NCBI GenBank assembly: GCA_947167515.1
Contig: CAMVIM010000022.1
Coordinates: 1 to 64,000, forward strand
DNA length: 64,000 nucleotides
DNA from: an uncultured Prevotellaceae bacterium
GTDB taxonomy: Bacteria; Bacteroidota; Bacteroidia; Bacteroidales; Bacteroidaceae
Direction: 5' to 3'
Part shown: positions 1-64,000 of the stretch, one piece after another
Layout of the letters: each line of letters starts with the position of its first letter
How positions within the stretch are numbered: the stretch's first letter is position 1
The notes under the pieces: model-generated
What the model saw: the letters and a program-made list of their open reading frames with translations, nothing else
Told to the model about the DNA's origin: nothing
Databases searched by the model: none
Program-made: the position numbers and the translations under genes

Positions 1-304
1 GGCGGCTTTTTCTATACTACTATATAAACTTGCCAACGCAATTCGGGGATGAACCCTTTTTTCTTCCTTTTTGCTTGGATAAAAGAATAAAAAATCTTTA
101 ATTTGCAATTGACTCGGTTAGCCCCACAAGGGTGACCAGTCATGACTTTTTGAAATAGGACGTTTACGAACGTTATCTTCTGTCGTCGAATCTCGCAGTT
201 CAAAGTACAGGAAGATACGCAACCGGAACGTCCACGTAGGGGTATATTGTACCCTGTCCACACTTATATATAAATATGTGTGGATGTGGTGTATCATATA
301 TCAC

Positions 305-396
305 GGCGTGGGCTAACTCGAGTTGCTTATCCCTGTACAAGGCAATGCGAGAGCCCGGCGGCGGGATAGGCAAACACCGTAGAGCACTCCCACGTC
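305..396 (+). other. candidate structured RNA / hairpin-rich non-coding region
   Basis: Nested complementarity: GGCGTGGG (305-312) with CCCACGTC (389-396, one G.U); inner TTGCTTATCCC (323-333) with GGGATAGGCAA (363-373). Separate hairpin CCACAC..GTGTGG at 258-283. No convincing ORF. Confidence 0.4.
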
Positions 397-592
397 TGAG
401 TCTTACTTAATTTCCTAAATATCTGTATATCAGAATACTTTACTCACAACAAAGGTATTGCGATACCACGATGTTCCCAATGGTACAGCAACACTTTGTT
501 ATCTTTAATTTAGTTGTATTCAGCCTCTAAATACTCCTTCAAAGATGGAAATCCCATTAAAGGTTTATTGACACTATTTTGGGATCAAATTA

Positions 593-883
593 CTATTGTT
601 CTGCATTGATCTCATTTTGTGCATATGTGATAGCATCGCTCTTTATCTCGTCCTCGTTTTCGACGGTGTCAAGAACCTTGTCTGCTAACCAAATGGTCAG
701 AAGTTCTTTCTCGTCTATCTCGAAGAGTTTTGCCATAATAGGGATTTGGCACCGTTTTGCCTTACGCTCGCCACGCTCTATCTTACTATACATAGGGGTA
801 TCAATTTCTAATGCTGCTGATAGCTGTCGCTGCAGCAGGCCATGCTCCTCTCTGAGCTCTTTTATTTTCTTTCCAAATATCAT
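593..883 (-). CDS. XRE-family helix-turn-helix transcriptional regulator
   Basis: 96 aa; KIKELREEHGLLQRQLSAALEIDTPMYSKIERGERKAKRCQI is a classic XRE HTH. Confidence 0.85.
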   Translation of the reverse strand: MIFGKKIKELREEHGLLQRQLSAALEIDTPMYSKIERGERKAKRCQIPIMAKLFEIDEKELLTIWLADKVLDTVENEDEIKSDAITYAQNEINAEQ

Positions 884-974
884 GTTCGTTTCTCTTTTCT
901 TATCTTACACTTCGACTAAATGTTCGACTAGAACTGGAGGAAAATGACTACTTTTACGAATAGAAGCCTTCAAC

Positions 975-1056
975 TAGTCATTTGCTAGTCGCTAATAGTC
1001 ATTTTTTAGTCATTTATTTGTCTACTAGTCATTCTTTAGTCATTTTCTAGTCATTT
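975..1056. repeat. array of TAGTCATT repeats at ~11-bp period
   Basis: TAGTC starts at 975, 986, 996, 1007, 1026, 1037, 1048; most followed by ATT. Confidence 0.8.
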
Positions 1057-2718
1057 ACATGCAAACCATAACTTTCCTCTAAGAACGACAGAGCCTTCAG
1101 TATTCATTTCACTAAGGATATTGCCAAGCAAACGAAGGTTTTGCTCTTGGCTATTTCTTTGGGGAAGTGCATCTTTGAGATAATCCAATAAGGAGTTCTT
1201 CTTTGTACCATCCTCCCCTGCATTCTGAATAAACTGTAAGGCCATCTGCTTGATCTTGTCGCGTTCAAGCCCTTTCACCTTGGTATATTCAGGCAATTGT
1301 TTCGTTTGCCTTGCAATGTTCAGGGATATGGTCAGGTCTGGATATTCACCCTCTACCAAACCGCGCTCCAAGAGATTCTTGGCATCACTTTCATTCAGTC
1401 TATGACCTTTCTGCACAGCATCAAGCAAGATGCAGTCTTCCAAAGACAAGTCTTTGTTCTCTTTCAGGAGCTTGGTGTACTTCTCATTGATGGCGTTTCC
1501 ATACAGACGGACGGCAACCTCCTTATTGGCAGCGTCAATCTCATAATCCGGCATGGGGAAATGCCGTTTCCACTGCTCATTGAATATCTTTCGGATGCCA
1601 CGACCAACGATGTCAATCATATTGAAGTTCACCATCGCATTGCAAAGACATTCATTGCGATAGTGTCGTTGTGGACCATGTGTTGCCAATGCCTTTTGCA
1701 GGGAGCCAGGGATAAAACTGCCTCCATTAGCGTAATACAGGAATCCTGGATTCTCCACCAGATTGATTCTCTCTTGCAGGGTATAGTCCTGATGTGCGAT
1801 GCAGTTATGAAGCACTTCGCGCATGGAATAGTCATCGTATTGCTGCATTACATCAGGGAACATCGTGCCGCCTGGCATCTCACGCATCGTCAGGTTATGC
1901 ACTTTGGCGAGTATCTGGTCAACTGTCAAGATAAATGGTGCCGTGAAGTGTTCATAGTCAACCACATCTTCGTGTTCATCACGTAGTGACCAAGTTACCC
2001 TCACTACAGCAGGACGGAGTTTGAACACAGAAACAGGCTTACCCAGCAGAATGATGGCAGCACGAGTGATTCCACCATCAATCATCACACCTGCATTACT
2101 CAAAAACTCCTCTACTGACCACGCATTCACCTCTGCTGCAGGAATACGGCTGTGCACCTTCTTGAACATCACCTTTGCTTTGGCAATGGCGACTTCATCC
2201 AAATCATCTATCGTAGCATTAGGCACGATTACGGCCGACCAGTCAGTATCTGTGAACAATGGCTCATCTAAGATGGCATTCAATCGTTCCTGTGTCAACT
2301 CCACCAAAGAGTCCTCTATCCGTTGCCATGCCTTATCGTGAGCATAGACAGGACGTTTGGGCTGATGTTTTGGAATACTAATCACCCACACCTTCTTCTT
2401 TGTGTCGTCTGTGACATACTCCTCGATGTCCAGTCCCTCGCTCGACAGATTCGTGCAGCGTTCCGTCAATCGGAGGATAGCCTTTTGGCGGTCATAGTTA
2501 TAGGTATCTGTGCCGACAATCTCCAGTGTCTTGTCATGCACACCCACCACAAGAAAACCACCCTCCATGTTGGCGATAGCCGACACGTAGGAAATCACAT
2601 CATCCTTCTCGTCCCCACAGAACGAGTTCTTCAGATTCTTAAATTCCTTCCACTCACACCGAGTATTCTCCTGTGGGAACTCGCGGAGCAGGTATTGTTG
2701 TAATTCGAGTTCGGTCAT
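1051..2718 (-). CDS. AlbA_2 (Schlafen-type) domain / RecG-like ATP-binding protein
   Basis: N-term TRCEWKEFKNLKNSFCGDEKDDVISYVSAIANMEGGFLVVGVHD matches the AlbA_2 pattern; central HATPase/RecG-like region (MREVLHNCIAHQDYTLQERINLVENPGFLYYANGGSF). Confidence 0.8.
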   Translation of the reverse strand: MTELELQQYLLREFPQENTRCEWKEFKNLKNSFCGDEKDDVISYVSAIANMEGGFLVVGVHDKTLEIVGTDTYNYDRQKAILRLTERCTNLSSEGLDIEEYVTDDTKKKVWVISIPKHQPKRPVYAHDKAWQRIEDSLVELTQERLNAILDEPLFTDTDWSAVIVPNATIDDLDEVAIAKAKVMFKKVHSRIPAAEVNAWSVEEFLSNAGVMIDGGITRAAIILLGKPVSVFKLRPAVVRVTWSLRDEHEDVVDYEHFTAPFILTVDQILAKVHNLTMREMPGGTMFPDVMQQYDDYSMREVLHNCIAHQDYTLQERINLVENPGFLYYANGGSFIPGSLQKALATHGPQRHYRNECLCNAMVNFNMIDIVGRGIRKIFNEQWKRHFPMPDYEIDAANKEVAVRLYGNAINEKYTKLLKENKDLSLEDCILLDAVQKGHRLNESDAKNLLERGLVEGEYPDLTISLNIARQTKQLPEYTKVKGLERDKIKQMALQFIQNAGEDGTKKNSLLDYLKDALPQRNSQEQNLRLLGNILSEMNTEGSVVLRGKLWFACK

Positions 2719-2721
2719 ATA

Positions 2722-3555
2722 TCAATAAAGGTCTTTGAAATTATAGTAGTTGTAGAACCTGTTATGCAAATTCTCTAGTAACTGTTGAATGTAATAAGCC
2801 ATTATTGACTTCGTTGAATCAGTAATGGGGATGTTTAATTGTTTTAACTGATTATCCACCAGACTAGAAATATTTCTATTGGGATTGAATGTTTCATCAA
2901 AAACGCTTTCAGCAGATAACGCTTGAAAAGGAGAATACCCATTATCATCCTTCACTTCATTTTGCAAAGCAGTGAGGGCCTGTGAAATATCTAGTAAATT
3001 GAAGTATTTATCGTAAAATGCAAGAAAGCCTCTACATATTTCGTCAGAAGTAACCTTTCTCGTTGTACAGATAAACGCTCTGTATGGAGCACGTTTTTCA
3101 GGATTTATCGCGGAAATCATGGCAATACTCTTACACATTGCCATCACCACAAATAATAAATGGCCTGTTTTAATATTGAGAGGTCTAATAATGTTGTAGA
3201 AATCCTTCCACTTAAGAATTTCTCCATTATTGAAACCGATACCTTCGTCATAGCCGTGGGTCTCGAGTTGTAGGGTAAGAATAGTCCCCTCCGACAATGA
3301 CTTTTCAATGTCCTGTACTGCCAAATGGAAATCATCTGAGGAATTGACATCATAAAAGGAAGAGAATGATTCTCGTTTATGATATTCTTTATATTGGAGA
3401 ACATCATGATACAGAATCTCTCCTGTTTTGACATCGTTGGGGTTAAGTGACTGCACCACGATAATACCCCATCGTTTAATCTCCGTATTAGGTTTATTCA
3501 TTGCTGAATGTTTTTTAACAGGATTGATGACAAGTAAACTTAAATTTTTTATCAA
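2722..3555 (-). CDS. putative caspase/CHAT-like cysteine protease
   Basis: LTLQLETHGYDEGIGFNNGEILKWKDF (candidate His) and GHLLFVVMAMCKSIAMI (candidate Cys) with CHAT/C14-like spacing. TTG start preceded by AGGAGGG; ATG at 3499-3501 also possible. Confidence 0.55.
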   Translation of the reverse strand: MIKNLSLLVINPVKKHSAMNKPNTEIKRWGIIVVQSLNPNDVKTGEILYHDVLQYKEYHKRESFSSFYDVNSSDDFHLAVQDIEKSLSEGTILTLQLETHGYDEGIGFNNGEILKWKDFYNIIRPLNIKTGHLLFVVMAMCKSIAMISAINPEKRAPYRAFICTTRKVTSDEICRGFLAFYDKYFNLLDISQALTALQNEVKDDNGYSPFQALSAESVFDETFNPNRNISSLVDNQLKQLNIPITDSTKSIMAYYIQQLLENLHNRFYNYYNFKDLY

Positions 3556-3556
3556 T

Positions 3557-6454
3557 TCATTCCCTCCTGATTATTTTGCAGCTCTCCATAAATGCTCCTT
3601 CTGCAATAATGGTTTGCTTTGGAACAACAACTGTTTTAAAACCACATAGTGTAAAAGCACCTTCTTCGATCTTTTCCAAAGAATCAGGCAAATAGATGTC
3701 TGTTAATTGCTTGCACCAAGAAAATGCATCTTTCTTTATTATTTTTACACCTTCTGGAATATGTATGTGATTAAGTTTCTCACAATCTTTAAATGTTTTC
3801 TCTTCTATCGTTTGTAAAGACGATGAAAGCTTGACATATTCTAGATTCTTACTATAGTCAAATGCAGATTCACCCAATTTTATGACAGAGTCTGGCATCT
3901 CAATTCTTTTTACATATGACCATGCAAAAGCCGACTTTCCTATTTCAACAATAATGTCGTTTAGTATTATTTGGCTTATGATTGTATGCTCAAAAGCTGA
4001 TTCTCCAATATAGATCACATGAGGGGGGAGTTTGACAGGACCACCCGAAGAAATTTCGTAGAAAGAAAATCTTCCAATTTCTTTAACAGTGGAAGGAAAG
4101 GTCATCGGCTTCTTGTCAACAATTCTATTTATGTCTTTAATAACCGATAATATCCTTGTTTTGGCTTTATCGTATAAAATGCCATCTTCTACACAGAATC
4201 TAGAAGAATTGCAAGAAAGATTGACATCGCAAGAAACAAAAGGATTTCCTGTAATTTTAATAACCGATGCAGGTATAGAAAATTTTCCAAGATCAGTTTG
4301 CCAGAATATGAAATTGCCAATGATTTTAACCGTATTTGGTAATATGATTTGCTTGTCTTTGGAACCATTTGAGAATGAATTGTCACAAAGAATCTCTACT
4401 CCTGACTTTATAGTATATTGTTCAAGATTATCCTCAAATGAAAGAAACTTTTTCCCATCTTTAGAATAAGAAGCTTCACCTCTATCCCATTCATCATGTT
4501 CTTCATTTTCAGCTTCGCCCCAATCAATAACTTTTTCGTCCCAATCTTCTTGAGTTATAACACTTAGACCATAGTCTTTCTTAAGATTCTCAATGTATTT
4601 TAAATCTTCTTTAGGAGGGGCTAAAATGTTATTCTTTTCAGAAGCATTAGCAATTGATTTCTTTTTGTCTTCGAGAACAAATATATTATGAAGTATTTCT
4701 TCCTCACTTATGCTCGTATCTTCTAATTCGATTATAAGATCTGATAGTTGTTTTGACAATTTACTCTGATAATATTTTAGTTGTCCTGCCGGGACAAAAA
4801 TCGCCTTCAAATTTTCACATCGGACGATGGCTGTAGGTTCTATAACACTTGTTTTGCCTTCAAAGATAATAGCGGTCAGATTCTTGCATGCAGAAATGGC
4901 ATTTTCTGCTAATGCTACAATAGAATTTGGCAGTTTAATCAGTTCTACTTCATTATGGCCGCTTATAGCACCGCGACCAATAATTCTAACTCCATTCGGA
5001 ATGATCTTTGTTTTCTTCTCTAAGTCTATATTTGCTACATATAATGTCTTGTCAACAGAAAGAAGTTCACCATCTGTTATTTTGAAATATGGTGTGTCGC
5101 AACAAACTTTATTATAATAGCCAAATGGAGCCCCAAAAGGATTGCCCGTAATATATTTTACAGATGATGGAATTGTCATATTATGTGGACTAAGGAACAT
5201 AAATGCATTGTTACCGATAGCATACACAGAATTAGGAATACTTATTGTATGTTCGAATCTGTTATTATAGTCATCATAAGCATTGTCACATATAATAAGT
5301 GTCCCAGGTCTCGGATTTATGTCAATTTTCTCATCCTTTCCACCTGCACCATTCCATGTTGACAGAAGTTTCTTTCCATCTGCACTATACATCTTTCTTG
5401 CAGCTAAGTCACGCATGACATCATTCGTTTCTGGTTTTTCTGTCAGAGCAAAAGTGGATCGATAATTTTTATATTCTGAAACATAATCTTTTTGGGGGGA
5501 AGTCGAATTTGACTCCAATTGGGATAAAATCTCCTCTGTCGTCTTTTTCTTCGGTGACCAAACAGGACGTATTGCCATTCCATGCCATCTCTGACCATTT
5601 TCTTTCGCTGACTTATTATCCTTGTTAAAAAAAAGATATTTTGCTTCATTGCGGTCGGAACTGGCAATTCCTGTCCAATAGAAACCAGCCTCGATTGATT
5701 TCTGTTCATCTACAACATTCTCACCTGTTACAGGCAAGAAGATAAAATTACCATTATGTCCTTTTACCTTATATCCATTAATTCCTTCAATGACAGTCCA
5801 TTCCCATTCGCATTTTTCTAAAAGCTCTTTTATTTCGTGCATTTGTGGCATTCGCCAATATTCTCCCCAAAGAAATGTAGCGGCATCAAAGTTTTTAATT
5901 GCGCATATTGACAGTTCATCATTCCCAAGAATTTTATTCAAATCCCAGGACCACTTTTCGTTCAGGAAACAATCCGCATATCGAAAAAGTGTTCTTTGGT
6001 ATTTATCACCCCATGCAAACTTTCCGCCCTTATCTCCAATAGTCTTTGCAAACAGATTTGTATCTGCCCACATAACAGAAAGACCAAGATCAACTTTATT
6101 CTTTTGCCTACTCTTCTCGTCATCAAGGACGGCTTGTTTCTTATCTTGAATAGCCTTTTCTTTGACTCTTATCTCTTCTTTTTCCTTTGCGGCAATCTTT
6201 CGTTTATATTCTGGATTCGCCTCAGGATTGAACCAGTAATATATCTTTGCACCAATGCCTAAAACAAACAATATAATAAATGCTAATATGATTAAACCAA
6301 CAAATAATAATATGCCATTTAGTGCTCTATCAGCACCTCCTGCAACAGCGTCATCATCGTAATAATCATATTGAGTTTGACTAAATAGAAGCACCTGATG
6401 TAATAATGCTATTATAATAGTGCAAAAACGTTTGATAAAAATCATGTTTTTCAT
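3557..6454 (-). CDS. membrane-anchored FISUMP-domain + BspA-type LRR_5 protein
   Basis: N-terminal hydrophobic segments; VDLGLSVMWADTN / EYWRMPQMHEIKELLEKCEWEW / GFYWTGIAS / RWHGMAIRPV (FISUMP); then many LRR_5-type repeats (SVKYITGNPF, TVKIIGNFIF, SAFEHTIISQI). Confidence 0.8.
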   Translation of the reverse strand: MKNMIFIKRFCTIIIALLHQVLLFSQTQYDYYDDDAVAGGADRALNGILLFVGLIILAFIILFVLGIGAKIYYWFNPEANPEYKRKIAAKEKEEIRVKEKAIQDKKQAVLDDEKSRQKNKVDLGLSVMWADTNLFAKTIGDKGGKFAWGDKYQRTLFRYADCFLNEKWSWDLNKILGNDELSICAIKNFDAATFLWGEYWRMPQMHEIKELLEKCEWEWTVIEGINGYKVKGHNGNFIFLPVTGENVVDEQKSIEAGFYWTGIASSDRNEAKYLFFNKDNKSAKENGQRWHGMAIRPVWSPKKKTTEEILSQLESNSTSPQKDYVSEYKNYRSTFALTEKPETNDVMRDLAARKMYSADGKKLLSTWNGAGGKDEKIDINPRPGTLIICDNAYDDYNNRFEHTISIPNSVYAIGNNAFMFLSPHNMTIPSSVKYITGNPFGAPFGYYNKVCCDTPYFKITDGELLSVDKTLYVANIDLEKKTKIIPNGVRIIGRGAISGHNEVELIKLPNSIVALAENAISACKNLTAIIFEGKTSVIEPTAIVRCENLKAIFVPAGQLKYYQSKLSKQLSDLIIELEDTSISEEEILHNIFVLEDKKKSIANASEKNNILAPPKEDLKYIENLKKDYGLSVITQEDWDEKVIDWGEAENEEHDEWDRGEASYSKDGKKFLSFEDNLEQYTIKSGVEILCDNSFSNGSKDKQIILPNTVKIIGNFIFWQTDLGKFSIPASVIKITGNPFVSCDVNLSCNSSRFCVEDGILYDKAKTRILSVIKDINRIVDKKPMTFPSTVKEIGRFSFYEISSGGPVKLPPHVIYIGESAFEHTIISQIILNDIIVEIGKSAFAWSYVKRIEMPDSVIKLGESAFDYSKNLEYVKLSSSLQTIEEKTFKDCEKLNHIHIPEGVKIIKKDAFSWCKQLTDIYLPDSLEKIEEGAFTLCGFKTVVVPKQTIIAEGAFMESCKIIRRE

Positions 6455-7263
6455 TCTTTATTCTCCTTTCTGTTTAATCTTGAATAAGTTTCCGAAAAAA
6501 GTTCATGTGGATAGTCATCCAAAATAATATCTTCAACATTAACATCCTGTACGGGGCTATCGGGTGGACATTTTGTAGTACAAACATAGCTGATAATGTC
6601 CTCTAAAAAACTATAATCGTTATCATTGAGTGAAAAAATGCCATAGTGATAAAAATCATTCAAGTCTCTGCTCTTATTTTGAATCATCCAAAAGAATAGG
6701 ATAATTCTTATTGATTCAGGAATAATGCATGACAATTCTGTTAGCCTTAGTTGTTTGTTTGCTTTTGACAAAGACTTATCATGAATGATGAAATTGATAC
6801 TTAGATGCGTGTATTGTATAAGATATTTTAGGCTATTGAGTTCTTCTGCAATAGTCGAATAATAATATATACAGACTTTTACGATTCTATCATATTGGTA
6901 ATCACTTAAACTAGAAAAAGGTTCCTTAAAATGGTCACATATTTTTGAATAAATAGAATCGAGTTGTGTTCGTTTATCTTCAGATAATGAACGTATTGTA
7001 TTAATCATTATAGCAACATGCTGCTCTGTTCTAGCTATCTCATTTGTATTTCTTTGCTCACGATACGTCACAAAAATGAAAGCAATAGATAGTATGCTCA
7101 CACAGATGGCAGCATAATTTCCAAACGCTCCCCAGTCTGAAGATTCTTTTGAAACATCTGCTCCCCAAAAACTTGCAAAATAGAAAAGTAAAAGAATAAT
7201 TACTATCCCAACGGCTGTAAATATAATTTTCCTATCAGACATATTGTTACTTACTTTATACAA
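6451..7263 (-). CDS. two-TM membrane protein resembling putative phage abortive infection protein (putAbiC-like)
   Basis: Two N-terminal hydrophobic helices with SSDWGAFGNYAAICVSILSIAFIFVTYREQRNTNEIAR between/after them; 4-bp overlap with the downstream gene. Confidence 0.5.
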   Translation of the reverse strand: MYKVSNNMSDRKIIFTAVGIVIILLLFYFASFWGADVSKESSDWGAFGNYAAICVSILSIAFIFVTYREQRNTNEIARTEQHVAIMINTIRSLSEDKRTQLDSIYSKICDHFKEPFSSLSDYQYDRIVKVCIYYYSTIAEELNSLKYLIQYTHLSINFIIHDKSLSKANKQLRLTELSCIIPESIRIILFFWMIQNKSRDLNDFYHYGIFSLNDNDYSFLEDIISYVCTTKCPPDSPVQDVNVEDIILDDYPHELFSETYSRLNRKENKE

Positions 7264-7720
7264 AATACTGTTGTTAAACTCTCAGACAATTTCAGCCTTA
7301 ACACCTCGTTATTGTAGAACTCAAACTGAAACTAAACTCACCCTCTGGTTCATAAACTTTCAGTTCTTGCAATTGAAATGAAGGGCAGAATCCGCATCAG
7401 CACCTTTTTACCGTTTTTTATTGATGGATTCTCTTTGCTTCATATTGTCATATAAATCAGCGTGGGCTTTCCTTGTTTGAGATTGTCATATTTTGGACAC
7501 AAAATTACAAATATAATTTAAAATAACATCAATGAATGGCAAAAATCAGTGTTTTTTAACGGGATTTATATCGGAAGCGTTTAAAAGCAGTCCCGGTTTA
7601 TCAGAAATCGCTACGAGAATCAGGGGACGTTCTTTGATCCGAAAGCAACACTTAGGGCTGAAGATAGAAGAAGGACTCCCCGAGAGTTAAAATGGATGGA
7701 ATAAAAAAGTTGGAGGAATA

Positions 7721-7752
7721 TTTGTAAGAATAAAGACAAAGAGCTAACTTTG
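7721..7752 (+). promoter_or_regulatory. Bacteroidetes-type promoter (-33 TTTG, -7 TAACTTTG)
   Basis: TTTG 7721-7724, 20-bp spacer, TAACTTTG 7745-7752. Confidence 0.6.
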
Positions 7753-7769
7753 CAAAAAAAGAATGAACG

Positions 7770-7910
7770 ATGACATATTTGAACCAGTTCCATAAAGAGG
7801 CGGTGGAGAGGAAACTTCGGAAAATGGCAGAATCCATGAAGTCGCCAATGAACTCCATCGACGCTGCCAACTATATGAAGCGCAACTTCGAGATGGCCAA
7901 GGGAATGTAA
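7770..7910 (+). CDS. small hypothetical protein (46 aa)
   Basis: MTYLNQFHKEAVERKLRKMAESMKSPMNSIDAANYMKRNFEMAKGM downstream of a good promoter; overlaps another open frame. Confidence 0.3.
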   Translation: MTYLNQFHKEAVERKLRKMAESMKSPMNSIDAANYMKRNFEMAKGM

Positions 7911-8401
7911 ATCATCTTGATATCGAACAACGAGTTGCAGAACAATATGCCAAAGAAACGGGCATGTGGATAACGATGGACGATGTTCTCGACTTGGGTG
8001 TGCCAGGGCCAAGTGGAAACGAAAATGACACCTATGTTTCAAACGATATCATTTATAAGGTGAACAACCTATTCAATACAGGTAGCATTCTTCGTTTGCT
8101 TGATAGAATAATATGGCATAATAATCTTTTTTATGAAACATCTTATAACTTGTACGGCTTTACAGGTTTTGAAGGTCGTACCATTATGCCAGTGCTGCAG
8201 CAACGATTGGTGAAAGATGCAGTCCCTGCTACAACTGTTGAGATTGAAACCTATATGGCTGCTATTGGATTCACTAAGCAGAATAATGAAGGTAGATATA
8301 CAAATGCAGAGTATGAAGTGTGGGATGTTGTTCCCCGCAATGTGTTGAGAGACAAGGATGGGGATATTTATGTGATTGATGCAGAAATGAAAAGATTGTA
8401 A
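7796..8401 (+). pseudogene. fragment of putative polyvalent protein kinase-like domain (mobile-element associated)
   Basis: Frame open upstream of the listed ORF (...VNHLDIEQRVAEQYAKETGMWITMDDVLDLGVPGPSGNENDTYVSNDIIYKVNNLFNTGSILRLLDRIIWHNNLF...PRNVLRDKDGDIYVIDAEMKRL); in-frame stop at 7793-7795 and no good start. Confidence 0.5.
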
Positions 8402-8410
8402 GAAGGAGAA

Positions 8411-8730
8411 ATGAATAGATTCTTGCTTCAATATGTCTATGTACTGTTGTTGATTGTCACTTTGCAGTCATGCGGTACTTGTTCACATCGTCATGTGGGC
8501 ACAAATGGTGCAGGGGTCTCTCAAGTGAGTCATGGGCGAGAGGTGTGGATGGTGATGATTCCAAAGGAATTGGTTTTATCTGTAGAAATACGGATGGGAA
8601 CAGGAAGAAGGATTTCTATGTTAATACGATTAGGCAAGTTGAAAGAATCACTGGCTATCAGTTCTTCCCAAACTTGAGCGATTCTATTCGAGATCAAGTG
8701 TATGACATAGATGATATCAATGTGTGGTAA
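8411..8730 (+). pseudogene. truncated, frameshifted DNA/RNA non-specific endonuclease-like lipoprotein
   Basis: Lipoprotein signal MNRFLLQYVYVLLLIVTLQSC in one frame; nuclease-like C-terminus GIGFICRNTDGNRKKDFYVNTIRQVERITGYQFFPNLSDSIRDQVYDIDDI in another. Confidence 0.5.
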
Positions 8731-8872
8731 CTTTAATGTATACAAGGAGGAACATAGCTTCTCTCTTCATACCCACACACCACTATTTATAACTCCCTTC
8801 CACATCCTCCCCCACTCCCCTGCCATGTCTTCACGCTTCTGTCAGTCGTTATCTCTCGGTTCTGTCAGGCAT

Positions 8873-9052
8873 CACTTCAAGGGTAATAACGAGTGAGAGA
8901 GCGAGGTTGATACGGGTGAGAGGCTGGGGAGGATGCAGGTGACAGAGGGAGGAGGATACGGGTGCGAGATGGAGGGGATGACGAGTGGACGAACGTGGTG
9001 GATACGGGTGTACGATCGTGATGGATACAGGTGTGCGTTCGGTGAAGAGGTG
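8873..9052 (-). repeat. degenerate 23-bp tandem repeat (about 7 units)
   Basis: Minus-strand units start CACCCGTATCC; plus-strand units end at 8895, 8918, 8941, 8964, 8987, 9010, 9033, each 23 nt. Confidence 0.85.
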
Positions 9053-9118
9053 AAAGGGGGGCATTACACAAAACAAAGATAAAAATGGGACGAAAGAGAG
9101 CTGATTTTCATGTGAAAT

Positions 9119-9176
9119 TGCACGAAAACGGTCGCTAACATAGTAAAAACAACCCCTCTGCGACCGTTTTCGTGCA
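9119..9176. repeat. perfect 17-bp inverted repeat
   Basis: TGCACGAAAACGGTCGC (9119-9135) / GCGACCGTTTTCGTGCA (9160-9176). Confidence 0.9.
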
Positions 9177-9205
9177 TTTTTCTTGGCGGTTTGAAGAAAA
9201 AGAAG

Positions 9206-9275
9206 TACTTTTGTATCACGAGAACCCGCCAAGCCTCTCAACGATGCTTAAATCGGCGGGTCGTTTTATTTTTAT
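9206..9275 (+). other. -7 box followed by hairpin and T-tract (possible tiny RNA)
   Basis: TACTTTTG (9206-9213); ACCCGCC (9224-9230) / GGCGGGT (9255-9261) then cgttttattttt. Confidence 0.35.
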
Positions 9276-9449
9276 ACAATGAGTAACAGAATTACATACC
9301 AAAAGACATACACCAATGCACACGATCTAACCCAACACATTAGTTCTGAAGTAACCTTTTAAGCCCCATGAAGAGGGGTTGAAATGTTAAAAGAAGCGGG
9401 GTGGTAAAAAAATGGTGATGATAAAATTGGTTGTTTGTGTAAGAGTGCT

Positions 9450-9457
9450 TACCTTTG
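9450..9457 (+). promoter_or_regulatory. -7 box TACCTTTG
   Basis: TACCTTTG upstream of the 9574 gene, leaving a leader of >100 nt. Confidence 0.5.
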
Positions 9458-9573
9458 TGCCAAATTTCATAGGGCCGTGATAATAACTACTGAGACAGTA
9501 GCCTCCGGATTACAATTACACCTTATCAGGACATTTAGTTAGTTACGAGAATTCAACAAAACAAATAAGGCCT

Positions 9574-10545
9574 ATGAAAGAAAGATTACGAATTGTGAAG
9601 GAGAAGGTCAACGAAATTGACCCTCTTTGTTATGACCATCCTTTATATAAGGCGCTGTCGTCTCCTTGTTCCCATTACGAGAAAAAAGTCACTCCTTTCA
9701 AGCTGACGCATGAGCAGTTGCTGTATGTTTGCTTGTGGATTCTTGATTGTGTGCGGATCGGCAAGTGCAATACGAAGGAGGACTGCGATGGCATTTTCTA
9801 CCGTCTTTTCGGAGATTACAAGAAGTTGGCGCCTAAGCGCTGCACGAAGAAGAGCATTGCTTTCGCGGTGCTGGTTTCATTGAGAGCCGCCCTTTTCTGC
9901 TTGAAAGCTATACCGTCCCTGTATGATGTGGACTATGAGTGTTCTGTGGCTTGCCTGGAGGACACGATAGACCGTTATGGCAATGCGTACGATAACAGCC
10001 GGGAAAAATTAGAGGAGTTCTTCAAGGAGAATCAATATACTGACGGTGCTTTTTGGCGCAACAACTTTGTGCCTTTTCTCAAGCAGTACATGGAGGGTCA
10101 GAAGTCCATTTGGGAGGATATCAATGAGCAGTTGCATCTGGATGAGATGGATGGTATTAGCCGTGAGACAGAAGAAATGAAGAATCTGAAGGAAGAGAAG
10201 AAACGGCTTGAAAAGCGGGTGATGGAGTTGGAAGAAGAACTTGCCAAGGGGGAAGTGGAGAATTTGCGAGTGGGTGAACAGTTCAGAATTCGTCACCTTG
10301 TGATATTATTTGAGGCACTGCTGGGGAAGAGGGCTGTGCCAAGCGAGATGAATGTGAGCGATTTTGCCATGCTGCTGAGCATGGTGTCAGGCTATGGAAA
10401 TAAAAGCATCGACAATAAGATTCCGTCGGGAGGCTTGGACTACAAGAACTTGCGTGTTCAGAAACAAGCTGATGAAGTGATGAAGTATTTGAATAACGTG
10501 TCGCCCGATGCAGTAAAACAGATTGAGAAATTCAAGCAGGGCTGA
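9574..10545 (+). CDS. hypothetical protein with coiled coil
   Basis: 323 aa single frame; EEMKNLKEEKKRLEKRVMELEEELAKGEVE coiled coil. Confidence 0.7.
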   Translation: MKERLRIVKEKVNEIDPLCYDHPLYKALSSPCSHYEKKVTPFKLTHEQLLYVCLWILDCVRIGKCNTKEDCDGIFYRLFGDYKKLAPKRCTKKSIAFAVLVSLRAALFCLKAIPSLYDVDYECSVACLEDTIDRYGNAYDNSREKLEEFFKENQYTDGAFWRNNFVPFLKQYMEGQKSIWEDINEQLHLDEMDGISRETEEMKNLKEEKKRLEKRVMELEEELAKGEVENLRVGEQFRIRHLVILFEALLGKRAVPSEMNVSDFAMLLSMVSGYGNKSIDNKIPSGGLDYKNLRVQKQADEVMKYLNNVSPDAVKQIEKFKQG

Positions 10546-10618
10546 TTCACTTTACACCACTTTTACATCACCTTATACACCACCTTTTTCTTGTCCCTTG
10601 TTGCAATTCCCTCTAACT

Positions 10619-10667
10619 TTGCACCCGAAATCCAGTCCACATGGGTTTCGGGTGCAAGGTTTTTTCT
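10619..10667 (+). terminator. hairpin + T-tract
   Basis: TTGCACCCGAAA (10619-10630) / TTTCGGGTGCAA (10646-10657) then GGTTTTTT. Confidence 0.75.
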
Positions 10668-10710
10668 TGCAGCCCAACAGATAAAATGAATGACGAATCA
10701 TAATAAATAA

Positions 10711-10879
10711 CTCAACTTTCGCAAGTTGTAGAAGTTATAGAAGTTAAAGAAGTTATCGCTTCGCTTAGAAGTTAAAGACGATACCTTCTGACAATGAATA
10801 CAGCAGCATGACATTCGTCTCTAACTTCTTTAACTTCTCTAACTTCTTTAACTTCAAAAAAGTGGAGCTTGCGAAACTT
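10711..10879. repeat. GAAGTTA-heptad palindromic element, copy 1
   Basis: 169 nt; matches copy at 23356-23524 with 4 mismatches counted by eye; ends CAACTTTCGCAAG / CTTGCGAAACTT. Confidence 0.9.
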
Positions 10880-10898
10880 TAGTAAATAAGGAAGCCCT

Positions 10899-11075
10899 AT
10901 GAAGAAAGTGATTTACATCGACAAAGAAGACCGCCGGAAACTGATGGAGCACTTTAAGGTGTCGCAGGCAACCATCACACTGGCACTGACGTTCCAACGC
11001 AACTCTTTATTGAGTCAGCAAATCAGGGTGTATGCCCTCAACCGTTTTCCCTACACGGAAATTTCACACGAGTAA
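10899..11075 (+). CDS. small conserved-looking protein (58 aa), possible HTH
   Basis: MKKVIYIDKEDRRKLMEHFKVSQATITLALTFQRNSLLSQQIRVYALNRFPYTEISHE; below the ORF-track size cutoff. Confidence 0.5.
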   Translation: MKKVIYIDKEDRRKLMEHFKVSQATITLALTFQRNSLLSQQIRVYALNRFPYTEISHE

Positions 11076-11115
11076 CCACATTTTAGTAATCCACCCTTTA
11101 AAACCACATTTGATT

Positions 11116-11631
11116 ATGAACTTCTTGCTTGAACGTTTCTACGGAAACAAAAAAACGACGAAAGGAATCTTGACGGTTCCACAAACCACGTTTGCCGCCT
11201 ACACGCTGGAGGCACGAGACCCTCTCTATTCCCAAACCTGCAACAAGGCTCTGCTGGCTTTGCCCGATGGCATTTATCGAATGAAGCCTTTCTTCTGCAA
11301 AACTCAATACTCGCTCCGATTCAGTCTGCATGGCACTTATCACCGTGCGCATTTCGAGGATGGGGATGACCCCGACACGCTGTCATCGGGGAGCATCATT
11401 CTCGGCACCGAGTTCGATGGCGACTTCAAGATGAAGGGCAGTCAGGATGCGATGGACATGTTCGGAAAGTTTCTGGAACTACAGATGAGTTTGGGAAACT
11501 TCGGGCAGAGATATAACGACATCACCTTGACCATCCAACACACACCTGACTACATCTACGACAGCCTTACTCGTCCCAACGAGGAAATGGCCAGCCAAAC
11601 CAACAATAATTGGAACTTAATAAAAAAATGA
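11116..11631 (+). CDS. DUF5675-like protein
   Basis: ERFYGNKKTTKGILTVPQTTFAAYTLEARD...ALPDGIYRMKPF...RAHFEDGDDPDTLSSGSIILGT; internal ATG at 11116 chosen. Confidence 0.5.
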   Translation: MNFLLERFYGNKKTTKGILTVPQTTFAAYTLEARDPLYSQTCNKALLALPDGIYRMKPFFCKTQYSLRFSLHGTYHRAHFEDGDDPDTLSSGSIILGTEFDGDFKMKGSQDAMDMFGKFLELQMSLGNFGQRYNDITLTIQHTPDYIYDSLTRPNEEMASQTNNNWNLIKK

Positions 11632-11637
11632 ATCAAT

Positions 11638-12030
11638 ATGAAAACACCTTATTCATACAATGTCCTGAAAGTGAAAGGACTTGATAGCGTCTGTAGTGTG
11701 AAAGACTGCTATCTCGGCATCCTCAAGATGCTTTACAACGAGTTTACCAGAGGATATGTGGAACCCAACGTGATGCTTTTCCTGCTCTATGGTTCGCGCT
11801 TCGAGTCCTCCCAGTTGCTTTTCAAGCGTCGTCTTCCGCCCGACGCACTTTGCTTCTTCAACATCCCTTGGGATGCTCCCCATTGCTACACACAACTGCG
11901 CACGCTCTTTTCTCTCCTCCACATCTGCTTCGCCTCCTACCCCGACTTTTTCATCGACGAAGAGGCTTTCCATGCGGCATGCAGCGAGTTTGAAGTGCAG
12001 AAAAATGCCCCACACCATCTTCACAGATAG
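11638..12030 (+). CDS. hypothetical protein
   Basis: 130 aa, follows 11116-11631 closely; an equally long antisense ORF exists. Confidence 0.4.
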   Translation: MKTPYSYNVLKVKGLDSVCSVKDCYLGILKMLYNEFTRGYVEPNVMLFLLYGSRFESSQLLFKRRLPPDALCFFNIPWDAPHCYTQLRTLFSLLHICFASYPDFFIDEEAFHAACSEFEVQKNAPHHLHR

Positions 12031-12079
12031 TCGTGGGGCGGACAAAAAACTTCATCAGTTTTCTGAAGTCTTATCTATG
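12007..12079 (-). repeat. ~73-bp dispersed element copy A (two hairpins)
   Basis: GCCCCACACCATCTTCACAGATAGTCGTGGGGCGGACAAAAAACTTCATCAGTTTTCTGAAGTCTTATCTATG; near-identical copy at 13656-13730. Confidence 0.85.
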
Positions 12080-12282
12080 GGTAGTTGGCGTAACGTAGCC
12101 GTAAACATCAATCTTTTTTATGCCTCTATATTGTTCTGCCAGAATGGGTGTGCCATTAACTCGCGGAGTCTTGTCATTTTCCGTTGTTTCAACCACAAAT
12201 GGAGCTTCGCTGTCTGTGCCACTGCGCCCGTGGCTGCCATCATCAGCAGCACGAGCAATGAAAGTAATCTTTTTTGTTTCAT
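12071..12282 (-). pseudogene. small secreted protein split by a frameshift
   Basis: MKQKRLLSLLVLLMMAATGAVAQT signal peptide in one frame; SEAPFVVETTENDKTPRVNGTPILAEQYRGIKKIDVYGYVTPTTHR in another. Confidence 0.4.
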
Positions 12283-12390
12283 ACTTGTTTTGATTTAAGT
12301 GAATAAAATATTGTTATTGATCTCATTGTACCACAAACAGGAAGGCTTCCCCTGCCCCGCCATCGGGGACTCCACCACTCTTCCAAATTT

Positions 12391-13620
12391 TTACTCAACT
12401 TTTTCTATGCACTTCCTCAACCGCTCCAGAGCGTCTTGGAGCACATGGCGTTGGGTGCCCACATTGAGGCGCATGAAGCCGGCACCACCGGGACCGAACA
12501 TTTCACCGTCGTTGAGGGCAAGGTGGGCTTGGTTGACGAAGAGGTCAACGAGTTCCTGATGGTTGAGTCGCAAGTCACGGCAGTCGAGCCAGACGAGGAA
12601 GGAGGCTTGGGGACGGAGGGGCTTGATGTGCGGAAGGTGCTGCTGGCAGTAGTCGATGAGAAAGTCGATGTTGCCCTCCACATAACGAAGCATCTGCTGT
12701 CGCCACTCTTCTCCCTGCTGCAAGGCTGCAAGGGTGGCGATGGGCGCAAAGAGATGAGGTTCGTTCCATTCGTTGGCTGTCAGCCATCGGTAGAAGGGAG
12801 TGCGCAGTTGCGGATTGGGTATGATTGCCCACGAAGAGACGATGCCTGCCATGTTGAAGGTCTTGGTGGGGGCACCAAAGGTGATGCTCACTTCAGCAGC
12901 CTCCTCGCTCACCGAAGCAAAGGGGATGTGGCGGTTGCCCCAGAGCGCCATGTCGGCATGAATCTCGTCGCTGATGACGATGAGGTTGTGCTCCTGGGCA
13001 AAGTGTGCCAGGCGTTGCAAGGTCTCCCTTTCCCACACGATGCCCGCAGGGTTGTGGGGATTGGAAAGGATGAGCAAGCGGGGGCGGTTAGTTGACAGCT
13101 GACAGTGGACAGTGGACAGTTGGGGGGTGCAGATTTTTTCGAGGTTGTCGAAGTCCATCTCGTAAGAAATGATATGCCCCTCCGCATCACAAATCTCCTT
13201 CAGCGGGTTCCACACCACTTCGCGTTGGTTTCCTCTGGGTGTGAGGAAGAAAGGGTGGTAGATGGGTGGCTGGACTATGACTTTTGCATCCTCTTCCAAG
13301 AAGAAGTTGATGACCATGCCGATGCCTTTCACGATGCCAGGGATGTAGGTGAGCCATTCACGTTCCACGTGCCATTGGTGGTGGTCCTCAATCCATCGCT
13401 GCACCGTCTGCCAGTACTCCTTGGGCTCTACGGTGTAGCCATACAGCGAGTGCTCCAGCCGCGCCTTCAGGGCATCGGTGATGAAGGAGGGCGTTTCCCA
13501 ATCCATGTCAGCCACCCACAACGGCAGGAGATCACTCCGTCCATATCGTTCCTGAAGCACCTCATGCTTCAAATCGCCCGACCCTCTGCGGTCAACAGGC
13601 TTGTCAAAATCGTAGTGCAT
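12391..13620 (-). CDS. patB: MalY/PatB-type PLP-dependent cystathionine beta-lyase / aminotransferase
   Basis: MHYDFDKPVDRRGSGDLKHEVLQERYGRSDLLPLWVADMDWETP...SNPHNPAGIVW...SDEIHADM; start trimmed to MHYDF because the upstream extension is translated repeat. Confidence 0.9.
   Translation of the reverse strand: MHYDFDKPVDRRGSGDLKHEVLQERYGRSDLLPLWVADMDWETPSFITDALKARLEHSLYGYTVEPKEYWQTVQRWIEDHHQWHVEREWLTYIPGIVKGIGMVINFFLEEDAKVIVQPPIYHPFFLTPRGNQREVVWNPLKEICDAEGHIISYEMDFDNLEKICTPQLSTVHCQLSTNRPRLLILSNPHNPAGIVWERETLQRLAHFAQEHNLIVISDEIHADMALWGNRHIPFASVSEEAAEVSITFGAPTKTFNMAGIVSSWAIIPNPQLRTPFYRWLTANEWNEPHLFAPIATLAALQQGEEWRQQMLRYVEGNIDFLIDYCQQHLPHIKPLRPQASFLVWLDCRDLRLNHQELVDLFVNQAHLALNDGEMFGPGGAGFMRLNVGTQRHVLQDALERLRKCIEKVE
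13089..13123. repeat. CAGTTGA/CAGTGGA heptad array inside patB
   Basis: TAGTTGA CAGCTGA CAGTGGA CAGTGGA CAGTTGG; encodes PQLSTVHCQLST. Confidence 0.85.
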
Positions 13621-13655
13621 AATTTTCAAAGTGAAAAGTGAAAAGTGAAAAAGAA

Positions 13656-13730
13656 GCCCCATGCCATCTTCACAGACAGCAATGGGGCGGACAAAAAACT
13701 TCATCAGTTATTTGTGAAGTCTTATCTATG
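13656..13730 (-). repeat. ~73-bp dispersed element copy B
   Basis: GCCCCATGCCATCTTCACAGACAGCAATGGGGCGGACAAAAAACTTCATCAGTTATTTGTGAAGTCTTATCTATG. Confidence 0.85.
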
Positions 13731-13735
13731 AATTC

Positions 13736-15331
13736 TTACCTTTTTGACACATCCGCCACGATGCGTTCCAATGCGATGACCAGACGGTCAACCTCTTCTT
13801 TGGTGTTATACACCGCAAAGGTGGGACGCACGGACATCTCGTAACCGAGGGCACGGAGGGCTGGTTGCGCACAGTGGTGTCCGGCACGCACGGCTATGCC
13901 CTCTTTGTCGAGCAACTGTCCCACCTGAGGGGCAGGAATGCCCGGAATGTCGAGCGAGATGACGCTGACACGCTTCTTGGGGTTGCCCATGATGGTGATG
14001 CCTGGGATGCGTGATATTTGCTGTCGAGCATACTCGGTGAGTTCATGCTCATGGCGTTCGATGTTGTGGATGCCCACACTCTGCACGAAGTCGAGCGCAT
14101 AACCCAACCCGATGGCATCGGCAATGTTAGGCGTTCCTGCTTCGAAGCGAGCTGGAGGCACGTTGAACTCGGTGTGCTCGATGGTCACATCCTTGATCAT
14201 GTTACCTCCACCTTGCCAAGGTGGGAGTTGTTCAAGCCACTCCTTCTTGCCATAGACCACCCCGATGCCCGAAGGCCCGTAAATCTTGTGGCCGGAGAAG
14301 ACGAAGAAGTCTGCGTCGAGTTGCTGTACATCCACCTTGGTGTGGGCGATGGACTGTGCACCATCGATGAGCACGGGGATGCCGTGGGCGTGGGCAGTGC
14401 GGATGATGCTTGCCACGTCGTTGATGGTGCCAAAAGTATTGTTCACATGACCTACGCTGACGAACTTGGTGCGGGGCGTGATGAGACGCTCCAATTCGCT
14501 GAGGATGAGGTCACCGTTCTTGTCGATAGGGATGGCGCGGAGTTCCGCCTTGCGTTCCCTGCTGATTTGCTGCCAAGGCACGATGTTGGCGTGGTGGTCG
14601 AGGGTGGAGACAATCACGTTGTCACCCTCTTCCAAGAACTTGCGTCCGAAAGTCTGTGCCACAAGGTTGATGCCCTCGGTGGTGCCACGCACAAAGAGGA
14701 TGTTCTCCTTGGCTGGGGCATTGATGAAACGCGCCACCTTCTCTCGTGCGCCCTCATACTGGTCGGTGCTTCGTGCTGCCAGCGTGTGTGCGCCTCGGTG
14801 GATGTTGGAGTAGTCCGTCTTGTAGAAGTGGCTCACTCCGTCAATGACCCTCAGAGGCTTCTGCGTGGTGGCACCATTGTCGAACCATACGAGGTCGTGT
14901 CCGTTCACCTTCTGATGCAGAATGGGGAACTGCTTGCGAATCTCGTCGGTGTTGACCGTGTCAGCCTCGTCGTAGTGGAGGTGCCGCACGATGTCCGTCT
15001 CTGGTATGCCAATGCCGAACCCGTTGTCAGTTGACAGTTGAGAGTCGAAAGTGGGCAGTTGGGCATCATCCGAAGAGGGCGCACTAGCAGGAGCAGACTG
15101 CCCCGATTGCAAGTCCTCGGCAAAGTACTTCTCCATCACTTTGCGGAAGAGGCACTGGTCAGCGGAACTCAGCCCACCAATCTGGGGTGCACCCCCTGCC
15201 AGGGAAGTGGCAGGAATGGGCAGTGATGACAAGTCCAACTCGTCTGGAGCCTCGTTCGGCACAGCCACCTGCGGCACTTGACCCCTATCCGGCAAGTCAA
15301 AATGGAAATTATCTAATTCGTTCAGATACAT
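13736..15331 (-). CDS. SufS-type cysteine desulfurase with long N-terminal extension (putative encapsulin cargo)
   Basis: Catalytic domain FPILHQKVNGHDLVWFDNGATTQKPLRVIDGVSHFYKTDYSNIHRGAHTLAARST...SGHKIYGPSGIGVVYGK...RAGHHCAQP; about 150-aa Pro/Ser/Ala-rich N-terminus. Confidence 0.95.
   Translation of the reverse strand: MYLNELDNFHFDLPDRGQVPQVAVPNEAPDELDLSSLPIPATSLAGGAPQIGGLSSADQCLFRKVMEKYFAEDLQSGQSAPASAPSSDDAQLPTFDSQLSTDNGFGIGIPETDIVRHLHYDEADTVNTDEIRKQFPILHQKVNGHDLVWFDNGATTQKPLRVIDGVSHFYKTDYSNIHRGAHTLAARSTDQYEGAREKVARFINAPAKENILFVRGTTEGINLVAQTFGRKFLEEGDNVIVSTLDHHANIVPWQQISRERKAELRAIPIDKNGDLILSELERLITPRTKFVSVGHVNNTFGTINDVASIIRTAHAHGIPVLIDGAQSIAHTKVDVQQLDADFFVFSGHKIYGPSGIGVVYGKKEWLEQLPPWQGGGNMIKDVTIEHTEFNVPPARFEAGTPNIADAIGLGYALDFVQSVGIHNIERHEHELTEYARQQISRIPGITIMGNPKKRVSVISLDIPGIPAPQVGQLLDKEGIAVRAGHHCAQPALRALGYEMSVRPTFAVYNTKEEVDRLVIALERIVADVSKR
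15027..15061. repeat. CAGTTGA-family heptad array inside the cysteine desulfurase N-terminal linker
   Basis: TCAGTTG ACAGTTG AGAGTCG AAAGTGG GCAGTTG; encodes LPTFDSQLST. Confidence 0.8.
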
Positions 15332-16771
15332 TTACTTCTCGATTTTGTTTCTGTGCTGATAATCGTGATAGTAGCCCACCTCCACATTCTCGAGGACTGC
15401 AATCGCATCGTCGGTGAGAGAAGCGAGGCTGAAATACTTGGTGAGCAGATAACTTGCCACGCCATACTGGTCAAGACCCATCAGACGTGCCGAGAGGCTT
15501 GGAGCGATTTCGCCAGGGATGCCAGCCTGATGCAGACCTACCACACCCTGCTCCTTCTCGCCTACACGAACAAGGATAATCTCTGTGGTGCCCACGCCAC
15601 GATTGGTCAGGTACTGACCCTTGATTTCCACCTTGTCAGATGGGATGATAGGCACACCACGCCAAGTGATGACTTTCGTGCCGAAGAGGTCGATGGACAC
15701 AGGTGGCACACCACGCCAAGTGCACTCACGCTCGAAGGCGGCGATGGCACGTGGGTTGGCAATGAAGAAAGCAGGCTCTTTCCACACGAGTGACAGGAGT
15801 TCATCGAGGTCGTCTGGTGTGGGTGAACCATAGCGAGTGCTGATCTTGTAACCAGGAGCAGCCTGAGCCAAGAGTCCGAACTTCTTGTTGTTGATGAGTT
15901 CCCACTCCTGACGCTCCTTGATGCTCTCGATGGAGAGGCGCAACTGCTGTTCCAACTGGTTGTAGGGAGCATTGTAGAGGTCGCTCACACGGGTGTGTAC
16001 ACGAACCACTGTCTGCAGGGTGTTGAGCGAGTACTCTGTCGGATTCTCCTCATAGTCAATATAGGTCTCTGGGATGACATTATCTTCCTCATGACCGCTC
16101 ACGAGGTCAATATGCTTCTCACCATGATCATTCACCGTCGCCTTCAGACGCAGGTGCTCATCGACAGCCTTGTTGAACTGCTCGCGGAAGTCGGGAATCT
16201 CCTCGATGAGTGACTCCAACACGGGGGTCTCCAATGCCAGGAACACTGAATCTGTCACGGCACGTACACTCACCGTAGAGTCTGCTGCACTCAGCAAGTC
16301 TGCCTCACCGAAGTACTCACCATCGCCCAAGAGTGCGATGCGCAGTTCCTCGCCATGAGTACCTGTGCTTATGACCTCAGCCTGTCCGTTTGCCACGATG
16401 AAGAACTTCTGCTTGTCCTTTCCCTGAGTGACGAGGTTCTTGCCACGAGCCAACTCTACAGGCACGAAATTGCGAGCCAAACGAGCCACAATCTCCTGCT
16501 TGATGTTCTGGAAGAGCGGAATGGCACGGAGATTCTTCGCCGTGAAACTGGGCACGCCATCGAAGTACTGAATCTCGATGCGTTCAGCCTTTTTCAGTTC
16601 CACCTTCGTACGGTTCACACGATAGGTGCCACTTTCCACCTGTGTCCAAGGAAGAAGTTTGAGGAGAAGTCTCGGTGTAATACTGCCCATCTGAGGGGCT
16701 GTCTTGGTGGTGTTCGCCAGTTTGCGAGCCGTTGCAGTCGTGATACTGCGCTGAATGTTGTTGTCTGCCAT
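15332..16771 (-). CDS. Family 2 encapsulin nanocompartment shell protein with cNMP-binding domain
   Basis: cNMP-binding domain (IPLFQNIKQEIVARLARNFVPVELARGKNLVTQGKDKQKFFIVANGQAEVISTGTHGEELRIALLGDGEYFGEADLL) plus SrpI-like shell region (YNQLEQQLRLSIESIKERQEWELINNKKFGLLAQAAPGYKISTRYGSPTPDDLDELLSLVWKEPAFFIANPRAIAAFERECTWRGVPP); next to a cysteine desulfurase. Confidence 0.88.
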   Translation of the reverse strand: MADNNIQRSITTATARKLANTTKTAPQMGSITPRLLLKLLPWTQVESGTYRVNRTKVELKKAERIEIQYFDGVPSFTAKNLRAIPLFQNIKQEIVARLARNFVPVELARGKNLVTQGKDKQKFFIVANGQAEVISTGTHGEELRIALLGDGEYFGEADLLSAADSTVSVRAVTDSVFLALETPVLESLIEEIPDFREQFNKAVDEHLRLKATVNDHGEKHIDLVSGHEEDNVIPETYIDYEENPTEYSLNTLQTVVRVHTRVSDLYNAPYNQLEQQLRLSIESIKERQEWELINNKKFGLLAQAAPGYKISTRYGSPTPDDLDELLSLVWKEPAFFIANPRAIAAFERECTWRGVPPVSIDLFGTKVITWRGVPIIPSDKVEIKGQYLTNRGVGTTEIILVRVGEKEQGVVGLHQAGIPGEIAPSLSARLMGLDQYGVASYLLTKYFSLASLTDDAIAVLENVEVGYYHDYQHRNKIEK

Positions 16772-16790
16772 GTTGTTAAATGTTTTTAGT

Positions 16791-17186
16791 TTATCTTAGT
16801 GTAATTTTCTCAGTTACTTCTCCCTCTGCGATGCGAAAAGCATTGAGCACAGGCTTCTCTTCTGCCAGCGAGAGGATGAAATAGAGGATGTTAGGGTCAT
16901 AAGCCAAGCGTTTGTCCTCTTCCGAAGGACGGGAGGGTGAAGCAGGATGGCTGTGCCAGTTGCCCACAATCTTCAAGCCCTGCTGACGGGCATATTTGAT
17001 GGCGGCAAACTGCTCCTTGGGGTCGAAACTGAAGTGCTCCTCCGAGTGGTCGATGTTGGTCATCGGGAAGTTCTCCGTAGCCGTTTCCTTGTCGGGACCC
17101 AGCAGATAACCGCACGACTCCACAGGGGCATCCTTCTGTGCTTGCGCCAAGATGGACTGATATGCCGATTCCGTGATAGTGACCAT
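16791..17186 (-). CDS. JAMM/Mov34 (M67-family) metallopeptidase
   Basis: PVESCGYLLG and GNWHSHPASPSRPSEEDKRLA JAMM motif. Confidence 0.9.
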   Translation of the reverse strand: MVTITESAYQSILAQAQKDAPVESCGYLLGPDKETATENFPMTNIDHSEEHFSFDPKEQFAAIKYARQQGLKIVGNWHSHPASPSRPSEEDKRLAYDPNILYFILSLAEEKPVLNAFRIAEGEVTEKITLR

Positions 17187-17410
17187 TACTTTTGTATTGT
17201 TACTTTGTGAACATTTCCTTCCACGTGTTCCACGGAGAGGACGTTGTAGCCCTGTTCCTTCGCCGAACGAGGCACATTCTCCAAAGGTTCCCCTTCTGTC
17301 AGGAGCACTTCAAGCGTGTCACCTGCTGCTATCTGCGCCAATTTGAGTTTGGTCTTTACGAAGGTCATGGGGCAATGTTCCTTCGTGATGTCAAGTGTAT
17401 GTATTGCCAT
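17186..17410 (-). CDS. TusA-like sulfurtransferase
   Basis: 74 aa; HCPMTFVKTKLKLAQIAAGDTLEVLLTEGEPLENVPRSAKEQGY. Confidence 0.85.
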   Translation of the reverse strand: MAIHTLDITKEHCPMTFVKTKLKLAQIAAGDTLEVLLTEGEPLENVPRSAKEQGYNVLSVEHVEGNVHKVTIQK

Positions 17411-17432
17411 AATGAAAGTGAAAAGTGAAAAA

Positions 17433-17912
17433 TTAAATAAACAAAGTCTGTCCTCCCTCGCTGAGGTTCAGGAATGAGGCTACACCGAGCACATCCTTCA
17501 CTTCGGGGATGAAATCTGTCTTTTCCAAACCGAGCACGTGCATCGCCATTTCGCAGGCATAGAGGTTCACACCCAATGCATTGGCTGCATCAACGAGTTC
17601 TTCGAGGGTAGCCACGTTGTTCTTACGCATCAGGGAGCGGAAGATTTGAGGGCCAATGCCAGCGAAGTTGAAGCGGCTGTTGGGGGCGACACTCAGTCCA
17701 CCCATCATGAAACCAAAGAGTTTCGTGAGCCAGTTACCACCCGTGAAACTGCGTCCACGCTTCTGCTTGATGGCATCCAAACCCCAGAAGGTGAAGAAGA
17801 TGTTGACTTCGTAGCCCACAGCGGCAGCACCTGTTGCCAGCGTGAAAACTGCTGTCAGTTTATCGAAGTCGCCAGAGAAGGCGATGAGTGAGAGTTTCTT
17901 TTGTTCTGCCAT
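17433..17912 (-). CDS. DsrE/DsrF-like protein
   Basis: MAEQKKLSLIAFSGDFDKLTAVFTLATGAAAVGYEVNIFFTFWGLDAIKQ...VNLYACEMAMHVLGL. Confidence 0.9.
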   Translation of the reverse strand: MAEQKKLSLIAFSGDFDKLTAVFTLATGAAAVGYEVNIFFTFWGLDAIKQKRGRSFTGGNWLTKLFGFMMGGLSVAPNSRFNFAGIGPQIFRSLMRKNNVATLEELVDAANALGVNLYACEMAMHVLGLEKTDFIPEVKDVLGVASFLNLSEGGQTLFI

Positions 17913-17919
17913 ATTCTTT

Positions 17920-18726
17920 TTATTTGTGTAGGTCGCAAGCAGCCTGTTCGTAATCAATGAGTTCTGTGATGGTTGGATTCGTGCCACAGATGGGGCATCG
18001 GTCTGTCTTCTTCACGTTGATCTTGCGGAAGTCCATCGTCTTGGCATTGAAGGTGAGCAACTTGTTGGTGAGCAGTTCGCCCACACCTGTCAGGTACTTC
18101 AACGTTTCTGCTGCCTGAATCGTGCCCAACATACCTGCAATGGCTCCCAACACACCTGCCTGACTGCACGTAGGCACGGCTCCTGGTGGGGGTGGTGTCT
18201 TAAACATACAACGGTAACAAGCTGTTCCTGGCACATGGGTGAAGGTTTGTCCCTCAAAACGGAGGATGCCACCATGACTGAAAGGTTTGCCAGCCATCAC
18301 ACAGGCATCGTTAATGAGGAACTTCACTGGGAAGTTGTCAGTACCATCCACCACAAAATCATACTCCTTCACGATGTCGAGGGCGTTGTCTGCCACCAGA
18401 AAATCACGATAAGTATTGACCTTCACATGAGGGTTGATGGCGTTGATGGTTTCTTTTGCCGACTCCACTTTCCACTTGTCCACATCGGGCGTGGTGTGGA
18501 TAATCTGACGCTGCAAGTTGCTCAAATCGACCACATCGCCATCCACAATGCCGATAGTGCCGACACCAGCCGCAGCCAGATACATCGCCACGGGAGCACC
18601 CAAGCCACCAGCACCGATGACGAGCACCTTGCCCTCACGGATTTTCTCCTGACCCTCTACACCTACATCCTGCAAAAGGATGTGGCGCGAATAGCGGTTC
18701 AGTTCTTCTTCGGTGAAATCAAACAT
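17920..18726 (-). CDS. ThiF/MoeB/HesA-family E1-like adenylyltransferase
   Basis: MFDFTEEELNRYSRHILLQDVGVEGQEKIREGKVLVIGAGGLGAPVAMYLAAAGVGTIGIVDGDVVDLSNLQRQI; CxxC zinc pair; strong AGGAGG before the ATG. Confidence 0.93.
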   Translation of the reverse strand: MFDFTEEELNRYSRHILLQDVGVEGQEKIREGKVLVIGAGGLGAPVAMYLAAAGVGTIGIVDGDVVDLSNLQRQIIHTTPDVDKWKVESAKETINAINPHVKVNTYRDFLVADNALDIVKEYDFVVDGTDNFPVKFLINDACVMAGKPFSHGGILRFEGQTFTHVPGTACYRCMFKTPPPPGAVPTCSQAGVLGAIAGMLGTIQAAETLKYLTGVGELLTNKLLTFNAKTMDFRKINVKKTDRCPICGTNPTITELIDYEQAACDLHK

Positions 18727-19045
18727 AACTGTCCTCCTTTGTGCTAAACGTCTGCCCGTTCGTCTTCGTTCCTCGACTCCGACCAGCCGAGCACTGCACC
18801 CCAAGCCTTCCGAATCGATACTCAATCGATTCCTTGTCTTGTCCTCCTCCCATGAAATAAAGGAAATCCACGGTGTCACCCTCATTCAGTTGAAGGGTGG
18901 CAAAGTCTTCTCTGTCCACGAACTCTTCGTTCACCTGCACACTCACCATATCGGGTTGTGCCACATTGTTCTGCTGAATCAAATCTGCTACAGTAGCAGG
19001 GAGTTGAACCTCTTGGTCTTCTCCATTTACAATCAATTTTGCCAT
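18719..19045 (-). CDS. ThiS/MoaD-like sulfur carrier protein with ~40-aa C-terminal tail after the GGG motif
   Basis: MAKLIVNGEDQEVQLPATVADLIQQNNVAQPDMVSVQVNEEFVDREDFATLQLNEGDTVDFLYFMGGG then QDKESIEYRFGRLG...; overlaps the ThiF-like start by 8 nt. Confidence 0.88.
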   Translation of the reverse strand: MAKLIVNGEDQEVQLPATVADLIQQNNVAQPDMVSVQVNEEFVDREDFATLQLNEGDTVDFLYFMGGGQDKESIEYRFGRLGVQCSAGRSRGTKTNGQTFSTKEDSYV

Positions 19046-19058
19046 AATGATGAAGTTT

Positions 19059-19078
19059 CCAGCCCACGCGCTGGGCGA
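19059..19078. repeat. 20-bp palindromic repeat CCAGCCCAYGCGCTGGGCGA
   Basis: CCAGCCCACGCGCTGGGCGA; other copies at 20062, 34811, 36360. Confidence 0.9.
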
Positions 19079-19111
19079 GGGTTTGTTGATTAAATATAAG
19101 TTATTGCAGTT

Positions 19112-20044
19112 TTATTCCTCAGAGAAGAGTTTCGTGCTGAGGTAGCGTTCGCCTGTGTCTGGCAGCAGCACCACGATGGTCTTGCCTGCATTCTCTGGGC
19201 GTTTGGCTATCTCAATGGCAGCATGAGCAGCCGCACCGCTGGAGATACCCACCAACGTGCCCTCGGTCTTGGCAAGGAGACGGCTGGCAGCAAAAGCATC
19301 GTCGTTCTTCACTCTGAACACCTCGTCATACACTTTGGTGTTCAGCACCTGAGGCGTGAAACCTGCACCGATGCCCTGCAACTTGTGAGGACCAGGCTTC
19401 TCACCTGACAGCACAGCAGAGTCGTAAGGCTCCACAGCCACCACCTTCACCTTGGGGTTCAGTTGCTTCAGCACCTCACCCACACCTGTGATGGTGCCAC
19501 CCGTACCGACACCAGCCACGAAGATATCCACCTTTCCGTCGGTGTCTTCCCAAATCTCCTTGGCTGTGGTCTGACGATGCACCTCCGGGTTCGCTTCATT
19601 GGCAAACTGCTGAGGGATGAACGCATCAGTCTGTGATGCCAGTTCCTGTGCCTTGCGGATAGCACCAGGCATACCCTCATAGGCAGGCGTGAGCACCAAT
19701 TTGGCACCCAAACTGCGGAGCAACGTGCGGCGCTCGATGCTCATGCTGTCGGGCATCGTGAGGATGAGTTTGTAGCCACGCTGGGCAGCCACCAATGCCA
19801 ATCCCACACCCGTGTTGCCACTGGTGGGTTCGATGATGACGGTGTTCCTGCCGAGAAGTCCTTGCTTCTCAGCCTGTTCGATGAGTGCATAGCCCACGCG
19901 ATCTTTCACGCTGCGTCCTGGATTCAGATACTCCAGCTTTGCCAATACACGGGCTCTCAATCGCTGGTCTTTCTCTACTTTGGAAAGTTCGAGCAAAGGT
20001 GTTTTGCCTATCAGTTCTACAAGGCTTTGTGCTATTTTTGCCAT
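19112..20044 (-). CDS. cysK: cysteine synthase A
   Basis: [48 protein letters not shown]...[35 protein letters not shown]. Confidence 0.93.
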
Positions 20045-20061
20045 AATGATGAAGTTTTTTA

Positions 20062-20081
20062 CCAGCCCATGCGCTGGGCGA
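20062..20081. repeat. 20-bp palindromic repeat CCAGCCCAYGCGCTGGGCGA
   Basis: CCAGCCCATGCGCTGGGCGA upstream of cysK. Confidence 0.9.
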
Positions 20082-20117
20082 GGTTATTTTACTGATGTTG
20101 TTTACTATTTGATGGTG

Positions 20118-20187
20118 CAAAGTTCGTGGTTTTCACGCTGCTGGGCAATCCCCTGCGTGCGGTATTCTTCTACCACTTTTATGGTAG
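20118..20187 (-). promoter_or_regulatory. sulfur-operon promoter with CTACC-N8-GGTA-N6-TACC operator (P4)
   Basis: Minus strand CTACC-ATAAAAGT-GGTAG-AAGAATACCGCAC (20187-20157); -7 box GAACTTTG (20125-20118). Confidence 0.7.
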
Positions 20188-21351
20188 GGCCTGCACAATG
20201 TCCTCGTAGAGGTCGTTCACATCCTCCAGTCCCACCGAGAGCCGGATGGTTGTGTCGAGCACATCCATCGCCAGTTTCTGACTACGGCTGAAAGGGCCAA
20301 AGATGGTGCTGTAGGGATGGATGGCGAGGGTCTTGTTGTCGAACAGGTTCGTCACTCGCCGCACCAGCTTGAGGTGGTCAATGAAGTGGAAACATGCCTG
20401 CTTATCGATGAGATCGATGGTGAGCATGGCACCCGCCGTTGGACCAAACTGCCGTTGAGCTAAGTCATGGAAGGGATTGTCGGGCAGACCCACATAGTTG
20501 ACCCGCACAATTTGTGGCACTTCCTTCAGCCGCTGTGCCAACTCCAGCGCATTCTGTGCCTGCACCCGATAGCGAGCATCGAGCGTCTCCAAGCCTACGG
20601 TCTGCATGTAGGCGGCATGAGGCACCATGTAACTGCCCAAGTTGTAGAGCAGTTCGGCACGGATGCGTTGCGCCACCTGCGGAAAAGCTCCATAGTCTAT
20701 CAGCAGTCCGCCCAACGAGGTGGCACCGCCAGAGATATATTTCGTGCTGCTCACCACCTCAATGTCCACCCCCAAATCCTTGGCACTGAATTGAGTGAAA
20801 GGGATGATGGTGGTGTCGGCAATGAGGGGGATGTTCCGCTCATGAGCAATCGCTGCCAGCGCACCGAGGTCAGCCACTTCCATTTGAGGGTTGGTGATGA
20901 TTTCGAGGAAGATGCAGGCGGTATGGTCATCCACCGCATCGCGCACAGCATCAAGGTTGAGCAGGTCAATAGGTCTATACTCCACTCCCAGCCGCGCCAG
21001 AGTGCGCCCCATCAGTCCCACCGTGTTGCCAAACAGGTGGCGCGAGGTGACGATGTTCTGTCCCTGTTCCACCACTGCCAGCAACGCACTCGTGATGGCA
21101 GCCATGCCTGAACAGAAGGCAATCGTGTGAGCAGCACTTGTCAGCGCCTTCACGCGGTCTTCCAGATGCGTGACCGTCGGGTTTGTCACCCTCGAATAGC
21201 TGGGTGCTGCCGAGCGACCGCAGAAGGCATCAGCCATCTCCTTCGCCGTGGCAAACTCGTAGGCAGCCGTATGATACACAGGCATGCTCATCGCCCCGTA
21301 AGCATCAGGACGGGGATATCTTGTATGAATGGCTATCGTAGATTTTCTCAT
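20179..21351 (-). CDS. trans-sulfuration PLP enzyme (MetY/MetB-like)
   Basis: TIAIHTRYPRPDAYGAMSMPVYHTAAYEF...YSRVTNPTVTHLEDRVKALTSAAHTIAFCSGMAAI...VVSSTKYISGGATSLGG. Confidence 0.88.
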   Translation of the reverse strand: MRKSTIAIHTRYPRPDAYGAMSMPVYHTAAYEFATAKEMADAFCGRSAAPSYSRVTNPTVTHLEDRVKALTSAAHTIAFCSGMAAITSALLAVVEQGQNIVTSRHLFGNTVGLMGRTLARLGVEYRPIDLLNLDAVRDAVDDHTACIFLEIITNPQMEVADLGALAAIAHERNIPLIADTTIIPFTQFSAKDLGVDIEVVSSTKYISGGATSLGGLLIDYGAFPQVAQRIRAELLYNLGSYMVPHAAYMQTVGLETLDARYRVQAQNALELAQRLKEVPQIVRVNYVGLPDNPFHDLAQRQFGPTAGAMLTIDLIDKQACFHFIDHLKLVRRVTNLFDNKTLAIHPYSTIFGPFSRSQKLAMDVLDTTIRLSVGLEDVNDLYEDIVQALP

Positions 21352-21352
21352 T

Positions 21353-22015
21353 TTATATATAATATTCCACCATTTCCACCAGTCCTGCCCGCAGCGCGTA
21401 CTTCGTGGCCTCATAGATGGTGTTCACGTTGATTTTTCTGAAAATATTCTTCTTATGTGTGGTGATGGTGTGGATGCTGGAATTGCGTTCCACAGCAATC
21501 TCCTTCACCGAACGACCCAGCGCAATGAGGCGTAGCACCTCTTTCTCTGTGGCAGTCAGCTGGTCACGTTCCGCCATCGACTGCTGAGGTGGCGGCGAGA
21601 GCAGCAGATTCGTCACCTGATGGCAGAGGAACCTGACACCTGTGAGGGCACACTTCAGCGCCGTGATGATTTCCTGTGCCGAATCGTCCTTCAGCACCAT
21701 ACTGAACTGCTGTTCCACGCTCAACCGACGGATGAGCACCTCTGTCAGATCAGCGGAGAAGAGCACCCACTGCACAAAAGGGAAGCGGTCGGAGAGATTG
21801 AGCAGTTCGTCCGAGCTGCCGAGGTCGAAGAGCGTGTAGTCAATAATGACCACCGCCTTCGGATTCTCCTTCAGCGTGGCAATCAGTTCCGCCCGATGAG
21901 CCAGTTCCTTCACCTCCAGCTCCTCCACGTCCTTCAGTGCCATGCGCACCAAGGCCTTCAGCCCCAGCCGCGTGATGTCCTGATTGTCTGCTATGATGAA
22001 AAGTTTCTTGTCCAT
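21353..22015 (-). CDS. LuxR/NarL-family response regulator
   Basis: Receiver-like N-term MDKKLFIIADNQDITRLGLKALV...VVIIDYTLF; HTH LTATEKEVLRLIALGRSVKEIAVERNSSIHTITTHKKNIFRKINV. Confidence 0.9.
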   Translation of the reverse strand: MDKKLFIIADNQDITRLGLKALVRMALKDVEELEVKELAHRAELIATLKENPKAVVIIDYTLFDLGSSDELLNLSDRFPFVQWVLFSADLTEVLIRRLSVEQQFSMVLKDDSAQEIITALKCALTGVRFLCHQVTNLLLSPPPQQSMAERDQLTATEKEVLRLIALGRSVKEIAVERNSSIHTITTHKKNIFRKINVNTIYEATKYALRAGLVEMVEYYI

Positions 22016-22044
22016 GAGTCTTTTGTCGTGTTCAGAATTTTGTG

Positions 22045-22052
22045 CAAAGGTA
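22045..22052 (-). promoter_or_regulatory. -7 box TACCTTTG upstream of the LuxR regulator
   Basis: caaaggta on plus = TACCTTTG on minus. Confidence 0.5.
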
Positions 22053-22177
22053 TGGAGGTTAATACTTTTTACCAAGAAAACCTTTTATCTTTAGAAAAAT
22101 TATCTATCAGCAAAATGTTATATAGAAAAACTTATCACCCAAAGGGATACGAAAAAAGAAAAGGACTTTCCTCGCTT

Positions 22178-22247
22178 CTACCCTTTTTGGGGTAGATGAA
22201 TACCACACCATCGGGATTTCGGGGGTGAGAGAAAGGCCGTACCTTTG
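22178..22247 (+). promoter_or_regulatory. promoter with shared operator (P1)
   Basis: CTACC-CTTTTTGG-GGTAG-ATGAATACCACAC (22178-22208); TACCTTTG (22240-22247). Confidence 0.75.
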
Positions 22248-22315
22248 CAGCGGATTTCAGAAACAAAAAAGATTTATAGATTAAACAAATCAATTAAATA
22301 TATTAATGTGAACAT

Positions 22316-23221
22316 ATGAAAGTAAAAGCATTTTTGACAGCAGTAGTAGCAGCCTTGGCAGTTGCAGCCAGTGCAGGCACACCACAGAACGATGGCATCA
22401 TCACCATCAAAGCTAATAAGGCCAGCAAGGCATTGGTGGAACAATGGATAGAGATTTATAAGACCGTGAACCCTAACGTGAAGATAGCGCTGGTGAGTGG
22501 CAAAAATGCCGATGCCGACCTCACGTTGGTGACGCAGCATCAGGAGGGTGTGAACGTGACGTATGTGGGACGTTATGCACTGCTGCCTGTCACCTCAACG
22601 GAGAATCCCTTATTAGGCGATATCCAGAAGAAGGAGTGGAAGAGCAAGGACATCAAGAGTCTGTTCTTCACGGCTGAAGACCTCGACGAGGAGTATGAGG
22701 AGGAAGTGGAAGGCAAAAAGAATAAGTTGAAGGACAAACTCACCGTCTATTCGGGCAGCAGCAAGGCATCGCTGTCGGGCACGTTTGCCTCTCACTTCGG
22801 TCGCACCACCGACGACCTGCGTGGCAACCGCATCGCTGGGGACGACCTCTACCTGCTGAATGCCATCAGCGAGGACAAGGCTTCCGTCACTTTCAACGCC
22901 CTGAGCAACCTCTACGACCTCTCATCTCGCTCCCTGCGCAGCGACCTCGCCCTGTTGCCGCTCGGCGTGAAGGCGAGCCAGCGTGAGGCACTCCGTTCGG
23001 GCAATCTGGACGAGACACTCGAACTCATCGAGAACGAGGACATCGACCTCATCCCCGTGGAGGACATCGGCTTCACCTACAGCGCATTCGATGCGGACAT
23101 CGACAAGTTCCTCACATGGGTGGTGAGCGACGGACAACAATACAACCACGCTGCAGGATTCCTGCATCTGACGAACAAGGAAGTGGAGAGCCAATTGAGG
23201 CTCTTGGCACAAAATCAATAA
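22316..23221 (+). CDS. secreted periplasmic-binding-protein-like protein
   Basis: Signal peptide MKVKAFLTAVVAALAVAASAG; KALVEQWIEIYKTVNPNVKIALVSGKNADADLTLV and GTFASHFGRTTDDLRGNRIAGDDLYLLNAI resemble PstS-like binding folds. Confidence 0.7.
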   Translation: MKVKAFLTAVVAALAVAASAGTPQNDGIITIKANKASKALVEQWIEIYKTVNPNVKIALVSGKNADADLTLVTQHQEGVNVTYVGRYALLPVTSTENPLLGDIQKKEWKSKDIKSLFFTAEDLDEEYEEEVEGKKNKLKDKLTVYSGSSKASLSGTFASHFGRTTDDLRGNRIAGDDLYLLNAISEDKASVTFNALSNLYDLSSRSLRSDLALLPLGVKASQREALRSGNLDETLELIENEDIDLIPVEDIGFTYSAFDADIDKFLTWVVSDGQQYNHAAGFLHLTNKEVESQLRLLAQNQ

Positions 23222-23355
23222 TATATGTTGGCTCTCCACACCTTCGGTGTTTCGAAAAACAATAAATACCAAAATACGAGCTTGCTCGCCTGAACACCTA
23301 TAAAAAATAAGAAAGGAGTGAAGAATTGACAATAATTTGTTCTAATAATAAATTA

Positions 23356-23524
23356 CTCAACTTTCGCAAGTTGTAGAAGTTATCGAAGTTAAAGAAGTTA
23401 TCGCTTCGCTTAGAAGTTAAAGACGATACCTTCTGACAATGAAAACATCAGCATGACATTTGTCTCTAACTTCTTTAACTTCTCTAACTTCTTTAACTTC
23501 AAAAAAGTGGAGCTTGCGAAACTT
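23356..23524. repeat. GAAGTTA-heptad palindromic element, copy 2
   Basis: 169 nt, same ends as copy 1. Confidence 0.9.
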
Positions 23525-23598
23525 CAATAAATTATTGTTTTCCAAGCCTCACCAAGAGGCAAAGGAACAAAAAAAGACAACAAAAAAACTTCATCAAT

Positions 23599-26500
23599 AT
23601 GACACAGAAAAGATTGTTTCTGGCGGCGGCACTCTCCGTCGCCACCTCTGTAGCCCTGTCGGCACAGACCCTCAGAGGACACATCAGCGATGCCCTCAAC
23701 GGCGAACCCATCACAGGAGCCGCCATTGGATACGGAAGCGGACGGGGTGTGATTTCCGACCTCGACGGTAATTTCACCATTTCGGTGAAGTCACTGCCTG
23801 TCAAACTCAACATCAGCTACACGGGCTACCGTCAGCAGACCATCACGGTCTATGACGATGAGGAGGACATTGAAGTGAAGCTGACAGAACGGCGCAACTT
23901 CCTCGACGATGTGGTTGTGGTGGGCTACGGCACACAGAGCCGCACCCAGTTGACGGGTTCGGTGGTGACGGTGAAGGCCGATGTGTTTGAGAACAGCACG
24001 GCCAGTACGCTGGACGGTGCGTTGAGCGGTCAGGTGGCAGGACTGAATGTGACAGCTGCCAGCGGACAGCCTGGTGCCGAGAGCAGCATCCGCATCCGTG
24101 GTGGCAATTCGGTGAACGCCTCGAACGAACCGCTGTATGTGGTCGATGGCTTCATCTATTTCAAAGATGCTTCGACAAGCGGCACGGGGCTGGGTGCCAT
24201 CGAGAGCAGCCTCAACCCCTTGGCCACCATCAACCCCAACGACATCGAGAGCATTGAGGTGCTGAAGGATGTGAGCGCCACCGCCATCTATGGTTCACGT
24301 GGTGCCAATGGCGTCATTCTCATCACCACCCAAAAAGGAAAACAAGGTGAGAAGAAAGCCAGCATCAACTATGGCTATAGCCTGGGATTCAGCAATGTGA
24401 CCAAGAAACTTGACCTGATGAATGCTGCTGAGTGGGCACAATTCCAAAAGACCTATTATAACAATAAAGGAGGTTACACAGATGAGCAGATTGCCGCATT
24501 GGGCAAAGGCACCGACTGGCAAGATGCCGTTCTGCGCACAGCCTTGCAGCAGAGTCATGAACTCAGCATCAATGGAGGCACGGACAAGGGACGTTACGCT
24601 TTTTCAGCCAACTATACTGATCAAGACGGCATCATCCTTAACTCAGGTTTCCAGCGCTACAACTTCCACACCAACGCTGAATGGGAGCTGCTGAAGAACC
24701 TGAAGTTCGGTGTCAATGCCACTTACGGACGCAGCAAACAGAGCGGGCTCACCACATCTGAGAAGCAGGTGTTCAACTCCTCCCCCTTCTCTGCTGGCAT
24801 CACCAACAGCTTTGTCTATGCATTGCTCACTCCTCCCGTGGTGCCAGTGTATAATGCCGACGGTTCCTACAATTTCAAGAATCCATACGAATATGCCTAT
24901 TTCGCCATTGGCGACCATGCCTCCAATGCCGTCTACGATTTGAAGGAAAGCGTGGCCGAGAACATCAACAACTATCTGCTCAGTAACGTGTGGGCGACCT
25001 ACAAATTGGGGGATGTGACGCTGAAAGCCGCTGTGGGTCTGAACAGTGAGAAACTCACGCAGAACTACTTTTCTGGCGCTTACACCTCTTTAGGACTTGC
25101 CAATGAGGGCATCGGTGGTGTGGGACATCGCCAGACAGACACTTGGCAGCAGGAATATACAGCCACCTACAACAAGGACATCAACGACAATCACCATATT
25201 GATGCTCTGGCTGGTTACACGAAACAGAACACCACCTCCACCTACAGTAACATCAGCACAAACCACTTCACCAACGAGACGCTGAAACAGTACAACTTGG
25301 GGGACGGTGCCAACATCTACACTCCGCAGACAGGCATCAGCGAATCGACGCTCAACAGTATCATCGCACGAGTGAACTACACATTCCTCGACCGTTACAA
25401 TGCCACTGCCACTTTCCGTGCCGATCACTCCAGCCGCTTCTCCAAGAACCATCGCTGGGGCTACTTCCCATCGCTTGGACTATCTTGGAATGTGGAGAAA
25501 GAGAAATTCCTTGCCAATGCCCGTCATCTGGACTATCTGAAACTGCGCCTCACTGGTGGTGTGGTGGGTAATCAGGAAATCAACGACTACGCCTTCACCA
25601 CCTCCTATGCCACAGGTTCTTATGCGGGTTCTTCCAGCTATGCGAAGAAGAACACCGCCAACGAAAACCTGAAATGGGAGACCACTGCGAGCTACAACCT
25701 CGGTACAGATCTCGGGCTCTACAATGGTCGCCTCAACTTCGTACTTGACCTCTATTACAAGAAGACCTCCGACCTCTTGCTTGACGTGCCCATGGGCTTC
25801 TCTACAGGTGTGACCAGCCAGATCCAGAACGTGGGAAATGTGGTGAACAAGGGCATTGAGTTTGCCGTGAACGGTACTCTTCTCAAGCGTCGTCACCTGA
25901 ACTGGACAGCCAGTGCCAACATTGCCCACAACCACAACGAAATCACCGACATGGGCATCACCAACAATGTCATTCAGGGGGCTGACAACGAACAAATCCT
26001 CCGCAGGGGCGAAGCCCTCGGTTCTTTCTACGGACTGAAGTTCCTCGGCATCGTGCAACAGGGCGAGGACGTGAGCAAACTCCCCACCGTGAGCGGTTCC
26101 GCTCCCAAGGCTGGTGACCTCAAGTTTGAAGATCACAATGGTGACGGCAAGGTGGACGGCAACGACCGTCAGATACTCGGAAGCATCCAGCCTGACTTCA
26201 CCTACGGCTTTTCCTCCCAGTTCCAATATCGTGAATTCGATGCCTCCATCACTTTTGCTGGCAGTCATGGCAACAAAGTGTATAATGCCTTGGGCAGAAG
26301 GCTGGAACAAACAGGTGACTCCTACAACGTGCTCGCCACTGTGAAGGATTCATGGACAGCAGAGAACGGTGGCAATACCCTCCCCTATGCAGGCAACGAC
26401 CGCCCCTTCTCTCACATTGACAGCCGTTACGTACAGAGCGCATCCTATCTTAAACTCCGCAACCTCACCATCGGTTATCGACCACGTCTTCCCAAGACTT

Positions 26501-26652
26501 TCCCTGTGGCTGTACGCATCTATGCCACCGCCACAAACCTTTTCACCATCACTCCCTACAAGGGCTACGACCCCGAGGTGAGCGGTGGAACAGACCGAGG
26601 TGCCTATCCCTCAGCACGTACCTTCACCTTTGGTGTGAACCTCACGCTGTAA
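23599..26652 (+). CDS. SusC/RagA-family TonB-linked outer membrane protein
   Basis: Carboxypeptidase-like LRGHISDALNGEPITGAAIGYGSGRGVISDLDGNFTISV; NFLDDVVVVGYGTQSRTQLTGSVVTV; SusC-type barrel end. Confidence 0.95.
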   Translation: MTQKRLFLAAALSVATSVALSAQTLRGHISDALNGEPITGAAIGYGSGRGVISDLDGNFTISVKSLPVKLNISYTGYRQQTITVYDDEEDIEVKLTERRNFLDDVVVVGYGTQSRTQLTGSVVTVKADVFENSTASTLDGALSGQVAGLNVTAASGQPGAESSIRIRGGNSVNASNEPLYVVDGFIYFKDASTSGTGLGAIESSLNPLATINPNDIESIEVLKDVSATAIYGSRGANGVILITTQKGKQGEKKASINYGYSLGFSNVTKKLDLMNAAEWAQFQKTYYNNKGGYTDEQIAALGKGTDWQDAVLRTALQQSHELSINGGTDKGRYAFSANYTDQDGIILNSGFQRYNFHTNAEWELLKNLKFGVNATYGRSKQSGLTTSEKQVFNSSPFSAGITNSFVYALLTPPVVPVYNADGSYNFKNPYEYAYFAIGDHASNAVYDLKESVAENINNYLLSNVWATYKLGDVTLKAAVGLNSEKLTQNYFSGAYTSLGLANEGIGGVGHRQTDTWQQEYTATYNKDINDNHHIDALAGYTKQNTTSTYSNISTNHFTNETLKQYNLGDGANIYTPQTGISESTLNSIIARVNYTFLDRYNATATFRADHSSRFSKNHRWGYFPSLGLSWNVEKEKFLANARHLDYLKLRLTGGVVGNQEINDYAFTTSYATGSYAGSSSYAKKNTANENLKWETTASYNLGTDLGLYNGRLNFVLDLYYKKTSDLLLDVPMGFSTGVTSQIQNVGNVVNKGIEFAVNGTLLKRRHLNWTASANIAHNHNEITDMGITNNVIQGADNEQILRRGEALGSFYGLKFLGIVQQGEDVSKLPTVSGSAPKAGDLKFEDHNGDGKVDGNDRQILGSIQPDFTYGFSSQFQYREFDASITFAGSHGNKVYNALGRRLEQTGDSYNVLATVKDSWTAENGGNTLPYAGNDRPFSHIDSRYVQSASYLKLRNLTIGYRPRLPKTFPVAVRIYATATNLFTITPYKGYDPEVSGGTDRGAYPSARTFTFGVNLTL

Positions 26653-26767
26653 ATTTCCTCTCTGTTCTGCAGACCCCCGTAAAGGGGAGCCCCTAGAAAG
26701 TTACTTGACAACCAACAACTTGCATAACACACCTCTCTATTGGGGGGAGGGATAAAAAGAGAGTCTT

Positions 26768-26837
26768 CTACCTTTTTTATGGTACAAGAATACCACACCA
26801 GAGGGGTGCGCCATGCCACGAGAAGTCCGTAACTTTG
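26768..26837 (+). promoter_or_regulatory. promoter with shared operator (P2)
   Basis: CTACC-TTTTTTAT-GGTAC-AAGAATACCACAC (26768-26798); TAACTTTG (26830-26837). Confidence 0.75.
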
Positions 26838-26913
26838 CACCGGAAAAAGAAAAAAGTTCAAACAAACAAAACAACTATAAATTTATTATTAAGGTAAAAA
26901 GGAGATCACAAAC

Positions 26914-28572
26914 ATGAAAAAGAATTTACTCCTCGCCGCTTTGGCGGCAACAACCCTCTTGGCAGGGTTCTCATCATGCTCAAGCGATGATGATGATGAC
27001 AACGGAAACAACAACCAAGTGACCGACGAGAATGTCGTAGCAGACGATGCCAGTGCCATCGCACTTGTCAACGGTATCTACAGTCACTGGCAGCCACTCA
27101 GCTCTTCATTCACGTTTATCATCGAGAGTGCATCTAACAAGCTTATCTCTTTCGAGGGTGAGGAAGACGAACCTGGTCCAGTTGTCAGCCGTTTCGAGCA
27201 GCAACCCAACACATGGTATCAAGTGAAGATTTTCAACCACCTGCTCCTCGGTGTAGCACAAGCCAACGAAGCCATCACCACCGTCAAGAACTCACTTGAG
27301 GCAGGCAAAGTGTCCCAAGCTGGTTACAACGCTGCCGTCGGCAAGGCAAAACTTCTGCGCGGTCTGGCATACCTGAAGTTGGTTCAGCTCTGGGGTGAAA
27401 TCCCTGTTTTCACTGAGAATGGTGGAAGTGCGACAGAACGTAAACCCATCGATGATGTATTTGCACAGATTGTCAGCGACTTGACTGATGCTGAATCATT
27501 GTTGAAGGACTACGATGGTGACCCACGTACTCCATCTAAGCAGGCAGCACAGGCACTCCTCGCACGTGCCTATCTCTTCTGGGGTGATAACCCACTTTCT
27601 CAAGCAGAGGTAGCAGCTATCGCCGACTCACAGACTGATCCATCTTTCACCACTACTCCTGCACGTCTCGAGAAGGCTGTGGAATATGCCAACAAGGTCA
27701 TCAACAGCGGAAAACTCGCCCTCGACCCCGACTTCTCCAAGCTTTTCGGTCGTGAGTATGAAAGCAACAAACGTAAGACCAACGAGCACCTGCTCACTAT
27801 CGCACACGACGGCGATGCCTACGACGCACAAGGCAATCACCAGACTCACTGCTCATGGACATTCCCATTCCAGAATGGTGAGAACGGAAGCAGTCTCACC
27901 GATAACCACACCGAGGTGGCAGACGATGACCTCTACGACAACTGGTATGCAGAATTCCCTAACGACAAGCGTTTGGCAAAGACTTACTTCACAAAAATCA
28001 CCAATCCCGAGGATGGTTTCACATATACCTATCGTTCTCCATTCTACACTCCAATAAATGGTAAAGGTGTAGACCAAAGTTATGACGATGCTGAAAACCT
28101 CGAAATTACCTACAACTCCATTGACCGTATCGAGATTCGCTATGCAGAGGTACTCCTCACCAAAGCTGAGGCACTCGTGCAACTGGGTCGCAACGGCGAG
28201 GCAGCAGAACCCTTCAACAAACTGCGCACCCGTGCTGGAATCGCAACTGTCAGTGCACCGACATTCGACCAGATCAAGCGTGAGTGGGACTACGAGTTCA
28301 CTTACGAGCAGTTTGATCTCATCAACCACGCACGTTGGAAGGATTATGTAGCATCTGTGAAGCAAGTAAGCACCTACAAGCACTTCCCTGAAGACTGGGA
28401 AACTTCCACTGGAAACACTTACAATACTGCACAGCGCGCCTTCTTCGCCAAAGTACACAAGCACCTTCAGGCTAAATACAACAATGTGCGTGGCAAGCAC
28501 TATCGCCAGCCTATTCCAACTGGTCTGAAGAATGAAGACCTCGGCATCACGCCTCAGAACCCTGGCTACTAA
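26914..28572 (+). CDS. RagB/SusD-family nutrient uptake outer membrane lipoprotein
   Basis: Lipobox LLAGFSSCSSDDDDD; KLLRGLAYLKLVQLWGEIPV; IRYAEVLLTKAEALVQLGRNGEAAEPFNKLRTRAG. Confidence 0.95.
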   Translation: MKKNLLLAALAATTLLAGFSSCSSDDDDDNGNNNQVTDENVVADDASAIALVNGIYSHWQPLSSSFTFIIESASNKLISFEGEEDEPGPVVSRFEQQPNTWYQVKIFNHLLLGVAQANEAITTVKNSLEAGKVSQAGYNAAVGKAKLLRGLAYLKLVQLWGEIPVFTENGGSATERKPIDDVFAQIVSDLTDAESLLKDYDGDPRTPSKQAAQALLARAYLFWGDNPLSQAEVAAIADSQTDPSFTTTPARLEKAVEYANKVINSGKLALDPDFSKLFGREYESNKRKTNEHLLTIAHDGDAYDAQGNHQTHCSWTFPFQNGENGSSLTDNHTEVADDDLYDNWYAEFPNDKRLAKTYFTKITNPEDGFTYTYRSPFYTPINGKGVDQSYDDAENLEITYNSIDRIEIRYAEVLLTKAEALVQLGRNGEAAEPFNKLRTRAGIATVSAPTFDQIKREWDYEFTYEQFDLINHARWKDYVASVKQVSTYKHFPEDWETSTGNTYNTAQRAFFAKVHKHLQAKYNNVRGKHYRQPIPTGLKNEDLGITPQNPGY

Positions 28573-28596
28573 ACAACAACTCTCAAGAGAGACTAT

Positions 28597-28645
28597 AGGG
28601 CTGGCATACAGAGGCACAGCCTCTGTATGCCAGCCCTTATTATAT
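28597..28645 (+). terminator. strong hairpin terminator
   Basis: Perfect 19-bp stem AGGGCTGGCATACAGAGGC-ACA-GCCTCTGTATGCCAGCCCT then TTATTAT. Confidence 0.85.
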
Positions 28646-28680
28646 CCAAACATCAACACAATTCAAAATAAAACACGACA

Positions 28681-29328
28681 ATGAAAACAACCAAGTATTT
28701 ACTATTAGGCGCTGCTTTATTCAGCCTGGCATTCACATCATGCAGCAAAGATGATGACGATGACAACAATTCCTCAACAAGTGTTGAATTCGATACTCAT
28801 GCCGTTGACCTTGGACTTCCCAGCGGCACATTGTGGGCTGACCAAAACGTGGGAGCCAAAGCACCAGAAGAATTTGGTGGTTATTACGCATGGGGAGCTA
28901 TCGTTACCTATTCTTCCTACACCTCAGACACATATAAAGTTGACACCAAGTCAGCCGGGGCAGATTGGGGTGGTAACCCACAATTCGACATTGCCACCCT
29001 CACCTATGGTGGTAATTGGCGCACACCTAATTATAGTGACTACAACGAACTGATTCTCAACACCAAAAAAGAATGGACAGAGATAAATGGCGCAAAAGGT
29101 CTCAAATTCATTGGTACCAATGGCAATAGTGTTTTCTTCCCTGCCGCAGGCTACTCCATCGAAGAAAGTTTTCAACGTGTCGGATTCCTTGGGGCGTATG
29201 TCTCTAGTAGTGCGGATCCTGGCTATGATGGAGCCGGTATCAGAACTGAAATCAATGCGGGCGGTGCAGGACAAGCTGGTTACTATGGCTACCAAGGCGG
29301 TTCTGTACGTGCCATCAAGAGGAAATGA
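28681..29328 (+). CDS. FISUMP-domain lipoprotein
   Basis: Lipobox LAFTSCSKDDDDD; VDLGLPSGTLWADQNVGAKAPEEFGGYYAWG; NWRTPNYSDYNELI; VRAIKRK. Confidence 0.85.
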   Translation: MKTTKYLLLGAALFSLAFTSCSKDDDDDNNSSTSVEFDTHAVDLGLPSGTLWADQNVGAKAPEEFGGYYAWGAIVTYSSYTSDTYKVDTKSAGADWGGNPQFDIATLTYGGNWRTPNYSDYNELILNTKKEWTEINGAKGLKFIGTNGNSVFFPAAGYSIEESFQRVGFLGAYVSSSADPGYDGAGIRTEINAGGAGQAGYYGYQGGSVRAIKRK

Positions 29329-29416
29329 TCAGAATAAACAATATTAGAATAGATTAATGAATCTTCTAATGCCATAATTAAAAAATAACGAACGATATTA
29401 GACTCATCAATTTGAG

Positions 29417-29450
29417 CAGGGGTTCTTCGCGACGAAGCGCCCCTGTTTTT
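29417..29450 (+). terminator. hairpin terminator
   Basis: CAGGGG..CTTCGcgaCGAAG..CCCCTG followed by TTTTT. Confidence 0.75.
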
Positions 29451-29455
29451 GTTCT

Positions 29456-29503
29456 CTACCATGAAAAGGGTATTTTACAGCTGCTGAAAAGACCGTACCT
29501 TTG
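29456..29503 (+). promoter_or_regulatory. promoter with variant operator (P5)
   Basis: CTACC-ATGAAAAG-GGTAT (29456-29473); TACCTTTG (29496-29503). Confidence 0.5.
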
Positions 29504-29538
29504 CACCTGATTTAAGAAAGGGCAAAAGCTTAAACTTG

Positions 29539-30897
29539 ATGGATTGGAAAGCAGCTGTTTCATTCGTGCCGTTCACCCTTTTTGTAGGAACGGCCATCGG
29601 GCTCTCTTTTTGGGGAGCAATTGACATCAATCTCTTGGTGGGTGTGGGCATTTCAGCCATATTGGTGGGGACTTTTCTTACGAAAGAAAAGGGCACCTAT
29701 TGGACAACCATCTTCGAATACATGGGCAGCAAGACCGCCATGACCGCCACCCTGCTGTGGCTCATCGTGGGGGTGTATGGCAGCATTCTGAAAGAAGGGC
29801 ATATTGTGGATGGATTGGTGTGGGCTGCACATCAGTTCGACATCAATGCCACATGGTTCACCTTGGTCGTGTTTCTCTTCTCAGGCTTGTTCGCCATCTC
29901 TACAGGTTCTGGATTTGGCACCATCAGTGCCATGAGCCTGACGCTCTTTCCTGCCGGCATCGCCTTGGGAGCAGACCCCGCCCTGTTGGGAGGAGCCATC
30001 CTGTCGGGAGCCGCATTGGGAGACAGCATCGCGCCCGTGTCGGACACGGCGGTGATTGCTGCCACCACTCAAGAATATGCTGACGGGAAAGGAAGCGCTG
30101 ACATCGGGGGGACAGTCAAGAAGCGCCTGCCCTTGGTGCTGACAGCTCTGGCTGTAGCATTGATTGCGTACGGCATGGCAAACGGAAATTATACTACCCC
30201 ATCACAAGGTTTGTCCAATAGTTCCTCTACGCATCCACAAGGTTTGGCTTTGCTCATTCCCACCCTGGTGGTCATTCTGCTATCCTTCCGAAAGGTCAAC
30301 ATTTTCGTTTCACTTGCTTTAGGATTGGCGATAGCAGTGGGTATCGGGTTGGCATTTGACCTCTTCACGCTGAGCAGCCTCATCAACATGACCGGCGGGA
30401 AGGTGGAGGGCGCCATTGTAGAGGGCATCGGAGGCATGGCCAACATCTGCATTCTCCTGATGGTGGTGGTGTCGCTTTCGGGGCTTATCATACGCAGTGG
30501 AGGGAAGGATGGCATCATCAACAGTTTGAACAACCACGTCATCCGTTCACCAAGAAGTGCTGAACTCACCATCTTTTCACTGGTGTCGGTGGCAGGCATT
30601 CTGATGGCAGCAGTAAACACAATTGCCAACATCTGTGTCGCACCGTTTGTCAACAGCATCGGCAAGCAACACGAACTGCATCCCTACCGCCGCACAACGC
30701 TGCTTGCCACGGTCATCTGCACGTTTCCGTTTGTCCTGCCCTACGGTGGGTGTGTACTGCTGTTGCTGAAGGGCATAGAAGCATCGGGGGTACACATCAC
30801 CATGCAAGCCACCGACGTGTTCTTCACCGCTTTTTATCCTTGGGCATTGCTTGTATGCAGCCTTATCACTTGTTTCATCAAACACAAACAGAAATGA
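29539..30897 (+). CDS. NhaC-family Na+/H+ antiporter-like transporter
   Basis: MDWKAAVSFVPFTLFVGTAIGLSFWGAIDINLLVGVGISAILVG; SGSGFGTISAMSLTLFP; GAALGDSIAPVSDTAV. Confidence 0.88.
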   Translation: MDWKAAVSFVPFTLFVGTAIGLSFWGAIDINLLVGVGISAILVGTFLTKEKGTYWTTIFEYMGSKTAMTATLLWLIVGVYGSILKEGHIVDGLVWAAHQFDINATWFTLVVFLFSGLFAISTGSGFGTISAMSLTLFPAGIALGADPALLGGAILSGAALGDSIAPVSDTAVIAATTQEYADGKGSADIGGTVKKRLPLVLTALAVALIAYGMANGNYTTPSQGLSNSSSTHPQGLALLIPTLVVILLSFRKVNIFVSLALGLAIAVGIGLAFDLFTLSSLINMTGGKVEGAIVEGIGGMANICILLMVVVSLSGLIIRSGGKDGIINSLNNHVIRSPRSAELTIFSLVSVAGILMAAVNTIANICVAPFVNSIGKQHELHPYRRTTLLATVICTFPFVLPYGGCVLLLLKGIEASGVHITMQATDVFFTAFYPWALLVCSLITCFIKHKQK

Positions 30898-32174
30898 AAA
30901 GACTTACCCAACTGATCCATGACGACATGCGCCCCGCATTGGGCGTAACGGAACCTGGAGCCATTGCTTTTGCTGTCGCCACAGCACGGGAGCATGCCTC
31001 TGGTACATTGCAGGAGATACACATCATTTTGAATAGCGGTATGTACAAGAATGCTTTCACCTGTGGCATCCCCAACAGCAATGAGGTGGGCAATGCCCAT
31101 GCTGCCGCTTTAGGTTATGTGGCTGGTGATGCGTCCAAAGGACTGGAATGTCTGGATGGTGTTACCCGCAGACACAACATGTTGGTAAAAGAACTCTTAA
31201 AAGAAGGAAAAGTCATCGTGACTTTGGGAGAAATCAGCAGTAGAATCTACATCCACGTCATCATCACCACCAACGAGGGTACTGCTACCGTCACCATCAG
31301 AGATGCTCATACCAACATCATAGAAATCACAGAAAACGGGCGTGTTGTGTTCTCCCAAAGGCAGAAGGAAGGGGTAAAAGTCATCAAAGAAGAGGGTGTC
31401 CCTCTCATTCATCACTATACGTTACATCAAATCCTGCACTATGTGAAGACTGTTTCCGACGATGAACTTCGTTTCATCGGCAAGGCATACGACCTCAACC
31501 TTGCTCTCTTCGACGAAGCCATCAAGAGCAGAAGAACCACGTTTGCACATTACTTATATAATAAGAATGGACAGCAGATCATTTCATCGGATGAGCAGAC
31601 TTCGGCATCGCTTCTTTGCAATGCTGCCATTGAGGCACGTGTATTGGGACTTCCTCATCCTGCCATGAGCATCACAGGAAGCGGAGCACACGGCATCATC
31701 GCCACCTTACCGCTCTATGCATCTGCTCGTGTGAATGGCTACACCAATGAGCAACTGCTTCGAGCCACCGCACTCAGCTATCTGGTCTGCATGTACATCA
31801 AGGAATATTCAGGCAAACTCTCTGCGTTCTGCGGATGCGCCATTGCTGCTGGCACAGGTATGGCATGTGGACTTGCCTATCTGAAAGGAGGAACATTAAA
31901 GACCCTGACTTTGACCATCCAAAACATGGCTTCCAGCATCACAGGCATGATTTGTGACGGCGGCAATCACGGTTGCACCATGAAAGGCATCGTAACAGTG
32001 GATGCTGCCTATCAATCAGTAGGATTGGCTCTTGAGGGCATTGCCATTGGGCATGTTCACGGCATCAATGGCAAAACTCCCGAAGAAACCATGCGCAACA
32101 TGGGACTCATCGCTTCGCCAGGCATGGTGAAGACCGAAGGGGTCATTGTTGACATCATGAAGGGGAAACAGTAG
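30894..32174 (+). CDS. cyuA: L-cysteine desulfidase / UPF0597 (CyuA-like)
   Basis: RPALGVTEPGAIAFAVATAREH; GSGAHGIIATLPL; CGCAIAAGTGMACGLAYLKGG; MICDGGNHGCTMK; ATGA overlap with the antiporter. Confidence 0.8.
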   Translation: MKRLTQLIHDDMRPALGVTEPGAIAFAVATAREHASGTLQEIHIILNSGMYKNAFTCGIPNSNEVGNAHAAALGYVAGDASKGLECLDGVTRRHNMLVKELLKEGKVIVTLGEISSRIYIHVIITTNEGTATVTIRDAHTNIIEITENGRVVFSQRQKEGVKVIKEEGVPLIHHYTLHQILHYVKTVSDDELRFIGKAYDLNLALFDEAIKSRRTTFAHYLYNKNGQQIISSDEQTSASLLCNAAIEARVLGLPHPAMSITGSGAHGIIATLPLYASARVNGYTNEQLLRATALSYLVCMYIKEYSGKLSAFCGCAIAAGTGMACGLAYLKGGTLKTLTLTIQNMASSITGMICDGGNHGCTMKGIVTVDAAYQSVGLALEGIAIGHVHGINGKTPEETMRNMGLIASPGMVKTEGVIVDIMKGKQ

Positions 32175-32961
32175 CGTCTTGAATCACCAGTCCTGCCAGC
32201 GTGAAGCCGAAGATGGCAGTGATATGGGCGAAGGATCCATTGATTTGGGCTTTCGATGAGCACCACTCGTGATTGAGCAACGAGGAATCGCCTGGTCCCG
32301 TCTTTGCCTTCGGACACATGCACCGTTCCGTGCCACAAGTCGCATTATGACCTTGATTTGTGAGCAACTCGTCACTAAACACACATTGGAACTTCTTGGC
32401 AGGGAAATGCTTGTCGCGCTTGAAGCGGTTGCGCAGGGCACGAGCGAGGGGGTCGCCCTTCACCTTCCAGAACTCGGTGACTTGGATGCGTGTGGGGTCG
32501 AGTTTCAGGGCGGCACCCATCGACGAGAAGAACTTGGCTTTCGTCTGGCAAGCCATCAGGATGAGCAAGGCCTTGTCCTTGAGGGAGTCGATGGCATCGA
32601 CGATGTAGTCGTAACTGCCAAGGTCGAACTCATAGGCAGTCTCTTCCGTGAAAATCTTCTGCAAGGCGGTGATGTCTGCCGAGGGATTGATGCAGAGGAG
32701 ACGTTCCTTCAAAGCCTCCACCTTCACCTGTCCAACCGTCTGGCTGGTGGCCATCAGTTGGCGGTTGACGTTGGTGATGCACACGCGGTCGCTGTCCACG
32801 ATGGTCAAATGCCCGATGCCGCTACGCACGAGGCTCTCGGCACACCAGGAGCCGACGCCTCCCACACCAAAGAGAATCACTCGCTTCTGGGCGATACGTT
32901 CCATCGCCTCACTGCCCAAAAGCAGTTCCGAGCGTCGAAAAATAGGTTGTATGTTTGCCAT
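32155..32961 (-). CDS. tcdA: tRNA threonylcarbamoyladenosine dehydratase (ThiF family)
   Basis: RRSELLLGSEAMERIAQKRVILFGVGGVGSWCAESLVRSGIGHLTIVDSDRVCITNVNRQL; SSMGAALKLDPTRIQV. Confidence 0.9.
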   Translation of the reverse strand: MANIQPIFRRSELLLGSEAMERIAQKRVILFGVGGVGSWCAESLVRSGIGHLTIVDSDRVCITNVNRQLMATSQTVGQVKVEALKERLLCINPSADITALQKIFTEETAYEFDLGSYDYIVDAIDSLKDKALLILMACQTKAKFFSSMGAALKLDPTRIQVTEFWKVKGDPLARALRNRFKRDKHFPAKKFQCVFSDELLTNQGHNATCGTERCMCPKAKTGPGDSSLLNHEWCSSKAQINGSFAHITAIFGFTLAGLVIQDATVSPS

Positions 32962-33026
32962 GATTCTTCTTATTTGGGTACAAAGGTAGGGATTTAAGGG
33001 AAAAAGGGAAAGTGAAAAGTGAAAAA

Positions 33027-33096
33027 ATCACTCATTTATGGTACATGAATAGCGCATGAGGGGTATTTCGGGGTCGGTGAAATGTCCGTACCTTTG
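33027..33096 (+). promoter_or_regulatory. promoter with partial shared operator (P3)
   Basis: atcac-TCATTTAT-GGTAC-ATGAATAGCGCAT; TACCTTTG (33089-33096). Confidence 0.6.
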
Positions 33097-33110
33097 CAGC
33101 GGAAATAAGA

Positions 33111-33223
33111 AGTGAAGAAGTTAAAGAAGTTAGAGAAGTTAAAGACGATACTCCAACAAACAGCTAAACAAACGTCTCTAACTTCTGAGCGTAGCGATAA
33201 CTTCTATAACTCCTTTAACTTCC
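33111..33223. repeat. GAAGTTA-heptad palindromic element, copy 3 (in 5' UTR)
   Basis: GAAGAAGTTAAAGAAGTTAGAGAAGTTAAAGACGATAC...CGTCTCTAACTTCTGAGCGTAGCGATAACTTC. Confidence 0.85.
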
Positions 33224-33273
33224 ACCCAAAGGCAATAGCAATAAAAATATTAACGACAAAAAACTTAGAGACA

Positions 33274-34221
33274 ATGAACAAGAAGGTATTAATATTGTTT
33301 TTAGCGATAGCATCGCTGGGACTGGTGTCGTGCAACAGCAACGACGATGAGACAGGAATTGTGATTGACGGGATTGACTTGACAAGCGATGTGGATTGCT
33401 GCTCGGCAGAGGAGGCACTGCAGGTGTACAGATTCATCCAGACGGTGCACATCATCCCAGAACTCCGCACGGAAGTGGACGGAAAGTATGACGTGTGGGC
33501 CTACTCGAAGACGGGCACCCTGCACAGGGGCTACAACGACCTGTACTTCGTGGTGACGAAGAAGAAGACAAGCAACTATGTGAAGAACTTTGACATCAAG
33601 AATTTCACACCGCTGATGCACATGGTGAAGACGGACATGTGGCACAGCACCCCTGTGGGTGGCAGCTTCGAGGTGTTCGATACAACACGTCCTGCCGTGA
33701 AGCGCGGATGGGTGTCGCTGCTGATGAACACAAGCGACGCAGGCAACTGGCAGTTCTCCTACGACATCGAAGTGCTGGGCAGCAAAGGGGGCGTAACCAG
33801 CAAGACCATCAATGTGGAAGCACTGCCCGAGGGACAGGACTGGCTCAAGAACTTCAAGGTGGGTGATGACACGTACTTCCTCTCCTTAGTCAATCCATCA
33901 GACTGGAAGACAGGCACGAACACCATCCAGGCCTACATCTCGAAGAAGAGCACCCCAGCCACCACACCCTACGCCTTGGCCACGGAGACCTTCACCATCG
34001 AGATTGACCCTCGCATGCCAGACATGGGCAACCACACGTCACCTGACAACGTGGCTCTGACCAAGCAGCAGGACGGCAGCTACACAGGCACCATCAACCT
34101 GACCATGACCGGTCTCTGGCGCATCCACCTGACCGTCAAGGACTCCAAGGGGAATGTCGTGGCAGGCGGTGACAAACTGAAGGATGGTTTCAGCTCGCTC
34201 TACTGGGATATAACTTTATAA
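33274..34221 (+). CDS. lipoprotein with FixH/YtkA-like periplasmic domain
   Basis: Real start is MNKKVLILFLAIASLGLVSC; C-term NVALTKQQDGSYTGTINLTMTGLWRIHLTVKDSKGNVV. Upstream ORF-track extension is translated repeat. Confidence 0.75.
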   Translation: MNKKVLILFLAIASLGLVSCNSNDDETGIVIDGIDLTSDVDCCSAEEALQVYRFIQTVHIIPELRTEVDGKYDVWAYSKTGTLHRGYNDLYFVVTKKKTSNYVKNFDIKNFTPLMHMVKTDMWHSTPVGGSFEVFDTTRPAVKRGWVSLLMNTSDAGNWQFSYDIEVLGSKGGVTSKTINVEALPEGQDWLKNFKVGDDTYFLSLVNPSDWKTGTNTIQAYISKKSTPATTPYALATETFTIEIDPRMPDMGNHTSPDNVALTKQQDGSYTGTINLTMTGLWRIHLTVKDSKGNVVAGGDKLKDGFSSLYWDITL

Positions 34222-34223
34222 AG

Positions 34224-34370
34224 AAGGGAGTTATAGAGTAGTTAAAAGGAAGTTATAGGGGAGTTATAGGGACGATACTTTGCCAATCGTAATCTCGCTA
34301 GCATGACATACGTCCCTTTAACTTCCCGATAACTTCCAAGCGTAGCGATAACTTCTTAACTTCTTAACTA
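34224..34370. repeat. GAAGTTA-heptad palindromic element, copy 4
   Basis: GGAGTTATAGAG...GACGATAC...GCATGACATACGTC...AACTTCCAAGCGTAGCGATAACTTC. Confidence 0.8.
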
Positions 34371-34391
34371 CTGAAAACAAATAACTTCATC

Positions 34392-36359
34392 ATGATTATA
34401 TTAGCATTATCAATACTACTCTCAACTGATACACTCGCCACCTCGTCACACACCATCGACGAGGTGGTAGTGGTATCGATGGCAGGGGAAGGGAGGAAAC
34501 GGTCTGCGAAGGGGCAAGTAGCAAGCATCGACGAGCATCTGGCTGAGCTAAACCATGTGAACCTGGTCAGACGAGGCTCGTATGCGTGGGAACCTGTCGT
34601 GAACAATATGGCGACGGAGCGTGTCTCCACCACCATTGACGGCATGAAGATTTTCTATGCCTGCACGGACAAGATGGACCCTGTGACCTCCTATGTGGAA
34701 AGCAGCAACCTGCAGAGCATCCTGCTCAACTCTGGACTGAACGGCAATCCACAATCGACGGGCAACATCGGAGGAAGCCTTGACCTGAAACTGCGTCGCA
34801 TAGGCTTCAACCAGCCCACGCGCTGGGCGAATGTCGATGTTGGTTATGAGACAAACGGGCATTTGCAAGTGTATGGTGCAGATGTGGCGGTGTCGAGCCA
34901 ACGCTTCTACACAAATGGCGGTTTCTTCTTCCGTCATGCCGACAACTACAAGGAAGGTGGTGGCAGAGAGGTGCAGTTCTCGCAGTTCCAGAAAGTGAAT
35001 GCATTTGTCAATGCGGGTGTGAAACTGGCAGAACGAGATGTGCTGGAAGGCACTTTCATCTTCGACCGCGCCACAGATGTGGGCTACCCAGCCCTGAATA
35101 TGGATGTAGCGAAAGCGGAGGCGTTCATCACGTCGCTGTCCTATAAGCACCAGTGGACGGAGGGCTTTCTGAACTCGTGGGAGACCAAGGCGTACTACAA
35201 CCACATCACGCATATCATGGACGACACGAAACGTCCCGATGTGGAAATACACATGGATATGCCCGGCAAGAGCTGGACGAGCGGTCTGTACAGCCTCATC
35301 TCTGCTTCCAACGCCAGGCACGAGGCACAAATGAACTATGACCTCTACTACAACCGCCTCTTTGCCGACATGACGATGTATCCTGGTGGTGCAGCACCCA
35401 TGTACATGGTCACATGGCCAGACGTAGGCACACTGAACACAGGACTGGCACTCACCGACCTCGTTTCCTTGCCCCATCAACAGACAGTAAGGGTGTCGGC
35501 AAAGATAGCCCAGCAGTGGCAGAAACTCAACAATCAAGAGGGGTATCACGCCCTGCGTGTCTTCTTTCCTGGCATGAAGGACAGCTACATGCAGACCACG
35601 GGACGCATCGCCGCCAACTATACTTGGCAGCCCTCCCACTGGCAGCTCTCTTTCGGTATGGGTTGGGGAAGCCGTGCCCCTACTGTGACAGAAGCGTATG
35701 GCTACTATCTCAACAACACCTTCGACCAGTATGACTATATCGGCAATCCTCGGCTGAAGAACGAGAGTGCCGTGGAGGTGAATGGTGCCACAAAATGGCT
35801 TCCATCGCCACGCCTCACGTTGAGTGTGGAAGGCAACGCCTTCTTCTTCAGCAACTACATCATCGGACAGTTCGAAACCCGACTCAGCGCTATGACCGTC
35901 GATGCCGAAGGGGTGAAGGTGTATGGCAATCTGAACCATGCCACCATCGTCAACACCAGCCTCACAGCACATTGGCAGCCTCTCCCTTGGCTCACATGGA
36001 ACAACCGGCTGAATTACGCCGTAGGCCATGATGACGAGGGTGACCCCCTACCGCTCATTTCCCCCTTCACCTACACTTCCAGCCTCACCTTCGCCTACAA
36101 GCGTCTTCAGGGCAAAGTGGAACTGCGCGGCAACAGCAAACAAGTAGATTACGGCAAGAAATACGGTGAAACAGCCACTCCTGCATGGGCAATCGGCAAT
36201 ATCAGTGCACAATATACGTTATCTATTCATGAACACGACCTGACGCTTCGTGCTGGTGTAGAGAACTTGTTCGACAAGCGCTACACGACATACTCCGACT
36301 GGTGCGACATTCCGCAGAAGGGAAGAAACATCTATGTGAACATATCTGTACAACTATAG
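34392..36359 (+). CDS. TonB-dependent receptor, possible metal receptor
   Basis: IDEVVVVSMAGEGRKRSAKGQVASIDEHL plug; FYACTDKMDPVTSYVESSNLQ; beta-barrel end NLFDKRYTTYSDWCDIPQKGRNIYVNISVQL. Confidence 0.85.
   Translation: MIILALSILLSTDTLATSSHTIDEVVVVSMAGEGRKRSAKGQVASIDEHLAELNHVNLVRRGSYAWEPVVNNMATERVSTTIDGMKIFYACTDKMDPVTSYVESSNLQSILLNSGLNGNPQSTGNIGGSLDLKLRRIGFNQPTRWANVDVGYETNGHLQVYGADVAVSSQRFYTNGGFFFRHADNYKEGGGREVQFSQFQKVNAFVNAGVKLAERDVLEGTFIFDRATDVGYPALNMDVAKAEAFITSLSYKHQWTEGFLNSWETKAYYNHITHIMDDTKRPDVEIHMDMPGKSWTSGLYSLISASNARHEAQMNYDLYYNRLFADMTMYPGGAAPMYMVTWPDVGTLNTGLALTDLVSLPHQQTVRVSAKIAQQWQKLNNQEGYHALRVFFPGMKDSYMQTTGRIAANYTWQPSHWQLSFGMGWGSRAPTVTEAYGYYLNNTFDQYDYIGNPRLKNESAVEVNGATKWLPSPRLTLSVEGNAFFFSNYIIGQFETRLSAMTVDAEGVKVYGNLNHATIVNTSLTAHWQPLPWLTWNNRLNYAVGHDDEGDPLPLISPFTYTSSLTFAYKRLQGKVELRGNSKQVDYGKKYGETATPAWAIGNISAQYTLSIHEHDLTLRAGVENLFDKRYTTYSDWCDIPQKGRNIYVNISVQL
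34811..34830. repeat. 20-bp palindromic repeat inside TonB receptor CDS
   Basis: CCAGCCCACGCGCTGGGCGA, identical to 19059-19078; encodes QPTRWA. Confidence 0.85.
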
Positions 36360-36379
36360 CCAGCCCATGCGCTGGGCGA
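36360..36379. repeat. 20-bp palindromic repeat CCAGCCCAYGCGCTGGGCGA
   Basis: CCAGCCCATGCGCTGGGCGA between TonB receptor stop and symporter start. Confidence 0.9.
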
Positions 36380-36400
36380 CTTTCAAACAACAACAACTAC

Positions 36401-37594
36401 ATGAAAAATATTATCATTTGGACAAGTGCACTCATCGTGGGTGCAGTGCTCGGTACGTTAGGCATCGACTGGCTGGACGGACTCTCAGACTTCATCGCCA
36501 CAGCTTACACAAGGCTGTTCCAGTTCGTGGCAGTGCCCACCATCGCTCTGGCAGTCATCACAACCCTCTCATCTTTGGGAGGACAGAAAGAGACCGGACG
36601 CATTTTCCTGCACACCCTCACTTACACGTTGCTCACCACACTGGCGGCGGCAGCGGTGGGATTGGTGCTCTACCTGCTCATCAGTCCCGAGAACCTACCA
36701 GCGGAGACCATCCTGAGCGGACCGACAGAGGTGCCAGAAACACTGGGCGAAGTCACATACTACGACCACATCCTCTGCGTCATCCCCAACAATGTCGTGG
36801 AGCCTTTCGCCAAGGGGAATGTGTTGAGCATCCTGCTCATCAGTGCAGCGGTGGGGCTGGCGTTGGCATTCATCAAGAAGAACGAGAATGTGGAAACTCT
36901 CATTCGGAGCATCTTCGGATTGCAGGAACTTCTCTACACCCTGCTCAGAGGACTCATCTGGACGCTTCCTTTGGGCATCGTGGCCTTTGCCGCACAGCTC
37001 TCTGCGGAAGTGTCAGCAGGAGTGGCGGTTGGCTCTTTGGGCAAATATGTGGCGGTGATTCTGGGTGGCAACCTCATCCAGTTCTTTGTAGTGCTGCCCC
37101 TCTTCCTGCTGGCAAGAGGGCTCAACCCGTGGAAAGTGTTCAGGGCGATGTCGCCAGCAGTGCTGATGGCACTCTTCACCAAGAGCAGCGCCGCCACGTT
37201 GCCCATCACCATGAAGTCGGCAGAAACACGCTTGAAGGCACGTCCCGAAGTGGCAAGGTTCGTGCTGCCTATCTGCACCACCATCAACATGAACGGCTGT
37301 GCCGCATTCATCTTGGTCACCTCGCTTTATATAATGCAGAACGGGGGCACGGCGCTCGACCTACCCACCATGCTGCTGTGGTTGCTCATCGCCGTGGTGG
37401 CGGCCATCGGCAATGCGGGCGTACCCATGGGCTGCTACTTCCTCACCCTCTCGCTCATGGCTGGAGTGGGTGCGCCTATCGGCATCATGGGCATCATCCT
37501 GCCCATCTTCACCATCATTGACATGGTGGAGACGGCTGAAAACGTGTGGAGCGACTCGTGTGTGTGCGCCATCGTGTCCGCGAAAAACGGGTAG
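36401..37594 (+). CDS. dicarboxylate/amino acid:cation symporter (DAACS/SLC1)
   Basis: GIDWLDGLSDFIATAYTRLFQFVAVPTIALAVITTLSSLGG; MALFTKSSAATLPITMKSAE; NMNGCAAFILVTSLYIMQNGG. Confidence 0.9.
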   Translation: MKNIIIWTSALIVGAVLGTLGIDWLDGLSDFIATAYTRLFQFVAVPTIALAVITTLSSLGGQKETGRIFLHTLTYTLLTTLAAAAVGLVLYLLISPENLPAETILSGPTEVPETLGEVTYYDHILCVIPNNVVEPFAKGNVLSILLISAAVGLALAFIKKNENVETLIRSIFGLQELLYTLLRGLIWTLPLGIVAFAAQLSAEVSAGVAVGSLGKYVAVILGGNLIQFFVVLPLFLLARGLNPWKVFRAMSPAVLMALFTKSSAATLPITMKSAETRLKARPEVARFVLPICTTINMNGCAAFILVTSLYIMQNGGTALDLPTMLLWLLIAVVAAIGNAGVPMGCYFLTLSLMAGVGAPIGIMGIILPIFTIIDMVETAENVWSDSCVCAIVSAKNG

Positions 37595-37598
37595 AGAG

Positions 37599-39467
37599 TT
37601 ATTTGAAGATGCCTTTGAGAATCTCCTGAGTGACCTTGCGGGTAGCGGTGGTGGCAGCACTCTTGGCTGCTGAGCCGAGGATGGAACCCGAAGAAGAACT
37701 TCTGGAGGAGCCAGAGGATTTCTTTTTAGCGGTGGAAGTGCTGCGCGAGGAGGTGTTGCCAGTGATTTTCTTGCCCACAGAAGTGCCAACCTGATGGCCA
37801 ACACTGCCAAGAACAGCACCAACGAGGGTGCCAAAGATGGTGCGTTTCCATATACTGGAAGACTTCGACTTCTCTTTGGCCAAACGCTCTTCTTCCTTAC
37901 GACGACGTTCCGCCTCCTTCTCCTGTTCCTTGCGCTGACGCTCAGCCTCACGTTCAGCCTCACGCTGCAGTTTCTCTTCTTCACGTTGACGACGCAATGC
38001 TTCAACGGCTTCGGCCTTGCGCTGACGTTCCGCTTCCTTTTCTGCTTCTTTCTGTAAGCGTTCCTCCTCTTTCTGCTGACGTTCATATTCTTTCAGCAGA
38101 CGAGCGGCTTCCTTTTCCTCCTCTTTCTGTTGCTTGGCTTCCTCCTGATGGCGCAGCATTTCGGCAGCTTCGGCATCTTCCTGTTCCTTCTGTGCCAAAA
38201 GCACCTCATAGGCACTCTCGCGGTCGAAGTAGTCGGCATACTCTTTGATGTGGTCGGGAGCAGCATTCTGGATGTCAATGCGTTGACCCTCGGTGATGGC
38301 ACCAATCTGGCTCAAAGGGAAGAGCATATTGGCGCGCTGCACGATGGTGGGCGCACCTCTTTCGTCGAGCACAGACACGAGTGCCTCGCCAGTGCCCAGT
38401 TCCATGATGGCATCCTCTGTCTTGAAGGCAGGGTTGGCACGGAAGGACTGGGCGGCCACACGCACCGCTTTCTGGTCCTTAGGCGTATAGGCACGGAGGG
38501 CATGCTGGATGCGGTTGCCCAGTTGGCCGAGGATAGCGTCAGGAATGTCGGAAGGTGACTGCGAGATGAAGTAGATGCCGACACCCTTCGAGCGGATGAG
38601 TCGGATAACCTGTTCCAACTTATCCACCATCGCTTTCGAGGTGCCGTCGAAGAGCATGTGTGCCTCGTCGAAGAAGAAGACGAGTTTGGGCAGTTCTTGG
38701 TCGCCGATTTCGGGTAGTGTGGCATAGAGTTCGGTCATCAGCCAAAGGAGGAAGGTGGAATAGAGTTTCGGGTTGAGCATCAGTTTGTCGGCAGCCAACA
38801 CACTCATCACGCCCATGCCGTTCTCGGTGTCGATAAGGTCTTCCACGTTGAAGGCCGGCTCGCCAAAAAACTGGTCGCCTCCCTCGCTCTGCAGGGCCAG
38901 CACAGCGCGCTGGATGGCACCGATGCTGGCAGGCGAGATGTTGCCATAGACGGTGGTGAACAACCCGGTGTTCTGTCCCACAAAGTCGAGCATCAGGCGC
39001 AGGTCTTTCAGGTCGATGAGCAAGAGTTCCTTGTCGTCGGCGATGTGGAAGACAATGTTGAGCACACCACTCTGCACGTCGGTCAGGTCCATCAGTCGGC
39101 TGAGCAGTTGCGGCCCCATGGCCGACACGGTGGTGCGCATAGGGAATCCTTGCTCGCCATACACATCGTAGAATCTGACGGGGCAAGCCTTAAACTCGGG
39201 GTTAGGCACACCGAAACCATCTTTGCGCTTCTCGATGAAGGAGGAGAGTTTGCCGGGTTGTGAGATGCCGGATAGGTCGCCTTTCATGTCGGCCATGAAG
39301 CAGGGCACCCCCGCTTGGCTGAAGGTTTCGGCCAGCACTTGCAGGGAAACCGTCTTGCCAGTGCCTGTGGCACCGGCTATGAGGCCGTGACGATTACACA
39401 TTCGGCCCACCAGGTTGATGGGTCCTTCGCCGCTGTGTGCGATGTAGAGGTCACCGTTGATATACAT
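37599..39467 (-). CDS. HerA-like helicase (DUF853) with charged C-terminal coiled coil
   Basis: NRHGLIAGATGTGKTVSLQVLAETFSQAGVPCFMADMKGDLSGI; VFFFDEAHMLFDGTSKAMVDKLEQVIRLIRSKGVGIYFISQSP. Confidence 0.9.
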   Translation of the reverse strand: MYINGDLYIAHSGEGPINLVGRMCNRHGLIAGATGTGKTVSLQVLAETFSQAGVPCFMADMKGDLSGISQPGKLSSFIEKRKDGFGVPNPEFKACPVRFYDVYGEQGFPMRTTVSAMGPQLLSRLMDLTDVQSGVLNIVFHIADDKELLLIDLKDLRLMLDFVGQNTGLFTTVYGNISPASIGAIQRAVLALQSEGGDQFFGEPAFNVEDLIDTENGMGVMSVLAADKLMLNPKLYSTFLLWLMTELYATLPEIGDQELPKLVFFFDEAHMLFDGTSKAMVDKLEQVIRLIRSKGVGIYFISQSPSDIPDAILGQLGNRIQHALRAYTPKDQKAVRVAAQSFRANPAFKTEDAIMELGTGEALVSVLDERGAPTIVQRANMLFPLSQIGAITEGQRIDIQNAAPDHIKEYADYFDRESAYEVLLAQKEQEDAEAAEMLRHQEEAKQQKEEEKEAARLLKEYERQQKEEERLQKEAEKEAERQRKAEAVEALRRQREEEKLQREAEREAERQRKEQEKEAERRRKEEERLAKEKSKSSSIWKRTIFGTLVGAVLGSVGHQVGTSVGKKITGNTSSRSTSTAKKKSSGSSRSSSSGSILGSAAKSAATTATRKVTQEILKGIFK

Positions 39468-39494
39468 ATTGATGAGGTTTATAGGTTATCAGGA

Positions 39495-41642
39495 TTATCT
39501 GGAGTTCTGGGAATAGCGGTCAAGGCCACTGTTGAGCCATTTGAGGAAACGCGGAATGTCCTCGTCGTAGGAGTAGGGTTGTTCGAGCAGGTTGCCTTGA
39601 TGGTCTGCGAGTACGTAGAAAGGTTGGGTGGTGGCATCGAACTTGGTGGCTTGCAGGTGACTCCACTTGTCGCCCACGGTGCGCAGTTTGTGCTTAGAGC
39701 CATTATCGTCCACCACGATAGGTTCGGACAGTTTGGTTTTGTCATCCACATAGAGTTGGATGAGCACGTATTTGTTGCGCATGATGTCGGCCACCTCGGT
39801 GTCGGTGAAGACGGCGGCTTCCATCTTGCGGCAGTTCACACAACCATAGCCTGTAAAGTCTATCATGACGGGCATGTGGTGTTCCTTCGCATAGCGCGTA
39901 CCCTCCTCATAATCTGTAAACATAGGCTTCACTTCCTGCTTTGGGGCAAGGTTGAAGTCCTGCGTCTTCATGGGCGGAGCAAAGGCACTGATGGCCTTCA
40001 GAGGCGCGCCCCAAAGTCCCGGCAGCATATAGATGGCAAAGGCAAAGGAAACCAAAGCCATGAAGAAGCGCACCACCGATGTCTTTTGATGCAGCACCAC
40101 ATTCCCCATTTCGTCATATTCCTCCTCATCGTGGGGGAAGCGAATCCAGCCGATAAGATAACAGCCTAACAACGCCGCAAGGGCAATCCAAAGGCTGAGG
40201 AACACCTCGCGGTCGAGCAGTCCCCAATGGTAGGCCAAGTCTGCCACCGAGAAAAATTTGAGGGCGAAAGCCAGTTCGACAAAGCCAAGCGTCACCTTCA
40301 CCACATTCATCCAGTTGCCACTCTTCGGCATGGCGTTGAGCCACTGGGGGAAGAGGGCGAAGAGCGTGAAGGGCAGAGCCAAGGCAATGGCGAAACCGAG
40401 CATGCCGATAACGGGGCCGGGGCCGAGAATGTTGGAAGTGGCCACCTCCACCAAGAGAAAACCGATGATGGGGCCTGTGCAGGAGAAACTGACCAAGACC
40501 AGCGTGAACGCCATGAGGAAGATGCTCAGCAGTCCTGTGGTGTTGCTGGCCTTTTTATCGACGGCGGTGTTCCACTTCGACGGCAGCGTCAACTCAAAGC
40601 CGCCGATGAAAGAGATGCCGAAAATCAGCAGCATGAAGAAAAAGAGGAGGTTGAACACCGCATCCGTAGCCAAATCGTTGAGTGCCGAAGGACCAAAGAT
40701 GGCGGTGATGACAAGTCCGAGGGTGACATAAATCACGATGATGCTGAGTCCATAGAGGATGGCATCGCGGATGCCTCGCTTCTTGGCCGCCGCCTTCTCT
40801 TCGGGAGAGGAATTTTTGGTGGTTCCACGTTTGAGAAAGAAAGACACGGTCATGGGAATGATGGGCCACACACAAGGGGTGAGCAGGGCGATGAGACCGC
40901 CAATGAAGCCGAGAGCAAACAACAGCACAAGTGAGCCCTCAGTCAGCGAGCCATCCACTGGCGTGGAGTAGTCAATGCGAGGTTCCCGTTCGGCGTCATC
41001 TTTTCCTTGGACGAAGGCAGCAACGGAATCGCCGCCTGCTGTGGATGCAGGGTTGGCATCAGCGAGGCCGGGGGAATCGGGGGGCAGGACACTGTTGGTC
41101 GGGGTCTGTGCGGCATCGGGGGCAGTTGGGGCAAGAGGCGCGTTTTCTTGGGAGGAAGAGGCTTTCTGCTCTTCCTTCTTCTGAGGTTTCGCTTCGCCGC
41201 TGAAACTGAAATCGACAGCCGTGGGAGGGGTGCAGTTCTGGTCGTTGCAGGCCCCATATTCAAGGTAGCCCTCCACCTCATACTTGCCGCCGAGGAGTTT
41301 CAGTTTCTGTCTGAAGGTGGCAGTCTTCTCAAAGTAATAAACGTCCGTGTTGAACATGGGTTCAAACTGCTTCACAGGCTTGCCCGCATAGGTGAGCGCG
41401 CCGTTCAGTTGTGCGCCAACCATCTTCTCCACATGGAGCGTGGTCGGTGTGGGGCCATCCACCGGTTCGGTGCTGTAGATGTGCCACCCGTCCTTGATGG
41501 TAGCGACAAACGTGATGACGGCTTCCGTCGGGGAGGTCTCCTTGATGGAGGTCTCCACCTTGACGGGCTTCGCGCCCCACATCTGTGCATGGGCCACGCT
41601 CATGCAGCCGAGTGTCAGAATCAACAGCAGGAGCCTTCTCAT
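39495..41642 (-). CDS. dsbD: DsbD-family protein-disulfide reductase
   Basis: Signal peptide; TPCVWPIIPMTVSFFLKR; C-terminal thioredoxin-like MIDFTGYGCVNCRKMEA. Confidence 0.9.
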   Translation of the reverse strand: MRRLLLLILTLGCMSVAHAQMWGAKPVKVETSIKETSPTEAVITFVATIKDGWHIYSTEPVDGPTPTTLHVEKMVGAQLNGALTYAGKPVKQFEPMFNTDVYYFEKTATFRQKLKLLGGKYEVEGYLEYGACNDQNCTPPTAVDFSFSGEAKPQKKEEQKASSSQENAPLAPTAPDAAQTPTNSVLPPDSPGLADANPASTAGGDSVAAFVQGKDDAEREPRIDYSTPVDGSLTEGSLVLLFALGFIGGLIALLTPCVWPIIPMTVSFFLKRGTTKNSSPEEKAAAKKRGIRDAILYGLSIIVIYVTLGLVITAIFGPSALNDLATDAVFNLLFFFMLLIFGISFIGGFELTLPSKWNTAVDKKASNTTGLLSIFLMAFTLVLVSFSCTGPIIGFLLVEVATSNILGPGPVIGMLGFAIALALPFTLFALFPQWLNAMPKSGNWMNVVKVTLGFVELAFALKFFSVADLAYHWGLLDREVFLSLWIALAALLGCYLIGWIRFPHDEEEYDEMGNVVLHQKTSVVRFFMALVSFAFAIYMLPGLWGAPLKAISAFAPPMKTQDFNLAPKQEVKPMFTDYEEGTRYAKEHHMPVMIDFTGYGCVNCRKMEAAVFTDTEVADIMRNKYVLIQLYVDDKTKLSEPIVVDDNGSKHKLRTVGDKWSHLQATKFDATTQPFYVLADHQGNLLEQPYSYDEDIPRFLKWLNSGLDRYSQNSR

Positions 41643-42586
41643 ACGATGCCTTTCTCTTGCAGATAATGGAGTGCGTCGATGGCGGCGTGACATCCGCTGC
41701 CAGCGGCACTGATGGCCTGTCGGTAGATGGGATCAGCCACATCGCCTGCGGCAAAAACGCCTGGGATGTTGGTGGCAGTGGTGGGATGCTGCACCTTGAT
41801 GTATCCCTGTGCATCCACTTCCACATCGGGACGGAACACCTCGCTGTTGGGGTGATGACCAATGGCGAGGAAGAAGCCGTCGATGGGCAGGTCGTAGCGG
41901 CGTTCGCCCTCCTTGCCCTTATTTTCGACGAGGTGAGCACCCTCCACGCCGTTGTCGCCATAGAGTCCTTCGGTCTGCGTGTTCCAAAGGATTTCGATGT
42001 TCTCAGCCTCTTTCACTTTCTGCTGCATGGCGTCGGAGGCGCGGAGCACATCGCGGCGCACAATCATATAGACTTTTTTGGCGAGGCTGCTCAGGTATTG
42101 CGCCTCCTCGCAGGCCGTGTCGCCACCGCCCACCACGGCCACCACCCTCTTGCGGTAGAAGAAGCCGTCGCACGTGGCACAGGCGGACACACCCTGCCCT
42201 GCATATTTCTTTTCATCGTCCAGCCCCAGATACTTGGCCGACGCACCCGTAGAGATGATGAGGGTGTGCGCCTCCAGCACCGAACCGTCGTCGGTGGTCA
42301 CCTTGTGGGGCTGAGAGCCATCCTTCGAAAGCTCCACTTTCGTCACCATGCCAAAGCGGATGTCGGTACCCAGCCGCTCTGCCTGCTTGCGCAGGTCATC
42401 CATCAGCTCCACCCCAGTGGTGCCGTTGGGATAGCCAGGGAAATTGTCCACTTCCGTGGTTTGGGTCAGTTGTCCGCCAGGCTGCAAACCCTCGTAAAGC
42501 ACGGGGCTGAGAGAACTTCTCGAAGCATAGATGGCCGCCGTGTATCCAGCAGGTCCACTTCCGATAATCAATGTTTTCAGTGCCAT
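41639..42586 (-). CDS. trxB: thioredoxin-disulfide reductase
   Basis: TLIIGSGPAGYTAAIYASR; SACATCDGFFYRKRVVAVVGGGDTACEEA. Confidence 0.95.
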   Translation of the reverse strand: MALKTLIIGSGPAGYTAAIYASRSSLSPVLYEGLQPGGQLTQTTEVDNFPGYPNGTTGVELMDDLRKQAERLGTDIRFGMVTKVELSKDGSQPHKVTTDDGSVLEAHTLIISTGASAKYLGLDDEKKYAGQGVSACATCDGFFYRKRVVAVVGGGDTACEEAQYLSSLAKKVYMIVRRDVLRASDAMQQKVKEAENIEILWNTQTEGLYGDNGVEGAHLVENKGKEGERRYDLPIDGFFLAIGHHPNSEVFRPDVEVDAQGYIKVQHPTTATNIPGVFAAGDVADPIYRQAISAAGSGCHAAIDALHYLQEKGIV

Positions 42587-42751
42587 ATCTTCAGTTTTTG
42601 GATGTTTGAAACGTGAATAAATGTGTGCAAAGATAATGAGATTTGCACGATTGACCAAACTTTTCGCCCAAGAACTTTCTTCCCATTGTCACAATATGCG
42701 CAACAACAGTCCATTCGGACACGAAACGGACGGAGCACAAAAAGCCTGCTT

Positions 42752-42846
42752 CCACAGCCTCGAAATCGGTCTGACTCAGACCCCCATATGGGGTGTGACT
42801 CACACCTATGGTAGGGGTGTGACTCAGACCGATTTTGAGGCTGTGG
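42752..42846. repeat. palindromic element with three 24-bp direct repeats
   Basis: GGTCTGACTCAGACCCCCATATGG / GGTGTGACTCACACCTATGGTAGG / GGTGTGACTCAGACC flanked by CCACAGCCTCGAAATC / GATTTTGAGGCTGTGG. Confidence 0.9.
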
Positions 42847-42919
42847 AAGGACTTGAAAAAAAGAAACGGAAAAAGTGAGAAAGACGGACGGGAAGAAGGG
42901 ATGTTCGGAAAAAAATGCT

Positions 42920-42927
42920 TACCTTTG
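42920..42927 (+). promoter_or_regulatory. -7 box TACCTTTG
   Basis: GCTTACCTTTGCAGCC upstream of the peptide transporter. Confidence 0.55.
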
Positions 42928-42957
42928 CAGCCAAACCCATCAAAGGCATCTGATAAC

Positions 42958-44376
42958 ATGACAAAACAAGGACACCCCAAAGGACTATACCTGCTCTTTG
43001 CCACCGAAATGGCGGAGCGTTTCAGCTACTACGGCATGCGTGCCGTGTTCACGCTCTACATGGTCGCAGCCCTCTTCACCATGGATGCCGCCAGCGAGAT
43101 TTACGGCTACTACACCGGGCTGGTCTATCTCACTCCCCTCTTGGGCGGCTATGTGGCCGACCGCTACTGGGGCAATCGGCGCAGCATCGTCGTGGGGGGA
43201 ATGCTGATGGCGGCGGGACAGTTCCTGCTCTTCCTCAGCGCCTCGCTGGTGCAACCTGCCATCCACGAGGCCGAGGGAGCGATTGACCCCGCGGTCGATA
43301 ACCAATGGGCGGTCATCTGCATGATGGCGGGCCTTTTTGCCCTCATCCTCGGCAACGGATTCTTCAAGCCCAACATATCCACGATGGTGGGAAGCCTGTA
43401 CCGCCCCGACGACAAGCGGAAGGACTCGGCTTTCACCATCTTCTACATGGGCATCAACGTGGGTGCCACACTGGGGCCATTGGCTTGCGGCATCTTCGAG
43501 GGCGACTACCTCAACCCGACGCGGTTCAAGTGGGCATTCCTGTGCGCCTGCATCGCCATGCTGATTTCCACCCTGACGTTCTGGCTGCTGAAAGACCGCT
43601 TCCTGCACGACTATCAGGGCAACGCCATCGGTGCCCTGCCCACCCATCATGAGAAGGCGCAGAAGCATCCGCTCACCCAAAAGGAAAAGATGCACATCGC
43701 CGTGATTTTCATCATTGCAGCCTTCGTCATCTTCTTCTGGGCAGCCTACGAACAGGCAGGCGTGTCGCTCACCTACTTTGCCGACCAGCAGACAGACCGC
43801 CACATCCTCGGATGGGAAATGCCGACCAGCTATTTCCAGTCCTTCCCCGCCATCTTCGTGGTGCTGCTGGCTCCCGTCATGAACCTGATTTGGGAGACGT
43901 TGGGACGTTTCGGACACGAACCTTCATCGGTGATGAAACAAGCCTTCGGACTGGCGTTTCTCTCGATGGGGTACATGCTGATAGCCTTTGGCGTGAAAGA
44001 CCTCGACCACACCGCCAAGGTGAGTATGTTCTGGCTGACAGGACTGTATTTCATCCACACCCTGGGCGAGTTGAGCCTCTCCCCCATCGGCCTCTCGCTG
44101 GTGAGCAAACTCTCGCCAAAGCATCTGGCAAGTCTGATGATGGGCATCTGGTTCATGTCCACCGCCGTGAGCAACATGCTGGCAGGGCAGTTGGCAACCC
44201 TCTACCCCGACGGCAGCAGCAAGAGCCTCTTGGGACTGGTGGAAATCACCTCGCTATACGACTTCTTCATGGTCTTTGTGGTGATGTCGGGCATTGCCGC
44301 TATCGCCCTGGCTTGCATCTCGCCTGTGCTGAATCGGATGATGAAGGAAGAAACGACCACAGAAAGTGAAAAGTAA
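42958..44376 (+). CDS. POT/PTR2-family peptide MFS transporter
   Basis: HPKGLYLLFATEMAERFSYYGMRAVFTLYMV; GNGFFKPNISTMVGSLY. Confidence 0.93.
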   Translation: MTKQGHPKGLYLLFATEMAERFSYYGMRAVFTLYMVAALFTMDAASEIYGYYTGLVYLTPLLGGYVADRYWGNRRSIVVGGMLMAAGQFLLFLSASLVQPAIHEAEGAIDPAVDNQWAVICMMAGLFALILGNGFFKPNISTMVGSLYRPDDKRKDSAFTIFYMGINVGATLGPLACGIFEGDYLNPTRFKWAFLCACIAMLISTLTFWLLKDRFLHDYQGNAIGALPTHHEKAQKHPLTQKEKMHIAVIFIIAAFVIFFWAAYEQAGVSLTYFADQQTDRHILGWEMPTSYFQSFPAIFVVLLAPVMNLIWETLGRFGHEPSSVMKQAFGLAFLSMGYMLIAFGVKDLDHTAKVSMFWLTGLYFIHTLGELSLSPIGLSLVSKLSPKHLASLMMGIWFMSTAVSNMLAGQLATLYPDGSSKSLLGLVEITSLYDFFMVFVVMSGIAAIALACISPVLNRMMKEETTTESEK

Positions 44377-44451
44377 GAGCCGCCAAGCCGCCTGATGAGG
44401 TCACAAGGCTAAGTTTTAGTGGGTAGTTTTTAGTTTTTCACCGAAAATGCG

Positions 44452-44459
44452 TACCTTTG
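44452..44459 (+). promoter_or_regulatory. -7 box TACCTTTG
   Basis: GCGTACCTTTGCAGCC upstream of the glycyl radical enzyme. Confidence 0.55.
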
Positions 44460-44499
44460 CAGCCTATTGTTGTACAACTTTTATTTTTAGATTAACTAT

Positions 44500-46938
44500 A
44501 TGGCAACGACTATCGCTATGCGAGCACCGCATAGCAAAATGAATTACGCCCTCAAATATCCAGAAAACGAGGGCGGCATGAACGAGCGTGTGAAACGTCT
44601 GCACCAGCAGAGCATCGACACGCCCACCACGCTCACCATTGAGCGTGCGCTGATTGAGACGGCTTTCTACAAGGAGAACTACGGAAAGATGCCTAACTGC
44701 ATCCTTCGTGCCAAGAATTTCTATGAGATATGCAAGAAAAAGACCATCTACATCGGTGAGGATGAACTGATTGTGGGCGAACGCGGCCCTGTGCCCAAGG
44801 CGGTGCCCACCTTCCCCGAACTCACCTGCCACACAGTGGAAGACCTCCACACGCTGGACACCCGTGAGTTGCAACCCTACCACATTTCGCAGGAGGACAT
44901 CGACACCTATGCCCGCGAGGTGATTCCCTATTGGGAGGGTCGCACCCAGCGCGAACGCATCTTCAGCCACGTGAGCAAGGAGTGGGAAGAGGCTTACCAT
45001 GCCGGTGTGTTCACCGAATTCATGGAACAACGTGCTGGCGGTCACACGGCAATGGACGGCAAGATGTACCGACGCGGCCTGCTTGACTGCAAGGCGCTCA
45101 TTGCCCAAACCCTCGCCGAACTCGACTTCATCAACGACCCCGAAGCCACCGACAAGCAGCAGGAACTGCAGGCGATGGACATCAGTTGCGACGCCGCCAT
45201 CCTGTTTGCAGAACGTCATGCAGAGTTGGCTGAGAAGATGGCAAAAGAAGAAAGTGACCCACAGCGCAAGGCAGAACTGTTGAAGATTGCCGACGTGTGC
45301 CGTTGGGTGCCTGCTCATGCACCCAGAGACATGCAGGAGGCCATTCAGATGTATTGGTTTGTCCACCTCGGCACCGTGACCGAACTGAACGGCTGGGACT
45401 GCATGAACCCTGGACACATCGACCAACACCTCTACCCCTTCTACCAGAAAGGACTCGCCGACGGCACGATGACCCGCGAGAAGGCAAAGGAACTGCTGTC
45501 CTGCTTCTGGATTAAGTTCAACAACCAGCCCGCACCTCCAAAGGTGGGCATCACGGCACTGGAATCGGGCACCTACAACGACTTCACCAACATCAACATA
45601 GGCGGCATCGACCGCGAAGGAAAGGACGCGGTGAACGAACTTTCCTACATCATTCTGGAAATCCAGGAGGAACTGCACGAACTGCAGCCCGGACTCTCCA
45701 TCCATGTGAGCAAGGTCACACCCGATGAGTTTGTAATGGCGGGTGCGAAGGTGATTCGACAAGGTCATGGCTATCCTTCTGTCTTCAATCCCGACACCTA
45801 CACGAAAGAACTGGTGCGTCAGGGAAAGACGCAGGAGGATGCCAACGAGGGCGGCTGTTCGGGCTGCATCGAGGTGGGCGCCTTCGGCAAGGAGGCCTAC
45901 ATCCTCACGGGCTATCTGAACACACCGAAGATTCTGGAAATCACACTGAACAACGGCATCGACCCGATGACGGGCAAGAAACTGGGCTTGGAAACCGGCG
46001 ACCCACGCACGTTCACCTCATACGAGGAACTGTATGAAGCCTATCACAAGCAGATGATTTATTTCGTCAACATGAAGTTGGCGGTGAACAACTACATCGA
46101 GCGTATGTTCTCGCTCTATGCACCTGCCACCTTCCTCTCGCTCTTCATCGACGACTGCATCACCCGTGGACGCGACTACTACAGCGGCGGTGCACGATAT
46201 AACACCACCTACATCCAATGCACAGGACTCGGCACCATCACCGACTGCCTCGCCACACTGAAGAAGCATGTGTTTGAAGACAAGAAGTTCACGATGGATG
46301 AACTGCTCAAGGCTGTCAGCGAGAACTTTGAAGGAAATGAGAAGATGCGCCAATTCATCATGAACAGAACTCCGTTCTTCGGCAACGATGACGAATATGC
46401 TGACACGATTGCGGTGAAAGTGTATGACGACCTGGTGGAAGCCATCGAGGGACACCCCAACACCCGTGGCGGCAAGACGCAGCTCAACATGCTCTCGACC
46501 ACCTGCCACAATTACTTCGGCTCGGTCTGCGGTGCATCGGTGAATGGCCGTCTGGCTCACTTCGCCATCAGCGACGGCACCTCCCCCGCTCATGGTGCCG
46601 ACACAAACGGTCCGACAGCGGTCATTAAGTCCTTAGGCAAGCTTGACCAGACCAAGTCGGGCGGCACTCTGCTCAACGTGCGCTTCGTACCGTCGCTCCT
46701 GAAACGTGACGAAGATCTGCGCAAGCTCGTCTCCCTCATCCGTGCCTACTTTGCGATGGGCGGCCACCACATCCAGTTCAACATTGTGGATACGCAGACG
46801 CTGCTCGATGCCCAGAAACAGCCCGATGACTACAAAGACCTTCTTGTCCGCGTGGCTGGCTACTCCGACTACTTCAACGACATGACCGAGCAACTGCAGA
46901 ACGAAATCATTGCAAGAACGGAGAACGAAGAGTTTTAG
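44500..46938 (+). CDS. hypD: glycyl radical enzyme, likely trans-4-hydroxy-L-proline dehydratase
   Basis: Active-site EGGCSGCIEVGAFGKEAYILTGYLNTPKILEITLNNG; C-terminal glycyl loop VRVAGYSDYF; adjacent activase and proline genes. Confidence 0.8.
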   Translation: MATTIAMRAPHSKMNYALKYPENEGGMNERVKRLHQQSIDTPTTLTIERALIETAFYKENYGKMPNCILRAKNFYEICKKKTIYIGEDELIVGERGPVPKAVPTFPELTCHTVEDLHTLDTRELQPYHISQEDIDTYAREVIPYWEGRTQRERIFSHVSKEWEEAYHAGVFTEFMEQRAGGHTAMDGKMYRRGLLDCKALIAQTLAELDFINDPEATDKQQELQAMDISCDAAILFAERHAELAEKMAKEESDPQRKAELLKIADVCRWVPAHAPRDMQEAIQMYWFVHLGTVTELNGWDCMNPGHIDQHLYPFYQKGLADGTMTREKAKELLSCFWIKFNNQPAPPKVGITALESGTYNDFTNINIGGIDREGKDAVNELSYIILEIQEELHELQPGLSIHVSKVTPDEFVMAGAKVIRQGHGYPSVFNPDTYTKELVRQGKTQEDANEGGCSGCIEVGAFGKEAYILTGYLNTPKILEITLNNGIDPMTGKKLGLETGDPRTFTSYEELYEAYHKQMIYFVNMKLAVNNYIERMFSLYAPATFLSLFIDDCITRGRDYYSGGARYNTTYIQCTGLGTITDCLATLKKHVFEDKKFTMDELLKAVSENFEGNEKMRQFIMNRTPFFGNDDEYADTIAVKVYDDLVEAIEGHPNTRGGKTQLNMLSTTCHNYFGSVCGASVNGRLAHFAISDGTSPAHGADTNGPTAVIKSLGKLDQTKSGGTLLNVRFVPSLLKRDEDLRKLVSLIRAYFAMGGHHIQFNIVDTQTLLDAQKQPDDYKDLLVRVAGYSDYFNDMTEQLQNEIIARTENEEF

Positions 46939-46948
46939 AATTAGAATT

Positions 46949-47464
46949 ATGACCAAAGATATTTTCCTTGCTGGCGGTTGCTTTTGGGGCACCGAGCATT
47001 ACTTCAAGCAGATAGAGGGTGTTGTGAACACCGAGGTGGGCTTTGCCAACGGACACACGGCTGACCCCACCTACAAGGAGGTTTATACCGACACGACAGG
47101 CTATGCCGAGACGGTGCGCATCCAGTATGACGACACAGTGGTGGATTTGGAATTCCTGCTCCAGATGTTCTTCAAGGCCATTGACCCCACCAGCCTCAAC
47201 AAGCAGGGACACGATGAGGGCACTCGCTACCGCACGGGGGTGTATTACACCTCCGAAGCCGACCTGCCCATCATCGAGAAAGTCTTTGCCGAAGAGCAGA
47301 AAAGCCTCGATGCACCCATCGCCGTGGAAGTGGAACCGTTGCAGAACTTCTACCCTGCTGACGAGTCGCACCAAGACTATCTCGACAAGAATCCGACAGG
47401 CTACTGCCACTTGCCGCTGGAACTCTTTGAGTTTGCAAAGAAGGCGAAGAAAGGAAAAAACTGA
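46949..47464 (+). CDS. msrA: peptide-methionine (S)-S-oxide reductase
   Basis: IFLAGGCFWGTEHYFKQIEGVVNTEVGFANG. Confidence 0.95.
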   Translation: MTKDIFLAGGCFWGTEHYFKQIEGVVNTEVGFANGHTADPTYKEVYTDTTGYAETVRIQYDDTVVDLEFLLQMFFKAIDPTSLNKQGHDEGTRYRTGVYYTSEADLPIIEKVFAEEQKSLDAPIAVEVEPLQNFYPADESHQDYLDKNPTGYCHLPLELFEFAKKAKKGKN

Positions 47465-47468
47465 GAAC

Positions 47469-48374
47469 ATGGCGCTTATCTTCGACATCAAACGGTTCGC
47501 CATCAACGACGGACCAGGCATTCGCACGACGCTCTTCATGAAGGGGTGCCCGTTGCGTTGTGTGTGGTGCCATAACCCGGAAGGGTTCGAGGAGAGACCT
47601 GTGAAGATGTACACGAAGAAGAAGTGCATCGGATGCCAAAGCTGCGTGGAGGTATGTCCTGAAAAGAATCTGGTGCTCACCCCTGATGGCATCAAGGACT
47701 TGGGGCATTGCACCGCTTGCGGCAAATGTACGGACGAGTGCCCGACATTGGCGCTGGAGATGGCAGGGAAGGAATGGAAGATGGAGGACTTGATGAAAGA
47801 GGTGGAGAAGGAACGACGGGTGATGGAAGAAAGTGGCGGCGGCGTGACAATGTGTGGAGGGGAGCCGCTGATGCATACGGACTATCTATGCGAAGTGCTG
47901 GACGAGCTAGGAATGAGGAAGATACACAGAACCGTTGACACCACGCTGTTTGCCTCCGCTGAGAACGTGAAGCGAGTGGCTGAACGCTGCGAACTTTTCC
48001 TCGTTGACCTGAAGATGATGGACAGCGAGCGCCACAAACGCTACACGAGAGTGCCGAACGAGCTGATTCTGCAAAATATCCAACTGGTGAGCGAGATGGG
48101 ACATCCCTTCTGGATTCGCATACCTCTCATTGTCGGCGTCAATGCCGATGACGAGAATCTGACCGCCTCAGCCAAGTTCCTCGCCTCACTCCCCACCCCA
48201 CCCGAAGTGGTGAACCTGCTGGTCTATCACGATGTCGGCATCGGGAAACACGCTCGATTGGGCACAACGTACAACCCCGAAGCCATCACGATGGAAGCCC
48301 CCTCGGAAGAGGTGCAGCAACACGCACTCGGCATCATGAAAAGATTTGGATTGAACACAAAAATAGGAGGATAA
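47469..48374 (+). CDS. glycyl-radical enzyme activating protein (radical SAM)
   Basis: FAINDGPGIRTTLFMKGCPLRCVWCHNPEG; ferredoxin CIGCQSCVEVCPEKN / CTACGKCTDECP. Confidence 0.92.
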   Translation: MALIFDIKRFAINDGPGIRTTLFMKGCPLRCVWCHNPEGFEERPVKMYTKKKCIGCQSCVEVCPEKNLVLTPDGIKDLGHCTACGKCTDECPTLALEMAGKEWKMEDLMKEVEKERRVMEESGGGVTMCGGEPLMHTDYLCEVLDELGMRKIHRTVDTTLFASAENVKRVAERCELFLVDLKMMDSERHKRYTRVPNELILQNIQLVSEMGHPFWIRIPLIVGVNADDENLTASAKFLASLPTPPEVVNLLVYHDVGIGKHARLGTTYNPEAITMEAPSEEVQQHALGIMKRFGLNTKIGG

Positions 48375-48375
48375 A

Positions 48376-49140
48376 ATGAGAATAACAATCAAGATTGGCA
48401 GCAACGTGTTGACAAGGACTGACGGATCGCTGGATGTGACCCGTATGTCGGCATTAGTTGACCAAATTGCCCTTTTGCGCAGTCAGGGACACGAGATCAT
48501 TCTGGTGTCATCGGGTGCTGTGGCCAGCGGAAGAAGCGAACTGAAACATATCCAGCACGACCTCGACTCGGTGGATCAGCGACAACTCTTCTCGGCGGTG
48601 GGACAGGCGAAACTGATTAACCGCTACTTTGAGCTGTTCCGCGAATACGGCATCCCCGTGGGGCAGGTGCTGACCACGAAAGAGAACTTCTCCGACTTGG
48701 ATCACCGCAAGAATCAGGAGAACTGCATGCGTGTGATGCTGGATAATAAGGTCCTGCCCATCGTGAACGAGAACGACACGGTGTCGGTGACCGAGCTGAT
48801 GTTCACGGACAACGACGAACTTTCGGGTTTGATTGCACAGATGACGCAATCGCAGGTGCTCATCATCTTGAGCAACATCGACGGCATCTATACTGGCGAC
48901 CCAGCCGAACCGGAATCACGACTCATCAGCATTGTGAAACCCGGCAAACGACTGGACGAATACATTCTGGAGAAAAAATCGACGGCTGGACGCGGAGGCA
49001 TGCAGAGCAAGTCGAACGTGGCCACACAAACGGCAGCCGCTGGCATCAGCGTGATTATCGCCAACGGCAAGCGTGACGACATTCTGTTGAAGTTAATGAA
49101 TGACAGGGACAACACGCCCTGCACGGAGTTTTTATGTTAA
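48376..49140 (+). CDS. proB: glutamate 5-kinase (no PUA domain)
   Basis: [62 protein letters not shown]. Confidence 0.93.
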
Positions 49141-49150
49141 AAAGGGAAAT

Positions 49151-50398
49151 ATGTTAGAAGAAATATTCAACCGAACGAAAGAGGCAAGCATCGAGGTTGC
49201 CCTTCTCGACAATGAGACTATTAACCAAGTGCTGCTGGCGGTGGCAGACAAGGCCATCAAAGAGACAGACACCATCTTGGCTGCCAATGCCAAAGACCTC
49301 AGCCGAATGGACAAGGCAAGCCCCATGTATGACCGTCTGAAACTGACCCAAGAGCGCATTGAAGGCATTGCCGGAGACACACGCAATGTGGCTTCACTCC
49401 CCTCTCCGTTAGGCAAGGTGCTGAAACACAACGTACTGCCAAACGGACTGGACTTGAAGCGGGTGAGCGTCCCTTTTGGAGTGATTGGCATCGTGTATGA
49501 AGCACGACCCAACGTCACATTTGATGTCTTCTCCCTATGTCTCAAGGCTGGCAGTGCATGTATTCTAAAAGGTGGGAAGGACGCTGATGACAGCAACCGC
49601 GCCATCGTCAGTCTCATCCAGTCAGTGCTCCGTGAATTTCACATCAACGAAAACGCCATCACCCTCCTACCTGCAACCCACGAAGCTACGGGTGCCTTGC
49701 TGCATGCCAACGGATATGTCGACCTCGTCATTCCGCGTGGAAGCAAACGCCTCATCGACTTTGTGCGTCAGGAGGCTTCGGTACCTGTCATCGAGACTGG
49801 TGCAGGTGTCTGCCATGCCTATTTTGACAAGGACGGCGACCTTGAAAAAGGCACACGCATCATCAACAATGCCAAGACTCGCCGCGTGAGCGTGTGCAAC
49901 GCCCTCGACTGCACCCTCATTCATACTGACCGTTTAGCAGACCTTCCTGCCATCTGCGCTCCCCTCAAGGACAGCAATGTGCTCATTTACGCTGATGAAC
50001 CAGCCCTTGCAGCACTCAACGGTGACTATCCAAACGAGTTGCTAAAACCTTCGACAGAAGAAAGCTACGGCACGGAGTTTCAAGCCTACACGATGGCCAT
50101 CAAAACCGTTGTTTCTGCCGATGAAGCCATCCGCCACATCCGTCGTTTTGGCTCTGGCCACTCCGAGTGCATCATCACCGAAAACCGCGCCACAGCTGAC
50201 CAGTTCATCGCCCAAGTGGATGCCGCATGTGTCTATCATAACGCCCCCACATCCTTCACTGACGGTGCCCAGTTCGGTCTTGGGGCAGAAATTGGCATTT
50301 CCACCCAAAAACTTCATGCGCGCGGCCCCATGGCACTGGAAGAAATCTGCACTTACAAGTGGGTGATAGAAGGAAACGGACAAGTCCGTCCTAAATAA
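49151..50398 (+). CDS. proA: glutamate-5-semialdehyde dehydrogenase
   Basis: [57 protein letters not shown]. Confidence 0.95.
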
Positions 50399-50520
50399 TT
50401 CGCCTTTTCACGAACAAGCATAATCGTTTTCCCTAAAACTGCACCCCCTTGACTACGACATGGTGTACCCTCACTACGGCACATCGCAGTCGAGGGGTAC
50501 GCCATACAGACAAGCATACA

Positions 50521-50556
50521 AAAAAAGCGAGGAGCCTGATTGACTCCTCGCTTTTA
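50521..50556. terminator. bidirectional hairpin terminator
   Basis: AAAAAAGCGAGGAGcctgattgaCTCCTCGCTTTT. Confidence 0.85.
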
Positions 50557-50859
50557 CTCTTTCACTTCCTCAAACTCTATATATGTTCCTTCGTTCTGCC
50601 CAAACATCTTTTCGTTTCTGGGGGTAGCCCCTCCACTCGCCCTGTCCTCTCTATTATATGTACGTGAAGAAGTGCCTGACGATGACGATTTGGCTGACCT
50701 CTGTCGGTCATTCGGTTTCCCCTGCCCCGTGAAAAGCCGATACAAAGCTTTCAAATTGCTAAAACCACCGACCATCTTGCTCATCAGATAGAAACCGATG
50801 AACACAATACCTAACACAAAGAAGAGGAAAACCAAAAAGGCTGTTAAGAATGATGACAT
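50554..50859 (-). CDS. DUF4834-like small membrane protein
   Basis: N-terminal TM, FYLMSKMVGGFSNLKALYRLFTG. Confidence 0.6.
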   Translation of the reverse strand: MSSFLTAFLVFLFFVLGIVFIGFYLMSKMVGGFSNLKALYRLFTGQGKPNDRQRSAKSSSSGTSSRTYNREDRASGGATPRNEKMFGQNEGTYIEFEEVKE

Positions 50860-50898
50860 AGCTATGCAGTCGTTTTTAGTGGAAGGAGACCGTTCTCC

Positions 50899-51651
50899 TT
50901 AATCCTCCTTTCGGGGCAAAAGAGATGCCACTATCGACATGATGACATAAAGTCCGATGCAACCAGCCGCTCCACGGAACAAACCCTGCCAAACTGCACC
51001 TTCAACATCGAAATACCCAGTCAAAGCACCTGTGGCAAGTATCGCAATGGCTAATCCCAAGAAAATGTACTTGATTTTATCCTTCTTCCACGACAGACTC
51101 TTGAAGGCAAACATGGGCACTTCACACACCAGCAACCAACAGAACAAAATCATGAAAAGGAACAAAAAGAGTGCATTGAAATGAGGTCCCGTAAGCCACG
51201 CTTCGCTACTAGAAATCAGCGCCCCCCAAAAGATGGCGTTGGCTGGAGTCGGCATGCCTATAAAGCCCAAATGCTGGCGTTCGTCGATGTTAAACTTCGC
51301 CAAACGGAGAGCCGAGAATGCTGCCATCAGAAAAGCCGTGAAAGGCATCACTTGGAAGAAAAAGTCATTCCCCATCCATGCGGGATAAGCCACATGGTTG
51401 AACAGGGTGAACAACATGGCCGAAGGGGCCACACCAAACGTCACGCAGTCGGCCAGCGAATCGAGTTCCAAACCCAATTTGCCACTCACGCCCAACGCAC
51501 GTGCCGTCATGCCATCAAAGAAATCGAAGAAGGCACCCAGCAAGATAAAAAGAAATGCAACCTGATATCCGTGATGAAACGCACTGAACGTGGCGATGCA
51601 TCCACATATCAAATTGCAGCAAGTAATAATATTAGGAATATGTTTTTTCAT
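50899..51651 (-). CDS. pssA: CDP-diacylglycerol--serine O-phosphatidyltransferase
   Basis: FIPNIITCCNLICGC-type start; GAFFDFFDGMTARALGVSGKLGLELDSLADCVTFGVAP. Confidence 0.93.
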   Translation of the reverse strand: MKKHIPNIITCCNLICGCIATFSAFHHGYQVAFLFILLGAFFDFFDGMTARALGVSGKLGLELDSLADCVTFGVAPSAMLFTLFNHVAYPAWMGNDFFFQVMPFTAFLMAAFSALRLAKFNIDERQHLGFIGMPTPANAIFWGALISSSEAWLTGPHFNALFLFLFMILFCWLLVCEVPMFAFKSLSWKKDKIKYIFLGLAIAILATGALTGYFDVEGAVWQGLFRGAAGCIGLYVIMSIVASLLPRKED

Positions 51652-51682
51652 TTCACAACCTTTATTCTCCCAACCTTAGACC

Positions 51683-52396
51683 TCATTCTTCCTTCAGTCG
51701 AGCAATCAACGTCTCGTTGCCAACAGTGCGCTGCCCCATCTTCACCAGCACCTCCGTACCAAGCGGAAGATACACATCCACACGGCTACCAAACTTGATG
51801 AAACCCATGTGGTCATCAATGTAGCACTCCTCACCCACCTTCGGATAAGTCACAATACGACGAGCCAACGCACCTGCTATCTGGCGAGCCATCACCTCCA
51901 CACCATGCGACGTACGAATGACCACCATCGAGCGTTCGTTCTCCGTACTGGCCTTAGGCAGATATGCCTTCAAGTAGTTGCCTTCCTGATGCGCCACCTT
52001 CACCACGGTTCCCTCACAAGGGATCCAGTTGGCATGCACATTCGTCAAACTCATGAAGATGGAAATCATCAACCGCTTATCATGAAAATACTCATTCTCC
52101 TCCACCTCTTCAATCACCACGATATGCCCATCGGCAGGAGCGACCACCGACCGATTCGTCGGGCCATTAAACATGCGCACAGGACAACGGAAAAAGTTCA
52201 GAAGAATACCATACACAAGCAAAGTCAAAGCAATCACAACGTATGAACCCCAAGACAACGTGCCCTTTGACATCCACGCCAAACTAACAATGACGGCTGC
52301 CAAAAAACCCGTATAGAGCAACGTATGCTTCCCCTCATGATGGAGACGTATCTTATTTCTACGTTTATTATGTATCAGCGGTTTTTCTTTCGACAT
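51683..52396 (-). CDS. psd: phosphatidylserine decarboxylase family protein
   Basis: [63 protein letters not shown]. Confidence 0.93.
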
Positions 52397-52529
52397 GAAT
52401 CTAAAAAGTCAGACCTTCAATTTGTCTATCACGGATGCAAAGGTAGAGATATTTCACTAAAATGGCAAACAAAACCCAACTTTTCCTCATTTTTTTTCAA
52501 AACTTTTTGGGAAATCCAAAATAAAGCCA

Positions 52530-52537
52530 TAACTTTG
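52530..52537 (+). promoter_or_regulatory. -7 box TAACTTTG of the tRNA operon
   Basis: TAACTTTG with upstream TTTTTGG about 20 bp away. Confidence 0.6.
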
Positions 52538-52658
52538 CACCCGCATTCGGCAAAAGGTATTCTCCCCTACAAATAAGGCAACAGCCCTAAAACAAAGGAA
52601 GATGCTACACCTCAAGCAATGGAGGCAGCAACCCAACCCCGAACGCTTCAATGAGGAT

Positions 52659-52729
52659 TGTGCTATGGTGTAATGGTAACACTACAGGTTTTGGTTCTGT
52701 CATTCCAGGTTCGAATCCTGGTAGCACAA
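52659..52729 (+). tRNA. tRNA-Gln (anticodon TTG)
   Basis: Cloverleaf: TGTGCTA/TAGCACA acceptor; anticodon loop TTTTGGT; T-arm CCAGGTTCGAATCCTGG. Confidence 0.95.
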
Positions 52730-52789
52730 CTCCAAGGAAAAGACATCCCAGGTTCACCCCAACCAAAGATGTCATTTTTTCTCCTTATC

Positions 52790-52863
52790 GGACTTGTAGC
52801 TCAGTTGGTTAGAGCAACAGACTCATAATCTGGAGGTCCCAGGTTCAAGCCCTGGCTGGTCCA
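52790..52863 (+). tRNA. tRNA-Met (anticodon CAT)
   Basis: GGACTTGTAGCTCAGTTGGTTAGAGC; anticodon loop CTCATAA; T-arm CCAGGTTCAAGCCCTGG. Confidence 0.9.
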
Positions 52864-52912
52864 CATTGGAAATCAAGGAGTTACATCAAAAATGTAGCTC
52901 CTTTTTCTTTGT

Positions 52913-53022
52913 TTTGCGAACAATTTGCGAACAAAATTGCATTTCGCGAACACCAATATAATCTTTCTGCAATAATTGATTCACTCATTTTGTTCGCAAA
53001 TCTCATTATTTTTGTTCGCAAA
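52913..53022. repeat. TTTGCGAACAA repeats, direct and inverted
   Basis: TTTGCGAACAA at 52913 and 52924, degenerate copy near 52943; TTGTTCGCAAA at 52990 and 53012. Confidence 0.85.
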
Positions 53023-53116
53023 CCATTTTTGGGCATATTATTCAGTAATATCAGTAATACTAGAAAGTTACTTTTGAATAATGACGAACATACTCTGTAC
53101 TTGTAACACTGCTTGC

Positions 53117-54010
53117 TTATAACTTAAATATTCTACAATTCTGCAACCCAGTATGAGCAATGAAGTCTGTTATTCGTTTTTCATCATTTTTGGTGTGATA
53201 TGATATTGTCCATGGGACATTCGTTCCTGTCTGCTGCACAACTTCTATCATATATGGGTAATCTACTGGACAGAAAGAATGACCAATAACAACCACTTTA
53301 GTAATATCACCAAGTGAATTGAAGAAGGCTTGGTTGTCCTTTATTATGCCATCGGTATCTTTTACCAATTCATTCATCCATGCTATAACTTTGCTCCATG
53401 TATCTTGCTTGAAGACAAGTTCTGTTTCGTCCTCATATGCATCGTTGGGGTCGCGTGGCTGATTGTGACCAATGATATAGTTATCATGTTTCAGCCTTGA
53501 TCCGTGGATATGGAGGATATTCTTTTGAGGTATGTTATAGACTTTTTCCAAGGTCTCAGTGTAGTTAAAGGTCAGATAGCGACTTTCAGCTGGCAAATCA
53601 AACTTTGCCTTTGCCTCGTTCGCGTCAATACTTTCCACCCATTGATTGAACGTCTCTAAGAATTCATCCAAGATTGGCTTAAACAACCAATCGGGGCCAT
53701 CTTCAATGGCTGCCACTGAGCGAGTCGGGTGATCATAGTCAATACCTTCGTCAGGACTACACCAGTCCACTATATCTTCTTCGTCATATTCCCCCAGGGC
53801 TCTCTCTATGTCCCCCCAAAAGTCCCTATAGTTACTAAAGAAAGTCTCCATCATCTGTTCAAGGCGGTTATGGCCCTGCTGTCGCACCCACTCCGCAAAA
53901 TCGCTATACTGCGACTTTATTTCATGTGTTATATCAAACCCGTTGCCAATAATGAAAAGCGTATGCTTGTTCTCCACATCGATTGCTGGAAATAGTGATT
54001 TCTGGTTCAT
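53117..54010 (-). CDS. AbiH-family abortive infection protein
   Basis: LFIIGNGFDITHEIKSQYSDFAEWV; LTFNYTETLEKVYNIPQKNILHIHG; VVIGHSFCPVDYPYM. Confidence 0.85.
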   Translation of the reverse strand: MNQKSLFPAIDVENKHTLFIIGNGFDITHEIKSQYSDFAEWVRQQGHNRLEQMMETFFSNYRDFWGDIERALGEYDEEDIVDWCSPDEGIDYDHPTRSVAAIEDGPDWLFKPILDEFLETFNQWVESIDANEAKAKFDLPAESRYLTFNYTETLEKVYNIPQKNILHIHGSRLKHDNYIIGHNQPRDPNDAYEDETELVFKQDTWSKVIAWMNELVKDTDGIIKDNQAFFNSLGDITKVVVIGHSFCPVDYPYMIEVVQQTGTNVPWTISYHTKNDEKRITDFIAHTGLQNCRIFKL

Positions 54011-54200
54011 CTTACATGGCTTTTTACTTCAATTTAGACGGCTCATAACACAAGCAACTCAAATGTGAGAACTTTGCAGTATAAATGGAATAACCTATTA
54101 CAAACAGTTTCTAGGCAATTGTGCATTATAGCAATATGTCCATCAATACCAATATTTTCAAGAAACTTAATTGTATCCATTATTGTCAACTTTATTGTAA

Positions 54201-55472
54201 TTATTGCGCTATTCTATTATTATACCGAAGTCTTATCTGCTCCTCAGCCTCGTTTTTATTTGCTAATCCAAATAATTGTACGAAACGCTCAACCATTTTA
54301 TTTCTGTCTTTTGGTGCCAGAATATCAGAAGAATACATTTCTATCAACAAATATTTGGTAATACTACCATTTCTAACCAACATCTTCTTTGAAGAAGTAT
54401 CCCAAAGTATCTTAGCCCAATAATCTGATGAGACATTCCTATCAAGGAATGATGCATAATTATTTATTATGGTTTTGTAGTCATAATTCTTTTGAGTTGT
54501 CATAATTTGACTAACAGCAGAGACAAATGGCAGAAGTCCAACTGGACGGAAAAACAGATTTCCTCCTTCTCCAACTGGTCTATACTTAAGTGCAGACTCA
54601 TTACTTTTGTCATTGATGAATTCTTTTAGTTCAGAAAAACTATCTCTCATTTCATCCCAAAATGATTTAGTGAAGTCATAGAACGCTTTTATCTCTGAAT
54701 CATCAGGCCGTGCCCTTTTATAATCTTTTAGTTTTTCGTTTGATAACAACTTGTCTGTCTCCCTTAAGTGATATGCCTTGAACAATTCATCGTGGCAGTC
54801 ATAGAGAGTCATCAAGGTCGTAAATGAACTTTTGTCCGTTGTTGGGATGGACTTAGAATTACTAATCTTTATCCGATTGTCAATGAACAACTTATGACTT
54901 TCCAACAACCATCGTGTTACAATAGCAACTATATCATCTTCATCAAGAGCTATAATATCTCCCTTCCCTACAGGTTTGGCGTATCTGTTAAGTATAGAGA
55001 AGATCCTTCGTGACTTGGCCATTCCCGTTGAGGAATTCTCATGTCCGATTAGCATGATCGGAACTGTGTCATTTTCATACTTCTTGCTTTCTTTCAACGC
55101 TGCCTTAATACCCTCTAGTCTATGTTGTCCATCCAACGGAAATATTTGTTCATTGCCATTCAACTCTAACAACCCAACATTCCCATACATGACATCACCC
55201 ACCTCATATCTTACCTCTCGCCATTGAGGGTCACCATCATACACAGCAAGAACCATTGCATTGAAAAAATGGTCATGATGCTTCAATATATAATCTTTTA
55301 TTTTGAGGTAGTTGTCCGTTAAAGAACGCTGTAAGGCTTCTTTCAAGAGTCCAGACTTATATAGTTCTTCCGAACTGCGTCTATTCACTAAAACCGCCAA
55401 ATCCTTAAATTTCAAATTCGTAATATAGTAAACGGTTTCACCGATATAACCTCTTATTGCTGGAAGTATCAT
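54201..55472 (-). CDS. DGQHR-domain protein (DndB-like)
   Basis: NEQIFPLDGQHRLEGIKAALKESKKYENDTVPIMLIGHENSSTGMAKSRRIFSILNRYAKPV. Confidence 0.8.
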   Translation of the reverse strand: MILPAIRGYIGETVYYITNLKFKDLAVLVNRRSSEELYKSGLLKEALQRSLTDNYLKIKDYILKHHDHFFNAMVLAVYDGDPQWREVRYEVGDVMYGNVGLLELNGNEQIFPLDGQHRLEGIKAALKESKKYENDTVPIMLIGHENSSTGMAKSRRIFSILNRYAKPVGKGDIIALDEDDIVAIVTRWLLESHKLFIDNRIKISNSKSIPTTDKSSFTTLMTLYDCHDELFKAYHLRETDKLLSNEKLKDYKRARPDDSEIKAFYDFTKSFWDEMRDSFSELKEFINDKSNESALKYRPVGEGGNLFFRPVGLLPFVSAVSQIMTTQKNYDYKTIINNYASFLDRNVSSDYWAKILWDTSSKKMLVRNGSITKYLLIEMYSSDILAPKDRNKMVERFVQLFGLANKNEAEEQIRLRYNNRIAQ

Positions 55473-55473
55473 T

Positions 55474-55995
55474 TTAGAAAGCTTTTACTTTGGGTTGTTC
55501 TTCTATTTTGTTTGGTATGTCCTCATTATACGGAGGGACAATAGAGCGGATTAATGCAATTTCGTTTTTCTCAATAGCAATATTATCCGTATCTGGAAAA
55601 TATCGATAATACAAATCGTTCTTCCAATTGTCAAACATTTCTTGAATCATGTATCTCTCATCTTTGAGATAGTGCATAGCCCTTTTACAAATATTCTCAC
55701 TTGGCGTATATAATGCTCGACCAATATACAATATGTAATATTCTGCAAATGGCAGATTGGGGCCCTTAAGATAAAACATATATAATCCACCTTTGTCTTT
55801 GGGCATATTTCTAATCTCATCAGAGATTTTGCCATCATTAAGATACTTGATCTCAGAAGACCAATTCGTGACATCTCTTATAGGATTGTCATTACCCACA
55901 AAGTTATCCATCCACCTTATGGGATTAGGGCGGAAAAGGATTTCTAATGATTTATCCTTGTTAAATGCGTTATAAGCTCTATATCTCATAATCAA
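55474..55995 (-). CDS. GIY-YIG-type nuclease-like protein
   Basis: KGGLYMFYLKGPNLPFAEYYILYIGRALYTPSENICKRAMHYL...IEKNEIALIRSIVPPYNED. Confidence 0.65.
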   Translation of the reverse strand: MIMRYRAYNAFNKDKSLEILFRPNPIRWMDNFVGNDNPIRDVTNWSSEIKYLNDGKISDEIRNMPKDKGGLYMFYLKGPNLPFAEYYILYIGRALYTPSENICKRAMHYLKDERYMIQEMFDNWKNDLYYRYFPDTDNIAIEKNEIALIRSIVPPYNEDIPNKIEEQPKVKAF

Positions 55996-56624
55996 TCCAA
56001 CGATTCAGGTACATCATCAAAATCTTCTGTATCTTCCTCTTTGTCTAGGAACCCGAGGAATACTCTCAAAAAAGCCGTCTCTTTGAAGAAGAAATTTGGA
56101 TTATCTTCCAACTTCTCTTGAATATAGTCAAAGCCATAGTTGGCATATTCCTCCATTTTTGTAATGAGGTCATCCACAACCTTTCGCTGGGTGATTTCGC
56201 CTTTATCTAGCGCTATGAAGTCTATATCCGTTCGGGCTATTAATGCAGCGAACATATATTCTCGCAAGCGTGGATATTGTGTTCGGCCAAGGCGTGATTC
56301 TCCTGTTCCCCAATTGGAAATGGCCCAACCGAAATGTTTCCTTTTTGCCTTATCTTCTATCAATGGCTTGGTTTTGTTACTGTACAGACCTATAAAAAAA
56401 GCCAAGATGAACACCTCATAGCCTGCACCATATATCTTACCTCTTACTTCCTGATACTGGTTCACTCCCCTTCCGTAGTCTGAGAACACGCTTATCACGG
56501 AGTCTTGGTAACGCTCTTCCCATTCGGGATTACGCTTGCCCCAAAGTTCATATAATGATTCCATATTACTTGATTTTTTCAATTGTTGTACGAACGGTTG
56601 CCATATTCTTTGAGTCAAAGCCAT
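55992..56624 (-). CDS. hypothetical protein of Dnd-like island
   Basis: 210 aa, overlaps both neighbours in the operon; RLGRTQYPRLREYMFAALIARTDIDFIALDKGEI. Confidence 0.6.
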   Translation of the reverse strand: MALTQRIWQPFVQQLKKSSNMESLYELWGKRNPEWEERYQDSVISVFSDYGRGVNQYQEVRGKIYGAGYEVFILAFFIGLYSNKTKPLIEDKAKRKHFGWAISNWGTGESRLGRTQYPRLREYMFAALIARTDIDFIALDKGEITQRKVVDDLITKMEEYANYGFDYIQEKLEDNPNFFFKETAFLRVFLGFLDKEEDTEDFDDVPESLD

Positions 56625-58734
56625 CGGCTTTCTTTATACGATAGACACAACATGTCAGTTTCTCTATTTCCGGAAAGCGAACCCTTCCTTTGGTGATGAA
56701 ATCCTTAGTCACAATGATACATTGTTTCTTCAGATTGTCAATCACATTATAGAAATTTTCTTCCTTCGAGTCACCAAAAGATGATGTAGCAGCATCAAAC
56801 ACGAGAGGATAATCTTCGTCACGCTTCTCTTGGGTAAAATCTGAAATAGCAAACAGTACAGATATATACATTACCGTCAACTGAGAACCAGAAGGTTTCT
56901 TGATTTCAGTACCGTTTGAGCTATATAGACGTATTTCAGTAGAATCATCTGCCGTTTGCCTTAATCGGATTTCACCGTGGAAATCGCTTGCACTAAGCTG
57001 CTCCAAATATCCATTTGCCTTATCCTGCATTTCAGCAAGGAAACGTCGAAGGTTCTCCTTTTTAGCAAACGCAAAGGCTTTGGCAATCTCTTCAAGAACA
57101 CGGTGAACATCACGATAAACCTTTACCTGAGAACTGGCGGGATTCAATGCGTCCATTTGCTTCTGCAATCCATCCATTCTTGTCTGAAGCTGTGCCAACT
57201 CGCCATTCAGTTCTGTAAGCCTCACTTCTGCCCTACCTTTCTGTTCAAACAGCCCTTTGATATCGTTGAAATCCTTTTCCAAAATAGCCTCTGAGACATT
57301 TCCAGCTTGAATTAACAGGCGCGATTTCTCATCTATTATGTCCTGTATCTGTTGCTCCACTTCTTTCAAGTCCTCTGTCAGACGCTCCACCAGCCCCATG
57401 CGGTCACTAATTTCACGGACAAGCCCGGAAACCTGTGACTCATTGCTACCGCTAAGCGAAATGCTCAGATTATGCAGCGATTCAATGTTGCCAAACTTGA
57501 AAAGTTCCTTCTCTTCAATGGCTTCCTTCTGACTCTTCTTAGCGGCCTCCAACGCTATATGCCTCTTATACTCCTCCAGTTTCTGCCACATAAAGTTGTA
57601 TGCTTCCGACCCTTCTTCAGCCGGACGACCACACACCTTGCAGATATGATCGTTCAGCATTTCCTCCATTGTTTCCTGATTGGGCAGATACCAAGGAAGT
57701 TCAGGCGCACCATTCACCAATGCACCTTGCATTTCCTTAACTGCTTCCAATTTTCCTATTTCAATAGCCTTTTGACGCTCATAATCTTTTTCTTGCTTTC
57801 TCTTTTCCCTACTGAGTGCAGAGCATTTTTGCTTGAACTCCTGTAAAACATCTGGGAAAGCGCAAAGAACCCACATTCTATCAAGAAGAGCGTGGTTATA
57901 ATCGATATAACTTATCTGGGCTTTTAATTTCCTTCGCTTTTCCTCCTTGTTCTTTAGCCGGCTTTGTATGTCTTTATATCTTTCAGATGTTTCCTGGTTC
58001 TCTTCAAGTTCTCCCAACCTCTTAGAAAAGACCTCCAACGATGTTGTTTTGTCTTTAATATCTCTCTTTTTAGTTGAGATTTCCTCAGCAAGACGATTTA
58101 TCTGCAATTCTAATGACTTAGCCTCACCTGCAACCTTCCTGTCAGACTTCATTTCTTTCAGGTATGCAGCATTCGCTTTCTCCTCAAAAGATGAGGTATA
58201 TTCTACAAGATCATCGAACTTTCTTATATCTGAGAATTTGTCAACCAAATCTTTCAGAGCTGTAGCGTTGTCGAAAACATTAAGTTCCGATTCACCCTTA
58301 AACATACTAAACCGTTGAATAAAGGCATCGTAGCATCTGTCTATAAGATTCTTGCCACTCACTTGAATACGTTCAGAGCCAAAAGTTTCATAACCTCTAT
58401 AAACAAGTTGTCCGACTCTAAAGAAGTCTTCGCTAACACGTTCAACGGAAAAAGACTTTTCTACAGACTTTTCACCATCATGTTCAAAAAGCATGGCAAC
58501 GGAAACTTCTTCTTTCTCGCCTATTTCCATCTTTGACCTTCGCATTTCTGACATGTGGTCAATATTGCCCTTATCAATAGTTGTATTGAACAACCATTGT
58601 AGAGCATCAAAGAAAGTTGTCTTACCGTCGCCATTATCTCCGAGAATAAGGGTCAGACCGTCTGAGAACTCAAATATATTATTATCTCCATAGTAACTAC
58701 GGAAATTTTTGATTCGGATTTCCTTGATTATCAT
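56566..58734 (-). CDS. DndD-like / SMC-Rad50-type AAA ATPase
   Basis: IKEIRIKNFRSYYGDNNIFEFSDGLTLILGDNGDGKTTFFDALQWLFN; hinge CxxC (HICKVCGRP); LVFDAATSSFGDSKEENFYNVI. Confidence 0.85.
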   Translation of the reverse strand: MIIKEIRIKNFRSYYGDNNIFEFSDGLTLILGDNGDGKTTFFDALQWLFNTTIDKGNIDHMSEMRRSKMEIGEKEEVSVAMLFEHDGEKSVEKSFSVERVSEDFFRVGQLVYRGYETFGSERIQVSGKNLIDRCYDAFIQRFSMFKGESELNVFDNATALKDLVDKFSDIRKFDDLVEYTSSFEEKANAAYLKEMKSDRKVAGEAKSLELQINRLAEEISTKKRDIKDKTTSLEVFSKRLGELEENQETSERYKDIQSRLKNKEEKRRKLKAQISYIDYNHALLDRMWVLCAFPDVLQEFKQKCSALSREKRKQEKDYERQKAIEIGKLEAVKEMQGALVNGAPELPWYLPNQETMEEMLNDHICKVCGRPAEEGSEAYNFMWQKLEEYKRHIALEAAKKSQKEAIEEKELFKFGNIESLHNLSISLSGSNESQVSGLVREISDRMGLVERLTEDLKEVEQQIQDIIDEKSRLLIQAGNVSEAILEKDFNDIKGLFEQKGRAEVRLTELNGELAQLQTRMDGLQKQMDALNPASSQVKVYRDVHRVLEEIAKAFAFAKKENLRRFLAEMQDKANGYLEQLSASDFHGEIRLRQTADDSTEIRLYSSNGTEIKKPSGSQLTVMYISVLFAISDFTQEKRDEDYPLVFDAATSSFGDSKEENFYNVIDNLKKQCIIVTKDFITKGRVRFPEIEKLTCCVYRIKKADGFDSKNMATVRTTIEKIK

Positions 58735-58958
58735 ACGTTGTCAATTAAATATTTGTCTATTTCCTTCCAAAGTTCTTTTTCAGAAGCCCCTTCTCCTGTA
58801 CGTTTAATAATCTGTGCGACAGCATTGATTACGTAATTGTCAGAATCAAGTGCCTGCTCTATCGTACTGATGTCAGAAGGAGAATAATCTCCGAACTTCA
58901 TCAGATTCTCATCAAGCAAGACAGCTTGCAGCATTTTGTTGTCATTATTTCTTGCCAT
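58731..58958 (-). CDS. small DNA-modification-system-associated protein
   Basis: 75 aa between ATPase and helicase with overlapping or near-overlapping junctions; EGASEKELWKEIDKYLIDNV. Confidence 0.6.
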   Translation of the reverse strand: MARNNDNKMLQAVLLDENLMKFGDYSPSDISTIEQALDSDNYVINAVAQIIKRTGEGASEKELWKEIDKYLIDNV

Positions 58959-58960
58959 AA

Positions 58961-61234
58961 TCAGAATAAAGATATGTTATAATATGATAATATTTCGTTT
59001 AACTCATTATATGCAAAGTCCGCATTTTCTGATAATACAGCAAAGTCACGAACTCTTTTCAATTCACTTTTTATTAGACTACGTTCCATATTGTAGTTCT
59101 CCTGCGCCGAATTCACCTCAGGAGCCACAACCAAATCGTGTATTATGGCTATATGCTTGTCTGGATGCTTTCGTAATATACGACCTCTCCGCTGAATAAA
59201 TTGCCTTGGATTTCCTGTGCTAGCACAGAAAATCGCCATCTCGCTACGAGGAACATCAACGCCTTCATCAAGGCATTTCATAGAGGTCAAAACCTCAATA
59301 TCACCGCAAGCAAACTTTTCAAGAATCTCGTTTCGTTCCTTAATTCCTGATACGAATTTCTTCACGGTCGTGGTTTTGCTGACATCCTGTACAATCCTTG
59401 TGTACGTGTCAATCAGGTTATCAGAAAAGTCATCATCATTTACACTTTCTATGCTGTCAAAGACATCTGCTGTTTCATCATCAGGTCTTGTACCTTCTGG
59501 AACATAGACCAAAGTATATTTCAAATTTCCTTTCTCGGTGTATCTTTCCCGAACGATTTGTTGGAATATTACTTCTTTCTCTTGAGCCTTGTGAACAATG
59601 CGTTTCCGTTTCAGCAATAATCGCATCAAAATATCATCTCCTTTGGGGAATGATTCCTTTTCCAGATTAAAGAATTTAGCCAATTGTAATGAGATACGCA
59701 TATATTCAGCCATTTCTGCATCATTTAGATGTACTAGGTGTGGATAATACTTGTATCGGCAAAGGTATCCTTTATCAATAGCTTCTTTCATGTTAAACTC
59801 AAAGGTGTATCCGTGCTCACAGCCAAAGAATTCCATAATAGCTTTATTACCACTATCATCAAACTGACGTTCCGGCGTTGCAGAAAGTCCTATGCGACGA
59901 GCGAACTTAACCCCGCCCAACCTGTCTAATATTCTTCCTGCTCCCATGTTGTGTGCTTCATCAGCAATAAGTAGCATCTGTCGGGTAGTGTTCCTGCTAA
60001 AATCAACTAACTCACGGAAGATGTTTTCTCGTGCAAAGGAAGCATATGTCGCTATGATAATAAACGATGACTCTTCTCCGTCTATTTTGATACTCTCCTT
60101 TGTTTTTATACTATCAAGTTCCGTTTTCCATTTGGGATTTTTAGAACTTACCTTAGTAATATTATTAAAATGAAACCTTTTACATTCATCTTCCCATTGG
60201 TCAACCAGTGTTATCGTAGGGACGAGAATCATTGCTTTGTAAAAATGGAATTTCTTCCAGATGTTGAGCAGACAATTCAGCGAGGTAAGGGTCTTACCTG
60301 TTCCTGTAGCCATTGCGAAAAGCCCCTTTTGTTTTACTTTCCAGTTTTCATATGCTTGTTTCTGATAGTTTCGTGGCTCATCGAAGGGAAATCGTGGCTC
60401 CTTTTCATTTGAAACATCAATGCTTTGTCCCTCCAACTTTTTGATGATGCTTTCCACCTTCCTTTTTGCTTTATTTAAAACAGCTTGAATGTTTGGGGGA
60501 AGATTACCATTGAGACGTTTTGAAATAAGATTCTGTTCATCACGAATCAACTCTCCAATCTCTTTATGTTTAAAATTGGCATAGATTCCGGCTTTTACGT
60601 CATCGGCTTTCAGGTAAACGACAGAATCATCTCTACCAAAGAACGTACTTTCAAAATCCTCAGCTATATCATCTATCTTATATACATCACCCTGTCCATC
60701 CCAATCGCAGAAAGCCGTAAAGCTCTCTAAGTTATCAATTAGGGCAGTACGGGAAAAATTACAAGATCCTTCAAAGGCTACCCTGTTCAAACCATCAGAG
60801 AACAATCCGCATTTTGAATGGGCAATACCTTCCCCATCTTTGGGTACTACAATCTTTATCTCCAGCCTTTCATTTTTAATAAGCCAAGCCAAACATTCGA
60901 AGAAATGTTTATCTCTCTCGGACAGGGTACGTTTGACTTCCTCCAAGTTATTAAGGTCAAAAAATGGAATTAAAGCATCTGTCTCGCCTGCTATCATAGC
61001 TTGCTTGTCTTCGATGGAAAGAATATCATTGATAACCATCCGCATGCGTCCACCATTATAAAGAAACGTTGCAAATCCATCTGATAGAACATTAATAGCA
61101 GACGATGAGAAAAAGCCTAATTTAATGTCAAATTGTGTAGCATTACACAATGCCTCAGAGAAGAAACCAATCGGTTCCCATTCTGAGCGCGATTTGAATC
61201 GGCGATGTGGTGGATATGAGACTTCTTTGAGCAT
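58961..61234 (-). CDS. PLD-like domain + SF2 DEAD/DEAH helicase
   Basis: PLD-like IAHSKCGLFSDGLNRVAFEGSCNFSRTAL; helicase MATGTGKTLTSLNC, IADEAHNMGAGR, GLSATPERQFD, QFIQRRGRILRKHP. Confidence 0.9.
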   Translation of the reverse strand: MLKEVSYPPHRRFKSRSEWEPIGFFSEALCNATQFDIKLGFFSSSAINVLSDGFATFLYNGGRMRMVINDILSIEDKQAMIAGETDALIPFFDLNNLEEVKRTLSERDKHFFECLAWLIKNERLEIKIVVPKDGEGIAHSKCGLFSDGLNRVAFEGSCNFSRTALIDNLESFTAFCDWDGQGDVYKIDDIAEDFESTFFGRDDSVVYLKADDVKAGIYANFKHKEIGELIRDEQNLISKRLNGNLPPNIQAVLNKAKRKVESIIKKLEGQSIDVSNEKEPRFPFDEPRNYQKQAYENWKVKQKGLFAMATGTGKTLTSLNCLLNIWKKFHFYKAMILVPTITLVDQWEDECKRFHFNNITKVSSKNPKWKTELDSIKTKESIKIDGEESSFIIIATYASFARENIFRELVDFSRNTTRQMLLIADEAHNMGAGRILDRLGGVKFARRIGLSATPERQFDDSGNKAIMEFFGCEHGYTFEFNMKEAIDKGYLCRYKYYPHLVHLNDAEMAEYMRISLQLAKFFNLEKESFPKGDDILMRLLLKRKRIVHKAQEKEVIFQQIVRERYTEKGNLKYTLVYVPEGTRPDDETADVFDSIESVNDDDFSDNLIDTYTRIVQDVSKTTTVKKFVSGIKERNEILEKFACGDIEVLTSMKCLDEGVDVPRSEMAIFCASTGNPRQFIQRRGRILRKHPDKHIAIIHDLVVAPEVNSAQENYNMERSLIKSELKRVRDFAVLSENADFAYNELNEILSYYNISLF

Positions 61235-61236
61235 GA

Positions 61237-62247
61237 TTATATTTTATCTAAAATATGTGACAATTCCTCTTTTACTTCACCGATACTTTTTATTCTCCTT
61301 TCCGTTGAGTGGTATATCATTCTTTTTATTAGACTAAATATTATGTCATTCTCATCAAAGAAATCCGCTCTTTTAATACAGCCTATAGGAGCATTCCCTT
61401 GGAAAATATACCAAAACACCATTCCTAATTGAAAAATATCAGACTGCTCATTTATTTCTGTATTAATTCTTGTGTCAAACACTTTCTTTTCGTTTAAATA
61501 CTTATTCATAGCTTCTGGAGAAATCCATCCTTTTGGACCAATGATTCCTTTTGCATCTTCTATGTCATCATTTCGATAACGAATCAATCCTAAATCTCCA
61601 ATTTTCAGTTCTCTTTCAAATAATAAAATATTATCAGGTTTAATGTCCCTATGATAACAGTCAATTGTATGAAGTTCTCCTAACCCTGAAGCAATTTGAT
61701 AACATATTTCTACTTTCTCTTTCTTATCCAAATCATTATTTTCAAGGAATTGTTTTAAATCACAATCGGCACAATCCATCATATAAAAAGGGAAAAAGAA
61801 AACGGAGTCGTTCTTAACATTTTTGCATACAATATGCCCCCAATAATGAATTGGGATAATGTAATTTGAGCCCTGCTCTTTGCATTTCCGCAAACAGTCG
61901 ATTTCTCTATAAAAGGATTTGTTTGCTTTACTGACAGAAAAATTACGTGGAGTCCAATTATCAAAATCCTTTGATATTTTTAAAACCAACTGAGAGTCTT
62001 CATGAGAAGTACCATCATTCAAAAATAGTTTTAGCAACAAAGAATGAGCGCCTTTATTCCCTTTATCGCTTAATTGCTCTACTAAATAATTTACATTGTC
62101 AATTGTTAGTTTTTTGTCCCTTTTTATTGTGATACGCAAATTTTCACATTCGAATGGAGACACTATAGGCTTCATATCAATTTGTGACATGATACCTGGA
62201 ACATCAAAATTTGTTATTGTTATCGTTTTAAAATGATTATTCATCAT
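61237..62247 (-). CDS. Ser/Thr protein kinase
   Basis: CYHRDIKPDNILLFERELKIGDLGLIRY; GWISPEAMNKYL; SDIFQLGMVFWYIFQG. Confidence 0.9.
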   Translation of the reverse strand: MMNNHFKTITITNFDVPGIMSQIDMKPIVSPFECENLRITIKRDKKLTIDNVNYLVEQLSDKGNKGAHSLLLKLFLNDGTSHEDSQLVLKISKDFDNWTPRNFSVSKANKSFYREIDCLRKCKEQGSNYIIPIHYWGHIVCKNVKNDSVFFFPFYMMDCADCDLKQFLENNDLDKKEKVEICYQIASGLGELHTIDCYHRDIKPDNILLFERELKIGDLGLIRYRNDDIEDAKGIIGPKGWISPEAMNKYLNEKKVFDTRINTEINEQSDIFQLGMVFWYIFQGNAPIGCIKRADFFDENDIIFSLIKRMIYHSTERRIKSIGEVKEELSHILDKI

Positions 62248-63343
62248 AATACTTAAAACTAGAAAAATCAATAATATAATAATCTCCTACTTTCTTTAAT
62301 TCCTTGTCAAAACCATATTCTTGATACAAAAATGTATTAATCTCATTTATAATCTCATTCCCATCCTTATTCTTGTTACACAATAACGCTTCAAAAAAAT
62401 TCAAACGACTCTCTCGAGCCCTTTTTGAATTAGATTGACTGACACAATTTATTGCATAGTTTTTAAACGGTTCGCATTCTTCATTTGATGGAGTTATGAA
62501 ACCATTATCACTTATTGTAACCAGCTCATTATACATATTTAGTAACACTTCTTTGGATTCGCTTTTGTGACGATCTATAAAACAAAACAATGTATAGAAA
62601 TCGTTTCTTTGTTTATACCTTGTCTCATTTATTGGATGTTCTCTATTAAGATATTCTATAATATCCACAACCGAGGTACAATTGTCGTATAATTCGTTCT
62701 GTTCTTGTTCTGGAATCTGCATGTTAAATAGTTCTTCTACTGCATAACGTTTGTCTGTAATTCCAAATTTCAGATATGCGACAAGTTCCTCTATTAAACT
62801 TCTATTATTCATTCGAAGTTTTGTTTTATCTGTAAATATATCTAGATTAATGAGTGGTTGATAATCCATTATTTTATTTGCCAATGCTAAAAAATCAGAA
62901 TCGTGATATTGTGCTTGATTGACTTCTGCGGGATTTAAGTGCACACCTTTTTTGTTCACGAGAGAAAAGAATTCTTCAATAGATTCACCAACACTGAAAT
63001 TTTCTTTTGTTATTTCAATAATAACTAAGTGATAATCGAGAAATTTCTCAGTATCTGTTTCTCTATACCATTTTTTATTACTATCGCGGAACTCATTCCG
63101 ATAATATTTATAAATTGTATTTGCTCTTTGTTGTCCATCAACCATCTCAAAATTATCAGCCCCTTTATTCAAAATAAAAAAACTTGGCAACGGATATTTT
63201 TTATGAATAGAATCGATTAGGTCTCTTTGGTCTTTCGGTGTCCATATAAAATGTCTTTGATATGGAGGATTAAGATTCAGTTTCTTACTCTCAATTAAAT
63301 CAATCAATTCTTTGATTGTAATTTCTTTACTTTTATATTCCAT
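62237..63343 (-). CDS. DUF262 (GmrSD/SspE-N-like) protein
   Basis: LNLNPPYQRHFIWTPKDQRDLIDSIHKKYPLPSFFILNKGADNFEMVDGQQRANTIYKYY. Confidence 0.88.
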   Translation of the reverse strand: MEYKSKEITIKELIDLIESKKLNLNPPYQRHFIWTPKDQRDLIDSIHKKYPLPSFFILNKGADNFEMVDGQQRANTIYKYYRNEFRDSNKKWYRETDTEKFLDYHLVIIEITKENFSVGESIEEFFSLVNKKGVHLNPAEVNQAQYHDSDFLALANKIMDYQPLINLDIFTDKTKLRMNNRSLIEELVAYLKFGITDKRYAVEELFNMQIPEQEQNELYDNCTSVVDIIEYLNREHPINETRYKQRNDFYTLFCFIDRHKSESKEVLLNMYNELVTISDNGFITPSNEECEPFKNYAINCVSQSNSKRARESRLNFFEALLCNKNKDGNEIINEINTFLYQEYGFDKELKKVGDYYIIDFSSFKYYDE

Positions 63344-63349
63344 AAGTAT

Positions 63350-64000
63350 TTAAATAAAACAATTATTACACATTATATTGTCACCAAGAATATCCACTAG
63401 AGTAGTGCCTTTGTTGTTGGCTCGACTCTCGTTTTGTCGTTTGATAATATCGAGTTTTATCTGGCGGATTCGCTCAGGCTTTATCAAATCGACAAGGCTT
63501 TCATTCTGATTCCATGTATAGCCATCTTTCTCAAACTCCATCGCCTTAACATAGAGGTCGGGATGCTGCTCGTAGAGCCATATCCATTCTATCTTTTGCT
63601 GGAAGAAACAGAAGTAGCAGCCGGAGCGACTGCGGCAATAGGTGCCCGTCTGGCCATCCACTTCGAAAGGGATTTCTTCATAGTAGGCCGGTACTCCAAC
63701 ACCGCTTTCCCTCAGCAGACGGAAGATGTCGTCCTTCACAAGTACATCAGTATTGTCGAGCAAGGGGAACGAGTCGAGTTTGCCCACAGGATAGTCGGTG
63801 GTTTTCAGGAACTCGAACACGGCATGATTGAACAGTTTGATGCCGTAGTCCAGCAGGGCGTTCATCTTCTTCGAGTAATAGAACTGCTTGGTGATGGGAC
63901 GCTTCACGGTGTCCAGAATCTCGTCACGAAGGAATCCGTCAGGGCAAAGCCGCTCGTAGATGGCAACGATCTGGTCAAGATTCTCCTGATGCAGAAACTT
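63350..64000 (-). CDS. PAPS-reductase/DndC-like protein, 5' end beyond the window
   Basis: TYCRSRSGCYFCFFQQKIEWIWLYEQHPDLYVKAMEFEKDGYTWNQNESLVDL; the frame stays open to the window edge (KFLHQENLDQIVAIYERLCPDGFLRDEILDTVKRPITKQF). Confidence 0.75.
   Translation of the reverse strand, partial: KFLHQENLDQIVAIYERLCPDGFLRDEILDTVKRPITKQFYYSKKMNALLDYGIKLFNHAVFEFLKTTDYPVGKLDSFPLLDNTDVLVKDDIFRLLRESGVGVPAYYEEIPFEVDGQTGTYCRSRSGCYFCFFQQKIEWIWLYEQHPDLYVKAMEFEKDGYTWNQNESLVDLIKPERIRQIKLDIIKRQNESRANNKGTTLVDILGDNIMCNNCFI

Follow-up and report, generated by a model that had tools for sequence, protein, structure and literature searches.

A probably movable gene block in a rumen Prevotella, with a caspase-like protease and its sensor as apparently interchangeable cargo

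Introduction

Among described prokaryotic systems, those closest to the locus reported here include SAVED-CHAT/PCaspase (from CBASS), gRAMP-CHAT and Borvo, with which it has in common a caspase fold, a His/Cys dyad and a defence context. Fold and dyad are also shared with eukaryotic caspases – CED-3, caspase-7 and MALT1 among them – and with the prokaryotic metacaspases and orthocaspases (Peptidase_C14). CATRA, the caspase-dependent ternary conflict systems mentioned in PMC8195603, resemble it in general description, as predicted caspase-dependent conflict systems. A further relationship runs through a different protein of the locus: the Schlafen-family RNases with a fused minimal HATPase and wHTH, which serve as backup effectors in BREX and related loci (PMC12839542), have the same domain order (AlbA_2, HATPase_c_4 and a C-terminal DNA-binding-like region) and an acidic triad.

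Here we describe a locus in a 64,000-nucleotide stretch of DNA from an uncultured Prevotellaceae bacterium (the window), which we read, with a probability of roughly 60%, as a mobile, modular defence cassette consisting of a slot for exchangeable cargo and a second slot with a Schlafen-type protein, a repeat array and an XRE-family regulator.

Architecture of the cassette

The operon proposed at 593–7263 is real, and all its open reading frames lie at the positions given by the initial annotation. The tight packing noted there holds for the junctions of −4, +1 and +3 nt by the called coordinates; the XRE gene, however, stands outside it, behind a gap of 167 nt, and the start of the protease gene had been mis-called. 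Homologues of the protease begin at Met19 (3501) and its model is disordered over residues 1–21. Met19 is probably the true start, so that the gap between the LRR gene and the protease gene is about 55 nt. Protease residue numbers used here follow the 277-aa open reading frame; counted from Met19, the protein has about 259 aa.

Table 1. Features of the cassette in the window
Feature	Position	Strand	Remarks
Conserved leader, Bacteroidales-type promoter (TAnnTTTG)	7264..7614	(-)	Inter-cassette homology in the window stops at 7614
MEM, 270-aa protein	6451..7263	(-)	Two N-terminal TM segments and cytosolic helical part
Candidate sensor, 965 aa	3557..6454	(-)	Signal peptide, TM, basic linker, FISUMP-like domain, two LRR_5 blocks
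Caspase-fold (clan CD) protease	2722..3501	(-)	Dyad His100/Cys141, likely start Met19
Schlafen-type protein	1051..2718	(-)	AlbA_2, HATPase_c_4 and C-terminal domain (about 440-555)
AAATGACTA repeat array	942..1056	(-)	Begins at stop codon of Schlafen-type gene
XRE-family regulator	593..883	(-)	HTH_3 E 1.7e-8; last gene common to cassettes

A comparison of loci shows the cassette to be modular: a promoter leader that is conserved, then cargo that can be exchanged, then the AlbA_2 protein, the array and the XRE gene. Positions 669–7614 of the window align with locus L008, and the matches of L009, L011 and L012 likewise stop at 7614. Part of the leader (7467–7614) is 90.5% identical to that of L011 and L012 despite different next genes, and the leader of L092 (87% over 67 bp, E 2e-17) lies upstream of unrelated genes. 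A search of the cassette ends found neither terminal repeats nor integration sites, and the array motif has no match in the leader, as an operator, at up to one mismatch. PADLOC returned nothing for the protease and the LRR protein, and weak or generic matches only for the other cassette proteins.

The caspase-fold protease

That 2722–3555 encodes a caspase-like protease is borne out both by the suggested structure prediction with Foldseek, which recovered the caspase fold, and by invariant His and Cys residues. The AF2 model (pLDDT 87.8) finds its best PDB match in SAVED-CHAT (8tl0, E 4e-8), followed by CED-3, caspase-7 and MALT1 (E 4e-6 to 2e-5). The annotated His and Cys motifs are real: His100-Gly101, Asn127, Cys141 and Ala156-Pro157 do not vary in 13 diverse homologues, and the invariance of His100 and Cys141 holds down to about 20% identity. 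Peptidase_C13 (clan CD) is weakly matched by 7 of 13 homologues (E 0.0012–0.035), the window protein staying below the cut-off, while neither the CHAT (PF12770) nor the Peptidase_C14 profile matches the protease at E≤1. Model and sequence together identify a clan CD caspase-fold cysteine peptidase with predicted proteolytic activity; its dN/dS of 0.07–0.19 indicates purifying selection.

The family is defence-associated and without coverage in Pfam, PADLOC and NCBIfam. It is patchily distributed (6/400 genomes of the taxonomic family, 11/396 of the phylum); no annotated phage record carries a homologue, and a plasmid search gave two weak matches. In distant genomes the protease gene is either solitary, as in L030, L049 and L054, which have no recognisable partner, or adjoins other defence systems – Hachiman (HamA/HamB, with a 1-nt overlap), DISARM (DrmA/DrmB), pAgo, restriction genes (DpnII-type R-M) and a Dcm-type methylase. 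These neighbourhoods support the putative defence context of the locus. The enrichment is moderate: 104 PADLOC families at 1e-20 around homologues versus 50 in random regions of the same genomes, where some matches are probably to housekeeping helicases or polymerases. Mis-binning may affect the metagenome-assembled contigs; L010, for one, is assigned to Pseudobutyrivibrio.

The candidate sensor and MEM

The LRR_5 repeats of the 965-aa protein are evident in Pfam (E 6e-61); the FISUMP/Lcl_C profile falls below its cut-off both here (E 0.011) and in an 870-aa counterpart (E 4e-5). Hydrophobic segments span residues 4–25 and 40–75, with an acidic loop between them and a basic part behind, which predicts that the LRRs lie in the cytoplasm. 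Residues 1–60 are 67% identical to the L012 counterpart, the LRR parts 17–35%; the AF2 model (pLDDT 54) is too poor for a fold search. The same slot in L011 and L012 holds an LRR protein (33% identical) before a 90% identical protease, and in L010, L013 and L014 it is filled by other large proteins. This swapping between loci supports the earlier suggestion that the LRR protein is a candidate sensor for the protease.

MEM, with TM segments at 8–38 and 45–69, belongs to no Pfam family, and is missing from the L011 and L012 cassettes, where its 3′ end alone is left. The label of putAbiC-like membrane protein had to be abandoned: 6451–7263 has no putAbiC (PF16872) match even at E≤1, and a relative, L058, shares the N-terminal membrane region alone (31%), its own putAbiC lying C-terminally at 238–306, outside the shared part.

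The Schlafen-type protein and its array

The AlbA_2 assignment (SLFN_AlbA_2 profile, E 2.3e-12, above the Pfam cut-off) and that of the XRE regulator (Table 1) both proved correct. To call AlbA_2 proteins frequent in defence loci was an understatement: this one is a Schlafen-type protein, and several cassettes that differ in their cargo have it as a conserved 3′ end. Its acidic triad – E17, E22 and D62, conserved in 16/16, 16/16 and 19/20 sequences – is spaced by 5 and 40 residues, versus 5 and 38 in SLFN13, the comparison for Schlafen spacing (PMC5862951). Conservation of a Schlafen RNase triad is thereby established computationally, and RNase activity is predicted. The C-terminal domain (about 440–555) has been exchanged between relatives, to judge from regional identity.

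The direct-repeat array at 942–1056 is absent from the initial annotation. It comprises six direct repeats of AAATGACTA, one of them with a mismatch, and in addition one inverted repeat; the spacing is 11/11/19/11/21 bp. No second occurrence of this tandem pattern was found in the 3.68-Mb assembly. Arrays of ~11-bp repeats are type-specific (a second, ATCCGACC, is distinct from AAATGACTA) and enriched (14/20 vs 12/415), and their type switches together with the C-terminal domain of the Schlafen-type protein. We considered whether the array follows the XRE protein instead, and rejected this: the L091 XRE is 87% identical with a different array, the L008 and L012 XREs 63–66% with the same one.

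When every AlbA_2 pair was entered into a partial Mantel test on ranks, the correlation between C-terminal domain and array was not significant (p 0.10), because most pairs have no array in common; for the core given the C-terminal domain, p was 0.003. The separation is clear only in the 19 pairs with core identity of at least 0.70, a subset picked after the data had been seen and made up of non-independent pairs. The linkage of array and C-terminal domain is a computational result; the domain appears to have a matched row of short DNA repeats of its own, and this pairing is the most surprising element of the cassette.

Exchange of cargo

Between the window and L008, identity is 99–100% over 2510–7460 but 88–98% (mostly below 95%) in AlbA_2 and 63–73% in XRE, with dS of 0.01–0.03 versus 0.40 and 1.17. 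L092 combines the leader with an AbiP2 cargo (E 1e-163), AlbA_2 and XRE; R-M systems in L096 end in the same AlbA_2 gene; and XRE is 62–87% identical in L008, L012, L014, L091 and L092. The cassette occupies differing chromosomal sites in close relatives. Cargo exchange is demonstrated computationally, by sequence comparison. Freely varying neighbours had been named as evidence against an operon, and neighbours do vary, but the variation has a structure: it is the sensor slot that changes, whereas the leader and the AlbA_2–XRE end stay among close relatives.

Proposed mechanism and alternatives

Cargo exchange and the match of domain and array suggest that the locus is a mix-and-match defence unit, probably directed against viruses. 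In slot 1, behind the conserved leader, would lie MEM, a membrane-anchored sensor with cytoplasmic FISUMP-like and LRR domains, and the protease. An infection signal would bind the LRR region and cluster or unlock the protease, which would then cut host or partner proteins and stop growth (abortive infection); the function would be anti-phage. In slot 2, the Schlafen-type protein (predicted RNase, GHKL-like and C-terminal DNA-binding domains) would bind its own array of ~11-bp repeats in cis, directly behind its gene, with XRE as co-regulator, and may be an autoregulator, a second RNase effector or both. In an extended version, which we consider improbable, the DNA-address domains of Schlafen-type defence proteins would be exchangeable, each matched to a private cis array of ~11-bp repeats at its own locus, and the array would tether the RNase until disturbance of the tether, or proteolytic release by the co-encoded sensor and caspase, leads to RNA cleavage; one common self-addressed effector would in that case have the different defence cargos as its alternative triggers.

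For the 3′ module, it is somewhat less likely than not that the AlbA_2 protein acts purely as an autoregulator of transcription (COG2865-like), with the array as its operator and no role as an RNase effector. The linkage of C-terminal domain and array, the helical spacing and the position of the array between the AlbA_2 and XRE genes suit such a regulator; the conserved triad with its Schlafen-like spacing tells against this, as do related Schlafen-HATPase-wHTH proteins, which PMC12839542 describes as RNases with a backup role in BREX and related loci, and so does the lack of an XRE gene behind the array in other loci. As to the whole cassette, a part in conflicts among mobile elements instead of phage defence (exclusion of a plasmid, ICE or prophage, or else addiction) is rather unlikely; on entry of a competing element, the protease would then cut a partner, for example an antitoxin or the Schlafen-type protein. 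The differing chromosomal sites fit this, as do the surroundings of the L015 and L028 homologues, with a serine recombinase or ICE-like genes, a Kinase-PolyVal gene flanking the window copy and the antitoxin cleavage reported for the cyanobacterial caspase homologue MaOC1 (PMC7935541); the recurrence of Hachiman, DISARM, pAgo, AbiP2 and R-M beside the protease or within the same frame speaks instead for defence.

Distinctly improbable, in our view, is an operon for cell death in stress or development that has nothing to do with invaders, its LRR protein sensing envelope or proteotoxic stress and its protease remodelling the cell. In its favour, sensor and MEM are membrane-anchored, cyanobacterial caspase homologues have been associated with stress, and some distant homologues (L030, L049) sit among ordinary genes, but patchy distribution, recent transfer, sensor swapping and defence neighbours all point away from it. 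In Bacteroidales, proteins with LRR_5 repeats usually sit on the cell surface, and this one has an N-terminal signal-like segment; even so, we give very little credence to an ordinary BspA-type surface adhesin standing by chance before an unrelated protease, given the second TM and basic linker that predict cytoplasmic LRRs, the overlaps or short gaps with neighbouring genes and the occupants of the same slot elsewhere.

Comparison with known systems

If the reading as a defence cassette is right, defence genes of Bacteroidales change places as cargo inside a standard frame, and many defence systems use, as an add-on, a caspase-fold protease family missing from the searched curated libraries. 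The match of domain and array offers a directly testable handle on the binding targets of the widespread bacterial Schlafen-HATPase-wHTH proteins and on the way in which these are kept inactive, and an array at the stop codon provides a search rule for further cassettes.

Unlike CHAT effectors, the protease is a stand-alone protein with sensor genes upstream, and has no SAVED, CRISPR component or CHAT match; it differs from Peptidase_C14 members in lacking a match to that profile and in its weak similarity to Peptidase_C13. The AbiP2 reverse-transcriptase system of L092 has the same 3′ AlbA_2 gene, leader and XRE, and the R-M systems of L096 the same 3′ AlbA_2 gene, both with different cargo and no protease. 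The searched passages of PMC12839542 describe no repeat array of this kind; compared with the BREX Schlafen RNases, the protein here belongs to non-BREX cassettes and combines a swappable C-terminal domain with a matched array at its stop codon.

Operon layout and gene starts

The cassette lies in a 3.68-Mb Prevotellaceae assembly, and near-identical loci occur in the rumen MAGs RUG228 and RUG378; many of the compared loci are MAG contigs. All five genes proposed in the initial annotation were recovered on the minus strand – encoding a membrane protein (MEM, 270 aa), an LRR protein (965 aa), a protease, an AlbA_2 protein (555 aa) and an XRE protein – and the first four are, as proposed there, tightly packed; XRE lies 167 nt downstream. 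The protease probably starts at 3501 (Met19), since its homologues begin at this residue and residues 1–21 are disordered in the AlphaFold model.

Features of the window and of compared loci
Locus	Position	Strand	Feature
Window	942-1056		Repeat array
Window	1051-2718	-	AlbA_2 protein
Window	2722-3555	-	Protease ORF
Window	6451-7263	-	MEM
Window	7964-8401	+	Short Kinase-PolyVal protein (PF18762) adjoining the cassette; possibly a mobile-element remnant
Window	9225-9261	+	abiF RNA (Rfam RF03085, 61 bits); no recognisable AbiF gene follows
Window	9574-10545		Next ORF after abiF RNA; no Pfam match, weak LmuB-like PADLOC match
Window	13736-16771	-	Aminotransferase class V protein (cysteine-desulfurase-like) adjoining SrpI-like Type 2A encapsulin shell with cNMP-binding domain; probably an already known encapsulin system
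Window	16791-18885	-	JAB-domain and ThiF-family genes, downstream of encapsulin
L010	3631-3756		Acidic tail SYAQDEMGYSDDDIDTIFDGDPDAYWNID
L014	7776-7901		Acidic tail SYAQDEMGYSDDDIDTIFDGDPDAYWNID
L013	end of 4802-5851		Acidic tail SYAQDEMGYSDDDIDTIFDGDPDAYWNID
Window's genome, C8	79755-79823		Weaker SYAQDEMGYSDDDIDTIFDGDPDAYWNID-type tail on a long protein
L020	3303-5294	-	Protease domain fused to Ser/Thr protein kinase and TM segments

A caspase-fold protease and its neighbours

The prediction of a caspase-like protease with a His/Cys pair is supported: His100–Gly101, Asn127, Cys141 and Ala156–Pro157 are invariant in a profile of 13 homologues (down to ~20% identity), and a Foldseek search of the PDB matches the AlphaFold model (pLDDT 87.8) best to SAVED-CHAT (PDB 8tl0, E 4e-8), then to CED-3, caspase-7 and MALT1. 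No Pfam, NCBIfam or PADLOC family matches the protease above cut-off; Peptidase_C13, another clan CD family, is weakly matched by seven of the 13 homologues. The protease is rare, being found in 6/400 genomes of the family, 5/393 of the order and 11/396 of a phylum sample.

Some distant homologues adjoin defence genes: HamA (E 2e-86) and HamB (E 0), with a 1-nt overlap with the protease gene (L016); DrmA and DrmB in the same direction (L052); pAgo (E 6e-253), separated from the protease by two genes, one SIR2-like by eye (L051); a DpnII-type R-M system at a 16-nt gap (L018); and a Dcm-type methylase several kb away (L053). Directly upstream in L013 are a WG-repeat protein and one with Sel1 repeats and, by eye, a trypsin-like N-terminus. 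The L020 fusion, between FISUMP-like and AlbA_2 genes, is a single-chain form of a caspase module; other distant homologues are solitary. At 1e-20, 116 protease neighbours matched 104 PADLOC families, against 50 for 131 control proteins encoded in randomly chosen parts of those genomes. This enrichment is only moderate, since counting families differs from counting loci and likely housekeeping matches occur among the controls. The acidic C-terminal tail is conserved among proteins that are encoded upstream of the protease and are unrelated in their other parts; it is possibly an interaction or cleavage tag.

Cargo exchange within a proposed common frame

Between the window and L008, identity is 99–100% across ~2510–7460, spanning MEM, LRR protein, protease and the AlbA_2 start; elsewhere it is mostly 88–95% (up to 98%) for AlbA_2, 63–73% for XRE and 87% for the outer leader. 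The corresponding dS values are 0.012 (MEM), 0.008 (LRR) and 0.026 (protease), against 0.40 (AlbA_2) and 1.17 (XRE). L011 and L012 are without MEM and share with the window the leader (90.5%), the first 60 LRR-protein residues (67%), protease (90%) and AlbA_2 (98%), their LRRs being just 17–35% identical; identity of 98–99% between the window and L012 is confined to 2510–2960. The sensor slot of L010 and L014 holds an unrelated ~1125-aa protein.

Within the genus, AlbA_2 relatives terminate other operons. In L092 this leader (87%, 67 bp, E 2e-17) precedes an AbiP2 reverse transcriptase (E 1e-163), TmtA-like and helicase-like genes, AlbA_2 (84%) and XRE. The leader of L091 is diverged (66%); behind it come several cargo genes, one encoding a UvrD-like protein, and then AlbA_2 (89%) and XRE (87%). 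The operon of L096 contains R-M methylases and that of L095 a candidate defence gene. Most simply, these sequences can be read as a frame (leader, cargo, AlbA_2, XRE) whose cargo would be replaced by recombination. Of the combination first described, the AlbA_2–XRE end recurs (L091, L092), whereas sensor slot and cargo differ between cassettes.

Proposed mechanism

What follows is inferred, as are activation, substrates and outcome. The LRR protein, whose structure model is poor, would most likely be a membrane-anchored receptor, its ligand region placed in the cytoplasm on the basis of signal/TM pattern and charges; the protease would most likely be its effector, and the Schlafen-type AlbA_2 protein and XRE would most likely regulate the cassette or supply a second, RNase, effector. 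The Schlafen-type protein may be a target of the protease, a testable idea; L013 and L092, each lacking one of the two, show that neither strictly depends on its partner.

A repeat array at the AlbA_2 stop codon

Nearly every AlbA_2 relative has, immediately at its stop codon, a short-repeat array of ~11-bp spacing and type-specific sequence: AAATGACTA in the window, L008 and L012; ATCCGACC in L091 and L099; TTCCGTCGAA in L092, L102 and L104; TTTAGTCGAA in L093–L095 and L105; and further types. An 8-mer is present three or more times in 14/20 non-redundant AlbA_2 tails against 12/415 control tails (Fisher P 4e-15), and the window's array is unique in its genome. In L116, L117 and L118, near-perfect 11-bp tandem repeats 3' of AlbA_2 incorporate or closely follow the stop codon, with five copies of TAGTTATGTTT in L117.

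Among the window, L091 and L092, AlbA_2 residues 1–440 are nearly constant and the last ~110 sharply divergent. In 19 non-independent pairs with core identity ≥0.70, a subset picked after data inspection, all seven with last-60-residue identity ≥0.77 have a common array (cosine 0.57–0.80) and all 12 at ≤0.66 have differing arrays (cosine ≤0.07), including window versus L099, whose cores are 98% identical; over all AlbA_2 pairs, a rank-based test of this link was not significant. The array would be bound in cis by the C-terminal domain. No earlier account of such arrays was found in the literature searched, which takes in only a minority of subscription papers and preprints; this is a weak sign of novelty.

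Comparison with Schlafen proteins

Where aligned, the acidic residues E17 (16/16), E22 (16/16) and D62 (19/20) of AlbA_2 are conserved, and their spacing matches that of the triad E205/E210/D248 in SLFN13 (PMC5862951). In BREX loci, backup RNases are reported that are related Schlafen-HATPase-wHTH proteins (PMC12839542).

Follow-up and report, generated by a model that had tools for sequence, protein, structure and literature searches.

A predicted SspBCD-PbeABCD phosphorothioation operon with two interchangeable cassettes, one pairing a DUF262 protein with a protein kinase

Genes of the locus and its core

The window is the whole 64,000-nucleotide stretch that was analysed, bases 1-64000 of a 64277-bp contig in a draft genome of 3.68 Mb (G000). 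Its ORF list places ten genes with tight junctions on the minus strand at 53117-64000, and all the ORFs named in an earlier sequence-only reading of this DNA are present on that strand close to where it had put them. As assigned with Pfam, NCBIfam and PADLOC, the genes in order of transcription are SspD, DUF262, protein kinase, PbeA, a PbeB-sized protein, PbeC, a PbeD-sized protein, a GIY-YIG-like protein, a DndB/DGQHR protein and AbiH; all coordinates of these genes below refer to the minus strand. The AbiH-like gene (53117..54010; Pfam AbiH, 3e-51) lies 190 bp downstream of the operon, has the same place in the related locus L004 and is absent after DndB in L007. It appears to be accessory, and its membership of the operon is uncertain.

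The gene at the window edge (63350..64000, on to the contig end at 64277) encodes an ATP-pyrophosphatase/PAPS-reductase-like protein that had been read as DndC-like and is identified here as the 3' part of sspD (PADLOC SspD, 3.6e-33). Reading beyond 64 kb added only 277 bp and the gene is still cut; the contig stops inside sspD, with a 308-aa open frame up to the contig end and the first ~59 codons missing. The window SspD shares 93% identity with its full-length counterpart in L004. For a full-length homologue the SspD score is 286 bits and the DndC score 20 bits, which rules out DndC, and upstream of this homologue lie SspB (DUF4007, 2e-72) and SspC (1233 bits). The same two genes precede sspD in the relatives whose stretch extends that far. 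SspC and DUF4007 (SspB) were not found in the G000 assembly, and the DUF4007 search was also without a match in control genomes; the simplest account is that the assembly breaks here. With sspB and sspC absent from the assembly, activity of a phosphorothioate (PT) system in the strain itself is a prediction. As had been observed before for DndA, no desulfurase gene is linked to the part of the operon that is present. Cysteine desulfurase-type genes occur elsewhere in the genome, one of them on the same contig (13781-14890), and iscS supplies Ssp in another bacterium (PMC8092258).

The four genes previously described as a PLD-helicase, a 75-aa protein, a 'DndD-like' ATPase and a 210-aa protein are best read together as the PbeABCD restriction module. 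PbeA (58961..61234), a PLD/HKD nuclease and SF2 helicase with the Pfam domains PLDc_2, ResIII and Helicase_C, matches the PADLOC PbeA profile over its full length (1114 bits, residues 11-752 of 757). PbeC (56566..58734) is an ABC-type ATPase with a CxxC hinge, ICKVCG (Pfam AAA_23, 4.5e-21), for which the PADLOC PbeC profile (2.9e-23) comes second to LmuB (3.8e-29). The 75-aa pbeB (58731..58958), without a family match in Pfam, NCBIfam or PADLOC, is kept between pbeA and pbeC in relatives. The start of pbeD (55992..56564) is more likely at 56564, giving about 190 aa instead of 210. This gene is conserved in Pbe loci and had no Pfam, PADLOC or fold match. PbeB and PbeD are thus putative assignments by position and size only, and the gene order A-B-C-D, with its small second and last members, matches the known PbeABCD. 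The latter was first described with DndCDEA (PMC6459918) and later re-read as a CxC ABC-ATPase/DndE system in which PbeD is said to be the DndE cognate (PMC10853773). Together, the SspD, SspB and SspC scores and the Pbe matches identify the predicted core as SspBCD phosphorothioation plus PbeABCD, both of them already known; among the papers searched, one names SspBCD together with Pbe (PMC8053081). A Dnd operon fits far less well and was dropped, and the 'Dnd-like' label with it. The DNA sulfur chemistry that had been proposed is nevertheless borne out at the level of genes by the identification of SspD.

Two cassettes and their exchange at fixed slots

The new part of the locus is the pair of cassettes inserted around this core. 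The first comprises a 368-aa DUF262 (GmrSD_N) ParB-superfamily NTPase (62237..63343; Pfam, 6.8e-21) and, as a separate gene after it, a Ser/Thr protein kinase (61237..62271, with a likely start ATG near 62247; Pfam Pkinase, 7.6e-21). The likeness of the DUF262 protein to SspE noted earlier holds for its N-terminal DUF262 domain, in which Y28-Q29-R30 and D69GQQR73 are kept; the SspE tyrosine was matched through the residues Y30-Q31-R32 given in PMC9646914, not by direct alignment. DGQQR is found in all 11 intact DUF262 homologues aligned, and the Tyr of P-x-Y-Q-R is replaced by F in 4 of the 11. Since both are general DUF262 motifs, they are no proof of PT sensing. A C-terminal DUF1524 HNH nuclease gave no Pfam match on the window protein up to an E value of 0.1, and the sole match in a PDB search was BrxU (7p9k). 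The catalytic motifs of the window kinase are intact, and the Lys, HRD, DxG and GPxxWxSPE motifs occur in 12/12 homologues. The nearest PADLOC kinase profiles are MAD6 and PD-T4-6, with the match confined to the kinase domain.

The second cassette follows pbeD and encodes a putative GIY-YIG-like nuclease (55474..55995) and a DndB/DGQHR ParB-superfamily protein (54201..55472). The GIY-YIG call made from the letters stands in part: the GIY, YIG, R, E and N motif positions are conserved in the family and four of six tested family members gave sub-threshold Pfam matches, but the match of the window protein itself is not significant. A fold search with its model (mean pLDDT 52) had no significant match, R.Eco29kI, a GIY-YIG enzyme, appearing only at E>1; the predicted assignment rests on motifs and position. 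The DndB-like protein matches Pfam DndB (3.5e-31) and TIGR03187 (6.7e-31), and DGQHR is invariant in four aligned homologues. The earlier DGQHR (DndB-like) label holds at that level and not at that of the DndB equivalog (TIGR03233, 66 bits where the cut-off demands 328), the DGQHR domain alone passing its NCBIfam cut-off. The same gene pair lies inside a Dnd operon in L108 (DndC-like, SMC-type ATPase, GIY, DndB, DndE-HerA). As DndB also belongs to the ParB superfamily, both main cassettes would combine a ParB-type NTPase with an enzyme: DUF262 (DGQQR) with a protein kinase, and a DndB-like protein (DGQHR) with a predicted GIY-YIG nuclease.

One genome scan yielded 29 PbeD loci and sampled genomes yielded more; the sspD-pbeA junction (slot 1) was compared in 34 relatives and the window. 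In 24 of these 35 loci sspD and pbeA directly adjoin, slot 1 being closed with gaps of -22 to 17 bp. Slot 1 holds DUF262-kinase in three (the window, L016 and L019), GIY-DndB in four (L017, L030, L094 and L097), which there takes the place of DUF262-kinase in a Pbe background, and a GHKL (histidine-kinase-type) ATPase with a receiver-like and a 220-aa protein in two (L029 and L095). The other two contain a trio of 539, 367 and 280 aa (L092) and a 116-aa gene (L026). Slot 2, after pbeD, carries GIY-DndB in the window, L004 and L007 and DUF262-kinase in L005 and L006. The GHKL-receiver cassette is not PT-specific, as a related histidine kinase and two genes precede an N-6 methylase in Hymenobacter.

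Pbe cores that are nearly identical differ in the cassettes they hold. The PbeC proteins of L019, L029 and L030 are 99-100% identical and their loci have three different slot contents; contents also differ between L016 and L017 (PbeC 91%) and among L095, L096 and L097. On the PbeC tree the occurrences of each cassette are all separate (3/3 for DUF262-kinase, 4/4 for GIY-DndB, 2/2 for GHKL). The window PbeC is 97% identical to that of L004, whose slot 1 is empty. DNA homology between the two ends 3 bp past sspD and restarts 30 bp inside pbeA, which delimits an imported segment at 61205..63346 comprising DUF262, the kinase and the first ~30 bp of pbeA. The cassette in it is 87-88% identical to that of L019, where PbeA is 60% and PbeC 53% identical, and the first residues of the window PbeA are MLKEVSYPPHRR, as in L019, not MLKANVLWPGSRR as in the core relatives of the window. 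The breakpoints and the L019-type N-terminus of PbeA indicate that recombination brought the cassette in and that one of the breakpoints fell within pbeA.

Closure of slot 1 in most loci shows that the cassette is dispensable, and the DUF262 gene of L065 has a frameshift and a Sphingopyxis pair is split by transposons, all of which would suit a plain SspBCD-PbeABCD operon with decayed or inert guest genes. That reading is very improbable: it is opposed by the repeated gain or exchange of the cassette and by the intact kinase motifs and DGQQR in every homologue compared, the frameshifted gene apart.

Association with Ssp genes and possible functions

All 13 DUF262-kinase loci found lie beside Ssp genes; they come from Bacteroidota, Alphaproteobacteria and Cyanobacteria, and two of them (L005 and L006) are near-copies (97%). 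The genome searches covered sampled Bacteroidota and plasmids. The kinase model had matches in 3 of 399 genomes of the family; wider samples gave distant matches without Pbe. The cassette is often a few bases from sspD or converges on it. In L064, L065, L069 and L114 the order SspB-SspC-SspD-DUF262-kinase converges on a GHKL ATPase of ~800 aa, and Pbe is absent. In L107, too, one cassette substitutes for the other: SspBCD lies opposite the same GHKL gene, and GIY-DndB comes after it. On Asticcacaulis plasmids of two strains DUF262-kinase converges on SspD-C-B-A; the second locus turned up through its kinase similarity only, and its neighbours were those predicted. A Pseudanabaena plasmid has the order SspF-G-H-DUF262-kinase-SspA with SspB also on that plasmid, and a Sphingopyxis plasmid has the same order interrupted by transposable elements. 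Remote plasmid kinases (24-27% identity) had neither DUF262 nor Ssp alongside, and viral contigs searched with the kinase returned remote kinases only (23-32% identity). The kinase had been singled out as the unusual part of the operon, which it is; it is not a one-off, being half of a two-gene DUF262 cassette, and the 13 loci rule out an oddity of this genome.

The DUF262-kinase pair might instead be a self-contained abortive-infection system that settles in defence islands, given that it moves independently of the Pbe core and that MAD6 and PD-T4-6 come from systems of phage defence. Other defence neighbours would then be expected, and with 13/13 loci in three phyla beside Ssp this account is improbable.

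SspE and DndI are DUF262-HNH proteins (PMC9646914, PMC13251355, PMC11662687). SspE senses PT through Y30/Q31 (PMC9646914), and the arginine of its DGQQR drives the GTP hydrolysis that licenses the nuclease (PMC13251355). The simplest reading of the cassettes would be a split SspE whose output is a kinase or a GIY-YIG nuclease. We tentatively favour, at a little under an even chance, an SspBCD-PbeABCD PT defence operon with two interchangeable cassettes in which the DUF262-kinase pair is a split SspE/DndI. SspBCD would put sulfur on host DNA, and PbeABCD, going by homology, would rely on that mark for restriction (virus exclusion). DUF262 would read the PT mark, or a nucleotide state altered by infection, and gate the kinase where SspE gates its HNH nuclease, and the kinase would phosphorylate host or defence proteins and so stop phage growth. 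Retention of the pair in loci that lack Pbe, and its transfer among widely divergent Pbe variants, make the PT mark or a host factor a more probable key partner for it than Pbe. The more specific proposal, that a PT-reading DUF262 NTPase switches on the kinase as the first PT-gated phosphorylation branch, in a cassette swappable with GIY-YIG/DndB at fixed slots, is rather unlikely as a whole.

The main rival to the split SspE is a regulatory role, possible if somewhat doubtful, in which the pair controls the operon without attacking phage: DUF262 would sense nucleotides or PT, and the kinase would phosphorylate Ssp proteins or those of restriction. Restriction might be held off until the host DNA carries its mark, or be turned on during infection. 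Slot 1 lies between the modification and the restriction genes and in L029 and L095 contains a histidine-kinase-type ATPase together with a receiver-like protein, and histidine-kinase two-component genes occur near Acinetobacter Ssp loci (PMC7464106, PMC12421847). DndB, which is part of the counterpart cassette, is reported to act as a negative regulator in Dnd systems (PMC10853773), so a regulatory task is conceivable for the ParB-like member; yet that cassette also includes a predicted nuclease. Moreover, the loci have wholly different restriction partners (Pbe, SspFGH, GHKL or none seen), so that one shared substrate among the restriction proteins is unlikely.

Relation to known systems

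Among 2678 sspBCD loci, 2211 are without a known restriction partner (PMC8092258). DUF262-kinase is a candidate for the missing partner, since it is found with Ssp in three phyla. No description of a link between DUF262-kinase and PT was found in the text of the open PMC papers searched, and the 13/13 association suggests an undescribed connection between a DNA mark and protein phosphorylation. If the split-SspE reading is true, the module would tie an epigenetic mark on DNA to the phosphorylation of proteins. The swaps at fixed junctions amount to a natural comparative experiment, with the same core carrying a kinase, a nuclease, a histidine-kinase-type cassette or none.

PbeABCD of Haloterrigena jeotgali, which occurs with DndCDEA (Xiong 2019, PMC6459918), shares with the window the content and order pbeA-B-C-D, that is, a PLD-SF2 helicase, a small protein, an AAA_23 ATPase and a small last gene, whereas modification in the window would be by SspBCD, not DndCDEA, and two accessory cassettes are present. 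SspABCD-SspE (PMC9646914, PMC13251355) has in common the SspBCD modification and a DUF262 NTPase with YQR and DGQQR; in the window DUF262 lacks the HNH (DUF1524) domain, the kinase is a separate gene and sspA is unlinked. DndI with IscS-DndBCDE (PMC11662687) likewise attaches a DUF262 protein to a PT modification operon, but there DUF262 is fused to HNH and the operon is Dnd, whereas the window combines a nuclease-free DUF262 with Ssp. SspABCD-SspFGH (PMC8092258) shares SspBCD modification, and DUF262-kinase adjoins SspFGH on plasmids; the window has Pbe in place of SspFGH. The defence kinases MAD6 and PD-T4-6 resemble the window kinase as its nearest profiles and differ in their partner genes.

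A GHKL ATPase at Ssp loci without Pbe

A conserved GHKL ATPase of ~800 aa faces or follows DNA-sulfur modification (Ssp) loci that do not carry the PbeABCD restriction module (L064, L065, L069, L114 and L107). The L107 copy yields a weak match to HATPase_c_3. This protein is possibly an undescribed effector linked to phosphorothioation.

Guest genes and possible further slots

The sspD-pbeA junction (slot 1) of L029 (1385-5351), and also that of L095, holds a trio encoding a twin-HATPase protein, a receiver-like protein and a 220-aa protein. In Hymenobacter, three genes that include a related histidine kinase precede an N-6 methylase. In L004, a close core relative, a gene judged RhuM-like from its sequence alone is located between sspC and sspD (3265-4269), a position that may represent a third operon slot. 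Downstream of pbeD (slot 2), L009 encodes a SIR2-domain protein and an apparent P-loop ATPase (10679-13080), possibly another guest pair.

Interrupted cassettes and flanking tRNA genes

A frameshift interrupts the L065 DUF262 gene ahead of the DGQQR motif (reverse complement, 8372-9486). On a Sphingopyxis plasmid (L112/L113), ~38 kb lie between the DUF262 and kinase genes, each of which adjoins a transposase, and the pair appears to have been separated by transposition. Immediately past the downstream end of the window's defence operon are tRNA-Gln and tRNA-Met genes (52659-52864); tRNA genes are common integration sites of islands.
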